In this document: positions 1-64,000 of the stretch, piece after piece
Layout of the letters: each line of letters starts with the position of its first letter
How positions within the stretch are numbered: the first letter of the stretch is position 1
DNA from: Halichondria panicea
Lineage: Eukaryota; Porifera; Demospongiae; Suberitida; Halichondriidae
Direction: 5' to 3'
DNA length: 64,000 bases
NCBI RefSeq assembly: GCF_963675165.1
Contig: NC_087380.1
Span: forward strand, 3,463,803-3,527,802
Notes under the pieces: generated by a model
Database searches by the model: none
What the model was told of the DNA's origin: nothing
The model's input: the letters and a program-made list of their open reading frames with translations, nothing else
Position numbers and translations under genes: made by a program

Positions 1-194
1 CTAAGGGATCAAAATGTGTCATACAATTGCTGTCACGTTATTAATACATGTACTGGGAAAATGTGTTAAACTAGATAATCGATACTCATATACACGTACC
101 TGGTCGATCCCCATGGATGCAATTGGTTATTTTAGGTGGGATAAAAATAATGGCATTGACTACATCTACCATGTGTTTAAGTACAAAGTACCCT
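1..194. other. No gene recognised at left edge
   Basis: Nothing recognisable on either strand. An open frame crossing this stretch runs straight into the inverted-repeat element that starts at 204, so it is not credible as a gene. If the synthetase exon at 948-1127 belongs to a live gene, this stretch would be intron; no synthetase-like second exon is visible here. Confidence 0.5.
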
Positions 195-203
195 GTCCCA
201 CGC

Positions 204-1136
<933 letters not shown>

Positions 1137-1414
1137 TTACCGACGTGTAGTGAAACCTCGAAAACTATCCGCTTTTTGCCAACGGTAAACGCTGCGCTGT
1201 TGTGTAGTTCGAAGAAGTTCTGAAAGAGTCAAACTCTGGAGTCAAACCAACTGAGTAACTACAGTGAAACCTCCCATAATACACCCTCCCACTAGAGGAC
1301 AACCTGTACGAAAGTTGTGTTTCCTTTAATGGCATAGAGATAATGAAGCATAGATCTACGTTATAGTAGAATAAGATTATTACACAACTTTCAGCAACTA
1401 CTAACTATAGGTAG

Positions 1415-1655
1415 ATCTATAGTGGGTATATTTCGAGGGTATAAAATGTTCGCTGATTAAGCATGCACCGCCAATAATTTAATACTGCATGCATGCATGC
1501 GCAAAAGTAGCCTCGGTCCCAGGCCGATTTTTCTAGCGTTCAGTTGGAGACGGATCGGCCTGGGGTCAAGGCTAGCGCAAAAGCTGCTATTCTGCGAAAA
1601 TTAAATCCACGAAAACCTTTCTATAAACGGTCTTCGAAATATACCTGCTATACGG
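1415..1655. mobile_element. MITE of the CCGTATAGC family, carrying a nested hairpin
   Basis: The right end reads CTTCGAAATATACCTGCTATACGG, and its inverse matches the left end CTATAGTGGGTATATTTCGAGG. The same ends, flanked by TA, occur at 23691-23873, 41235-41442 and 46256-46481. This copy is interrupted by the 67 bp hairpin element at 1508-1574 and is diverged. There is no coding capacity. TA flanks elsewhere suggest a Tc1/mariner-like mobiliser (inference). Confidence 0.55.
1508..1574. mobile_element. 67 bp hairpin MITE with TAGCCTCG ends and 9 bp TSD
   Basis: The ends TAGCCTCGGTCCCAGGCCGAT and ATCGGCCTGGGGTCAAGGCTA are imperfect inverted copies that fill almost the whole element. It is flanked by the exact direct repeat GCGCAAAAG at 1499-1507 and 1575-1583. 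The terminus is shared with the kilobase-sized elements at 6175-7252 and 44811-45568. Confidence 0.85.
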
Positions 1656-1793
1656 TGTACAAAATCGATCTCACAACTAGATTTACATGCAAGCAAGTTT
1701 GTTCGATACATTGATCCAGAGAATGGCTTTCTATTTGTGCTATACCCTCACCTGTAATGAAATTCAAGAATTGGCAGAAGGTTTTATATTATC

Positions 1794-2088
1794 TAGCTTC
1801 GTTCCCAGGTTCGTTTTTTCTCTATTGTATATAACGCTAGTTACACGTCACCACTAATTGATCAGCAGGGGTAAGATATATACATACAATAACATACAGC
1901 CCCAGGAGCTAGGTGCTAGGCATATACACAGTTTTCAAGCCTTTTCATTTGTCAAAGAAAGTAAGGCAATAGATCAGATACCAGGCCGTATTTTAATCGG
2001 CCTGGATTCGAGGCTAACGGTAGTTAGACTCCAAAGTGACGGCAGAATCACAGCAACCTACAACTCGGCCTAGCTGGGAACGAGGTTA
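1794..2088. mobile_element. Degenerate TAGC..CG MITE
   Basis: TAGCTTCGTTCCCAGG at the left and CTGGGAACGAGGTTA at the right are inverted copies of the terminus used by 7274-8058 and 44811-45568. An inner hairpin, TACCAGGCCG to GAGGCTA at 1980-2017, uses the same motif, which suggests a second nested or internally deleted copy. No target duplication is visible, so it is either old or a chance pairing of two solo ends. Confidence 0.4.
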
Positions 2089-2112
2089 CTCTCGATAGAT
2101 CAATGGGTGTGG

Positions 2113-2250
2113 TCATATGCATTTTTCCCAAGAAGAACTTGCAACTGCAGCAAGGGACGTTGAATGCACAATGCTGACCAAGGAAGCTCCTGAGCATCTG
2201 TAAGAGTCGATGAGCTTTTTGAGGGCTGCAAAATCTGGCATAGCATTCCT
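2113..2250 (-). pseudogene. Fragment related to the small ORF at 4302-4601
   Basis: On the minus strand this encodes MPDFAALKKLIDSYRC followed by GASLVSIVHSTSL. That is clearly related, in protein and DNA, to MPDFAAVKELVEQHVDSYRC in the plus-strand ORF at 4302-4601. The function is unknown. The upstream coding side runs directly into the 124 bp tandem array, so this copy has lost its natural 5' end. Confidence 0.4.
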
Positions 2251-2256
2251 CTTTTT

Positions 2257-2753
2257 GCAGTGAATTAAATTGTTCAAACCTCTTTCAGTAGCTGCTGCAC
2301 TAGACTCGCAAGCCGTCACTGTTGCATGGTGAACTGTTCGCTGTGTAAACCCTTACAGTGACGGCTTTTGAGTCTACTTTGCAGTGAATTAAATTGTTTA
2401 AACCTCTTTCAGTAGCTGCTGCAGTAGACTCGCAAGCCGTCACTGTTGCACGGCGAACTGTTCGCTGTGTAAACCCTTACAGTAACGGCTTTCGAGTCTA
2501 CTTTGCAGTGAATTAAATTGTTCAAACCTCTTTCAGTAGCTGCTGCAGTATAGACTCGCAAGCCGTCACTGTTGCACGGCAAACTGTTCGCTGTGTAAAC
2601 CCTTACCGTGACGGCTTTCGAGTCTACTTTGCAGTGAATTAAATTGTTCAAACCTCTTTCAGTAGCTGCTGCAGTAGACTCGCAAGCCGTCACTGTTGCA
2701 CAGCGAACTGTTTGCTGTGTAAACCCTTACCGTGATGGCTTTTGAGTCTACTG
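2257..2753. repeat. Four-copy 124 bp tandem repeat built around a transposon hairpin
   Basis: Four head-to-tail units start GCAGTGAATTAAATTG at 2257, 2381, 2505 and 2631. Each unit holds ~45 bp of flanking sequence plus a TAGACTCGCAAGCCGTCAC to GAGTCTA inverted-repeat element. Units differ by a few substitutions and one 2 bp insertion. Open frames across the array are by-products of its periodicity. Confidence 0.9.
2675..2750. mobile_element. 76 bp TAGACTCGC hairpin element, last unit of the array, with 9 bp TSD
   Basis: TAGACTCGCAAGCCGTCAC pairs with GTGATGGCTTTTGAGTCTA. The element is flanked by the exact repeat CTGCTGCAG at 2666-2674 and 2751-2759. Only this last unit retains both copies of the duplicated target. 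The element therefore inserted first, and a unit containing it plus left flank was then amplified leftward. Confidence 0.85.
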
Positions 2754-2827
2754 CTGCAGCTCTGCTGGGTTTTTTTCGTTCAAGTTTGGTCATACCCTAC
2801 CTGTGCAGAAGGGTGCTCTATATAATA

Positions 2828-2969
2828 GTTATAGGCTGAGTCCAAGGTCTCTATGGGGTTTTGAGACCAGAAGGCCCAAGGCTGTAGCATCTCGAGCGTA
2901 GCGAGGGTGCTACTATAAGGGCCTAAGGGTCTCAAAACTCCATAGTGACCGTTGGACGAGGCCTATAAC
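2828..2969. repeat. Imperfect palindrome, possible MITE
   Basis: GTTATAGGCTGAGTCCAA at the left pairs with TTGGACGAGGCCTATAAC at the right. Further inside, GGTCTCTATGGGGTTTTGAGACC pairs with GGTCTCAAAACTCCATAGTGACC. The whole 142 bp folds into one long hairpin. No target duplication was recognised. Confidence 0.7.
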
Positions 2970-3820
2970 TGATTTAGAATAGTGCTAAGCAAGCTAAGCT
3001 ATTATTAACACAAAGAAGACTCTGTTTCTACAAACCTCAAGCAACATTAAAGCTTTGCTCTGGCTAGTCTACATAAAAAAAAAACTCACATTGAAGGCAG
3101 TTTCCGTCTCTTGCATAGCAAAAACGGTTAATAGAAAGTTGCTACTCTACTTAGTAGTTAGCTCTGCACTAGAGCACTAGCTATTGGTAGCTGCAAGAGT
3201 GAGATAAAAGCTACAAAGCGGCACTGCAGAACACAAAGACTTTTAAAAATTAGTTTTTAATGATGCACTGCATCATCGTTACTATGACTTCAACATAAAC
3301 TGTGTGTACTTGTGCATGTATAAAATAGATGTTGCTAAGCATTCCATGTATGATTGTATGCATCATGTAAAAAATGTTAAATGCATGTAGTGAACATATA
3401 ATGGACCTCCAGAAGACCTCTGAATGACTGAGAGGTCTCTATGAGAAATAAAGGACCTCCAAGTAACCAATCAGATTGCACCATTTGTGACAAGCATTTT
3501 CTAAACTATAGGCAGTATCACTTCAAGTTACTTCCTTAAAAGAGATAGTCAATGGTCGTATAAATTAAGACTCACTATACACGCTACACGGGCATAAAAT
3601 TCTTTTTGGGGAGCAATTATTCCCAAAGAAATTCCCGCATTTATATGCGCCGCAGGAGGTCACAATCGTGAAAGGGGCACAGCAGTCGAACCGCAATGGT
3701 TCCAGCGCATGCTCCTACGTGGAGTTTTATTTTCTCATGAATAAGTATAGGATATACCACACCTTAGATCATGTTTGCCATAAATACTGCAATCTGATTG
3801 GTTACAGGAAATGTTCTATC
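2970..3820. other. No gene recognised
   Basis: AT-rich sequence with no convincing exon. A 66-codon open frame at 3668-3868 runs into the minisatellite at 3825-3898 and has no supporting features. Confidence 0.5.
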
Positions 3821-3824
3821 CAAT

Positions 3825-3898
3825 TTAGAAAATCATGTTCTTCAATAGAAAATCATGTACTTCAATAGAAAATCATGTACTTCACTTAGAAAATCATG
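3825..3898. repeat. Minisatellite, ~20 bp unit
   Basis: The unit TAGAAAATCATGTACTTCAA is repeated about 3.7 times with minor changes. Confidence 0.85.
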
Positions 3899-3969
3899 TA
3901 GCAAAGATTAGATAAGAACATTCAAATTTGATTGGCTAAATACTCATGGTTGCTATGATCTAAAATGCT

Positions 3970-4100
3970 TAGACACTGTTTAGGAAGTTTCCACATGATT
4001 TAGAAGTCCTCAGGGCTAGTAGAACCCTCACTGCGTTCGGGATACTACAACCAGCCCTTTGGGCTTCTAAATCATGTAGAAACTTCCTAAACAGTGTCTA
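3970..4100. repeat. 131 bp palindrome with TAGACACTG / CAGTGTCTA ends
   Basis: TAGACACTGTTTAGGAAG at the left pairs with CTTCCTAAACAGTGTCTA at the right, and the pairing continues through an ATGATTTAGAAG block. The TAG..CTA ends resemble the 9 bp-TSD elements of this window, but the flanks show no direct repeat. Confidence 0.75.
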
Positions 4101-4113
4101 ACTATTATTAAGA

Positions 4114-4220
4114 GGAGGATATGCACCCATAATTATATCCTCCACTACCGTGGTTACATACCCCTCGGCTCTGCCTCGGAGTAACCACGGTAGCGGAGGA
4201 TATATGGGTGCATATCCTCC
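4114..4220. repeat. Palindrome upstream of the small TATA ORF
   Basis: GGAGGATATGCACCCAT pairs with ATGGGTGCATATCCTCC, and inside it CTACCGTGGTTAC pairs with GTAACCACGGTAG. It ends about 45 bp before the TATA box at 4265. A related ~15 bp motif, TCCTCTGTGGTAGCGGAGGATA, is seen near 57964. Confidence 0.75.
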
Positions 4221-4261
4221 GAGTAGGTGTGGCATATCTGACTTATACCACGTGACCGCAG

Positions 4262-4272
4262 CACTATAAAAG
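4262..4272 (+). promoter_or_regulatory. TATA box
   Basis: CACTATAAAAG contains a consensus TATAAA at 4265-4270, ~32 bp before the ATG at 4302. Transcription would begin close to or at the start codon, leaving a very short leader. Confidence 0.4.
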
Positions 4273-4301
4273 GACCTCCCCCTAGCAACGATTCAATCAC
4301 G

Positions 4302-4601
4302 ATGCAGACTGCAAAAAAGAACAAGACTATGCCGGATTTTGCAGCCGTCAAAGAGCTAGTTGAGCAACATGTTGACTCCTACAGATGCTTAAGAGCTTCC
4401 TTGGTCCAAGCGTTGACCATTCGACGTCCCTTATTATACTGGAGTTGCAAGCTCTTCTTGGATAAAATGTATCTAAACCGCGCCCATGGACCCATGGAAG
4501 CTTTAGCCATCTTGTTGGAGAGCACCTTCCGTGTTTCTGCCGTCGCTTTGAGTCTTAGTAACCGTCAAGCATGGCTCTTTTCTCTTTGCTTACTTTCTTG
4601 A
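4302..4601 (+). CDS. Hypothetical 99-residue protein, TATA-proximal ORF
   Basis: I do not recognise this product. The Met-first frame is MQTAKKNKTMPDFAAVKELV onward. The N-terminal ~50 residues are charged and helical in character; the C-terminal half is hydrophobic without a clear membrane helix. Three points favour a real gene: a TATA box ~32 bp upstream; a related copy of the first ~40 codons at 2113-2250 on the other strand; and changes between the copies that keep MPDFAA, DSYRC and ASLV. Against it are the short length and absent family match. The C-terminal half has no counterpart in the second copy. It may be exon 1 of a longer gene or part of an old dispersed repeat. Confidence 0.35.
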   Translation: MQTAKKNKTMPDFAAVKELVEQHVDSYRCLRASLVQALTIRRPLLYWSCKLFLDKMYLNRAHGPMEALAILLESTFRVSAVALSLSNRQAWLFSLCLLS

Positions 4602-6165
4602 ACAAATGAAAAAACTAAAAAACAACTTGAAAAACTGTGCATGCCTGGGGCTGTATGCTAATATTCTATATATCCTACAGCTGTTGACCAATGAGATCAA
4701 TTTGTGGTGACGTAAGTGTGGTATAATTAGCTATTCGCAATTGCTTGCGCAAAAGTAACATTTTTTTATAACTCTCTTCCCTTTGCAGTTTGTTTCCTGC
4801 ACCAATCGATTACACATGGCAGGAACTAAATATAGCCACAAAGCAGCCACGTGGCTTTGCTTAGAAACTTCAACACAAACAAATTTAGACAAATTTACAT
4901 GCCACAGTAAACTGAACTGACAAATTGTTGCAAAAGTATGAGATGAATTTGAACATGTTCAGTACTATCTTATAGGATTGATGAACATTTATATGTAATT
5001 GTTTTTCGTGTCGATCCATTGAGAGTCGAGAAATGCATCGTTGAAAATGCTGTATAAAAAACCACAAAATAGTACTAGTTGGAGAGATGTGAGCACACAA
5101 TAAGCCACATTTTGTGTATTACATCCAGCAGATGTCCTCCTCAATACATTGTAAGCATTGTCCAAATCAGTCGTACTTGTATTCTGTGGTACGAAAAATA
5201 TGCTATTATTACAGGTCAAAAATTTTTTAATCAGGAATTGCCTGAACAGACCACTGTATATGCTTACCCCACTGTAGAGAAGCTCAGCTAACCTACCCAG
5301 CTTATTTAGTATACCTAGCAAGTGGAATAAACCTGTAATGATACTCATAAATTATTCCTGAATATCCAACATTAACGAGCAACAGGTTAATTAATCTCAC
5401 CGTTATTTGCCACATAATAGCGAGTTTTTAAGCATTTCTAAATGTTAGCAGCAGTGGGATACAGCCATTATTACTGTGGCTGTGGACCAGGGTGTACTTC
5501 TGGTCCATTTGCAGAGAGATTGCTGAAACGAAAGAGCCGGAAATTGAATTGGACTCAGACAGCGAAGACCAGTGACAGTGACAAGAGAATATAGAGACAA
5601 AAGTCATCACTGGCCTGGAGTAAAAGACGAATTGATAGATATGCAACATGACTGAACATTTAACCATAGATAATGTTTTAACTAAGTCTTTGTATTGTTT
5701 ACACACTATTTATGATATATTCACATGTAGTGCCCTCTACAAAAGTCAACTGACAAATTGTTGCAAAGAGAATACACTTACAAAACTCTGCATATACTTA
5801 GCTTAATAACATTGGAACAGACTTATAAAGTTAGAAGTTGTGTCCCACCCGTAACAGACTAGCTACTCCATGTAAAAGCCCAAAATCATGTTTACAGGAA
5901 TGGCAATTTTGGCTACATTACTCAACAAAACTTGCTTCAACTTGAAGTATACGCCTAATTTCAAACATATACTACAAAACCAACTTCTGTACTTACCTTC
6001 TGAGCTTTGAACAGCTTCTAACAGTGGTCTGGGTCTATGCTACACAGCTCTAACTACAGGCAGCTACTCACACAATGGCACCAGCTATTTGCTTCCGGAC
6101 ACGCCCACTTCCTGAAAAATAAACTTCTCGCATTTATTCCAGTTGCTGTTCGACACAAGGCTCAT
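4602..6165. other. No gene recognised
   Basis: AT-rich, non-repetitive sequence. Antisense open frames at 4885-5348 overlap one another and lack splice context or family motifs. A short acidic tail (KEPEIELDSDSEDQ then stop) follows a plausible acceptor near 5512 on the plus strand; it could be a terminal exon but stands alone. Confidence 0.4.
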
Positions 6166-6174
6166 GGACTAGGC

Positions 6175-7252
6175 TAGCCTCGATCCCAGGCCGAGTTTTC
6201 GCTTTTATAACGGTTAGGCGAACAACTGGGCCTGGTACTAGTTGTCTGCGCATGCGTCAGTCGTTCGTCAGATTCTGACGAATGGATATTCTCGTTCACT
6301 TTCGTGACATTTATATTTGTGTACTATCGTGTACTAGAAGTCAGTTCCCGTTTTATCATTATTTGGAATGGCTCTTAGCTGAAGCTTCTCTCTTCTCTGA
6401 AGCTTATTCTGAAGACTGAACAACAAGGGAAGAGGTATAAAGCTTTGTCAAGCTTGTTAAGGTCAGATATTTTGTGTGGGCCCTATGGCCGGCTATGCTA
6501 TCAAGTCTTGTTCATGTTTGGCAAGAATGTAGGTAGACTATAGTTTCATCATTAATATGGTGGATCAAGTGAAGAGTGTGAGCTAGAGAACTTGGTGCTG
6601 CCATCATCAGCTCGTCGACAATGACACTATAACCGAGAAATTTAATATGTATAGATCTACACGTATTTAAAATGTCTACTTCTCTGTACAGGAGCAATGG
6701 CTAATATCCAGCTATCCCAACAGTGCTCCTCTTGGCTATACTAACGGACGAGACTGGACAGTTTGAGGTAAGGGTTTAACCGTCTTTGGTTTCTTTTAAT
6801 ATTGTCCTATACTCACAGACACAGGACTGGAGTATGACCTGCTCATTCGAGCGTTGCTGGGTAGCTCAGAGACATCAAGAGAATCTACGTTTTCTCAAGC
6901 AATGAGTTACGAGTTGGGGCCTAGAATCAGAGAAGTCCAGCAGCCTGCTAAATCTTTTTGAAACGTAATTTGAAGGCATTCAATCATCCTGAAGTTGCCC
7001 TGGGTCACTGTAATTGTGCTGCAGCACAACTGGCAACTCCCCAGGCCTTTGTGAAGCAGCTCCCTATGTGCATCTTTTGTGTACTCACTCTGTGCATTTT
7101 CTGTGTACAAATTTCTATTATTGATTTATTAAATATTTTTGCCGACCACAAATATACAATGAAAATTTGACGCATGCGCAGACAACTAGTACCAGGCCCA
7201 GTTGTTCGCCTAACCGTTATAAAAGCGAAAACTCGGCCTGGGATCGAGGCTA
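6175..7252. mobile_element. 1.08 kb MITE with ~85 bp TAGCCTCG inverted repeats and 9 bp TSD
   Basis: The left arm TAGCCTCGATCCCAGGCCG onward (6175-6260) is matched by the reverse complement of 7167-7252. Flanks are the exact repeat GGACTAGGC at 6166-6174 and 7253-7261. The interior has no transposase frame. A second, right-truncated copy in the other orientation lies at 56470-57302. The insertion is ~1 kb upstream of the sushi gene's first exon. Confidence 0.9.
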
Positions 7253-7273
7253 GGACTAGGCGTGTAAAATTCT

Positions 7274-8058
7274 TAGCCTCTACACAGGCTCTCCTTTTTC
7301 TGTTCTTTATCACATCGTTCAATAAGATAAAATACTGTCTTAATCGTTCAATGAGATAAAATACGGTATTAATTGGAGGAATAAAGAAAGAAATAGACGT
7401 AGAGTTAGGAAAAAGGAGAGCCTGTATCGGGAAGTCACGTGAGGGTAGAAGGGTGGTAGAAGGGTGAAAATGAGCGTGGGCATGCTGAGCTAGAGATGTT
7501 GGACTGCCCACGCAGATATCTATGACTAATAAAACTTTGCCTGCAGCAAGCTGGGCATGGACTTGGAACTGGAAGTTTGCAAGCACTATAGCTAGCTATA
7601 TACCTTAGATGATCTACTAGTCTAGATTGTGTGTTCAGATTCTATCAGACTATTACCTTTTCTTGTGTCTTTCTACATGCTAGTATAGATCAAGAGAATA
7701 GCTTAAAGTTAGTCATCATTATCATATATAGCAGGTAGCTACTGCCACCAGAGCTGGCCACGCTGGTTCTCTGATCTGACTTGCAGCACAGCTTGGTGGT
7801 TGTCTCAGTACATGTACAGTCTTATTAACTCTGAATGCGTGGGAGAATACCTTACGTCACGATTGTGGGCTACATATCGCCCACGTTCATAAAAATCCTT
7901 GAGGATCACGCGATTTCCCAAACCAGGCCTTACTTTTTCTTAACTGTAGATCTACGCCCATTTCTTTCTTTGCTGCCTCACTAGCACTATGTCTTTCTAG
8001 TGATTTGTGGATGAACAGTGACAACAGCAAGAAAAAGTAAGGCCTGGGAACGAGGCTA
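7274..8058. mobile_element. 785 bp MITE of the TAGCC family with 9 bp TSD
   Basis: The ends are TAGCCTCTACACAGG and GGGAACGAGGCTA. Flanks are the exact repeat TAAAATTCT at 7265-7273 and 8059-8067. A near-identical copy lies at 44811-45568 in the other orientation with its own target duplication. Internal AGGCTCTCCTTTTTC and AAGTAAGGCCTGG blocks make two sub-hairpins near the ends. The 193-codon open frame over this stretch is not conserved as protein. Confidence 0.9.
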
Positions 8059-8302
8059 TAAAATTCTGAAAGAGATGAGTCTCGAGGAAACACAGCTTTG
8101 GGAATTACCCGGCAAAAATGTGCTTAATAGCTCGTAACGCGGATAATTTTCGAGGCTCCACTGCAGATTCAATGTAAAATTATCATGTGCACCACTCCGT
8201 TTCCTATCCCTCTATTTATAAACTTCAATCTATGACTGCACAGAGGACAAGCAAAAGGATCTAGGAATAGACACGGAAAAGACAGCTTATACACTGGATA
8301 GA

Positions 8303-11300
8303 ATGGCTACTGTAACTCTATTTGATTTTCTCTGCTGTCTGCTGGGAAGTGTTTCTCTTGTGTATGGGCAGACTTTGTGTGAGTTGATATGCAGTGCAAC
8401 TATACTGAGTTACTGCACGTATATACTGCAAAACTAGATCGACCGTAATACCTCGATTTAAGGCGACACTTAACAATTCCAGAGGTCGCTTTTTTGGAAG
8501 TCCTGGTATTGCATATTTAGAGGGTCGTATCTAATTCTTGCCTCGATTTCAGGCCGCATAAAAAACATGTATTTTCAAGTGGGCTATGCTCGAGGTTAGG
8601 GTGTGGTTCTCATTTACCTCCATTTACGACACAATATTATATTGTCATCGCAGCTTTCGCTACTTTTAGAATTGCCGGAGCTAGACGACACAATATTATG
8701 TTATCATCGCAGCTTCGCTACTTTTAGAGGTCATAAAATTATCGTTATTATTTGGACCTTAAATCGGTATAGTTTTAAAGCTAGGCGGCTGGTGCTATAA
8801 TTAATAAGGAATTCTTGTGCTAATGTACTGGAAATATTGTATGTAGATGAAACAAGTATAGATTTGGTACCAGAGCATCAATTATTGTATTAATGCTTTG
8901 GTATATTGTGGACAAGAACATTAATATTAGCATGAGATTACCTCACCGTGATTAAATTTATAAGTAGGTAGTCTGTTATGTATATAACTCTTCTAAAATG
9001 TTCTGTCTAGTTTGATATAAAATTAGCCCCATAAATAAGAGAAGGAGCGGCTAACTTCAACGTATACTCGGGAATCAAGTTACGATACTACAAATGCATG
9101 TGTCATATAATAATATACAGATCGACTGGCATCACCAAATGAGCCTGATGGCACTGACCACACTGGAGAGATCATCTCGTTCTCTGATGTTGGACCAGCA
9201 GTTGATAGTAATCCACCAGCCTGGTATTGCTACACGAACGACCATAGTCGTGTGAGATGGGATTTCCCTAATAGGAATTCATTGCCCATAGACCTAGTTA
9301 AAGGGGTTGCAACTGGGGACGATCTGTTCATCAGTGGTCTTCATGAACGAGCCGTTGTTCTGCATCGTGGACCCTCACACTTCAGTCCTGATGGAGAACA
9401 CTGCTGTACGAGGAATGATAATACACATAGGATATGTGTCACCTTCAGTGAGTACTAACTATAATTATATGTTCAATACTAACCCCCACCCCCACAGCTC
9501 CCTGTCCCACACTGAGTCCCCTGTCTAATGGAATGATCTCATACGACCCAGACACAAACATGGCCACCTACAGCTGTGACACTGGGTACACTATCAGTGG
9601 AGCTACTCCGATAACTTGTATGAGTACTAGTACTACTAGTGCTGGTACCTGGTCTACAACACCACCCACTTGTACAAGTAAGACATGACGAAACTAATAA
9701 GTAATTTTATTTTTCCCAACACAGTGGTCACCTGCCCTGTCCTACCTGACCCTACCAATGGAGGCGTGTCCAACCCTAGCCTCAACTACCAAGGCGTTGC
9801 CACATACAGCTGTGATACTGGCTTTGTCCTCGCTGGAAGTGCTACTAGACAGTGTCGAGCTACTGGTCAGTGGTCAGGAGTGGCACCAACTTGTCCACGT
9901 GAGTTAGCAAATATAGGTGGTTCCATTTGGTCTCCCTATGATTGTTTTGAGCAGTGTGTGTTAGTTTACGAATGTCTATATGCGTTGACTTCGACCCTGG
10001 AAGTTCTGTGGTCAATTTATGGTTTCATTTATATGCTTTTGTGGTTGGCAGGTTAGCATGCCAAGGACTTCTACATGGAAAATGCTACTTTTAGCTCTAT
10101 AAAGCATATACTGTACAGCGTGACATTTTCGAGGCACACACATTTCATAGAATGGTCAATTTCGTTATTCATAGATAAATGAAATCTATGAGCTAGCTAG
10201 CTTTTACAGTGCTTGATAGCTATAATTATAGCTGTTGGTATGGTATCCATTGACTCTCTATGCATGCACACTGTTACCTTGTCTGATCATACTCGGTGGC
10301 GTAGGAACCAATTTCTCAATGGGGGGCTCTAGTTTTTTGAATGGTATGCCTATCTACATAATGCAACTAGAAGATAGGGGCTCCAGCCCCTGGAGCCCCC
10401 CCTTCCTACGCCACTGATACTGAGAGAATGTGATACATGGACTTGGACCATTTTATTCCAGTTCCTGGTCAATATGCATTAATTAAATGTTGTAAAATGA
10501 ACTGTAACATAATGATATCTAGATCTAGTTAGGGTTGCCTGCTTGCATTGCACCTAGCTTGCTCACTTTCTAGCTAACTATCGAGTCTACCTCGTCACAG
10601 AGACATTCCCTTACTGGATGGGGCTCGAAAGTACAGAGCCGGAGGAAGCAAAATTAAAGTGGTCGGGCCGGAATTCCAAAGAGGGGTCCTCGAGTCCTCG
10701 ATGTAGATACATTTGAGAGCTGACTAGACTGGAAACCACACCCTTTCTTTTAGGAAAGGGGCTTCCGGGCATGGTTTCCAGTCTAGGATCTGACACATAC
10801 CTGATAACACAAATTACAAACACTGAAAGGTATAGATTACAAGCTGGTTATTTTCGAGGCACTAAATTTTCGAGGTCGAAAATTTGGTTCCTTGAAAATT
10901 GGTTCACTTCCGGTTGAAATACCTTTCATTTGTAGGCGTGTGGTCATTTTCAAACCTCTATCCTCGAAAATAAAATTGCAAAGTGTTTAGTTTGAGCAAT
11001 CCGTCAAAATTTTAGTGCCTCGAAACTAACCCGCTAGCGGAGTGCAGAGCTCAACTGGATCTTCAAGTATTAAAGCTATAATACGTGTAGACTCTAGTAG
11101 AGTCAGGCAGGGGTGGGTGCTTAAGCACCCAAAGTACCTCATCTGCCTACGCCCCTAGCCTGCTGGTAACACTAGCAGCGCTAGAGCTAGTAGCATGCAC
11201 TGGTGCAGCAGTAGTACCAGTAGCAGCAGTAGAGTCAGTCGCCGAACTCCGTTAGACATCAAAGTGCGCCAGGTAAAAGCAAAACAAGACCGCATGCTCT

Positions 11301-14027
11301 AATAGATGGCCATGTAAAAACTAACCTGTGAAAACGGAGATAGGCCAAGTCGCTTCCATTTCACAGAGTTAGAGCTGTTATTAACTGTTAAGTTAAAGTG
11401 CTCAATCAACAAATTTCTATACACATTATGCAGTTGTGGATTGTGGACAACCTACTGCTCCCAGTAATGGAGAAGTTAACATGCCTGTTGGTACTACATT
11501 CAATAACGTGGCACACTACAGTTGCCATTCCTGCTATCGTCGTCTAGGAGTTTCATTACGGATTTGTGGAGGAAATGGACTGTGGATCCCAGCTCAACCA
11601 GCATGTGAAAGTAAGAAGATTAGTACCTGAATCAGTTGGTTAAGAGGGGATATAAAAAGCAAATGCAAATGCAATTGGTACTTCATGACATTTATATAAT
11701 ATGCTCTTCCGTAATTATTTGCAGTTCTTGATTGCGATCGACCTCCTGATCTTGAAAATGGAATAACCACAACACCTTACACAACAACTTGCAGTAGTGT
11801 GGTCACCTACAGCTGTGACAGAGGCTATTTACTGGAGGGAGTTAGCTCACGTTCCTGTCAGACTAATGAAGAGTGGTCTAATGGAACAGCACTGTGCAAT
11901 CGTATGCTATAATAGTCTTTTGTTAGCTATATAATAGTGAGTTATTCTACATTCACATGCAGCTATTGACTGTGGCAGCTTGAGTAGTCCTGACAGAGGC
12001 ACAGTGTTGTTGTCTGGCTCTACTTTCATGAGCAGAGCTACCTACTCTTGCAACAGTGGATACCCACTGAGAGGACCTGCAGTACGTACTTGTGGTCCTG
12101 ATGGACAATGGTCCCAATATTCACCTAGCTGCGAGCGTGAGTGATTGTGATTTGTGATTAACAATACTGTGGTTATTAACATCACACTAATTTCTTTCAG
12201 CTGTGGACTGTGGTGCATTGATGAACCCTACTAATGGAGGAGTAGACACATCGTCTGGAACCATTTTCATGAATAGAGCTACCTACACTTGTAACATAGG
12301 CCATAATCTTGTGGGAACTAGCTCAAGAATGTGTTTAGCAAGTGGAATGTGGAGTTCTGTACAGCCAACTTGTGAAGGTACAAGCTGCATTATTTAGGTT
12401 TATACACACTATACAACATTCCACTGAACAGTTGTTGACTGTGGAGCACTTGAAGACCTCAGAGATGGCAGAGTTGTGATATTACAGGGAACCACTTTTG
12501 GTCAATTAGTTGTGTACTCTTGCAATGAGGGGTACACACTAAATGGAAATGCCAGACGTACTTGCACTGTTAGTGGGCAATGGACAGGGTCAGCCCCATT
12601 CTGTGATCGTGAGTAGTTATCAATAGTTGCTATTGTATTGCAAAAATTGTCTTGTGTAGCCGTCGACTGTAGAGGGCTTGATGCTCCAGCTGATGGTCAT
12701 GTGACCACCTCTCAAGGCACTCACTTTATGGATACTGCCTTGTACAGTTGTTCCCCAGGCTACAACCTCACTGGATGCTCCGAGGCAGTGTGTCAGTCCA
12801 ATGCCACCTGGTCATGTGACCCTCCTTTCTGTGCCGGTAAGCCTTTTGAGTCAAACTAATAAATTAAAGTGTTTACTCATTCATATACAGACAATACAAT
12901 GATTCAACTCAAGTTCGGGCCAACTAGCTATTGTGTGGAGTGGAATGTAAGTCGCCTCGTTTTATTCTACTTGGGCTGATACCAGTTACAAGCTTTTTGT
13001 GTGCATGATCAAGGGGCTGGCTACAGTGTTTCTGGTGTACGAGATTTCAAAATCATGTGATTTCAAAATGATTTCCAGATTTTAATAATAGATTCCAGTA
13101 ATGGTTGTTAATATATGGATGGGTAAAGACAGGAGGCCATGCCTTTTACCTGTCGGAAGGGACTGGGAAGGTGACTATCGATTACTTGTCTTCACTGCCT
13201 CGAATTCAGGCGTTTTTCTCAAAGCGGCCTGGATTCGACTTGCGGTTCAAAGAAAGGATGTGTCACACCTACGCAGACTAAAGCCGTGGTGTGAAGATTG
13301 CGGATTTCGTGCTTTCTGTTGATTTCTACTGATTTCAAGTTGGGCTGTGCGAGATTTTACGTTGTTGCCAGCTCCTTGTGTAATACTCTGCATGGCTTCA
13401 TTCATCATACTGACGTTACGAGTTCCCTGTGCACTTTCTTTCAGTGAAGACATAAGTATACTCATAAAGCACTTGTCAAACTAATGCCCCACCCCACCCC
13501 TAACGTGATCTAATCCCCTTACTTTTTGGGCATGTTGTTAGGTCTAATCCCCTCCCCTGTAGACGCAGGTAAACATGGCGGTTATGTGCATGGGGATTAT
13601 ACCTCTAAGTCCCCTAGGTAGGGAAGCAATTTCAAGTCTAAACCCCACCTATCCCGGTAGAGGGGATAGGTGGGGCATTAGTTTGACAAGTGCATAACGG
13701 TACTCATTTTCCTTGTAGGATGATAAAGTTAAATTGATGTACAAGATCATGCACATTGCCATCACCAAGGCAATAGAAAAGAGTGGACATGACATTCCCA
13801 TGAACAACATTCAACCTGGCTACTTTATCTGTTACGAATCCACAACGAGGACGACCTATCGAACCACGATCACTGGTACGAAGAGTGTGAGTGCTGTCAA
13901 CTATGCTGAAGTACTTGAGGAGTGGGTGGAGTCTGGAGTGACCACCAGGTTCCTATGGTATGCTATCAGGACGGACAAGGCTTGTCCAGTGGTCATTGAC
14001 TCCATGGACCAGGACGAGTGTGAATAA
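8303..14027 (+). CDS. Secreted sushi/CCP-domain protein with Ig-like N-terminal domain
   Basis: Twelve exons give 726 residues: 8303-8378, 9121-9447, 9498-9677, 9725-9898, 11434-11610, 11725-11901, 11963-12136, 12201-12377, 12432-12608, 12660-12836, 12891-12946, 13719-14027. All introns are GT-AG, and all but the last two junctions are phase 1. Exon 1 is a signal peptide (MATVTLFDFLCCLLGSVSLV). Residues ~26-134 look Ig-like (WYCYTN, RGPSHFSPDGEHCC). Eight CCP modules follow (~135-605), one per exon, each with four Cys, a YSC core and a conserved Trp. The last ~120 residues are not recognised and contain paired Cys. There is no membrane helix, so the product is probably secreted. CCP modules commonly mediate adhesion or complement-type recognition; a role in sponge recognition is inference. 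The last two thirds recur in the tandem copy downstream. Confidence 0.85.
10295..10416. mobile_element. Intronic MITE with GTGGCGTAGGAA ends
   Basis: GGTGGCGTAGGAACC at the left pairs with TTCCTACGCCACT at the right. Internally CTAGTTTTTTGAATGG and C-rich CCCCTGGAGC blocks are present. It lies in the long intron between CCP2 and CCP3 of the sushi gene. Confidence 0.6.
10725..10785. mobile_element. 61 bp TAGACTGG hairpin element
   Basis: TAGACTGGAAACCACACCC pairs with GGCATGGTTTCCAGTCTA. Flanks AGAGCTGAC (10716-10724) and GGATCTGAC (10786-10794) agree at seven of nine positions, consistent with an aged 9 bp target duplication. It is in the same sushi-gene intron as 10295-10416. Confidence 0.6.
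10848..11030. repeat. TTTTCGAGG inverted-repeat remnant
   Basis: TTTTCGAGGCACTAAATTTTCGAGG recurs inverted as CCTCGAAAATAAAATT and TTAGTGCCTCGAAA. The motif belongs to the CCGTATAGC..TTTTCGAGG MITE family seen intact at 46256-46481. This copy has lost clear ends. Confidence 0.45.
13470..13692. mobile_element. Intronic MITE with CACTTGTCAAAC ends, gene copy 1
   Basis: CACTTGTCAAACTAATGCCCC is matched by the inverted GGGGCATTAGTTTGACAAGTG. It sits in the last intron of the sushi gene, and the same element occupies the same intron of the tandem copy (17903-18126). Insertion therefore predates the gene duplication. The flanks (TCATAAAG, CATAACGG) are only partly alike. Confidence 0.75.
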
Positions 14028-14417
14028 CAATGTATAGCGAGTATTGATAGACTCAATTCATCGTACATTTTAAGGAAACTTATAAGTTATAATGCTGCAC
14101 TGTCTAGGATATTGTAGATTTGCATACTGTTTATATAACTTAAAGTTATGATTGTTGCTATCCTGTAGAGTCCTATATATATGATATTTTCTATTCAAAA
14201 GTATGACAGCAGCTATATAGATAAATATGTAGGCCTTGGTATATAATTATAGAGTACGCTCAAAACATTGCCTATTCTTTTATTCTCAAAATAACGGTCT
14301 TTTCTATTATTCACTCATGCATGCAGTGTTAAACACTGTGTCCGCAATTGATTATAATTGCAAATGTTCGATTTATTGATCGAGAGACCTTCACAAGTTT
14401 AACCCAGTGTAGTGGCG

Positions 14418-14494
14418 AAAAATCAAGCTCAAACTCTTTATCTCGGGCCCTGCACTGTGCAGGGCCCAAGATAAAGAGTTTGAGCTTGATTTTT
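14418..14494. repeat. Near-perfect 38 bp-arm palindrome present in only one tandem copy
   Basis: AAAAATCAAGCTCAAACTC onward (14418-14455) is mirrored by its reverse complement ending at 14494, with a single mismatch and almost no spacer. The equivalent place in the downstream tandem copy (18858-18895) holds only the right arm. Confidence 0.9.
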
Positions 14495-14576
14495 GATCAG
14501 CAGCTAGCTAAAGAGCTCCGCTATATAGTCCTCAGTTATTATTTTTGCAGGAATCCTAACTTACGTTGTTTTTGGC

Positions 14577-14630
14577 TAGTTGGGCGTAGCTGGACCATCC
14601 CTCCAGGGACGGTCGGGCCACGCCCAACTA
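14577..14630. mobile_element. 54 bp TAGTTGGGCG hairpin MITE with 9 bp TSD and known empty site
   Basis: TAGTTGGGCG and CGCCCAACTA are perfect 10 bp inverted ends of a 54 bp element. Flanks are the exact repeat GTTTTTGGC at 14568-14576 and 14631-14639. The downstream tandem copy has a single GTTTTGGC at 18982-18989 and no element, so both the insertion and its target duplication are directly demonstrated. Confidence 0.95.
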
Positions 14631-14856
14631 GTTTTTGGCCACCGGACGGTGTCTTCTTTTAGCTGTATTAAAGACAGACATCTCAATGTATAGCTAGGTC
14701 AGGTTAACAAAGTGGCTTTGCAATGGTCCTTAAATGTTGTCTGTATCTTCTGTAGAGTAAGTCACCTAACTCTGTCAGTCATCGAAGTGTAATGCATGAA
14801 CAAAACAAGGATCGATTCAATATAATTGCACACTCTAATCATATAGATACTATAAA

Positions 14857-15182
14857 TTACAACATAGGCCATATTCTTGTGGGAACCAGCTCAAGAATGT
14901 GTTTAGCAAATGGAAATTGGAGTTCTGTACAGCCAACTTGTAAAGGTACAAGCTTAAGAATGCATTATTTAGGTTATACACACTATACAACATTCCACTG
15001 AACAGTCGTTGACTGTGGAGCACTTGAAGGCTTCACAAATGGCAAAGTTGTGATATTACAGGGAACCACTTTTGGACAATCAGTTGTGTACTCTTGCAAT
15101 GAGGGGTACACACTAAATGGAGATGCCAGACGTACTTGCACTGCTAGTGGGCAATGGTCAGGGTCAGCACCATCATGTGATC
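14857..15182 (+). pseudogene. One truncated and one complete CCP exon, upstream of gene copy 2
   Basis: 14857-14945 matches only the second half of the CCP exon at 12201-12377 and has no acceptor. 15006-15182 is a full 177 bp phase-1 CCP exon, closest to 12432-12608, with acceptor and GTGAG donor. The pair then stops: the next stretch repeats the sequence that precedes exon 11434. This is a leftover of an extra round of tandem duplication. The complete exon could still be spliced in frame. Confidence 0.75.
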
Positions 15183-15302
15183 GTGAGTGGTTATCGCTAG
15201 TTGCCATTGTATTGCAATAATTTTCCTTTGTGTATCTTGTAGTTAATTTGGATCCAAAGGGCCTCATCGTCGTTCTCTAGTTCCTCGCGCCTGGTTGCAG
15301 AG

Positions 15303-15353
15303 TAGACTCGCCAGCCAGCCCTTCCTCGGGGTAAGGGCTGGCTGGCGAGTCTA
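15303..15353. mobile_element. 51 bp TAGACTCGCC hairpin MITE with 9 bp TSD
   Basis: TAGACTCGCCAGCCAGCCC pairs with GGGCTGGCTGGCGAGTCTA. Flanks are the exact repeat GTTGCAGAG at 15294-15302 and 15354-15362. A partial right-end copy plus a third GTTGCAGAG follows (15363-15387), which indicates a small tandem duplication after insertion. Confidence 0.95.
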
Positions 15354-15806
15354 GTTGCAGAGTTGGCTGGCGAGTCTAGTTGCAGAGTAGGTAGAGAAGT
15401 AGAAGCCGCTGATGTTTACCACAGAGTCACCCACAGAGACCACAGCGTCTTCTTCTTCAAAACTCATGTAATGCACAAACAAAACAAGATCGCACACTCT
15501 AGTAGATGGCCATGTAAAAACTAACCTGTGAAAACAGAGATAGGCGGGCCAAGTCGCTTCCATTTTAAACAGTGATCACTTGAAGAAAACTGCCGAATAA
15601 TTCGATTTTCTCTAGAACATGATATACCGATCCCCACTTTTGCCAAACTACAGTACAGCTAGCTAGAGCTAACTGACACAAGCTGAGTTCAATCTAGATA
15701 GAGTGCAGTACTAGTACAGGGTTTAGAACCAGGTAACTTACAAAGCAGAGTTTGAGCTGTTACTGTTAAAAAGTGCTTAATCACAAAATTCTATCACATT
15801 ATACAG

Positions 15807-18470
15807 CTGTGGATTGTGGACAACTTACTGCTCCCAGTAATGGAGAAGTTAGCATGCCTGTTGGTACTACGTTCAATAACGTGGCACACTACAGCTGCCA
15901 TTCCTGCTATCGTCGTCTAGGAGTTTCATTACGGATTTGTGGAGGAAATGGACTGTGGATCCCAGCTCAACCAGCCTGTGAAAGTAAGAAGATTAGTACT
16001 TGAATCAGTTGGTTAAGAGAGGATATAAAAAGCAAATGCAAATGCAAATGCAAATTAAATTGGTACTTTATGACATTTATATATACTCTTCCATAATTAT
16101 TTACAGTTCTTGATTGCGATCGACCTCCAGATCTTGAAAATGGAATAACCATAACACCTTACACAACGACTTGCAGCAGTGCGGTAACCTACAGCTGTGA
16201 CAGAGGCTATTTACTGGAGGGAGTTAGCTCACGTTCCTGTCAGACTAATGAAGAGTGGTCTAATGAAACAGCACTGTGCAATCGTATGCTATACTTATAA
16301 CAATACTCCATTTAGCTATATAATAATTAGTGAGTTATTCTACATTCACATGCAGCTATTGACTGTGGCAGCTTGAGTAGTCCTGACAGAGGCACAGTGT
16401 TGTTGTCTGGCTCTACTTTCATGAGCAGAGCTACCTACTCTTGCAACAGTGGATACCCACTGAGAGGACCTGCAGTACGTACTTGTGGTCCTGATGGGCG
16501 ATGGTCCCAATATCCACCTAGCTGCGAGCGTGAGTGATTGTGATTTGTGATTAACAATACTGTGGTTATTAACATCACACTAATTTCTTTCAGCTGTGGA
16601 CTGTGGTGCATTGATGAATCCTACTAATGGAGGAGTGGACACATCGTCTGGAACCATTTTCATGAATAGAGCTACCTACACTTGTAACATAGGCCATAAT
16701 CTTGTGGGAACTAGCTTAAGAATGTGTTTAGCAAGTGGAATGTGGAGTTCTGTACAACCAACTTGCGAAGGTACAAGCTTAAGAATGCATTATTTAGGTT
16801 TGTACACACTATACAACATTCCACTGAACAGTTGTTGACTGTGGAGCACTTGAAGACCTCACAAATGGCAGAGTTGTGATATTGCAGGGAACCACTTTTG
16901 GCCAGTCAGTTGTGTACTCTTGCAATGAGGGGTACACACTAAATGGAGATGCCAGACGTACTTGCACTGTTAATGGGAAGTGGACAGGGTCAGCACCATC
17001 ATGTGATCGTGAGTGGTTATCGCTAGTTGACATTGTATTGCAAAAATTGTCTTGTGTAGCCGTCGACTGTGGAGGGCTTGATGCTCCAGCTAATGGTCAT
17101 GTGACCACCTCTCAAGGCACTCACTTTATGGATACTGCCTTGTACAGTTGTTCCCCAGGCTACAACCTCACTGGATGCTCCGAGGCAGTGTGTCAGTCCA
17201 ATGCCACCTGGTCATGTGACCCTCCTTTCTGTGCCGGTAAGCCTTTTGAGTCAAACTAATAAATTAAAATGTTTACTCATTCATATACAGACAATACAAT
17301 GATCCAACTCAAGTTCGGGCCAACTAGCTATTGTGTGGAGTGGAATGTAAGTCGCCTCGTTTTATTCTACTTGGGTTGATACCAGTTACAAGCTTTTTGT
17401 GTGCATGATCAAGGGGCTGGCTACAGGTGTTTCTGGTGTACGAGATTTCAAAATCATGTGATTTCAAAATGATTTCCAGATTTCAATAATAGATTCCAGT
17501 AATGGTTGTTAATGTATGGATGGGTATAAAGACAGGAGGCCATGCCTTTTACCTGTCGGAAGGGACTGGGAAGGTGACTATCGATTTCAAATTCAGGCGT
17601 TTTTCTCAAAGCGGCCTGGATTCGAGGCTATACTTGCGGTTCAAAGAAAGAATGTGTCACACCTACCCGCAGACTATACTTTAAAAAAGCCGTGGTGTCG
17701 AGATTGCATAGAAGATTTCGGATTTCATGCTTTCTGTTGACTGATTTCTACTGATTTCAAGTTGGGCTGTGCGAGATTTTTCGTTGTTGGCAGCCCCTTG
17801 TGTAATAGTATATATTCACTCTGCATGGCTTCATTCATCATACTGACGTTACGAGTTCCCTGTGCACTTTCTTTCAGTGAAGACATAAGTATACTCATAA
17901 AGCACTTGTCAAACTAATGCCCCCACCCCCACCCCAGTGACCCCACCCCTAACATGATCTAATCCCCTTACTTTTGGTGGTCTAATCCCCTCCCCTGTAG
18001 ACCCAGGTAAACATGGCGGTTATGTGCATGGGGATTATACCTCTTAAGTCCCCTAGGTAGGGAAGCAATTTCAAGTCTAAACCCCACCTATCCTGGTAGA
18101 GGGGTGGGGCATTAGTTTAACAAGTGTATAACGATAACGGTACTCATTTTCCTTGTAGGATGAGAAAGTTAAAATGATGTACAAGATCATGCACATTGCC
18201 ATCACCAAGGCAATAGAAAAGAGTGGACATGACATTCCCATGAACAACATTCAACCTGGCTACTTTATCTGTTACGAATCCACAACGAGGACGACCTATC
18301 GAACCACAATCACTGGTACAAAGAGTGTGAGCGCTGTCAACTATGCTGAAGTACTTGAGAAGTGGGTGGAGTCTGGAGTGACCACCAGGTTGCTATGGTA
18401 CGCTATCAGGATGGACAAGGCTTGTCCAGTGGTCATTGACTCCATGGACCAGGACGAGTGTGAAGTATAG
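15807..18470 (+). CDS. Tandem copy of the sushi gene, lacking signal peptide, Ig-like domain and CCP1-2
   Basis: Exons 15807-15983, 16107-16283, 16356-16529, 16594-16770, 16832-17008, 17060-17236, 17291-17346 and 18159-18470 correspond one-to-one to the last eight exons of the upstream gene. Splice sites and phases are all kept and there is no internal stop. Nucleotide identity is very high by eye, so the duplication is recent. The last exon ends DECEV-stop rather than DECE-stop. There is no signal-peptide exon, Ig-like exon or evident promoter between the two genes. The copy is therefore either a 5'-truncated paralogue or an alternative 3' cassette reached by splicing from the upstream gene. 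Phase-1 symmetrical CCP exons make the second option mechanically easy (inference). Confidence 0.75.
17903..18126. mobile_element. Intronic MITE with CACTTGTCAAAC ends, gene copy 2
   Basis: This is the same element as 13470-13692, with a small central length difference (an extra C-rich block and a lost segment). It is inherited by duplication of the whole gene segment, not by a second insertion. Confidence 0.75.
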
Positions 18471-19480
18471 CGAGTTATTGATTATTGACTCGTACATTTT
18501 AAGGAAATTTATAAGTTATAATGCTGCACTGTCTAGGATGTTGTAGATTTGCATACTGTTTATATAAACTGCATCATAAAGTTATGATTGTTGCTATCCT
18601 GTAGAGTCCTATATATTATTCAAAAGTATGACGGCAGCTATAAACATGTAGGCCTTGGTATAATTATAGAGTACACTCAAAACATTGCCTATTCTTTTAT
18701 TCTCAAAATAACAGGCTGTTATCTTTTCAAATTACCTATTATTCCCGCATTATTCACTCGTGCATGCAGTGTTAAACACCGTGTCCGGCCAATTGAATTA
18801 TAATTGCAAATGTTCGATTTATTGTTCGAGAGACCTTCACAAGTTCAACCCAGTGTAGTGCAGGGCCCGAGATAAAGAGTTTGAGCTTGATTTTTGGTCA
18901 GCAGCTAGCTAAAGAGCTCCGCTATATAGTCCTCAGTTATTATTTTTGCAGGAATCCTGAGAATATCAGCTAACTTACGATGTTTTGGCAACCACCGGAC
19001 GGTGTCTTCTTTTAGCTGTATAAGACAGACAATTCAGCTAGGTCAGGCTAACAAACTGGCTTTGCAATGGTCCTTAAATGCTGTATGTGTCTTCTGTAGA
19101 GTAAGTCGCCTAACTCCGGTCCGTCAGTCATCGAAGTGTAATGCACGAACAAAACAAGGATTTATTCGATTTCATGCATTGCACACTCTAATAGATGGCC
19201 ATAACAACTAACCAGATACGTCAGATCGTTTCCAGTCTGAACAGTGATCACTCGAAAAATATGTACTTCCCATTGCAATAATTCGATTTTCACACATTCG
19301 CAAGACCTTAACACTGCGTGTGAATGGTTATTAATGGTTTGGTACAACAGTGTTGTCTCTATGCCACTCTTGGAGATCAACCTGCTGAACCTGTACACAA
19401 AAGTATCAGTCAGAGGAACTGACAGCATTTTTCTATAGCTATAGGATCATCGTACCCACACTTACGTTACCTAATTGATA
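18471..19480. other. Duplicated 3' flank of the sushi gene
   Basis: 18471-19240 repeats 14028-14860 with small indels and then matches the pre-exon sequence seen at 11280 and 15480 (the AATAGATGGCCAT block). It then diverges. No additional exon was recognised. Confidence 0.7.
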
Positions 19481-20812
19481 ACAGCTGTATGATGCATATA
19501 CATAGACAGTTTTCAATATGTTTTTTCCCTCACTGAACTTATTGACTCTCTCGAACCTCCGGGTAGTGGAGGATTCATGTATATATGCAGAGATTATGGG
19601 TGATATCCTTCTCTAAGGTGTGTATGCATGGTCATATAGATAAACGAAAGAGAGGCAGAGCGATAGAGAGAGAGCAAAGGAGGATTGTCAGGGTCTAAAG
19701 TATAAAGCTGCTTCCGAGGACTTTAATTAAATCCCATGCACTCAGCTAGCTCCGGAGATATTTAGATGAATGGAATTCAATTAAAGTCCTCAGGAAGCAG
19801 CTTTGCACATCTTGAATGAATACTGTATAGCTATGCATCTTGAATGCAATCTGAATGAAAATGTAACATTGAAACAATGGCCCACCATAGCTCCACAACT
19901 GAGACGACCTATTATATCGAACCTGTCAAACCAGAGTGTGATGTGAACTGATTAATTATGTGCATGCATGCAGCTACATTTCATCACCTTTAATTAAATC
20001 CTATATAGCTGCGCGGCATGTCTCACCATCACATCAGACAACTCCCTCAGGCTTGTAATGTGTCCATTTATGTTAAGTGCAACTCGGAGATTTCTCGAAC
20101 TAGTCTCGTCCCTTCCTCTCCTTGTAATTGATTGGTCGAGAAGCACGCTATTCTCGGATAATGTGAGTCTGTTAATCGAAATTCAACTCATGGAGATACG
20201 CTGTGATCATTGGAACTGTTTTCAATGCATTCCTTATCGATAATCACCACGATTACTTCATACAGCTGCTTCTACACAAGAGATCACTTCATCTAAGTGC
20301 TAGTGTGATGCTCTTCTTTCCAGTTCTAATGATCTCGTTTTCCTCCTCACCACACTTATTATATCACGTCTTATTTGTGTCGAATTTGGGCTCTCTAATG
20401 AGTCTCTATAGACTTATACCGATATTAGGTACTGTTCTCCGGCGTGTTTTTTTGTGGTAGCTATTGTTCATTGGTCTGCAAATTAACATTAATAGGGAGG
20501 GTATGAACTTCTTTATTCTCATTCTTGTTCTCTTCAGTTCAACTTTGTCTTCATATTAAATAGTATAAAGACAATGTTAAAGAGAACAAGATTGAGGATA
20601 ACGAGGAGAGGGGCTCGTGTTGTGCCTGTAGCCAAGATACCTCAATGACTATAGGATGGATTTATAGATTTTACAGCGAAGTCATGTTCTTGTTTATAGG
20701 CTGGTGTTAGACTGACCATTATAATTGTCCTGCCTGCTTTCTTAATTAAGGCATGATTAATGTATTGTATTGTAAATCTATATCCTTTATTGGCTTGTTT
20801 TACACATCACAG

Positions 20813-22322
20813 GGTTGATAGTCCTCACTGGTGGACCTGAAGCTCTCGTCTACTCCAGTGTGAGTGTGGTTGAGGGGTCAGTAATCCAGATCTACTATAC
20901 TGTAGAAGATAATACCACTTTCACCTTAATTCACATGGACTCTCAATGGAAGCTCTCTATTAAACGATCCACCTCACATTCGTATCAGGGAAGACAATCT
21001 CCCTGAGCGCTCAGCATCATTGCTCACTGATGACTCCACGCCTGTGCTCACTGTGGACAACCTCAGAGATTCTGATGATGGAGTCTATCAGTGCACTGCT
21101 ACTAGTGGAACTACTTCTGGCAATGGAGCGGCTGTCACACTATACCTATAGCAAGTACGTAAATAAGTGTGTACAGACAAAAGTCATGTATGAATGATTA
21201 CTAGCAACTTGTTTAAAGTGCGTTCTATATATAGCTGCATGTGTCCTCTACTCATTGATGTTGAATGAACCTATTGATGTCTTCTTCAGTTAGTTTTGTC
21301 CTCAATGACAATCGTATTGGGATAGCTCTTAGTGACACTGTTGATGGTTCTATACACTGACATGCATTGGTATATGGAGTGATGATATACCCCACCCCAT
21401 CTGTGGTGTGGGTGAGGAGCGGACAAGTTGTGGATGACATTGACTCATGAATTACCATCACCTCGACCACAATCGTCAATGGACAAGTGACTATAGTTTT
21501 CTGACTATCACTATAACTAATTATTTGGGCTGTCTGATATAGGAGTGCACCAGTGTGTACCGATGGCAATGATGGTGAGGAGGTCATCACATCAGTACCA
21601 CGTTGAGAATATCTGCATGAGTGTTGTATCATCACACCATCTGTATCATCATTTTACGTTCTCCTGAGAAGTTGGTCATTGAAGTGAGGGTGTCAGGAGA
21701 ATATGAAATGCTGTTCTGGGTTGTAAACACTTTCATACCTGGTGGAATGCTTCCTTAAGAGCTACCTGACTATTTTGAGACGCTTGTACGAGACAATACC
21801 ACTGCTGACGATGAGGGGTTCTACGTACATTGTTCAGCCTCAATTCAATTGGCAAGTTTGGCAAATTCCTTTTATGCATCATACCGGTGTTGATTTTGGA
21901 GTAATTGCGCCAGGTACGGCACTAATTTCATCTTAAACCAACTCTTTATAAAATCTAATTTCATAGTTGATGCCAACACAACATCTCTCAGCACCTCTAC
22001 TGTTGTGATCCCCGAGGTAGGCAGTGCAGATCGACATCTCCTGTAGATCAGTGGGAGCTCCCATTCCTAGTATATCACAGGCATGCATGCGAGGTCAATA
22101 ACTAAACCATTGACTTTTAGCAGACAGACACAGAGACGTCATTTGTAGCTACACTGCATGACTGGAAACAGAGGTGTTGACGTAACTCTTGGTAGCATTG
22201 AGTCACCCCTCCATATATTATTGTGAGTGCCACGTACCCTGATTGTGATGGAGTAACGGAACCAACTCTGATGATTTCACTGTCGCCAGCACGCAGTGCT
22301 TTCATCACCGTACAAGTAAATG
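20813..22322 (+). pseudogene. Ig-domain gene remnant, copy A
   Basis: Several Ig-like modules can be recognised on the plus strand. The first exon begins after an acceptor at 20811-20812 and reads GGPEALVYSSVSVVEG. After a frame change near 20935 it continues ...LTVDNLRDSDDGVYQCTA, a textbook Ig C-strand/F-strand pattern (D.G.Y.C). Further on, TPSVVWVRSGQVVDD and ADDEGFYVHCSAS are parts of two more modules in different frames. The last piece, ending FITVQVN, meets a GTGAG donor. Multiple frame breaks and stops, most shared with copy B, show the gene had decayed before the duplication. A short hydrophobic ORF (MNFFILILVLFSSTL) at 20502 may be its old signal exon. Confidence 0.6.
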
Positions 22323-23690
22323 GTGAGTAATATTCTAAATTCTCGGGTGCGGTATATACGGTAGTGTGTTTGTGTGTTTGTGTGTGTGTCTGTAGACTTC
22401 TGCTCAATAATAAATAAAATACAAGCAAGAGATTGTAAATAGGCTTCTAGTCTCGTTTTCTTGTATATTGCATATTGCAATTAGTGGATTTGCAAAAATG
22501 CTTCGTTCTAGAGTTATAGCTATAGGTTTGCTTACTTGGAATGCCATTGTAAGCCTTTTCAGAACAGTTGGTAGCAAAACTTGTCCATGGTGGGAGTGTT
22601 GCTACTCTACTCAGTAGTTAGCTCTACCTAGAACGCTAGCTATTGGTATAGCTGCAAGAGTGATAAAAAAATTGCAAGCTACACTTAATTTAGCTGTTTT
22701 ATGCTAGACTCGCGAGCCGTCACTTTTGAAAAGTGGTCCAAACTATTTTTACAGATCTTAACGTCATTATAAAACATTGGAGAAACTCAAGCATGCTATT
22801 GACGTGCATGTGTGTGTGAGCACGTGTCTAATAAATCTCGAGACACGGTTGCTATAAGCTAGTGTGTGCCCCTGCACACACGAGAAAGGTTTCCTAAACG
22901 CAATACATTCGCAATGCATACCCTTTACCGCAACACTCCCTCAAGGGTGAGCCAGGCCATGACTATAGCAGCTGTTATTAGGGTTAGGCAATTATTAGTT
23001 GTATAGAGGAATGCAGCCGCGCTATTTAATTAATTAGCTCCCCATACTTGGGGGTAAATACGTGGCCTAGCCTTGCACCAGTCATTATATAGCCATCGAA
23101 CTACCAGGAGGGAAGTTGTGATGTGTACATGTGGCAGCCAAACTAGTACAGTTTAGCCTTGATTATCCGAACCCCGATCATCCAAATTCTCGAATGTCTT
23201 AATGAGATTCGACCAAATTTATAGCCAACGCCTACTTGAGTTGCACCACCATTACATTTTTATTTTTATTTTTTATAATAATTCTGCAAATGCATGGATA
23301 TACACTAGTAGCATAATTATTATGCTAACCTAACGTGTCCTGTATATAGTACTTACAATAGCATGTACAAATTAAAGATAAAGACTATACTAATGCAAGT
23401 GACAGAGTACATTATTAATATCTGTCAGGATGTTATAATTATTCTTATACAGATTTAGACGGTATATTTATTACCACACACCTAATGACTACAAATAATT
23501 ACGTGTATACGCTATTCGCAATCAAAAAGTGAATGATGATGCAAATTGAGTAAGTTCAATGTCACTGATACAAAAACACATGCAGCAAAAACATGAGTAC
23601 AAAATGGAACCGACCCATGCACTCCCCGCCTAAACTGTTCGTCTATTACACAACCCCCACTAGATATAATATTCTGCTCATTGACAACTA

Positions 23691-23873
23691 CCGTATAGTT
23701 CATGGTTGAACAATATTTAGTCATTTTGTGGATAATAATTTCGTGGTTGCTGCTTGCACTGCAGGTAAAGGTAGGCAAGGTCGCTTCATCCGTGGGTAAA
23801 ATATTCGTGGTCAGACCTCCAACCACAAAAACCACGAATATTTTGCTCCACGAAAAGTACCCTCTATATACGG
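23691..23873. mobile_element. CCGTATAG MITE with TA flanks
   Basis: The left end CCGTATAGTTCATGG and the right end CCTCTATATACGG, with internal CCACGAA blocks, are inverted. The element is flanked by TA on both sides. In copy B the left end is deleted (62101), so only the right part survives there. Confidence 0.6.
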
Positions 23874-24088
23874 TATATAATAGCAGTCGTTCTTTTACCT
23901 AAAGAACCTCTTAAATAATGTTAAATAAATTATTAATTGCTACATAAAGAGGCTAAAACTGTAAATTTTGTGTATGATTCATTCATGCAAAGGGCCAGTG
24001 GAATCTTCAGTATTCCTGCAACCTGTATAATGCATGAAACAATGCATATAAAATTATAGTGTCAAAAACCACAGCAAAGCTTACCCAG

Positions 24089-24844
24089 TGGCACCATGCA
24101 GCTCACTCCACCTCCCCTCTGCAGCTGACGTTTTGGCTCTCACCTGAACATTATATGTACTGCTATAATTATAGAGATTTGTAGTCACACCTGCACCAAA
24201 TTTATAGCCAAGAGAACTTTTCCATGCCGTTGAAGATACCAGGCTAGTCAGCACTGACAACATCAGTGCTGACTAGCCTGGTATCTTCAACGGCATGGAA
24301 AAGTTCTCTTCTTCCTTTAGACACTACCAGATCCGAACCAGACCCTTGAGGAGAGAATCTGACATCGTAGCCAGTAATCCTCCCATACGACCTTGTGGGA
24401 GTGGTCCAAACCACATTAGTGCAGCAAACAATCACCAGGGATGGGGCATTAGACCCTAAAAGAAAGGTAGAAATAGAATCGACAATTTTGTTCCTGATAA
24501 TTACACTGAGTATTTTGCTCAGTACAACTATTGTACAAATATTAATGCATGGTAAGTTGCAGACAAGTTTTTGTAAACATGTAGGATACTGGTAGAGATG
24601 TACGCACGTGTGTTTACTTGTATTGCGCAAAAATTTTCTAGAATGGTATCAGTCAAGTCACTTACTTGTATCCCCAGTCATGGTTACCACCTCACCGTCC
24701 TGTTCTGTCTTCCTTCACTCACTTCATTCTCAGTGATCACTCGGATGGTGTAGGTGGTGAGTGGCCGCAGACCGGACACTGAATAGTCCACCAGGGCATC
24801 TTGTTTGACATACGGCCTGCTGTTGTTGTTGTATTGAGCCATTC
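24089..24844 (-). pseudogene. FN3-domain exons, truncated copy A
   Basis: On the minus strand 24455-24263 carries the same FN3 exon as copy B (APSLVI.CCTNVVWTTPTRS, RITGYDVRFSPQGSG), and 24150-24089 its continuation VRAKTSAAEGRWSEL. A 48 bp-arm palindrome sits between them and disrupts the exon end. The preceding FN3 exon survives only in part (SRPYVKQDALVDYSVSGL), is cut at the duplication breakpoint ~24842, and has lost its frame downstream. It is a non-functional derivative of the gene at 62487-63638. Confidence 0.7.
24210..24310. repeat. Perfect 48 bp-arm palindrome, 5 nt spacer, present only in copy A
   Basis: 24210-24257 is the exact reverse complement of 24263-24310, with spacer CAACA. 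Copy B has only the right arm (~62611-62660). The arms are FN3 coding sequence, so the palindrome was made from local sequence after, or at, the segmental duplication. Confidence 0.95.
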
Positions 24845-24974
24845 ATTAAAGTCTCCACCAATTATTTGGTGTCGATCATCAGGTGAGACGGGAGCAAGGA
24901 CATCATTTGGCGCTCCTGCAGTGAAAAGTGATAGATATGGCTAGCTATTATATTAGCATTCATCTCACCAGTGA

Positions 24975-25274
24975 TTACATCTCTCCTCTGGAACAACCAT
25001 CTGATCGATCCTCCGGGAAACTTCTGTATAGCCAAGGCAGGCACCAAAAATTGGCATTGACATTCTCTTGTACAACAGCAACAACTTCAGGATCTTCAAT
25101 TACTATTATTACTGACTCCAAGGTCAAAGCAGCCAATTCGAGAAGCTCGGGATTTTGACCTAGCCTCAATAGTTCGATCTCAGGGCCTGACAGTGCAATG
25201 TTCCTTTGGCCTATGACGCTTGTTACTGCGACAACGCCAAGCAACAGCGTTAGATGAAGCACCTTGGCGACCAT
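24975..25274 (-). CDS. Possible signal-peptide exon of an unknown gene
   Basis: I do not recognise the product. From the ATG at 25274 the minus-strand frame opens with a good signal peptide (MVAKVLHLTLLLGVVAVTSV then GQ) and continues with an acidic, Leu/Val-rich stretch (GPEIELLRLGQ, ESVIIVIEDPE). Near the 3' end another frame (GGSIRWLFQRRDVITG) runs to a good GTGAG donor, so a frameshift or a missed small intron is likely. The neighbouring downstream exons on this strand are the broken FN3 exons, and it might once have been their first exon. Confidence 0.35.
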   Translation of the reverse strand: MVAKVLHLTLLLGVVAVTSVIGQRNIALSGPEIELLRLGQNPELLELAALTLESVIIVIEDPEVVAVVQENVNANFWCLPWLYRSFPEDRSDGCSRGEM

Positions 25275-25848
25275 GGCTGAAAGCAGAAAAAGGGCAACAA
25301 AATTAATGTATTCTAGCTGCAAATTCAGGCTATCACCACACTTGTAAATATCTCTCACAAAACAATGGCAATCCAGTCATTGTCATTGTTCATCTTCAGG
25401 GGTTTTTTCTTGCCACGAAATAGGAAGTTTGGGTGACCAGACAAGTATACCACAAAAACATTATTTCAGTTGCTAAAAACAGGCATATAGCGGTCCTAAG
25501 GAATTGTTATTTAACATGAGATACCCTGTCACTCTTCTATATATAACCATAATTATTTAGCCTATAATTATAATTTATATAGATCTAGTTATTATTAGTC
25601 TAATAACAATTATGAAAACCGTTTCTTATTCACCTCCAAATAATTCTGGGTGGTCACAGTAATTACTATATGAACACCCACACCATTAGACTACGACAAT
25701 CGGGCTAATTTCCAACACAATTTTATAGGAGAATGCCTCGATCCAGTTCGCGCTCCAGTTTTCTTGCCCCAAGTCAGCACAGCAATGAGCAATGATTGCT
25801 ATAATTATATAAGACTAGTAATAAAACACTTTCGTACAATCATCTCTT

Positions 25849-25970
25849 TCATGCAAATCCCAGTTTCCGGGAAGCCACATTGGCATCAGTTAAGTTCCAG
25901 TCATAATCACAGCCATTAGTACCACCAGCAAGTCTTATATCTCTGACACTGCAGGTGTCATCAAGATAAA
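25849..25970 (-). pseudogene. SRCR-domain fragment
   Basis: The minus strand reads LDDTCSVRDIRLAGGTNG then DYDWNLTDANVASRKLGFA and stop. IRLAGGTN, the DW.L.DA.V..R.LGF core and the Cys positions are typical of scavenger-receptor cysteine-rich domains, which are abundant in sponge surface receptors. The segment between the two conserved blocks is shorter than in normal SRCR domains and the frame ends after LGFA, so this is an isolated broken module. Confidence 0.6.
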
Positions 25971-26290
25971 GACGACTATATGGAGCAGACAGTGTCATAT
26001 GTTATCAGGGGAACTGTCAAAGGTAAGCGCTCGATCATGTGTTTTAGCGGACTGTACATGTACACCTATATACTGTTGCTGTATAACACATACAGCAACA
26101 CATATATACAGCAACAGTAGGTGTACTTGTACATGCAGTAATCATACGATGCATTAAATAAACCCCCCAAAATAGTAGTGTATTTAAATAAAGTTTGGCT
26201 CCATGCATAACTATTATTAATTATACAAGAGAGATACTTCACAACAGTAAAATAGTATTATTATACCACACACGCCCACAGGTACCCTAG
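25971..26290. repeat. Intergenic stretch with a hairpin at 26053-26135
   Basis: TGTACATGTACACCTATATAC and the following CAGCAACA region are mirrored by TACAGCAACAGTAGGTGTAC ending near 26135. Nothing else is recognised in the stretch. Confidence 0.6.
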
Positions 26291-26298
26291 ACAGCGGA

Positions 26299-27140
26299 AT
26301 GCCGTCCGCAGCCACTATTCAGGCCCTTGGACTACCCACCTTCCAATCTAACTCCTCCCCAACCATGCTCCTACCCCCACTATCAACTCTCTCGCGGGCT
26401 TCCCGGACATTCCAACCATTCCCCCCAAACTACTCGACGCAATCCTCTCCTGGCAGTACACGGACCTCTCGGAGCTGCTGCCTGATCAACTCACATCAAC
26501 CACTGACCCCCAAATCGTCCTTTTCCCGCAACGTAGCTGGGAAGGCCAGAAGAAGCGCAAACGGCAAATCACCGATATCGCCACATGCATGGGTGCAGCT
26601 GTACAGCACCTACATGCTAATCCTCTCTTCCAAGCACCCACAAGCCCTACCCGAATTAATTTCGTATCAATTATTTATGGTAAAGGCAGTAAAAAAGTTC
26701 AGGTACCCCTCATGGCTGTACTACGACACAGAGTTCCGGAAATGGGCCACCACCACAACACACTGCCAAGAGTGGTCCACCATTAATACACAGTTGTACT
26801 CCCTCACCTTTACTGGACAAGGCAACTCCGTGTCGTGGTGCCCAATATGCCAAGTAGACGGAGGAAACCACACCTTCGATTGCCCACGGTACCCTATCCC
26901 CACCGATCCTCTTCCCCCACAACACCCACCGTCCCACCCTCGGCCCCTACTGCCATCAGCTCCCAAACGCCCCAGACCACCAGTGGAGTACTGCATCAGC
27001 TATAACGCGTCTGGCGGAAACTGCAAATACGGCCTCTCCTGTCGCTACCCTCACAAGTGTGCAGTATGTGGCGTCCACGGACACCCGGAAACCTGCTGCC
27101 CCAACAGAAGCCACCAGTATAGCTCCTGCCCGTACTATTA
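26299..27140 (+). mobile_element. Fossil retroelement fragment, Gag-like zinc-finger ORF
   Basis: The frame contains a helical segment followed by Cys/His clusters (CPICQVDGGNHTFDCP and a CCCH-type CKYGLSCRYPHKC), an arrangement seen in Gag-like proteins of DIRS-type and related retrotransposons. No reverse transcriptase, integrase or recombinase part and no terminal repeats are visible, so this is a fragment and looks broken. The family assignment is tentative and the age cannot be judged. Confidence 0.45.
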
Positions 27141-27340
27141 TTTGCTGCGTTTTTCACTATGCTTATTGCTTCATTATTATGCCATTGCTTCATTTTGTGT
27201 CCCCCATTATGCTTATTGCTTCATTATTATGCCTAGCTATTGCTTCATTTTGCGTTTCTCATTAGGCCTATTGCCCTCATTGCTTCATTATTATGCTTAT
27301 TGCTTCATTATGCTTTGCTATACTTACCTTTGCGCACTCG
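27141..27340. repeat. Irregular tandem repeat of a ~21 bp GCTTATTGCTTCATTATTATG unit
   Basis: The motif GCTTATTGCTTCATTATTA recurs five to six times with variants such as GCCATTGCTTCATTTTG. It abuts the retroelement fragment. Confidence 0.8.
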
Positions 27341-27521
27341 ATGTATTAATTCCTTGGGGGTAGAACATTCGTCCGATGGGCTATGACTGTTGGCTAGGCC
27401 ACCTCTTTACCCCCCAAGTTGATTATATATATTATCATATATCACATAATTATTATCATGATGAACATTTTTAATTTTGCTGCATGCAGAATCCAGAATC
27501 ACAGGGAAAGTCGGTTAGTTT

Positions 27522-28833
27522 TTATTTTCTCTGTCCTGAGCCCTGAGGTGTGTCCTCCCGAGGCTGTATCTGTAGAGACCTCACTGAACTGGAGAGATGA
27601 GCAATTTCTCTGCGTTGAACTTCCAACTGCTCTTGTTGGAGAGTGGTCAGTTCTTCCAGTCCACAAACTTGCTCTCGTTTCTCAGCTTGAAGACGATTGT
27701 TAGATGCTTGTAATTGATTGATTTGCTGTTGAAACTGATCAATTTGAGCTTGTTTCTCAGCAGCAACTCTTTCAGCAACTTGCTGTATCTCTTCATCCTT
27801 CACAGCTACCAGTTCCAGCTTGGTCTGGGTGCAGTTCTGAGGGAGTGTTGTTCCAACCTCCTCCAATCCTCTCAACACCACTGCAGCAGATGGTCGATCT
27901 TCAGATACATACTCCAGACAAGCGAGGGTCAACTGGACTAGGGGGTGGGTATCACCAAGAGCTGCTTTCATTGATTCGATATAATGTTCACGGCGTTCGA
28001 TTTCTGAGCGAGCAACCAGCCTTTGTGTAGCAGGATCTCGATATGTTGCAGGCTTGAGATCATTGGGAAAGGTTTGCGTCAGTGTGAAGAGAGATACCAC
28101 ACCAAAGGAGAAGATGTCTATGGCAGTGTTGTATCGTGTGACCCCTTCCTCTTGAGCTGCCTCTGGTGGCATGTACCAAATATTGCCTGGGGCGTGAGTC
28201 ATTGAGGCAGCAAGTTTTCCAGGCTGAATGTTCACAATCCTAGAAACACCTAAGTCTGCTATCTTGGCATTGAGACCGCCATCGACTAGAATATTCCTGG
28301 CAGATAGATCACCATGGGCAATAGGTGGAGTGCGACTGTGCAGATAGACTACCCCTCGGCCAGTCCCAGTCAGAAGGTGCACTTTGAGGTCAATAGGAAT
28401 GCTGGGGCTGGTTTCCAGAAGGTTGTCGAGGCTGGTTTGTAGCTTCTCCATCAGTAGGACGGGGAGTTGGGATCCAGGGAGATAGCACACCCCCAGGAAC
28501 TGTACTATGTGAGGGTGACGGAGCTGGCTCATCAGCTTACACTCCTCCACGAAATCATTCACCCATTTCTCAACCTGTGGCGGGAGTAAATTCAATATTA
28601 GTCTAAGCATGCTGGCTAGAAAAATAACAGTAAAGCAAAATCTAGATCTATACCTGCTGTGGAGAGCCCAGGTTGACAAGCTGTTGGTGCAATTTCTTGG
28701 CAGCTACCGTTACTCCAAATATCTCCACCTCTTCCACACTGCCATAAGCACCTGCTCCTAGTACACGGCCAGTCAACTGAACAGTAGCGACTACGAACTG
28801 CTCCAACTCGGGAGCTGTGATTCTGTTGGCCAT
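27522..28833 (-). CDS. TKL-like protein kinase with C-terminal coiled coil
   Basis: Two exons (28833-28654 and 28574-27522) joined by an 79 bp GT-AG intron in phase 0 give 410 residues. The kinase domain fills ~20-290: glycine loop LGAGAYGSVEEVE, VAAKK carrying the ATP-binding Lys, a catalytic loop HGDLSARNILV (HGD where most kinases have HRD; Asp ~149), DLG (~167) where DFG is usual, MPPEAA in place of APE, and DIFSFGVV. Residues ~300-395 are Gln/Glu-rich heptads (QQINQLQASNNRLQAEKREQ) predicting a coiled coil. The loop resembles tyrosine-kinase HRDLAARN, but overall it fits the TKL-like kinases common in sponges. Cytosolic: no signal or membrane segment. Its last ~28 residues (REIAHLSSSVRSLQIQ...) recur at the end of the death-domain gene 200 bp upstream on the same strand. 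Confidence 0.88.
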
Positions 28834-29032
28834 CTTGTTGGTGAGGGGGAGTACCTAATGCATGCATAATTAAACATTAATGTTATACCATCCCGACCCA
28901 TTGCCCCACCCACTGACACCACCATCCTTCTTGTGGGCATACATTTGCTCATCAAAACTATTATAGGCAAAAGTACACTCAAGACAATACATATTGAGGC
29001 ACAACTCCATGTATGCATAAGGGACTCCCCCC

Positions 29033-30458
29033 TCACACAGTCACCTCTCTCTGTCCTGAGCCCTGAGGTGTGTCCTCCCTAGGCTGTATCTGTAGAGACC
29101 TCACTGAACTGGAGAGATGAGCAATTTCTCTGTGTTGACTTACAACTGCTTTTGTTGGAGAGTGCATTTCTTTCTTTGGTGCTTCCATTGTCAAAGCTGA
29201 GAAAAAAAGCATTTATACACTGTTTGCATGCCCTCTATTCTTTTATATGCCCTTGCTATTACCTTGTAGAGAGACATGCTTCATTGGAGTGAGGGGGTAG
29301 ACCTGGACACCATTGATGGTGATGGAGATGAAGCCATTGTCTGCTAAGAAGTCTTCCTTTCCTTGTTTCACCTGTTCCTCTATTGAGCTAGCCAGAGATG
29401 GAGGGGCATGTAAGAGGATCGACACACTGCCGGTACCAGCACCTTTCAGCACCATAAATTCCTGAGGTAGGGAAAATCCTACTGAAAAAATTCTTCTAGT
29501 TTTCTTCACATCATGTAAAGTGCAGTCTTCCCATTTTTGGCCCACTGTAATGACTATACTTTTAAGTTTTTGAATCGCTTTTTTCTTTGGTTTTTCAATT
29601 GAAAATGGCCAATGGTCAACAAAGTCATAAAGTTTTGTTCTAGAAAGAAATATTTCCATCTCATTCTCATATTCAGCTAGTTGGCTCAGCAAAGGATCAT
29701 CTGCTTCAGTGAACATGACTCGAACCACTTGTTGGAAAAGCTCATAGTTGAAGAAATTCCAGAAATGATTTAGTTTGCCCCAAATCTTTGCTAGCGTACT
29801 GGCTTTCTCAAAGCATTCTTCAACATACTTTTTAGCGAGACATTTCATTAATAACTTCATATTTGAAATAGCGACATAGAAATCGTCGACACTAACGTCA
29901 GATATCTTCATTCTTCGATATGCTTCTTTCGTTAGCCATTGAAACTTTGTCTCCAGGTGATCCACTTGATCGTCCAAACTGGAGTGATAATTTACGGGAC
30001 CTGTGTTGAATTTATAAACACATTCTGAAATCAATTAATGCTTACCATGGCCAGTCACTACTTTTGATAAACGAGAAGGAACTTGAGCAGGTGTAGAGTG
30101 CTTTTGGCCCATCATTTCTATTGGAGAAAGCAAAAACTGTTAATGAATAGTTGCTAAATTTGTTGGCGAAGATATCCGTACCTTTTCTCCACTCCTCAAT
30201 CTTCTTTGCCACATCAATACGATTCACGGTTGGAGATCGGAGACAGTCACACACCTCCCTCCATGAGAGCGGACCAACTTCTTGCAGTCGTTTAGTCAGC
30301 ATTTTGAAAAGACACATCTTAGAATCATGTTTAAGCTCAATCTCGTTCAATGATTCAGTTGATAGATTCAGTTTCAACCCAATATAACACCATTCATTGC
30401 GAGCTGTATAGAGTCTGTCATACAGTGTAGACAAGTCATCACATATCTCTGTGTGCAT
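29033..30458 (-). CDS. Death-domain protein with shared kinase-type C-terminal tail
   Basis: Exons 30458-30182, 30117-30046, 30024-29263 and 29196-29033 splice in consistent phase 1. The first encodes a death-fold domain (LYDRLYTARNEWCYIGLKLN, then ...SWREVCDCLRSPTVNR..VAKKIEEWRKG), a homotypic adaptor module of apoptosis and innate signalling. The long third exon encodes a helical region (NHFWNFFNYELFQQVV) and a beta-rich end (GAGTGSVSILLHAPPSLASS) seen, as I recall, in many invertebrate death-domain proteins; I have no function for it. The last exon ends REIAHLSSSVRSLQIQPRED, nearly the same as the kinase tail. The 5' end is unsure: the Met at 30458 lies in the edge of the GT repeat and an acceptor at 30449-30450 suggests an upstream exon. 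CAGAGAG|GTGACT near the stop is a possible donor that would fuse it to the kinase. Confidence 0.7.
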
Positions 30459-30460
30459 GT

Positions 30461-30506
30461 GAGTGTGTGTATGTGTGCGTGTGTGTGTGTGCGTGTGTGT
30501 GTGTGC

Positions 30507-30544
<38 letters not shown>

Positions 30545-30546
30545 AC
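30461..30546. repeat. GT microsatellite
   Basis: About 85 bp of (GT)n with GC interruptions, directly 5' of the death-domain exon on its strand (that is, a CA tract ahead of the acceptor). Open frames over it are artefacts. Confidence 0.95.
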
Positions 30547-30790
30547 TGTATACCATTATGATTCCACTAATGAGATTTATGCACACTACAAACAACATGT
30601 ACACAATATTTATGATTTCTTGGAATGTGTTCGTTATTGTGGACGAGCTCACTGACATGCAGCTGCTAGTAAAACCATAGAAAATGACTTTTCTACTGAT
30701 AAGCTATACAAAGTGAGCTCGCCCACAATTCAGTGTCGAAGCTACATAACATAAAGCTAATACTATAATAATAATTATTGCTAACACCAG
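30547..30790. other. No gene recognised
   Basis: Should hold the 5' part of the death-domain gene if it has further exons, but none is convincing. Confidence 0.4.
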
Positions 30791-30791
30791 G

Positions 30792-31057
30792 CAGTGACGG
30801 ATCCAGGAATGTTGAAAGGGAGGTTCCAAAACAGTTAATTTTACTAAAAAAAAGGTCATCACTTTTCCTAAGCAATGAGCATGCGCATTAGAGAGCCCTG
30901 CCCACATATCATTTGCATGAAATCAGCTTAGTAACTATACAGATCACAATCATTCAAGCTGAGTTGCTAGCTATAGTAAGTTGATCTCCAGTGTGTTCTT
31001 GTGTGAAAGGTGGGTTCCATGGGTTCCATACATGGAACCTGTCCGGATCCGCCACTG
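30792..31057. mobile_element. MITE with CAGTGACGGATCC ends and 5 bp TSD
   Basis: CAGTGACGGATCCAGGAA at the left and GGATCCGCCACTG at the right are inverted, and internal GGTTCC / GGAACC blocks also pair. Flanks CCAGG at 30787-30791 and 31058-31062 are identical. CAGTGGCGGATCC-type ends recur in animal genomes; the superfamily is not settled here. Confidence 0.65.
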
Positions 31058-31062
31058 CCAGG

Positions 31063-32110
31063 AGCGCATTCCTGCTAGTATATACACACATAATAATTAT
31101 CATGATTTTTTGCATTAATTGTGCTGCATGCAGGCTAGCCTTAAATCTATTTGGAACTGACCGAAGCTATATACATGTAGGCAGAATCACAGGGAAACTC
31201 AAAGAGTGGAAAATGATTGACCATGCATGCATGATTGTTGCTAAAAAAGATTGTCAAAAGTACAAAGTCTAAAATTAATGGCTGCTGTACCAGAAGAGCC
31301 TTGCAACTCTCTTTTTACTCTTGCAGCTACCAATAGCATAAACTATAGTGCAGAGCTATAGAAACTTGCTGATCCTTAAGCAGCTGTAGCAGTCTACACA
31401 CACATGCACACACACTTTACCGTATACCTTGCTTGTGCATACGCACACCGAGGCATAACTATATATAGTAAATGGAATCATGGATGTTGAACGTCTCTAT
31501 TACCACTCATGACTGTGTGAGATGTGCCACATTATATATCTACATTTAATATCATTGTTAATCAACGCCTGTCTTACTACAACTCTAGCTATAGCTAGAG
31601 CCTCTGATATAGAAGGAATAAGGGACACTGCATGCATTAACTCTACAAAGGGACAGTGCTTAATTCAGTACCGGATATATGCGGTTACCACAAGATCGTT
31701 GATAGTGACATACTACTAGAAAACTCGTATCACATGCAGTATACTGACATCACAAAAACCATAGCCACTTACTAGAATCATATCTGATATGCTGCATGCG
31801 GTTAGTTGCCACCTTACACGAGTCTCTACACGGAGTTTGACCAGTCTATTACTGTTCGCCTGCAAACGTACAGTGACAGCTTGCGAGTCTAGTGATGTGT
31901 CACTATCAATGATATTGTGGTAATGGTCTAGCCACTTGAGTTGCCACAAATATCGTGATAAATGTTGCATGAGTCTCTTCACGGAGTTTGACCAGTCTAC
32001 TGCAGTGCATGTTTCGTCGTGCAACTAATTGCGAGTCTAGTTGAATGTATTGTTTTAAATCGAGGTCTTACGGTATATTTATATTATCACTATTCCTATA
32101 TCTACAGTAT
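31063..32110. other. Intergenic, with decayed TAGACTCG-type repeats
   Basis: Two copies of a GAGTCTCTACACGGAGTTTG-type block followed by ACCAGTCTA (31817 and 31970) and two GCGAGTCTAG ends (31883 and 32030) show one or two old elements of the TAGACTCGC family. No gene was seen. Confidence 0.45.
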
Positions 32111-32116
32111 AATAAC

Positions 32117-33590
32117 TAGAGCACTAAAGTGCAAACCCTCGGCTGGTGACATGATTATAAAGAAACCAGAAGACTGATATAATGCAGTGCATATAGTGAT
32201 GTTGTTATCATCATCATGCATGACTTGCACAGCAACTCAGGAGCAATAAAACTAAACCAGACTGGAGGCATGCTGAAACATTTGAGAACAGGTAGTAGTA
32301 CTATAAATATATGCACTGTGGATTAGGATCACAGCAAAGAAGCATGGAGTCTCAGAGAAGTATGGCTCCAGGTCCTGCATGGATCCCCCAGTCAGCTAAA
32401 GCAAGCTTTCTGCTTTAGTGACCCTGTTCCAATATTGTTCCTGGTATATACAGCTTTCTACTTTAGTGACCCTGTTCCATTGTTTCTGGACCTGGTACAG
32501 GATCACTTCAGTTATAAGTAACGCATGTGCAAGTTCTGTTCAAGCTACATTTTGCTCGCTTTTATTAGACAACGAAGCTTTAACACCGAAAGCTGCCACT
32601 ATTAGAAGTACTGACTTGTTGTGTGGAGGCTACCCATGCTGTAAACGCAGTGCTAGAGCATCCAGGTAAGCAGACCCAGTCACAAGCTTCTTAGCTTTTG
32701 CTCGTTTTTATTTGACAACAAAGGTTTAACATGAAATTCTGCCACTATTAAAATTAATAACTTGTTGTATGAAAACTATCCATGCTGTAAACGCAGTGCT
32801 GTGGCATCCAGGTGAGTAGATTCACCTGTCACAAACAAACAAACAAACAAACCAAACTAGAGCACTAAAGTGCAAACCCTCGGCTGGTGACATGATTATA
32901 AAGAAACCAGAAGACTGATATAATGCAGTGCATATAGTGATGTTGTTATCATCATCATGCATGACTTGCACAGCAACTCAGGAGCAATAAAACTAAACCA
33001 GACTGGAGGCATGCTGAAACATTTGAGAACAGGTAGTAGTACTATAAATATATGCACTGTGGATTAGGATCACAGCAAAGAAGCATGGAGTCTCAGAGAA
33101 GTATGGCTCCAGGTCCTGCATGGATCCCAGTCAGCTAAAGCAAGCTTTCTGGTTTAGTGACCCTGTTCCAATATTGTTCCTGGTATATACAGCTTTCTAC
33201 TTTAGTGACCCTGTTCCATTGTTTCTGGACCTGGTACAGGATCATTTCAGTTATAAGTAACGCATGTGCAAGTTCTGTTCAAGCTACATTTTGCTCGCTT
33301 TTATTAGACAACAAAGCTTTAACACCGAAAGCTGCCACTATTAGAAGTACTGACTTGTTGTGTGGAGGCTACCCATGCTGTAAACGCAGTGCTAGAGCAT
33401 CCAGGTAAGCAGACCCAGTCACAAGCTTCTTAGCTTTTGCTCGTTTTTATTTGACAACGAAGGTTTAACATGAAATTCTGCCACTATTAAAATTAATAAC
33501 TTGTTGTATGAAGGCTATCCATGCTGTAAACGCAGTGCCATGGCATGCAGGTGAGTAGACTCACACATTACAAACAAACAAACAGACCAA
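32117..33590. repeat. Two-copy ~740 bp tandem duplication
   Basis: The unit starts ACTAGAGCACTAAAGTGC at 32117 and again at 32857. The copies differ at few positions. Each unit contains two related ~145 bp internal repeats (from GCTCG.TTTTATT.GACAAC to CATCCAGGT.AG.AGAC) and ends in a CAAACAAACAAAC tail. An 83-codon frame (32418, 33157) is the same in both copies but resembles no family. Confidence 0.9.
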
Positions 33591-33593
33591 CGG

Positions 33594-33672
33594 ACTACTA
33601 TACCCGTGGCCGCCCACGCGCGCCTCGGGTAACGACTACTATAACCCGTGGCCGCCCACGCGCCTCAGGTTA
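33594..33672. repeat. GC-rich 40 bp tandem pair
   Basis: GACTACTATA(A)CCCGTGGCC and the GCCCACGCG..CCTC.GGTTA block that follows it occur twice in a row. It is markedly more GC-rich than its surroundings. Confidence 0.8.
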
Positions 33673-33814
33673 ATAATAAAGTATAATAATTGCCCCACTC
33701 ACCATCTAGTAGCGATGCTTTTCCAGTAGCCATGTTGCATGTCATTTATAATAGTGATAGAGTAGCTAAACACTAGTTGGGCGTGGCTCGACCGTCTCAA
33801 TCATGTTCTCTAGC

Positions 33815-33865
33815 GCCAGTATAGTGGTCTCTAGCGCCAGTATAGTGGCGCCCTATCAGATTGCA
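33815..33865. repeat. Short tandem pair TCTAGCGCCAGTATAGTGG
   Basis: A 19 bp unit occurs twice in direct tandem. About 40 bp before it stands a solo TAGTTGGGCG terminus (33774) of the 9 bp-TSD family without a partner. Confidence 0.75.
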
Positions 33866-34110
33866 GCATTTTTCACGTGCTTGGTTACACTTCCGTTTGC
33901 ATCTAGTTGCGAAACCGCATGCAGTCATAGATAGTATGGCACGCCGTTTGTAACAAAATTCAGCCGGTCTAATTACACGAAGGAAGTAAATGAAGACGTC
34001 ACGGGGGGGGGGGGGGGGGGGGGCATGTCAAACGGGCTGTGTGACCTTTGACCTCATGTACTGTCGATTACACATCCATATCATATCCACGTGTTCAAAA
34101 GACAATAATT

Positions 34111-36335
34111 ATGGAAGTCAGCCGTGAAGAAGAAGATGATGATGTAGTTGTGGACATATCTAGCTGGTGTGACTTCTTCTCAGAAGTTTCTAGGTTTGTG
34201 GACATGCTTGAGAGGCAGTACGGCTTGGCAAACGTGGCCTTCACTGAGTATGCTGTTTTGAGGATCTCAACAACTATCAGAAGCCTGCAGAGTATAGAAG
34301 AAGCATTGATCGCTCATGAAAACTCCGATGATTTAGAGGAAATAATTGGTTATGTAAACGAGCTTTCTGACATTTTAATGGTGCTACAATCTGTTTGGAG
34401 TAGTTATGAGGAGGCCATGAAGAATACCTCGGTGGTACAACGAGTACCACCTACTGTTGGTAATGGTAGAGGAAGGCCACGGTTTGACATAACACAGGAA
34501 CAAATTGAATATCTTCGCTATCTATCATTTAGCTGGAGTTCAATTTCCTCGTTGTTAGGAGTATCAAGAATGACACTTTACCGGAGAAAAAAACAATTTG
34601 GCATTTCTTCAACAAATTCGTCTCTGACTGATTCTGAGTTGGACGAGCGTATTCTTGAGATCCGTAGAGAGCTACCATACAGTGGTGAAACAATTGTTAT
34701 GGGAAGATTAAGAAGTATTCAGTGCTGTATTCCGCGTAAGCGTGTCAGGGAAAGTATCCGACGAATTGACCCACTGAACACTCCTTTACGATGGGGAAGG
34801 AATCGACACTCAAGAAGACCATATTCTGTTCCGGGTCCTAACTGCTTGTGGCATTTAGGTAAATAAGTTATAGTATGAGTGTTTATATCCTATAACAGTC
34901 ACAATATGCCATGGTTCACTTTCAAAGTAGTACCGTGGATGCAGTATATGTAATACTTTTTAACAAGCTAGACAAAATTAATTATCTGCAAGATTTTGTG
35001 CCAAACTTGTCTAGTCTAGGGATCACAAATACCGCAGTTGGCAGCCAGGGGAGGTTGAAAGGAAGTTGAGATCGTGCTCAATTAAAGCTATAAATGTGCT
35101 GAGTTGGCGCTATTATTATTGTGTCTAGTCAGCCTTTTAGTTATACTTATTAAGATATCAAGAGCTAGAGATGAGGAGTAGAAGAGCACCTACACGCCAG
35201 ACTCCTGTCCAGGAAGAGAAGTCTCATCTCCGTAGATCTAGTACTTTAGCTAGGAGAAACCTTAGTTGAGATTTTTAAATCAGAAGCAGGTGCAGTGATC
35301 AATGTTGTACAGCTTGGGGTGAGAAAAAAGTCAGACCGCTCATTTTCTTGATGTCCAGTAGTTATCTATGAAACTGTTGACCAGACACAAAAATAGCGCC
35401 GATTCAGCACATTTATAGCGATATTTTTTGCATGTGACTTAACTTCCTTCCAACCTCCTCGTTAATCGGTTGGCAGCACCTGCATGAAAGTAGGATGTAT
35501 TTATTCATAACCATAACAAGGCATTATGTATATTATTTCCTTTCCAGATGGTCATCACAAGCTGATAAGATGGCGTCTAGTGACCCATGGAGGCATTGAC
35601 GGTTACTCCCGCCTGATTGTCTACCTCCACTGCAGCTCAAACAACAAGGCATCAACGGTTTATAAGTATTTTTTGTCAGCAGTTGAGGAGAACGGTCTCC
35701 CATCACGTGTGCGTACAGATTGTGGATTGGAGAATTTTGAAGTCGCTCATCACATGCTACAACATCGTGGTCTTAACAGAGGTAGCATAATCACTGGTAG
35801 TTCCACGCATAATCAGCGAATTGAGCGGCTATGGCGTGATGTTCACGGTGCTGTCACGAAATTGTATTACGAACTGTTTTACCACTTGGAGGAGTGTGGA
35901 CTCTTAGACCCTCTAAATGACATGCACCTCTTCTGTCTTCATTATGTGTACCTACCACGCATAAATAGGGCCCTGGGTATTTTCAAGTGTGCTTGGAACA
36001 ATCATGGAGTACGCACGATGCACAATGCCACACCTCAACAGCTATTCACGGAAGGTGCCCTTCGTATGCACATTTCTGGATTGAACCCAGTTGAGTATCC
36101 CAACAGTGAGTATTCTGAGTACGGTGTTGAAGAACTTCATGCCGATGAAAGTGATGATAACTCTGACTTGGAAGGTGTTCATGTCCCTCAAATGGATGCT
36201 AACAATCAATATTCTCATCTTATCGAATTTGTGAGCAATCAAGTCAATCCACTTGCTGAAAGTGACAGTCTTGCTATTGATATTTACCAGCGTGTGCTGC
36301 GAACAATTGAACAATCTATTAACAATATAACCTAG
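34111..36335 (+). CDS. Integrase-core (DDE) transposase
   Basis: Two exons (34111-34858, 35548-36335) joined by a phase-1 GT-AG intron give 511 residues; an upstream ATG at 34048 would add 21. The N-terminal third is acidic and helical. Then comes [17 protein letters not shown] with a helix-turn-helix ([20 protein letters not shown]) for DNA binding. The catalytic core begins at [13 protein letters not shown], assembled across the splice; it carries the first Asp, with IDGYSR after it. The second Asp is in VRTDCGLEN and the Glu in [11 protein letters not shown], giving an intact D-D-E set. The C-terminus is acidic. The frame is open throughout and the splice restores a conserved motif, so it may be functional. 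The intron houses a 423 bp MITE (35046-35468). Product would cut and join the 10.9 kb element in the nucleus. Confidence 0.85.
35046..35468. mobile_element. MITE inside the transposase intron, 9 bp TSD
   Basis: The blocks GGAGGTTGAAAGGAAGTTGA, CTATAAATGTGCTGA and GGCGCTATT at the left return inverted at the right (AATAGCGCC, TCAGCACATTTATAG, CTTCCTTCCAACCTCC). Flanks are the exact repeat GTTGGCAGC at 35037-35045 and 35469-35477. The ends lack TAG, so it belongs to another family with the same target length. Confidence 0.85.
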
Positions 36336-36890
36336 CTGACTTTGTTCATATATATATACTCACATATAGACATCACTTGTTTGTCAGTTTGTATTATTGT
36401 GCATGTGATTGATCCTTCAAGATGGGAGGCTATAGTGATCGCATTATGTATAATTGAAAGCAGGTGCTGATGCATCAATCAATTATTTCCAACGCATGTA
36501 AAATATCAACCGCGAACGCTTGACGTAGCAGCTAAGAATTTTTGTTTAGCTTGCTCCAAGAACGTTGTTAAAAGAACAAGAAAAAGGTTGCACAGCACTA
36601 GTGCAGTCAACTCAACTTACTCTAGCTCCTTGTCTGGCTAACAGTAGCCACAGTTAGGCTGACTAGCGCTAGCTATAAATGCGTCCTACTGTAAAGAACA
36701 CGTACGCTTCTTGTCATTCTTTATTTCCTTTAATTTAGTCAATCTTTGATCTCCGCTAAAAAAGTTCAGACTAAAGTGCTCAGACGGTGTCTCTACGACA
36801 GCGGCTGATTCATGAGACTACAATGGCTGGGGCTATATAATTTTGGTGTATGTGTATAATGGGTTGATTTATACTATGTATAAAGTGACT
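36336..36890. other. No gene recognised
   Basis: Spacer between the transposase stop and the HECT-like remnant, inside the 10.9 kb element. Confidence 0.5.
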
Positions 36891-36895
36891 ATAGC

Positions 36896-39279
36896 TAGCT
36901 GTAGAAATTAACATCTCTTCGCACAATACTCAAGGAAAAGAGAGCTGCATGCTGTACTGTCCTCAGAGGAAAAGTAATTACATTTCGTTTCCCCAATGGA
37001 GCCACAACTGTTGAAAGATTCAGCCTGTCATGACAGACCGTATAAAGACAAGATTTTTTATAATTATTACCACCTTCATTATAATTATATAGGATTTGTA
37101 CGAGCATGTGTTCTGCTCCAGTCAATTGCAAGATACACCCTGCTTTGGCTTGTTCACTACTTATCCAAGGCAATGCATGGATCCACTCTGTCAGTCTGAA
37201 ATTGACCTTCCATCCGCTATTGCTGTTGAGCTAGAATCAAAGGATCTCAATTTTCCGAACCCCTTAGACTATCTTCATGACGAGGCAAGGTTTAGTATAA
37301 ATTTCAAAATTCAATAATTGCAGCGCTTTGGTATAGTAGATAAGATCTGGATATAACATTATTGGAGAATCAATCTCTCCGAACTCTGCTTTCTCTTTTA
37401 AGAGTAACAAAGTACGCTTCACCCTTACCCCTAGTGTCGTTGGCTTTAGGTACAGCCTAGCTAGCTAAAGTCTATTTGAGTTGAGTTCAACCCCGGAAAT
37501 TATGTGGTCAATTATGGCTTCGTTTATGCTTTATATGTGTGGTGGAGTATGCCTGGGACTTTTACATGGTACCCTTACTATAATGACCTGATATGTCCTT
37601 CGAACCACACAATGTTTATTGTAATATTTATTTTTAGGGTGACTTACCAGCTCTGAATGTGAAAGAAGATGCTAAGGTGTTACGTAAAGGTATGTATATA
37701 ATAGTAATTATGCCTCGAGGTGTAGCCACACGAGGGATACGGTAAAGCTGACTGTGTATCTGCATGTGTGTCTTTTCCAGCTTTAACTGCTCAACGGTTG
37801 CAATGCGACGAAAACTAACAGCTTCTATGCTTTGAGCCACGTTGTTTTGGATTTTGCTTTGTGGATAAAGTGCGTCCAACCTCCTCTGAGTTTGCATAGG
37901 GTCTATGTTGTGCTTTGGAGGAATGATGTGAGAATAGGCGATTTGATAGGCTGTTACTTGTGCTTGAGAATAAAAGAATAGCATAATAGGAAATTATCTT
38001 GAGCATAACAACCCCTACCATTACAGCATCAGCACCTGCGGTGCTTTTTTACACAGCAAGTAGCATGTTACAAACAAGAAAATGTTGTGGCTATATAGAG
38101 TCGAGGCAATAATTATTGTTTCCGCGAACGTATGCATAGTTGTGTCTACTCGTTAATTTTGTTCCTGTTAATACATGTGTACACTATAAACGTTGAATCC
38201 CTTTTTATTAGCGGATAGTGCCCGTCAGCAGTTTATGGAGTCACTGGCTCTCAGAAGCAGTCTTCCTTTCACCATCACTCGCCAGCATGTGTTTGAAGAA
38301 ATAATACTTCTCTACCGCAACCACGAGCAAGATGTCCTGCAAGTGTATCCGTTAGAGTTAAGTTTGCTGATGAGCGAGCAATGAGTTACGAGGGATCTCT
38401 TTTCTGCGTTCTTTGAAGAAGCGTATAAGAAGCTGTTCGATGGATCCTCACTTCTCTGCCCCATTGTTCATCCCAGAATGGATGTGTCCAACCTCAAGAC
38501 AGTGGGCTTAATCATTTCTCATGCATACTTAGTAACCGGACTGTTGCCTACTCGGGTTTCATTTCCATGTCTAACACAATCTGTATTAGGTATTGATGTT
38601 GTTATATCCTGAGGGGGTGCTCTTAGATTGTTTTGTGGACACCATTAGTAATCATGAAAGAGATATCATCAAGCAGGCAATTCAGTATGGTGCAGACTCG
38701 AGCTCATTCACACCTTCCCTCCAATCAAATTTAATAAACATCCTCAGTCGCTTTAACATCCGTGAAATCCCAACCCCCCTGAATCTTCGGCAAATGCTAA
38801 TTAACATATCCAAGTACGAATTTCTAGCCAAACCTGTGCATGGCTGCTCTTGTTTTGATGAATTTAGGTGCACCAGCTCAACATAAGCCTTTTTGGAAAA
38901 CTGTCGACGTAAACAAATTGCTATCTATTTATCGTGCACAGAGTGTTTCCACATCTATGACTCTCAAAATGTTTGAGAATGCCGAGGGCGCAAATGAAAT
39001 TCAAACACGCATTTTGCTGTACCTCAGACAGTATATTGGGAATATGTCGAACGATGAATTCGTACATTTTTGAGATTTGTAACTGGGGCTGCAACCTGTT
39101 CATCCCTGCAAGTTTCGGTGCTTTTCAACAACACAGACGGATTTTCGAGACGACCTATCGCTCACACTTGCTCACCCTCAATTGAACTATCTACAAGCTA
39201 CCGCACATACAAGGAATTTGTGGATGAATTTAAGGCTTGTCTTAATTCATCATACGCATGGCTAATGGATTCTGTCTGA
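36896..39279 (+). pseudogene. Decayed UBX-like/HECT ubiquitin-ligase gene, apparent transposon cargo
   Basis: A UBX-like (ubiquitin-fold) segment comes first: KVITFRFPNGATTVERFSL near 36972-37025, then QDTPCFGLFTTYPRQ and EIDLPSAIAVELESKD (37128-37240). After intron-like sequence, HECT-domain pieces follow: SLPFTITRQHVFEE and KFADERAMSYEG (38250-38400), FFEEAYKKLFDGSSLL and SHAYLVTGLLPTRVSFPC (38405-38575), LLDCFVDTISNHERDI (38625-), FWKTVDVNKLL (38891-) and LRFVTGAATC with RPIAHTCSPSIEL (39073-39190), where the Cys of HTC is the expected thioester residue. Frame changes near 38400, 38855 and 39070 break the reading, so it is probably inactive. HECT enzymes transfer ubiquitin from E2 to substrate. 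The architecture recalls G2E3-like HECT genes multiplied in corals and sponges. Confidence 0.6.
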
Positions 39280-41230
39280 CTCAATAGATATACATATAAT
39301 ATGTCGTGCCTCACTATAATAGTATACATGTATGCATGCATGGCATGGGCCGCATGCATGGCTAAATTATCTGACTCAATAGTATAGATATTATATAATT
39401 ATGTCATTGTGCCACACAATTTGTGCTGATGTATTTCGTTTATATGAATACAACTTCCAGAAACAAAACACTTATTTTGCATGACTGTGCTTATGTATAG
39501 GGAGTGACAATTAACCATTAATAACTGAAATTGAGGTTCTTAATTATAGTAATTGTCAATAATTAAGAAACTCGATGGTGCTCAAATACACATTAATACC
39601 AAAGTCACTACTTTCAGCCATTGGGTTTAGTAATTCTGACAATCATGTTCTGATGAATTTGAAGGAACATTATATACACGCACTGTATATAATCACTCTG
39701 CTCTAGTGCATGTGCCATCTTTTGCTTCATATGTTCGTCCACTCATTCAAATGCCATCAATACTTCTTTGAAATCATATAGTGCACCTGACACGAACACT
39801 TGATGAGGCGAGAGATTGTGCTCTGTCCTAACAACAGCATGGTCATCTCACCCATCTCAAAACTCAGCTATTGAATTGGTAAGTGAACATAGTGGAGGAC
39901 AAATCGATGAATATTATTGCTTGGGTCTAGGAAGCCACTATGCTCGAGATAATAGAAAAGTCTGTAGTACAACAACTGCCTACAGTCATGCAACGGTGTA
40001 AATCTCTCCAAAAACGCTCAATGCGTTGATTATGCACCGAACTGCCTGTATTCATACTATACAAACTTAATTTTTAGTAATAAATTACCTGATTGCGTAC
40101 AACAATTTAATTGATTCTCGACCTATATGTACCTATTATGCGAGTGCATGGTGATGCCGATGGAACATCGGGACAGACATATGCAACTACAAGCAGTTAA
40201 GCTATTTATTTCAGCTGTATGTTTCACGTAAAAAAGGTATGTATGGCAGCTGTATACCTATTTCCTAATAGTACCAGCAGCATGCACCTACACAACTGCA
40301 TGCATGCATGTGTACACATGCACACTCTTGAGTAATTAAAAGTGTGACAGGCATAATTCAACTGCTCAACCTAGCTTGCTTCTATAAGCCATTGCATAAC
40401 ACCGTATTGCTGGTTACAGGAATTTCAGTAAGTAAGCAGCCGTCAGGTGAACATAATCATAATAATAATTATACTGAGTGGTATAAGACATCTTTTAATA
40501 TAGTTGCACATAATTGTACACTTGTGGACACAACAAAGATCATGCAGAGTTATTGGAAATGGTTATATTGATGTACTATGATAATAGCTGTCCATCCAAT
40601 ATAATAGTGGTGAGGAAAATAAGTTATAGCTTTAAGTGGTGAGGAATAAAGTTATTATGTAGCTAGCTAAAGCAACAAAGTCCAAGCCAAAGTTCAGACT
40701 GATCTTTGACAATGTATGTATATAATTATACACAAGTACAAATTCAACCATCACTTCACTTGTCTCCTAGAACTATGCGCATGGGTCCAAAGGTCAAGAA
40801 TGCAGTACGCAATAATTTTCTAGTGTCATTATCCTTGACCTTTTGACCCTGTCGAACCTCCTCTGGCACCTACCTAACACTTTTTCTAGTCCTCCACTGA
40901 ATTTCCCCAGTATATACATATAATAGGAGAGTCAATGGGCACTAAAACTATAAAACTCTCCTATATTACTTCAGGGAATAATTAATGCTCGGTACTAAAT
41001 CTCTCCTATAATAACGTACAGCTTTCATTGGGTGATGAAAATATGTATGTATTGGCATTCTTGGTTAAAGTAACTAGCTAATTTTTAACCTCAGTATAGT
41101 AGTCAAGGTCAACAAGGTTTTTCACAATGACAGGTGTCTAGAATACCACACAGCATGTTATTGCACTTGAAACAGGAAACATGACAATAAAAAGCTGTTT
41201 ATAAAACACCATTTTATATAAATTATAATA
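39280..41230. other. No gene recognised
   Basis: AT-rich interior of the 10.9 kb element. Only scattered short direct repeats are seen (e.g. TGACTCAATAGATAT around 39280 and 39372). Confidence 0.5.
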
Positions 41231-41234
41231 AATA

Positions 41235-41442
41235 TCGTATAGCAGGTAATTCGTGGGGTAAAAAATTCGTTCAACTCGAAAAACGGTGGTTTTCGTGAGT
41301 AAAATTTTTAATTAGTCTCATGGCCTGCATTGCATTCCTACATTCCGGTAAGCCACGCCTACGTTAAAATTTCGTGGAGGTCAGCTTGCCCAAGCAAGAA
41401 AATAACGAATATTTTAACCCACGAAAATTACTCGCTATACGG
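41235..41442. mobile_element. CCGTATAGC MITE with TA target duplication
   Basis: TCGTATAGCAGGTAATTCGTGG pairs with CCACGAAAATTACTCGCTATACGG. TA lies on both sides (41233-41234, 41443-41444). Same family as 46256-46481 and 23691-23873; nested in the 10.9 kb element. Confidence 0.75.
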
Positions 41443-44400
41443 TAGTGATGTAAAGTAGTAAACAACAATTGACATTGTGCATGGTGAAGCCATTATAGGT
41501 ACAGTATATACTAAGGCAGTCTTGATCTGAGACAGTCAACAATGTAGTATGACCAACTAAGGTGCTGCTAGACGATGAAGTGAGTTGGTCCTTGAAATAA
41601 TTATTATGACTGATCAGCATAACAGAACAACATGTACATGTGTGTATAATAGGCAAAACAGTACAACTCATGTTTTCATTGCAGGTAATTGTTTACGTTG
41701 AGTTTCATGCCATACATTGAAAGGACTAGATGTTGGATTAAGTTGAAGGTACTTGCTTGGCTAACCTTTGTTTAATTTCTTTCCACTTTTCTGATGCAGC
41801 CTTATTTCTGTCATAAAAACATTGAAACACCCTCTGCATAAATGCACATGACGTTACAGAACACCCAATCAATTTGAGAGAAAGGAATGAAGACACACAA
41901 TTAAGATCACGAGTGGAACTGGTTACGACCATTAAGAGAAACCATTATGTATTATAATAATACTGTAAATTGTTTGGCCACTACATTAATACTTCATTTA
42001 GCAAATTTAAAGTATAAGTATATACTCTGTTCCTAAGTTATTAGTACAACCCATGGATATCAATGTGTGCAGCAGTCATGCACATAATCTAATTTCATTT
42101 TTATTGGGTAAGTATAGAGCTAAAGTATCCTAAAGCAATAATTATTAATAGCTGCTCAACAGAATCAAATGGGATTTAAATAAAATACTTGCCTTTTTTA
42201 GTGAAGAACTCCTTTTACGAATATATTTTGTGGCAGTTTCTTTGCACACAGTATCATCATCATCGTCATCATTATTTCGACCACACACTTTTTTCCTACA
42301 TGCTCTTTTGTTGGCAATTCAATTCTGCAATGGAAGAATGTATGTACATCTAGATGAATGTCAATCAGAAAGTGGTGCACTCACTAAAATGAACGAGTAC
42401 AGGATCTATAATTGTATATATACCAGTACATCATTGTACACTATCATGATGAAACATAGTCAAATACATGGTTAAAATAATGAGTGTGTGGGGGGGGGGT
42501 GAGAAGACCAATAGTGTACGTATAAGACTAAGCAAATTAACAACGTGTGCTTATAGAAATTACATTCCACCATGACACACTTACCCAATGCATGGACATA
42601 AATACAAAGCTATAATATTATCGGCTATATAATATTATATGCGATATTTACGACTATAACCTATAATTATATGTACGGTGAAATAGGCGCAAAGTAAACT
42701 TTTCAGTAATTAGCTAGGGGGTGGGGTATGAAATACTGGAATACTATAATTATAGACTACACACCGGCCACAGTGCACCACAACTACAACAAAAGTAGCC
42801 TCGATTCCAGGCCGGGAGGGTTAAAGGGTTGGAGTTGAACTGGTCAGCTACCAATGAATCATTATGATCAATGAGAGTGAAGGACCAATATCATGTGACA
42901 TTTACAGCGTACTTCACTTGTCACTGGGGTATGACAATGAAACAGTCAAAAGGTCATAAAATATCACATGGGGTTATCATTCACGCACTTCATCCTTCCC
43001 CTGTTAAAAGTTTCCACAAATAACTGATCAAAAAGAGGAGCTAACTCTTCAGCATGGTAAAAGTGGATCTTATTGACCCTGTCGTACATATACGTATCCC
43101 CCTACACACTCTTTGTAACTTTAGGAGGTACGTTGTATAGTATTCCCATGCTTGAACTCAAAATCATGTCACACATTCTAGATAGGAAATTGACCCATTC
43201 CCAGTGGGAAGTGGGACTGTCAACTACTTTAGCTACATGAGTGTATAATTAATAGCCTGGCTAAGAGGTTTTGGTCAGGGCTACAATGTACGCCTTCAAA
43301 TGTTATAACAACTTTATTGGCTTATCCAGCTGTTGAACCATAAGCAGTTATCAAACTTCTCCTTGGACACATTATTCATCACATCATCAAATGCCTTAGC
43401 AATTAACAGTTTGCTTTTCCTGCTATGCATAAACTCCACTTTAGCCGTCTTTGACTTTGATTCCAGTGATCCTGCTACAGTCTGCAGACACTGTTTCAGC
43501 TCAGCTAACGTCACTGTCAAGCCACCATGCCACGTGGGTGTGCTATTATCTTGTACAAGTAGCTATGGTGATGAAGACACTCCAGCTGCCTTCTGCACTC
43601 GTTGTATTAGCATCAGTCTATCCAAACATGCGATAATTATAGATTAGATACAGTCAGCACGCACATACCCATCTACGGTACACGGGTAATACTTGATTAC
43701 AACACATAAACAACTAATTAATAGAGCCTGGAAATAACATATCCGACCGTAATAAAACATACATTAAAAATAATAGTTTGAGGCAGCCAGTACACGAATG
43801 GCCCATTTCAGGGCCACAGTATCTGTGCCAAACCAAATGGCCGGTATATCGAAATGGCCGTACTTTAGAGAGCTGGAATAGCGAGAGTTTACAGTATCTT
43901 TTGCCAAGTTATGTTATCGCTTCTATACTAATTAAAAAGCGAAACATAGATGAGATGAAAGTTCTTTTAAACAAGCAGAGCATATGCAATCCGTTCTTTC
44001 CTAGGTGCAGCGCAGTCGCGAGGGTAACAACGTTCATCTAGTGTGAGAGTGAATACTGTCCCCCGAACAAAATTCACTAGTCGAATAATGTCCCTCCCTG
44101 CATGGTGAATTATCAGCAGCAGAGATATTTGTTCCAACTGGTTTCTCCAACCAGAAAGAGTTGAATACTTTAAAGTGGAAAGAGGAAGTTTATTTAGACC
44201 CCTCAGGGCAGCAACCATGCAGGAGTATAAAGCTGATGAGGATTGAGACTATTTCTCCAATTTCCCTGCATGGTTAATATTATGAGTGTAGTCAGTATAA
44301 ACTTTGTTGCAGACTGCAAATATTAACATCAATATTTACAACAGGACATGCACTGCTCACTATATAAGTTCGTATATCTTATAACCTCCGACGTTACAAA

Positions 44401-44690
44401 TCTCTACATTCCAAGAACGGCACACTAAAATGCTGCAAGAGTCTCTTCCGGCAGATACGCTTTTCTCACTTCTTCCCCCCTCCCCCTGAGAAATGGTGTG
44501 GCTCCCAGACTATTAAAAACGCCCGGATACGATCTGATACAATAGTATTTAAACTTGGCAATACCTGATTCTTTTATCACACATGCACAGGTAACTCCAG
44601 GACATCTCCCCTGCAGTATAATCTTGAAGGTGACCAGCAAGGTACAGCTAGCTAGCTTAGGAGCCAGACTGCACAATAACACAGGCTAGG
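41443..44690. other. No confident gene; a few suggestive minus-strand frames
   Basis: Minus-strand snippets at 41768-41834 (FYDRNKAASEKWKEIKQ between an acceptor and a GTTAG donor) and 43314-43520 (LAELKQCLQTVAGSLESKSK...) look protein-like but do not join in phase or match a family. A solo TAGCCTCGATTCCAGGCCG end stands at 42796. If the 10.9 kb element carries a second cargo gene it would be here. Confidence 0.4.
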
Positions 44691-44810
44691 CCCTGCATGC
44701 ACAAGTGGGGTCAAAGGTCACGCAGCCCGTTTGACATGCCCCCCGTGACGTCTTCATTTACTTCCTTCGTGTAATTACTGAATTTTGTTACAAACGGCGT
44801 GCCATAAGAT

Positions 44811-45568
44811 TAGCCTCGTTCCCAGGCCTTACTTTTTCTTGCTGTTGTCACTGTTCATCCAAGAGAGACATAGTGAGGCAGCAAAGAAAGAAATGGGCGT
44901 ACAGTTAATTAAGAAAAGTAAGGCCTGGTTTGGGAAATCGCGTGATCCACAAGGATTTTTATGAACGTGGGCGATAATGTAGCCCACAATCGTGACGTAA
45001 GGTATTCTCCCACGCATTCAGAGTTAATAAAACTGTACTGAGACAACCACCCAAGCTGTGCTGCAAGTCAGATCAGAGAACCAGCGTGGCCAGCTCTGGT
45101 GGCAGTAGCTACCTGCTATATGATAATGATGACTAAGCTATTCTTGATCTATACTAGCATGTAGAAAGACACAAGAAAAGGTAATAGTCTGATAGAATCT
45201 GAACACACAATCTAGACTAGTAGATCATCTAGCTAAGCCTAAGGTATATAGCTAGCTATAGTGCTTGCAAACTTCCAGTTCCAAGTCCATGTCCAGCTTG
45301 CTGCAGGCAAAGTTTTATTAGTCATAGATATCTGCGTGGGCAGTCCAACATCTCTAGCTCAGCATGCCCACGCTCATTTTCACCCTTCTACCACCCTTCT
45401 ACCCTCACGCGACTTCCCGATACAGGCTCTCCTTTTTCCTAACTCTACGTCTATTTCTTTCTTTATTCCTCCAAATAATACCGTATTTTATCTCATTGAA
45501 CGATTAAGACAGTATTTTATCTTATTGAACAATAAAGAACAGAAAAAGGAGAGCCTGTGTAGAGGCTA
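44811..45568. mobile_element. 758 bp TAGCC MITE at the tip of the large transposon, 9 bp TSD
   Basis: TAGCCTCGTTCCCAGGCC at the left and TGTGTAGAGGCTA at the right. Flanks CCATAAGAT at 44802-44810 and 45569-45577 are identical. The target spans the last bases of the 10.9 kb element and its AGATAG duplication, so the MITE came later. It is the inverted, nearly identical sister of 7274-8058. Confidence 0.95.
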
Positions 45569-45889
45569 CCATAAGATAGAAGAAGGAAAGGGATTGGAAA
45601 CGCAATAGAAATCCTGTACTATAGGCTAGTTGCGTCATGTGACAGGAAATGCCATACTTAACCCCTAACGCACCATAATTTAACCTGGTTCCACATGGAA
45701 TTTGATGGAAACAAAAAAAGAACAAAGATAATAATTATTAACACAAGAAGAGGCAATTATGTGGATAGTATCAAGTTTGTATTTCATGTTGAAGAAGAAG
45801 AGAAGAAGTTGACTGCCAGAGAGACGGTCCAGACTCCCTGAAAGCTTCTGGGAGTCTTCTAGAGCTTTGTGATTTCTACGATAAACACA
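45569..45889. other. Host-side flank of the large transposon
   Basis: After the CCATAAGAT target copy, 45574-45605 (AGATAGAAGAAGGAAAGGG onward) recurs inverted at 55746-55779. No gene was recognised. Confidence 0.7.
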
Positions 45890-46255
45890 CACTGTAAAAA
45901 CTGGAAAGTGACCTCACCACCAAAAGGTAGTGAAACGGCTGCCACAATAGTCACCGCAAATCGACTGGTGACCCTCACCACTTTTTCAAATCACTACATT
46001 TAAGTAGTGACGATCACTACATTTAGGTAGTGAACATCACCAGAACTAGTAAAAATCACTATACAAAAATTCTGAAAATGTGCACAGAAAATAATAACAA
46101 GCATTATGCTTACTAGCCTAACAGAGTATAAAATGACAGTGTCTAATGGCCTGAGTTGATCATCAGTTCTTGGCTGTCTTTACATCCCAACCTCCTCCCT
46201 CCTGTATATGCATGAAGGAGAAAGTATGTTTATTTCATTGTAATAGAGTCAACTA

Positions 46256-46481
46256 CCGTATAGCGCGAAATTTTCGAGGGGCTTAATTTTCGTGGATTTC
46301 GTGGGTTAGCAATCCTACACGAAAATTAAGTCCACGAAAATCGTTCTTTACCTGCTATAACGTGCAAGATCTAAAGGCGTGGCTTCCGGTAAGCAGTCAT
46401 TCCGCGAACATTGTGCAACGAAATGGCTTTTAGAGGCCAATCCACGAAATATAAGTGCCTCGAAAATTTCGCGCTATACGG
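46256..46481. mobile_element. CCGTATAGCGCGAAATTTTCG MITE with TA flanks
   Basis: The best-preserved copy of this family: CCGTATAGCGCGAAATTTTC is mirrored by GAAAATTTCGCGCTATACGG, with TA on each side. Internal ATTTTCGTGGATTTCGTGG blocks form further stems. Confidence 0.85.
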
Positions 46482-49400
46482 TATGTAGGTTGGAAGTGTA
46501 TAATTATACAAATTAGATTATGTGCCGGGGGATATCGCATGATTAACAACAAAACTTTTGCATACCTACTGAGCTTCAATTATACGTGCATGTGTACCGG
46601 TAAACCACGTTTACGTTTTCGTTGGTAAGTTTTCGTAATTACCTGCTATGTATAATTAATTATAAGCCAAATAAAGTAATCCATGATGTCACAAATACTG
46701 GAGTATGAAAACAATGCGTGAAGCTGAGCCAATTATAGCTACAGAAAATAACAGGCACAATTATGTCTACAAGAAGAAGTATCGGCCCGGAGTATAGTGG
46801 TATACCTGAACAGCACACTGGAGAGCCAGGGAGGCTATGCAAATTCTTATTACTCTATATATAGAGCAGTAATCAATTATTGTGAGCAGAACAATAAGGT
46901 TTGGAAGAACTGCTATACTGCAAGCCTTGTCAAAACAATTAATAGCTTGCTATAAATAATTCAAAATGAATGTTAACAATGGGTCTGCCTAAAACTCTGA
47001 AGAGGAACAACTTGCTATCATAATCATACTGAAAATTAAGGTCAATGTGCTACAGGTGGCAGATTCATAATTATTTGCGTGATCAGAGGCCGCGGTTACT
47101 TATTTTCCTGGCAAAAAATGCTACAATTCATAAGGCCAATATAGGTACAATTTTCTTTCATCTGCACACATTCAAACTCCGCCATGGGACAGTCTCTTAA
47201 CTAAAGCACTAGCAAGCTGCTACCAAGCTAACTGGCACATAGATACCGTGCAGTATCAATAAGCATGGCTCCCACTGCAGATATGTCTCAGCGAGGGTCA
47301 AAGTTCACTGAGGCTACCAATAAAGATGCAATTGAGATGCTACTATTCAACCTTTATAATTGTAAGAGCGGCCTCTGATCAAGCACAATTTATATACATA
47401 CAGATTAGGGGGTGTTTAGTAACCTAGTAACAACAATTCTACAAATCTTTTGCTGACTTTATAGGCTAAGTACAAAGATGTGATACGAAGAGAGGTTGAA
47501 GTAAGACAATTATTTTTGGAACAAAATGAACTGTTACACTCTTGTTTTGTGTGCAAAAGCAGGACTAACAGAACTAACATATTAATCACTGACAACAAAT
47601 TGTGGCAATACGGCAGCAGCATGCACATACCTTGATTTATGTCTATACTTAAGGGTGTCCAGTAGTATGGTTGCTCCACACGTTTTTTTTAACTTCATAT
47701 CCTGCAAGTTAATTACAACAGTTACTGAACGCAATAGTGTGTAACAACAATAACAGTATAAATAAACAGCAGGTGCTGATGCCTTGTCCACTATTTATGG
47801 CAATAAACCTCCGAGGACGAAGGCAAAGTCTCAAGGCCAAGGATGGTTTAATGTTGCCATAAATTTTATAATTATAATTATATCTACTGAAATGAAAAAT
47901 GCTTGCTATATATACCTAAGCTAACTCACCTTGCAAGGACTAGTAAACAGTTAAAAACTATTGAAAATGAACGAAAAGCGTGTGCATATTATTATAGCTT
48001 GTATAGCCAGTGCTAAACTTCTAGCGCTACGCACTAACTTGTCCATGTGTAACGAGCCTACCCATCTGTCCTCCCATTGCTAACTTATTTTTGGCTGTTT
48101 GTAACAAAATCAGTGCGCCCTTAAGGCAACGGAGTAGTGAAACTCCACCCAGTTGCTATGATACAACCCAAGCGGGACATAATGATGACATGATTGCTGC
48201 GACACTTAAAGACAAAACACTGCATGCAACAGCATTCCAAGTATTAGAGCAAAATTACCCATAACTCGGGAATGATGCAATGGCTATAGAGCCTTTACAT
48301 TATACTTGCACTTCGTGTTCATTGGAACAGCTATGGCAATCTACACACAGACAGACAGTCACATACACACACAAACACAACTACTGTTATGTCGCTCATC
48401 TGTATAATAATATTATTAGTATGTATATGCTTGATCAGAGGCTGTGCGCATGGCTACTAAATGTTCATTTTGCTGACAAAGGAGGCTACAATTCGAGAGA
48501 GCACATTGTTCAAGAGAGGTGTTTATTAGCCCCAGCTAGTTATTTTTACTCGAACTATGCCATGAGAAAGTTTTCTAAAAGCACTACTTAAGCAAGCTGC
48601 TACCCTAGCTAGCTGCTACCGTAGATACCAATCAACCACGTGCAGAGACATAGCCTCAAAGTTCACTGAGGCTACTATTTGAGTGCGGCCTTCAAGCATA
48701 TAACGGTACCTAACAATTAAGCTGCAACCGTACCAGTATTAATATGGCTGCCAAGTGCAGAGACACATAGCCTCAAAGTTCACTGAACCTAACAATTAAG
48801 CTGCAACTGTAGATACCAGTATTAATATGGCTGCAAGTGCAGAGACACATAGCCTCAAAGTTCACTGAGGCTACTATTTGAGACCGGCTTCTATTGAAGA
48901 CTACTTTATACGTACAAGCATCAGTAGTTCGAATTCTATAAATTTTACTGCATTAACAAAAGAGGATGGACGATTTTAGGATGGACAATTATTATGAGAG
49001 TACAGGAATGTAGAGTAAGCCCTACAATCCTGAGAGGGTTAGCTTGGAAGTATTACAATTACAATGTGAAGTCCCTACTTCTTCTGAACTAGTATAGTTA
49101 ATTAACTCACTTGTGTTGTGCATGCTGAACGAAGCTTAGGGCAATGGGCTTTGGTCTTCCCTTGTTTAAGCCCTAATGAAGTGTTTACTTGCGCTTTGCT
49201 TGTCCTTTAGGAGAAATTCGGTTCTGCATAAAATATTAATTTAAACTGTGCAGCATGTTGAGGAACTTACCTAGTTACACAGTTTTGTCAAACAACTCTC
49301 AAAGCGTTCTCTAAAAGCTCAACTTGTCTGCTTCTTTAAAAACTCCAGCAAATAATTTTTGTTGATGTGTGCAGCTGCAAATCTGCAGCTGCATAATTGC

Positions 49401-49600
49401 ACGTGCCCTTATTTGGTCATAGGTCTATTCAACAAACAAGAGCGCGCAAGTGAAGATATGGACATGGAAGGAGCTATAGCAAGCTAACTAGATCTTCCTA
49501 TTACAGTTCAATTCAGTGACAAGGAAAGGCATTTGGCAGTCTTATATTGCTGCTACCAAAGGATAAGGAATAGTAGTGTGTGGATGAATAGTGTTGAATC
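46482..49600. repeat. Non-coding interior with CAAAGTTCACTGA repeats
   Basis: No gene was recognised. A unit reading AGCTGCAACCGTA.CAGTATTAATATGGCTGC..GTGCAGAGACACATAGCCTCAAAGTTCACTGA recurs two to three times at 48590-48890 (clearest at 48719-48785 and 48795-48870). A diverged cousin lies at 47215-47330. Confidence 0.7.
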
Positions 49601-49777
49601 ATGTAGCTTAGGCCACTCCAAGTGACACTCTGGTTTCTGGTCCACCGCCCGCATCAATATTTTTCTGGCTAAATTTACCTCATTATTTCTATTGCGCATG
49701 CGCATAATTAATTAATCTCCACATGGTCAGCTGTCAATGTTGGATCTGTTCAGAGATCTGTTCAAGTGACTGTACTG

Positions 49778-50024
49778 TAAGTATCTTCTTTGTTTCATTG
49801 AAATATTATCTTAAGGACACTATTAAAGTATAGTTAAATGCCTGTTTGTTCAATAAGCCTATTAAATTAACACATTTCTATATAATTATCACTCTGGTAC
49901 AATTATCACTCTGGTACAAGTTCAAGCTAGTTGTATGAGACATACCCCCACCCCTGCCCCCTGTATTCTCATTCTGTTAGTATACTATTTACAGATCAGT
50001 ATTGAAATATAATTTTCTCTACAG
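49778..50024 (+). other. Probable intron in the 5' UTR of the transposase gene
   Basis: ACTGTACT|GTAAGTATC near 49777 is a strong donor and TTTTCTCTACAG ending at 50024 a strong acceptor two bases before the ATG at 50027. A non-coding first exon between ~49740 and 49777 would fit. Confidence 0.45.
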
Positions 50025-50026
50025 AG

Positions 50027-53000
50027 ATGTCTGCCATGATAAATTGTTGTGTGTACAATCGGTCGGTAAACAAAACTTTACTTCCTTGGAGAATTATTTC
50101 AATCGATGAACCAGGTATAAGCGTTGAACAATACTTTGAACAAAGAGTTTTTAAAGAAATTGCAGATTCACCCCAGGAGCTTCAAATAGATTCAGCATTT
50201 CTTGGAAAAGGAAAAGATTCTTTGGATAGAATCGAACTATCACTGGTACTGGAAAGAGCTGCTGCTGTTTTTGGTCCCTTCCTGAAGTATCATGTCAGTG
50301 TACTAGAACGATCTCTGCCTGCTACTCATACAACAGATGCTTTCGCTATGATGATGCGTAGTTCCCAGTTGCTCTCTCAGCCTGGGCTACCTCCTAGTGT
50401 CCCAGAGCGCACCAACAAAGATAAGCTTTATAATGATGTTTTGAAGCTCTTTAAGGATGAGGATGTTGCTTTTCCTGGCTCTGAAATCCAGTCGGGTGGA
50501 CACAGATTTATGGTTGCTATTGTTGATTGCCTGTGGTATTTAGATGGTCACCATTCTGCCTTGGAGAAGCAATCTTGTACAATTCCTAGCCTATTTACTC
50601 GTTTCAATGGCTACAATACTCCTGAAGTTTCGAAACACAGAAAGAGAAGTATCTCAAGTCTTTCTGGCATCACCCTTGAGACCCTGGCATCCACGTTGTT
50701 TCACAACTTGCAAAAATCCTTTTGGTCATCTGAGCGATTGAAGTCTCTGCATATGAACACTGAATCGTTAGCCAGAAGCATTGCATCTTATTCTGACTAC
50801 CTCTCCTCACAACGAAAGAAGATGAGCACGTTGCACAAATCGCCATTGCCTGTACGACATATTTCAGATTCTATGTCTGTGAAGTTTGTTAAAGCATCAA
50901 CTGGACTATTTCCCTGTGATAAAAGATTAGAATGGTTGTGTTTGTGTTTGCAAGAGAAATTGGAGTACGAATTTTTGTCTCTCTGTGAATTCGTTCCTGA
51001 AACCGCAAGAGAACGTTACGACTACGTAAAAGTCCTTGAGAGAAATGGGCTTCCATATCCGATCATGTTTTTGACACACTCATCGGGAAACAATATAGGC
51101 AATTTGCACTTTGTATGGAAGCTACCAACTGCTAAGTCTATTGAATCAACTTTTGAAGAGAGTGTTACAACTATTGAGGCCATTAAGCTTATTCTTCCGC
51201 AATACCATACTCGTGCTATGCGCCGTGAAGTATTTGCCAAGTTTGGTCGGATTTCATCCAAAGTGAAACCAGCTGCTTTGCGCTTTCTCTACCGGGAATT
51301 GACTGCAGACTGTGCCGCTTCTCATGACACACCAGAAGCAATTATTGATGAGCGTGTACGTTCAATCATTTTGATGGAACCAGAAGACCCTCACACTGTT
51401 GTTGATTTACGAGAAGTGAAGTCGCAGGAAACAAAGACCAAGTACGATGTATTTTGGGATGAGGCAAAGAAATATATCAACGAAGATATCGGTGTGGCGG
51501 TTGATGACCGAAGACATGGTGACGTAACCCACATGGCTAAAGCTATATCTGTTAGAGATCTACGTGATCAAGTCACCAGCAAATGCCCACCAGGTGAGTT
51601 TTAATACAATTTTTAATGCAATTAGTAATAATTATACATGTATGCTGATATTAATTTTAACTACCCAGTTTATATTTGTATGCTCTCAATGTAGGTACGA
51701 TGATCCCCTCTGAGGAATGGCTAAGGCTCCAGTTCTGGCCTAAGACAAAGGCAGCTAAAGTTGCAATGCAATACACTGGAAGGCTAAACATCCGATATAT
51801 GGTTCAAAAAAGGCAATTTCGAAAGACTCATGCCGATGAACACTATGCTGCTGCTCTGTATCGATACATGCGAGAGTATGCTGTCCAGCTGTTGGAATAC
51901 TGCAATATGATATCGATTGACGATAAACACAGGCTGAAGGTTGGCGAACCAGGATTTCCTGTTGCTGCCGCAGAAAGAGGTAGACGTGTTATAGTTCGTT
52001 CTGGCACAACATTCAAAGTTGGAGACCATGATTTCACCAAGTTCTCTATTATCCCATCTGTAGTGCTCCTTATTGACATACCAGAGACCATTGAAGACTC
52101 GTGGTATCGTGGCCAAGTTGCAGTTGGCTTCAAAGATGCAGCGTTTGAAAGCTCTTCACCGATACGACATGCTACTGAATTGTCTTCCATTCTAAAGAGC
52201 AAAGAAGAGTACCAGAAACCAGTTTTGTTTGTGTACAGCGATGGCGGACCAGACCATCGAATAACGTATGTCTCCGTTCAGCTTTCTTTAATATGCTTAT
52301 TTCTAAGTCTCGATTTGGATTTCCTTTGTGCTGTGAGAACTGCTCCATCGCACTCATGGCGAAATCCTGTGGAGAGGGTCATGTCAACTCTGAACTTAGG
52401 ACTGCAATGTGTTGGGCTTATGCGAGAGAAAGGAGACGATGAATTTGAGAAGGAAGCTGCCAAATGCAATAGTCTCACTTCTTTGCGGGAAACTGCCAAG
52501 AAAGACCCAAACTTTAAGTCAGCTGCTATAGACAGCTTGTCTCATGTAAAGTCGCTTCTTGTTCAAGTGCTACGCAGACTGAAACTGAAAGACAAGACCT
52601 TTACTCCATTTTTTCCTGCTTCTGAAATTGATACTGACACTCTCTGGAATGAAGCTATACGTGTGGATTCAACCCTCAACAGAGAAGAGTCCATAACAAC
52701 CAAAAAGCTACCTGGAAAGAAAGACCTGAACGCTTTTCTACAGCATTGCTGTACTCGAAGACATTACTCCTTTCAAATAAAGAAATGTGGTTCCGATAGC
52801 TGTACTATTTGTCGACCTCCAAGGCTTCCTAAGCAAGTGTTCAATAGTCTCAGTGTACTACCTGACCCTGTTCCAACTGAAGACGGCCACTACAAGTCAT
52901 TTGAGGAGTTACTTGGTACACCCACTGATGGTAGCTTCAGACCCTCTCTTCAAAAAGTAAAGAAGACACTGCCTTTTTCAGCCAGCATTCAACACGTTAA

Positions 53001-53337
53001 GAACGTTGATATGATGTTGCAATGTGAAGAATGTTCAATGTGGAGGCTGCTTTACAGTCGGTGTAAGCTAACACGTCAAGAAAAAGTCGATCTTAATGAT
53101 GCTGTAGAAGACCTGGTATTTACATGCGGAGCACCAATACAAGACCTTCATCTGCCTGGTCGCCTAAATGATGTGTATACAAGACAAATACATTGTGAAG
53201 AGCCAATCGAAAAACTGTACTATACAGCCAAGTATACTCCTATTTGTATATACTGTGCCCAAAATGTGGACGATGTGCCAGCAGACCAGTACCCTCAGTG
53301 TTGTTTGTGCAAAGACAAACCAATAATCAGAAAGTAA
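50027..53337 (+). CDS. Large DDE-type transposase of unassigned family
   Basis: Two exons (50027-51593, 51695-53337) joined in phase 1 give ~1069 residues with no internal stop. The N-terminal ~700 residues are mainly helical (YHVSVLERSLPATHTTDAF, RHISDSMSVKFVKAS). A catalytic core follows: MISIDDKHRLKVGEP (first Asp), VLFVYSDGGPDHR (second Asp) and SHSWRNPVERVMSTLN (Glu), with spacing and context of an RNase H-fold DDE enzyme. The C-terminal ~130 residues hold two Cys clusters (QCEECSMWRLLYSRC and ICIYCAQ...CCLC), probably zinc ribbons. It is the only gene between perfect 33 bp inverted repeats, so its role as the element's transposase is a strong inference. I do not recognise the exact superfamily; similar proteins are annotated as uncharacterised in sponges and corals, to my recollection. 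Confidence 0.85.
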
Positions 53338-53525
53338 TTTTATATGTTTTCAGTGTAATTATAATTTTATTCATGAGACATTTTTGTGGTTATTGTATAA
53401 TGAGATTCATAAAAATAATGTTTTTGATAGAGTTGAGAATAATGAGGATAATGAGAATATCCGCCCGCCCGCTTGCAATTAGAGAAACTTCAGGACCAGA
53501 AACCAGAGTGTCACTTGGAGTGGCC

Positions 53526-54640
53526 TTAGATATGGAGCATGTTGATGTCGTGTAACATCTTATAGTAAAAGCATTCCATGAACTGTTTTACTGAGGCAAT
53601 TATGGTTAACAGTAAGCCGTGTTGCGTGTTGACTATGTCTTGGTGACTCAGTTTCTGTAAAATAGACCACTAAATCTAGATCTACCTGGTACGGGTTAGC
53701 AGTAAGTCGTGTTGCGTGTTGATCGACCAGGTACAGAAACCTCTTTTCAAAGATGTTACACAATTAATACATCGCTTCAACTAGTAATTGTATTTGTAAA
53801 TACGTGTGTGAATCAATTGTTAATTATTTTGTTTGGTAAAATCTTATTGTGTACTGGCCTTAATATGAATGCAGATATGCCATTGTAACTGTTGAAGCTA
53901 GCAGTAACATTATACGTCTATGGATTGATAATCTCATGCTTCTCTTTTATTGCAGAATATGGAATGCTGCTCAGGCAAAAAAGCTTAGTGAGATATCAGG
54001 GCACCATGGGGCCTCTTTGCAGCCTTTATACTTAGTCAGCAAACTAGATCCATCAAGCATCTGCTTGAGTTTGTCACTCCCTTAGATTTAACGGCATAAT
54101 TATTATTGATGCTGATTGCCTTAAAGTTACAACCAAAGCTTACGTCTGTACCTGTTGGGAGTGGTCGGGAATAGTGTATTATTTATGTCCCAGTTTGTCA
54201 TCATTGTTAGGGGAGGAGCAATTGTAGCTATACAAGAACAATATTATAATTGTGTACCGCAAGTGTGTTGGGTAAAACTTCATGTTGTTTCAAGTTTACA
54301 GTCAGTGGTGGATATTAAAAAGACACCATTACATTATCGTATAATTATAATTATAGTAAGTAGCCGACCAAACAGTCGTCATACACTGATATAGAATATT
54401 ATTTTATAGTTCGTTGTATTCTTCTGACTTGGTCTTCGACGGTAGCAGGATAGACCGTAAAAATGACAACTTGTGACTTTCACCATGAAATATTAAAAGT
54501 ATCACATTGCATGCTGCATGCCTATCTATAAAATAATAATTAATGGAGCTGTGACACACACAGGAGAAGGTACAGGGAACAGTAAGTTAAGTGAGAGGTA
54601 CCACTGCATGCACACTGTGATGAAGGACTTAGGATCTAGG
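53526..54640. other. No gene recognised
   Basis: Right interior of the ~9 kb element after the nested transposon. A small direct repeat of GTAAG.CGTGTTGCGTGTTGA occurs at 53613 and 53702. Confidence 0.5.
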
Positions 54641-54851
54641 AGTCATCGCGGAGGTTGAATGTAGTGAAGGACTTTGGTAGTGACCGTCACCACAGTTGGT
54701 ATTGAGCTATGTTGGTGAAGGACGTAGTGACCGTCACTGAGATTGGTAGTGAGGATCACCACATACATAAATCACCACCATGTAGTGATTCGCTTAGGTA
54801 GTGACCATCACCACATTTGGTAGTGACGGTCACCACCCTGTTTTTACAGTG

Positions 54852-56460
54852 CGCACCATGGATAGAAGACACCAATCATGACACTATAATTATACAACAA
54901 TTTTATCATTTATGTGTGACATTGAACAATGCTTATACTACGTACTTAGCACATGTATGTTGGTAAAGATTGATTTGGATATAGCTATATCTACTACATA
55001 AATGCTCGATTTATCACAAGTTCTCCTTGGCTTGACTTGAAAGGACCACTTCTATCTTTGTCTAGCATTCCATATTCCCTCTTCAGGTTCCCCATGTCCT
55101 GTGTTTGAACTGCTGATAATAAGTTTGTATCGTAATACACAGTACTTATGGGCATAATATAAAATAATGCCGCAATAATTGTATAAAACCACAATTGTAA
55201 AACAAGTGATTGAGCCTTCATAAATAAGTGTATAGCTATCTAACTGTGCTATTCTCATTCTACTGTTAATAACGCATGCTACTGTAAAACTATAGTGCTA
55301 TTGCTCATCGCTGGATAAGGTAAGAGGAACGGAAACATGCTGCCATATTTTGTTCTGTTTGTACCATATGTTTGCTAATGTACCTAGGAAAACTCTACAA
55401 AGTAGCTATTCCCATTCTATACATTATAGGCTTTCTCCTCATACTAAATACAGCCTATTACGCAAACCAGGGGTGATGATATAGGAACAAAACTTACAAT
55501 ACAGCAGAAATCCAAGAGAAAACTCCTTGTAACTCAGTAGCTAAGAGTCTGTAGGTAGTCTGCTATGGCTCAGCATAGCCCTGTGGGTGTTGACTACCCA
55601 ATACATAGCTGGAGTTTCTCATAAAACGATCAACGCCTCAGACAGTGGGCGAGTTACCAGCTTTCCAGTAGCTCAACAAGCGCAACTATAGCCTCTAAAA
55701 TCATGTTATGACGTCACACGTACAATTGATAGAGCATCATGTGATGCGTTTCCAATCCCTTTCCTTCTTCTATCTATGATGCAATATTATGTGGTTTACA
55801 CGTCATCATGTCGGTTAACACCCACTTGAGAAGAAGAATATTCATGGCAGTGTTACAGTCATTTTGTAAAACTTGCAATATTTTGTGTAACTTGGCTGCA
55901 ACCACAGTAGTAACCACAGAAGGACATGATTATGAATATAATTAAACCATGCAGTAAGCAGCAAGACCAAGTCAAATATCAGTTATGTAACAGCAAGCGA
56001 ATGACATCAGCCTCAGAAAACAGCTCCATATGCCAATAAAACTCGTTGAGAATGGTTATTTATACCCATTATAATTATTTTGCGAGTTTCCCTATAATTA
56101 TATACATGTACATCGCAGGGTGGCAGTGTCAGTGCTGTAGGCTAGTAGAAAAGGGAAGCAACGTGCATTACAGCATGCTGAAAATAATATAATTATAGTG
56201 TTATCTCGAAATTAATGAGAACCCTGGACACTTATACAACATTCTCTTCATTGGCATGTTTGAGCTGTTCTCTGAGGCTGTGCGAAGTCATTATGGTGTA
56301 CAGTGTACATGCAGTGCAGAAAAACTAGTGCTTGCTGTTAGACTTCCATGCTTAATGGTATTCATAATCATCTATGTGGTTACAACTGTGGTTACAGCAA
56401 AGTTTATCAGAATAATTATTGCAAGTTTTACTAAAATGACTGTACATTATAATGCTGCAG
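54852..56460. other. No gene recognised; contains a relative of the 10.9 kb element's target site
   Basis: 55746-55779 is the reverse complement of the sequence flanking the 10.9 kb transposon (CATAGATAGAAGAAGGAAAG on the minus strand) and represents a related unoccupied site. Weaker similarity continues to ~55670 (inverted match to 45620-45640). Antisense frames at 54994-55258 are unsupported. Confidence 0.55.
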
Positions 56461-56469
56461 AACAAATCC

Positions 56470-57302
56470 TAGCCTCGATCCCAGGCCGAGTTTTCGCTTT
56501 ATAAGGGTTAGGTGAACAACTAGGCCTGGTATAATATACTAGTTGTATGCGCATGCGTCAAATTTTCATTGTATATTTGTGGTCGGCAAAAATATTTAAT
56601 AAATCAATAATCGAAATTTGTACACAGAAAATGCACAGAGTGAGTACACAAAAGATGCACATAGGGAGTACACAAAAGATGCACATAGGGAGCTGCTTCA
56701 CAAAGGCCTGGGGAGTTGCCAGTTGTGCTGCAGCACAATTACAGTGACCCAGGGCAACTTCAGGATGATTGAATGCCTTCAAATTACGTTTCAAAAAGAT
56801 TTAGCAGGCTGCTGGACTTCTCTGATTTTAGGCCCCAACTCGTAACTCAGTTAAATTTTGCTTGAGAAAACGTAGATTCTCTTGATGTCTCTGAGCTACC
56901 CAGCAACGCTCGAATGAGCAGGTCATACTCCAGTCCTGTGAGTATAGGAAAATATTAAAAGAAACCAATGACGGTTAAACCCTTACCTCAAACTGTCCAG
57001 TCTCATCCGTTAGTATAGCCAAGAGGAGTACTGTTGGGATAGTTGGATATTAGCCATCGCTCCTGTACAGAGAAGTAGACATTCTAAATACGTGTGATCT
57101 ATACATATTAAATTTCTCATATTAAACAGGTTATAGTGTCATTGTCGACGAGCTGATGATGGCAGCACCAAGTTCTCTAGCTCACACTCTTCACTTGATC
57201 CACCATATTAATGATGAAACTATAGTCTACCTACCGGTAGATCTTGCCAAACATGAACAAGATAGCATAGCCATAGGGCCCACACAAAAATATCTGACCT
57301 TA
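56470..57302. mobile_element. Right-truncated copy of the 6175-7252 MITE
   Basis: Begins TAGCCTCGATCCCAGGCCG and follows the reverse complement of 7252-6463 for ~830 bp, then breaks off at CTGACCTTA without the second inverted repeat. A GCACATAGGGAGTACACAAAAGAT unit is present in one more copy than in the 6175-7252 element. The breakpoint joins sequence also found at 19727. Confidence 0.9.
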
Positions 57303-57349
57303 AATCCCATGCACTCAGCTAGCTCAGGAGATACTTAGATGAATGGAAT

Positions 57350-58290
57350 TCAATTAAAGTCCTCAGGAAGCAGCTTTGCACATCTTGAATGAATACTGTA
57401 ATAATATGTATCTTTGATGCATAAAATCTTGAATGAAAATTGCACATCTTGAATGAATACGTACTGTATATAGCTATGCATCTTGAATGCAATCTGAATG
57501 AAAATGTAACATTGAAATATGGTGGGCCGTTTGTTTCAAAATTCAAATGTTACATTTCATTCAGATTACAATACATTCATTCAAGATGCATACAGTATTC
57601 ATTCAAGATGTGCAATTTTCATTCAAGATTTTTATGCATTCAACAGTATCCATTCAAGATTTTGATGCATTCATTAAAGATGCACTATTCATTCAAGATG
57701 CACATCATTCAGATTAAAGATATGCATGCATACAGTCATTAAAACACAACATTTAAGAGATGTCACTTGCTTCAATACTCGGAATTTGGCAATTGAACCC
57801 ACTTGACCTCTTGTTAATTTTCGTTTCCAATTAAACATTCTCGTATTTTTAATAATTATCAGTGACCTTGCAATTGAACCTACCACACTTATACGTCACC
57901 ACTAATTGATAAGAGCTGTATGATACATGACGTACATAGACAGTTTTTTCCCCTCTCGAACCTCCTCTGTGGTAGCGGAGGATACATGTATGCAGAGATA
58001 TAAGGTGTGCATACAGTAACACGCATGGTCATAGATAACAAAAGAGAGGCAGAGCGATAGTGAGAGAGCAGAGGAAGATCGTCAGGGTCAAAAGTATATA
58101 AAGCTGCTTCCGGAGGACGTTATGAGTGGATCAATTAAAGTCCTCCTTTTGCACATCTTGAATGAATACTGTAAGGCATCTTGAATGCATAAAAATCTTG
58201 AATGAAAATTGCACATCTTGAATGAATGTATTTTAATCTGAATGAAAATGTAAAATTTGAATTTTGAAACAAACGGCCCACCATATTGAA
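57350..58290. repeat. Palindromic array of CATTCAAGATG / CATCTTGAATG motifs
   Basis: CATCTTGAATGAAT motifs run forward at 57370-57510, inverted (ATTCATTCAAGATG) at 57560-57710 and forward again at 58150-58230. The block TGGTGGGCCGTTTGTTTCAAAATTC at 57520 returns inverted at ~58255-58280. Flanks ATTGAAATA and ATTGAAACA resemble a 9 bp target duplication; segmental copy A (19860-19890) has one such site and no palindrome. Confidence 0.65.
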
Positions 58291-61200
58291 ACAACGGCCC
58301 ACCATAGCTCCACAACTGAGACGACCTATTATATCAAACCTGTCAAACCAGAGTGTGAAAAGTTCGAGTGTGAACTAATTAATTATGTGCATGTAGCTAC
58401 ATTTCATCACCTTCAATTAAATCCTATATAGCTGCGCGGCATGTCTCACCATCACATCAGACAACTCCCTCAGGCTTGTAATGTGTCCATTTATGTTAAG
58501 TGCAACTCGGAGATTTCTCGAACTAGTCTCGTCCCTTCCTCTCCTTGTAATTGATTGGTCGAGAAGCACGCTATTCTCGGATAATGTGAGCCTGTTAATC
58601 GAAATTCAACTCATGGAGATACGCTGTGATCATTGGAACTGTTTTCAATGCATTCCTTATCGATAATCACCACGATTACTTCATACAGCTGCTTCTACAC
58701 AAGAGATCACTTCGTCTAAGTGCTAGTCTGATGCTCTTCTTTCCAGTTCTAATGATCTCGTTTTCCTCCTCACCACACTTATTATATCACGTCTTATTTG
58801 TGTCGAATTTGGGCTCTCTAATGAGTCTCTATATAGACTTATACCGATATTAGGTACTGTTCTCCGGCGTGTTTTTTTGTGGTATATAGCTATTGTTCAT
58901 TGGTCTGCAAATTAACATTAATAGGGAGGGTATGAACTTCTTTATTCTCATTCTTGTTCTCTTCAGTTCAACTTTGTCTTCATATTAAATAGTATAAAGA
59001 CAATGTTAAAGAGAACAAGATTGAGGATAACGAGGAGAGAGGCTCGTGTTGTGCCTGTAGCCAAGATACCTCAATGACTATAGGATGGATTTATAGATTT
59101 TACAGAAGTCATGTTCTTGTTTATAGGCTGGTGTTAGACTGACCATTATAATTGTCCTGCATGGCTTTCTTAATTAAGGCATGATTAATGTATTGTATTG
59201 TAAATCTATATCCTTTATTGGCTTGTTTTACACATCACAGGGTTGATAGTCCTCACTGGTGGACCTGAAGCTCTCGTCTACTCCAGTGTGAGTGTGGTTG
59301 AGGGGTCAGTGATCCAGATCTACTATACTGTAGAAGATAATACCACTTTCACCTTAATTCACATGGACTCTCAATGGAAGCTCTCTATTAAACGATCCAC
59401 CTCACGTTCGTATCAGGGAAGACAATCTCCCTGAGCGCTCAGCATCATTGCTCACTGATGACTCCACGCCTGTGCTCACTGTGGACAACCTCAGAGATTC
59501 TGATGATGGAGTCTATCAGTGCACTGCTACTAGTGGAACTACTTCTGGCAATGGAGCGGCTGTCACACTATACCTATAGCAAGTACGTAAATAAGTGTGT
59601 ACAGACAAAAGTCATGTATGAATGATTACTAGCAACTTGTTTAAAGTGCGTTCTATATATAGCTGCATGTGTCCTCTACTCATTGATGTTGAATGAACCT
59701 ATTGATGTCTTCTTCAGTTAGTTTTGTCCTCAATGACAATCGTATTGGGATAGCTCTTAGTGACACTGTTGATGGTTCTATACACTGACATGCATTGGTA
59801 TATGGAGTGATGATATACCCCACCCCATCTGTGGTGTGGGTGAGGAGCGGACAAGTTGTGGATGACATTGACTCATGAATTACCATCACCTCGACCACAA
59901 TCGTCAATGGACAAGTGACTATAGTTTTCTGACTATCACTAACTAATTATTTGGGCTGTCTGATATAGGAGTGCACCAGTGTGTACCGATGACAATGATG
60001 GTGAGGAGGTCATCACATCAGTACCACGTTGAGATATCTGCATGAGTGTTGTATCATCACACCATCTGTATCATCATTTTACGTTCTCCTGAGAAGTTGG
60101 TCATTGAAGTGAGGGTGTCAGGAGAATATGAAATGCTGTTCTGGGTTGTAAACAGTTTTTCATACCTGGTGGAATGCCTCCTTAAGAGCTACCCGACTAT
60201 TTTGAGACGCTTGTACGAGACAACACCACTGCTGACGATGAGGGGTTCTACGTACATTGTTCAGCCTCAATTCAATTGGCAAGTTTGGCAAATTCCTTTT
60301 ATGCATCATACCGGTGTTGATTTTGGAGTAATTGCGCCAGGTACGGCACTAATTTCATCTTAAACCAATTCTTTATAAAATCTAATTTCATAGTTGATAC
60401 CAACACAACATCTCTCAGCACCTCTACTGTTGTGATCCCCGAGGTAGGCAGTGCAGATCGACATCTCCTGTAGATCAGTGGGAGCTCCCATTCCTAGTAT
60501 ATCACAGGCATGCATGCGAGGTCAATAACTAAACCATTGACTTTTAGCAGACAGACACAGAGACGTCATTTGTAGCTACACTGCATGACTGGAAACAGAG
60601 GTGTTGACGTAACTCTTGGTAGCATTGAGTCACCCCTCCATATTGTGAGTGCCACATACCGATCATGATGGAGTAACGGAACCAACTCTGATGATTTCAC
60701 TGTCGCCAGCATGCAGTGCTTTCATCACTGTACAAGTAAATGGTGAGTAATATTCTAAATTCTCGGGTGCGGTATATACGGTAGGTAGTGTGTTTGTGTG
60801 TTTGTGTGTGTCTGTAGACTTCTGCTCAATAATAAATGAAATACAAGCAAGAGATTGTAAATAGGCTTCTAGTCTCGTTTTCTTGTATATTGCATATTAC
60901 AATTAGTGGATTTGCAAAAATGCTTCGTTCTAGAGTTATAGCTATAGGTTTGCTTACTTGGAATGCCATTGTAAGCTTTTCAGAACAGTTGGTAGCAAAA
61001 CTTGTCCATGGTGGGAGTGTTGCTACTCTAGTCAGTAGTTAGCTCTACCTAGAACGCTAGCTATTGGTATAGCTGCAAGAGTGAGAAAAGAATTGCAAGC
61101 TGCACTTAATTTAGCTGTTTTATGCTAGACTCGCGAGCCGTCACTTTTGAAAAGTGGTCCAAACTATTTTTACAGATCTTAACATCATTATAAAACATTG

Positions 61201-63180
61201 GAGAAACTCAAGCATCTGCATGCTATTGACGTGCATGTGTGTGTGAGCACGTGTCTAATAAATCTCGAGACACGGTTGCTATAAGCTAGTGTGTGCCCCT
61301 GCACACGCGAGAAAGGTTTAGCTAAACGCAATACATTCGCAATGCATACCCTTTACCCGCAATGCATACCCTTTACCGCAACACTCCTTCAAGGGTGAGC
61401 CAGGCCATGACTATAGCAGCTGTTATTAGAGTTAGGCCAATTATTAGTTAGAGGAATGCAGCCGCGCTATTTAATTAATTAGCTCCCCATACTTGGGGGT
61501 AAATACGTGGCCTAGCCTTGCACCAGTCATTATATAGCCATCGAACTACCCACAGGAGGGAAGTTGTGATGTGTACATGTGGCAGCCAAACTAGTACAGT
61601 TTAGCCTTGATTATCCGAACCGATCATCCAAATTCTCGAATGTCTTAATGAGATTCGACCAAATTTATAGCCAACACCTACTTGAGTTACACCACCATTA
61701 CATTTTTATTTTTATTTTTTATAATAATTCTGCAAATGCATGGATATACACTAGTAGCATATTATGGTAACCTAACGTGTCCTGTATATAGTACTTACAA
61801 TAGTGTGTACAAACTAATATTATGCTATAATGCAAGTAACAGAGTACATTATTAATGTCTGTCAGGATGTTATATTCTTATACAGATTTAGACGGTAGAT
61901 TTATTACCACGCACCTAATGACTATAAATAATTATGTGTATACGCTATTGGCAATCAAAAAGTGAATTGATGCAATTGAGTAAGTTCAATGTCACTGATA
62001 CAAAAACACATGCAGCAAAAACATGTACAAAGTGGAACTGACCCATGCACTCCCTGCCTAAACTGTTCGTCTATTACACAACCCACTAGATATAATATTC
62101 TAGTTCATGGTTGAGCAATATTTAGTCATTTTGTGGATAATATTTTCGTGGTTGCTGCTTGCACTGCAGGTAAAGGTAGGCAAGGTCGCTTCATTCGTGG
62201 GTAAAATATTCGTGGTTAGACCTCCAAACACGAAAACCACGATATTTTGCTCCACGAAAATTACCCTCTATATACGGTATATAATAGCAGTCGTTTTTTA
62301 ACCTGTAAAGAACCTCTTTCTTTAAATAAATTGCATAAACTACAATATTGAGGCCAAAACTGTACATTTTATGTATGATTCACTCATACAAAGGGCCAGT
62401 GGAATCTTCAGTATTCCTGCAACCTGTATAATGCATGGAACGATGCATTTAAAGTTATAATGTCAAAAATCACAACAAAAGCTTACCCAGTGGCACCAGC
62501 TCACTCCACCTCCCCTCTGCAGCTGACGTTTTGGCTCTCACCTGACATTATAGATATTTAATGTACTGCTATATAGATTTGTAGTCACACCTGCACCATG
62601 ATGTTGTCAGTGCTGACTAGCCTGGTATCTTCAACGGCATGGAAAAGTTCTCTTCTTCCTTTAGACACTACCAGATCCGAACCAGACCCTTGAGGAGCGA
62701 ATCTGACATCGTAGCCAGTAATCCTCCCATACGACCTTGTGGGAGTGGTCCAAACCACATTAGTGCAGAAACCAATCACCAGGGATGGGGCATTAGACCC
62801 TAAAAGAAAGGTAGAAATAGAATCGACAATTTTGTTCCTGATAATTACACAGAGCATTTTGCTCAGTACAACTATTGTACAAATATTAATGCATGGTAAG
62901 TTGCAGACAAGTTTTTGTAAATGTGTAGGATACTGGTAGGGATGTACGCAGGTGTGTTTACGTGTATTGCGCAAACATTTTCTAGAATGGTATCAGTCAA
63001 GTCACTTACTTGTATCCCCAGTCATGGTTACCACCTCACAGCTCCTGTTCTGTCTTCCCTCATCCTGATCACTCACTCCATTCTCAGTGATCACTCGGAT
63101 GGTGTAGATGGTGAGTGGCCGCAGACCAGACACTGAATAGTCCACCAGGGCATCTTGTTTGACATACGGCCTGCTGTTGT
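57916..63180. repeat. Segmental duplication, copy B
   Basis: Direct-orientation counterpart of 19484-24842, 38 kb away. It includes the decayed Ig gene (59241-60742), the TAGACTCGCGAGCC solo end (61126), the truncated CCGTATAG MITE and the FN3 exons. It continues to the right into exons that copy A lacks. Confidence 0.9.
59241..60742 (+). pseudogene. Ig-domain gene remnant, copy B
   Basis: Same Ig modules and nearly all the same frame breaks as 20813-22322 (GGPEALVYSSVSVVEG, DSDDGVYQCTA, ADDEGFYVHC in separate frames). The shared lesions date the decay to before the segmental duplication. Confidence 0.6.
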
Positions 63181-63638
63181 GTTGAGTGAAGGTCTGGTTG
63201 TCCTCAGAGTAGAATATATTGTAGTAGAAGTCATCTCTCCCAGTGATCTCAGGCCTCTCCCAACGCACAGTGATTGTGTTACCTTGAGTTCTCTCAGCAA
63301 CTACTTGCAAACTCTTACAGTTAACCGGAGGAGCTGTTGCATGCATGTATGGTGCAAAAATTTGCAAACTTTTATCAGTCAATTAATACTGCAGTACCCT
63401 ATAAATTCATTCGAATACAAGAAAATGAGTACTTGAAATATGTGGGCTGAATACTCCTTACCTGAACACACAAAGTTGGGTCCCTCTAATTTTGTTCTGT
63501 AGTAGCCACGGAAACAGGTACACTTCATGATAATATTGAGATTTTTTCCAGAATTAAAGCTGTTTCCAGGACAAGGAACACAAGCACTCTCTCCAGTAGA
63601 TAAGTCTGCTATATAGGTCCCCAATGGGCACCTGGGCA
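62487..63638 (-). CDS. FN3 / Eph-receptor-like cysteine-rich gene, 3' part
   Basis: Minus-strand exons: 63638-63462, 63333-63010, 62799-62591, 62541-62487, with good splice sites, phases 1/1/0/1 and a 49 bp last intron. The first encodes an Eph-receptor/GCC2-GCC3-type module (CPLGTYIADLSTGESACVPC, then ...CTCFRGYYR). The second is a full FN3 domain (ITVRWERPEI, DFYYNIFYSEDN, GLRPLTIYTIRVIT); the third and fourth together make a second FN3 (NVVWTTPTRS, RITGYDVRFAP, VRAKTSAAEGRWSEL). Such ectodomains in sponges often sit before a membrane helix and a tyrosine kinase, but neither is found further along this strand, where the decayed Ig block lies instead. Upstream exons are beyond the right edge. 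It may be a receptor cut by the duplication, or continue by a long intron. Confidence 0.7.
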
Positions 63639-64000
63639 CTGTGGGAAAATATATACTCATCTAAAGCAGTACCGTATTACTAGAATATTTTGCTGGTGAA
63701 AAACCTTTGCGAATGAGCCAAATCAGCAGAAATGTGGACCATTTGCGATCTAATATTGCGTTCTGGCAAGGATCGTGTGTATTTACTAGTAATAATTTAG
63801 GTTTTGTGGATTTTATTTGATCAACCATCACAAAGTTCGCAAATGTTTGATGCTCGCTAGTAATACCGTATACCAAGTCTGCATGTTATTGTACATAATT
63901 TACAATTACAAAATACAGCTTTAGTGCTGAGTAGGCCCTATTTCTTTTTCACCCATTATTCTATTCTTGAAAAATGTGTCATAAAAAACCTCATAAAAAT
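63639..64000. other. Intron or upstream part of the FN3/Eph-like gene
   Basis: No exon recognised on the minus strand between 63639 and the window edge. The phase at the 63638 acceptor requires a further upstream exon. Confidence 0.4.

What the first reader, a model, noticed from the sequence alone, without database searches (positions are those of the whole stretch)
49608..53528. Compact 3.9 kb transposon with perfect ends and an unassigned 1069-residue transposase
33 of 33 bp match between the ends, TTA flanks on both sides, and one open spliced gene with D, D and E motifs plus C-terminal zinc clusters fills the element. Perfect ends and an open frame suggest recent or current activity. The protein does not fit the Harbinger-type enzyme expected from a TTA target, so this may be an undescribed superfamily or a poorly known one such as a KDZ- or CMC-like branch.
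Basis: partly seen in the sequence, partly recalled or inferred. Interest (0 to 1): 0.85.

Follow-up and report, generated by a model that had tools for sequence, protein, structure and literature searches.

The report
Intact, distantly ISAzo13/Zator-like jumping gene
This is an intact-looking cut-and-paste jumping gene in a eukaryotic genome whose large enzyme no standard library recognises, but whose catalytic core and insertion style point to a distant relative of a known bacterial/eukaryotic group (ISAzo13/Zator) rather than to something wholly new.

Summary
A 3,915-bp element (49611-53525) has 33/33 perfect inverted ends between direct TTA repeats. It carries one inferred two-exon gene (50027-51593, 51695-53337; 1,069 aa) with D598, D705, E749 and C-terminal cysteine clusters. 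Pfam (whole protein), NCBIfam (pieces), PHROGs (both exons) and PDB (exon 2) gave no significant match, and no relative turned up in the collections searched. The reading as a possible new superfamily is weakened. Profiles of five DDE families from bacterial genomes were aligned to the protein without anchoring. Only ISAzo13 (Pfam PF07592; in the literature the bacterial counterpart of eukaryotic Zator, both with 3-bp duplications) landed on the catalytic region, all three catalytic residues in register (0 of 4,000 shuffles as good). 13 of 19 ISAzo13 loci had TTA/TAA duplications and GG...CC ends, as here. The match is weak (single-comparison P about 0.02; no Pfam match), two control proteins scored higher by z-score, one of them a different DDE transposase in register, and Zator proteins could not be compared. 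Best reading: an autonomous cut-and-paste transposon, a divergent, enlarged ISAzo13/Zator-type element. A separate unnamed branch at superfamily rank is not excluded.

The parts
49608..49610 (+). left copy of the 3-bp target-site duplication, TTA
49611..49643 (+). left terminal inverted repeat, 33 bp, starts GGCCACTCC
   Evidence: 33/33 complementary to 53493-53525
49884..49919 (+). 17-bp tandem repeat, two copies, each holding CACTCTGGT, a 9-mer of the terminal repeat; possible extra transposase-binding sites (inference)
   Evidence: CACTCTGGT occurs 6 times in the window against 0.61 expected, 4 of the 6 inside this element, 2 of those in the terminal repeats
50027..51593 (+). exon 1 of the transposase gene (residues 1-522 and the first base of codon 523)
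   Evidence: open frame and splice donor GTGAGT
51594..51694 (+). inferred intron, 101 bp, GT...AG
   Evidence: no RNA evidence
51695..53337 (+). exon 2 (rest of codon 523, residues 524-1069 and stop); holds the whole DDE core and the cysteine clusters
51898..52410 (+). DDE catalytic core, residues 591-761; D598 at 51919, D705 at 52240, E749 at 52372
   Evidence: unanchored profile alignment to ISAzo13; positions
52744..53310 (+). C-terminal cysteine clusters (residues 874-895, 966-979, 1040-1061), probable zinc sites (inference)
   Evidence: sub-threshold zf-CW match
53493..53525 (-). right terminal inverted repeat, 33 bp
53526..53528 (+). right copy of the target-site duplication, TTA

Best explanation
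An autonomous class II cut-and-paste transposon. Its single spliced gene encodes a 1,069-residue DDE transposase that (inferred) binds the 33-bp ends, pairs them, cuts the element out after the flanking TTA and rejoins it at another TTA with a 3-base stagger, which on repair gives the TTA on both sides. The catalytic core is a distant relative of the ISAzo13 transposases (Pfam PF07592), so in eukaryotes the element belongs near the Zator superfamily, within or beside the IS630-Tc1-mariner group. It differs in a very long N-terminal half and in C-terminal cysteine clusters. Shown: ends, duplication, open gene, triad in register with ISAzo13. Inferred: splicing, catalysis, order of cuts, zinc binding, mobility.
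For: Ends and TTA duplication. ISAzo13 domain profile (9 sequences, 310 columns) aligned end to end without anchoring to the whole protein: best placement residues 487-846 with D598, D705 and E749 on the ISAzo13 D, D, E; score 39.0, 0 of 500 shuffles and 0 of 4,000 (best shuffle 34.7) as good. A separate core-only profile (10 sequences, 157 columns): residues 591-761, same register; 1 of 300 and 38 of 5,000 whole-protein shuffles and 1 of 3,000 core shuffles as good. IS630, IS5/Harbinger, rve and IS1595 profiles put none of the three residues in place; 249, 246, 31 and 346 of 500 shuffles did as well. 33 of 86 invariant ISAzo13 columns match, including S596, D598, K600, G606, V631, H634-D635-F636, P643, G662, G667, D705, N746, E749; 1 of 150 shuffles as many. 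hhalign ranks ISAzo13 first of the five families (score 24.4; 1 of 300 shuffles as high; residues 565-637, the first-D region), IS630 second (18.6; residues 696-756, the interval that holds D705 and E749). D2-to-E gap 42 in the 7 ISAzo13 proteins measured, 43 here. In 13 of 19 ISAzo13 loci the ends are GGA... flanked by TTA or TAA duplications.
Against: The plain scores are weak: HMMER E 0.02 and hhalign P 0.023 for a single comparison, no PF07592 match listed with E up to 10, though the filters drop most matches above 0.1, and no BLASTP match of note to L104 (best E 3.2). In the whole-length HMMER test 11 of 1,001 decoys (1,000 shuffles and the reversed protein) scored higher. With the long profile and only residues 541-800, 13 of 1,000 shuffles did as well; 9 of 300 core shuffles put D, D, E in register by chance. 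The controls are not clean: an unrelated protein (L003, 960 aa) gets z 8.5 and 6.8 out of register, and an rve-type transposase (L094) z 5.7 with only the two D in register (core profile) and z 6.3 with D, D, E in register (long profile); the exon-2 frame alone (558 aa, stop to stop) gets z 4.35 and 2.58. So part of the signal may be general DDE fold. In the MAFFT alignment the E is off by one column. 6 of 19 ISAzo13 loci showed no TTA/TAA + GG ends. PIF/Harbinger also duplicates TWA (PMC4482050), so the DNA ends do not single out ISAzo13. Structure models were too poor to use (mean pLDDT 33.2 and 36.6).
Confidence: 0.62

Rival explanations
1. A separate, so far unnamed superfamily of eukaryotic DDE transposons with TTA duplications, related to ISAzo13/IS630 no more closely than the accepted superfamilies are to one another.
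For: No significant match in Pfam, NCBIfam, PHROGs or PDB; long extra N-terminal half and cysteine clusters, against ISAzo13 frames of 351-470 aa; the similarity to ISAzo13 is far from the E < 1e-4 over the catalytic region that PMC4482050 uses as a superfamily criterion.
Against: Residue-level agreement with ISAzo13 in register, and the same target and end style. Single-sequence comparison understates similarity.
Confidence: 0.27
2. A PIF/Harbinger element: TTA target and GGCC ends are typical (ends recalled), and the transposase would be a divergent IS5-type enzyme.
For: PIF/Harbinger duplicates TWA (PMC4482050, passage read).
Against: The PF13359-type profile (6 sequences) lands outside the triad with no excess over shuffles (246 of 500 as good; hhalign score 14.4); no PF13359 match listed. 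Apart from the two exons no stop-to-stop frame overlapping the element exceeds 144 aa, so there is no obvious second gene; those short frames were not scanned for a Myb domain.
Confidence: 0.05
3. Another eukaryotic superfamily that was not compared (for example Academ), with a large cysteine-bearing protein.
For: No profiles of Academ, KDZ, Sola, Dada or Zator were at hand, so they were not compared directly; Academ elements are large (mean 5,565 bp in bivalves, PMC10294476).
Against: Agreement with ISAzo13; no second enzyme domain found in the protein.
Confidence: 0.06

Closest known systems
ISAzo13 family (bacterial insertion sequences, Pfam PF07592, 'transposase 36')
   Same: DDE triad in register, D2-E gap 42 (7 proteins measured) against 43, ISxD.K....G, V..HDF, G....G and N..E motifs, TTA/TAA 3-bp duplication and GG...CC ends
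   Different: ISAzo13 elements with ends found are about 1.3 kb with enzyme frames of 351-470 aa, stop to stop; here 3.9 kb, 1,069 aa, an inferred intron, cysteine clusters; no Pfam match
Zator superfamily (eukaryotic)
   Same: Known as the eukaryotic counterpart of ISAzo13 with 3-bp duplications (PMC10045372, first part read; PMC5718144, passages read); same duplication length here
   Different: Zator proteins could not be compared: no sequences at hand, and the defining paper is not held
IS630-Tc1-mariner group
   Same: Second-best hhalign score, over the interval that holds D705 and E749; NPVE resembles the NPIE/NPVE of the IS630 rows
   Different: Duplication read as TTA, not TA; the IS630 profiles do not place the triad in an end-to-end alignment
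PIF/Harbinger (PHIS)
   Same: TWA duplications (PMC4482050)
   Different: No DDE_Tnp_4 match; no obvious second gene

Membership tests
ISAzo13 (PF07592) | match over Pfam's cut-off (26.9 bits) | tested here: not met
   no PF07592 match listed with E up to 10 (filters drop most matches above 0.1)
ISAzo13 (PF07592) | catalytic D, D, E and invariant residues in register | tested here: met
   triad in register, 33 of 86 invariant columns matched; one rve-type control also aligned with D, D, E in register
ISAzo13 (PF07592) | 3-bp TTA/TAA duplication and GG...CC ends (as seen in copies fetched here) | tested here: met
   window TTA + GGCC; 13 of 19 ISAzo13 loci TTA/TAA + GGA
Zator | 3-bp target duplication | tested here: met
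   TTA on both sides; rule from PMC10045372
Zator | transposase alignable to Zator proteins over the core (E < 1e-4) | not testable with these tools
   no Zator sequences at hand; defining paper not held
IS630-Tc1-mariner | TA duplication | tested here: inconclusive
   TTA flanks both ends of perfect repeats; a TA reading would leave one unmatched base at an end, which one copy cannot rule out
PIF/Harbinger | TWA duplication | tested here: met
   TTA; rule from PMC4482050
PIF/Harbinger | DDE_Tnp_4-type transposase | tested here: not met
   no Pfam match; PF13359 profile outside the core
PIF/Harbinger | second gene with Myb/SANT domain | tested here: inconclusive
   other frames overlapping the element reach at most 144 aa; not scanned for domains
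[quoted passage not shown]
   neither motif lies between D705 and E749 (read from the sequence)
[quoted passage not shown]
   not present between D705 and E749 (read from the sequence)
KDZ, Academ, Sola | family-specific transposase similarity | not tested
   no sequences or profiles compared directly; the Pfam scan listed none

The most novel reading that the evidence does not exclude
A eukaryotic transposon lineage of its own, at superfamily rank: a giant (1,069 aa) single-gene enzyme that derives from an ISAzo13/IS630-like ancestor, separate from Zator, with TTA target choice and added N-terminal and cysteine-rich DNA-binding parts, still intact and perhaps mobile.
Probability: 0.27. Interest if true: 0.62.

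Novelty: new variant of a known kind. Interest (0 to 1): 0.42.

Why it matters
Eukaryotic counterparts of ISAzo13 are few (44 Zator elements of 14,275 DDE elements in one survey centred on molluscs, PMC10294476, passages read). An intact copy with perfect ends and one gene gives a directly testable transposition system, and shows that library scans (Pfam, NCBIfam) can miss such enzymes altogether. If the lineage proves separate from Zator, it would add to the list of DNA transposon superfamilies (23-24 in Repbase according to PMC10045372 and PMC12730594).

Tried and rejected
Relatives by sequence: five scans of viral contigs aimed at the window protein gave no relative, and a sixth gave one hit, L095, whose only match to the protein is around the pattern itself (tblastn E 0.24). 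The first two scans used exact 8-residue peptides and so reach close relatives only. One pattern scan of genome contigs gave 10 hits, none significant by tblastn (best E 0.54). tblastn of exon 2 in phages and plasmids: no match; exon 1 was not searched there.

Structure: the core alone (pLDDT 33.2) and the core aligned with three ISAzo13 relatives from viral contigs (36.6) are both too poor; no fold search was run on them.

Faulty step: loci from the genome search are not turned to the match strand. The IS630, IS5 and rve alignments and the alignments (its ISAzo13 set included) therefore held wrong-strand frames and are not used; the profiles were rebuilt in orientation from rows that I chose from the tables. 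The IS630 set used plus-strand loci except L053, a wrong-strand row, which was dropped. The ISAzo13 set, also used, was chosen by motif in all six frames. One search stopped with an error after 7 of 9 spacing rows. One search printed nothing for the same strand reason and was redone.

Score alone was rejected as proof, because the unrelated protein L003 scored high out of register. CMC was rejected for lack of its signs; KDZ has no Pfam match but was not compared directly. A possible role of the 12-bp internal match ACCAGAAACCAG at 52211 was left aside as possible chance.
Full report
What is there. The window holds a 3,915-bp element at 49611-53525. Its ends are exact 33-bp inverted repeats beginning GGCCACTCC. 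The first 20 bases of the repeat occur nowhere else in the window, even with 3 mismatches, against a mean of 0.00 in 100 shuffles. The element carries one gene on the + strand: exon 1 50027-51593, a 101-bp GT...AG intron, exon 2 51695-53337, 1,069 aa; other stop-to-stop frames that overlap the element reach at most 144 aa. The 9-mer CACTCTGGT of the repeat occurs twice more, directly repeated, at 49890 and 49907 inside the left end; these may be extra binding sites (inference).

What the libraries say. The whole protein gives no Pfam match over a cut-off; the only one listed is zf-CW at E 0.049, below its cut-off, over residues 964-984; pieces of it gave one further sub-threshold match, EF-hand_STIM1 at E 0.089. 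Seven pieces gave none in NCBIfam. Both exons gave only chance-level matches in PHROGs (E 0.39 and 0.31). Exon 2 gave none in PDB and the core one at E 1.3; exon 1 was not compared with PDB. No relatives were found in viral contigs, nor (exon 2 only) in phages or plasmids, and the genome-contig hits were not significant. These are collections of viral, plasmid and prokaryotic sequence, so this says little about how widespread the family is in eukaryotes. From memory only, similar unnamed proteins (with SDGGPDH and NPVER motifs) occur in cnidarians and molluscs; no call confirms this.

Which DDE family. The lead was a recalled likeness to ISAzo13 (PF07592). I fetched PF07592 proteins from bacterial genomes and, as comparison, PF13358 (IS630), PF13359 (IS5/Harbinger), PF00665 (rve) and PF12762 (IS1595). 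Five profiles were built from matched stretches that I chose from the tables, in the correct orientation (9, 11, 6, 9 and 5 sequences), and aligned end to end to the whole protein with no anchor. ISAzo13 gave z 4.71 (0 of 500 shuffles as good), with residues 487-846 placed and D598, D705, E749 on its D, D, E. IS630 (249 of 500), IS5/Harbinger (246 of 500), rve (31 of 500, z 1.77) and IS1595 (346 of 500) all landed elsewhere and placed none of the three residues. With 4,000 shuffles none reached the ISAzo13 score of 39.0 (best 34.7). The agreement includes ISID.K....G, KVGDHDF, P..V, GQVAVG, SDGG and N..E: 33 of 86 invariant columns, against a mean of 23.4 in 150 shuffles, 1 of which matched as many. 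hhalign ranks ISAzo13 first (score 24.4) and IS630 second (18.6); the two matches cover the first-D region and the D705-E749 interval respectively (where only ranges were printed for IS630).

Limits of that result. As plain sequence scores these are weak (E 0.02; P 0.023). With the whole-length HMM, 11 of 1,001 decoys scored above the real protein. With the long profile and residues 541-800 only, 13 of 1,000 shuffles did as well, and 9 of 300 core shuffles put D, D, E in register with the core profile. Of 120 reading frames of at least 350 aa used as controls with the long profile, the 11 ISAzo13 frames stand far apart. Below them come L003, an unrelated 960-aa protein (z 6.82, out of register), L094, an rve-type transposase (z 6.31, in register), L006 (2.66) and then the window's exon-2 frame (2.58, in register; it lacks the exon-1 part of the match). 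With the shorter core profile and 239 frames of at least 250 aa, the exon-2 frame has z 4.35, again below L003 (8.5) and L094 (5.68, only the two D in register), with L088, another frame from the rve search, at 3.97 out of register. So the result says: DDE enzyme, and among the five families tested nearest to ISAzo13. It is not a proof of membership. Two structure predictions failed to reach usable confidence.

The DNA ends as a second line. I compared copies of ISAzo13 elements in one bacterial genome and then scanned 19 ISAzo13 loci for inverted ends with equal 3-bp flanks, with no base demanded at the ends (the two best pairs of each locus were printed). In 13 of 19 a pair begins GGA and is flanked by TTA (6) or TAA (7); in L014 it ranked second. 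In 6 of 19 (L011, L023, L025, L027, L035, L036) no such pair was printed; L011 and L025 have short flanks. Several of the 13 are copies of the same element. The window element (TTA, GGCC) follows the same rule. This does not separate ISAzo13 from PIF/Harbinger, which also duplicates TWA (PMC4482050, passages read); on the protein side nothing supports Harbinger.

Comparison with what is known. Kojima and Bao (PMC10045372, first of five parts read) state that eukaryotic Zator resembles prokaryotic ISAzo13 and that both give 3-bp duplications; PMC5718144 (passages read) also pairs them; PMC7386202 and PMC8533490 (passages read) treat Zator as a separate superfamily of the IS630-Tc1-mariner group. 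The defining paper of Zator is not held. Hence the element fits the Zator slot by inferred mechanism and anatomy, while membership could not be tested. The size of the protein, the long N-terminal half and the cysteine clusters set it apart from the bacterial enzymes. Ten paper searches (listings seen, and passages or parts of eight papers) did not show me a description of such an element. That is no proof that none exists, as Repbase reports and most subscription journals are not in the library.

Verdict. Real, complete-looking transposon; the mechanism is most likely ordinary cut-and-paste with a TTA target; enzyme distantly ISAzo13/Zator-like. The claim of a new superfamily is possible but not shown.

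Noticed in passing
19456-24831 and 57883-63184: 5.4-kb direct repeat, 91% identical, probably another mobile element.
   Followed up: no
11364-14557 and 15746-18958: Direct repeat of about 3.2 kb, 89% identical, neighbouring copies.
   Followed up: no
34045-36335: Integrase-core gene (Pfam rva_4, E 5e-77 in the second part) that appears split by an intron of about 690 bp (GT at 34859, AG ending at 35547, read) which itself holds an inverted repeat (35050-35131 / 35378-35458).
   Followed up: partly
27522-28703: Protein kinase reading frame on the - strand (PF07714, E 1e-28), agreeing with a eukaryotic host.
   Followed up: no
49884-49919: 17-bp tandem repeat inside the left end of the element that repeats a 9-mer of the terminal repeat.
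   Followed up: partly
L018-L021, L024-L026, L014, L016 (genome G010, reached through the Lachnospiraceae locus L010): Several ISAzo13 copies with TTA/TAA duplications and GGAAC ends; an element of the same length (1,304 bp) and the same 20-bp ends as L018 also sits on a viral contig, L105 (whole sequences not compared).
   Followed up: partly
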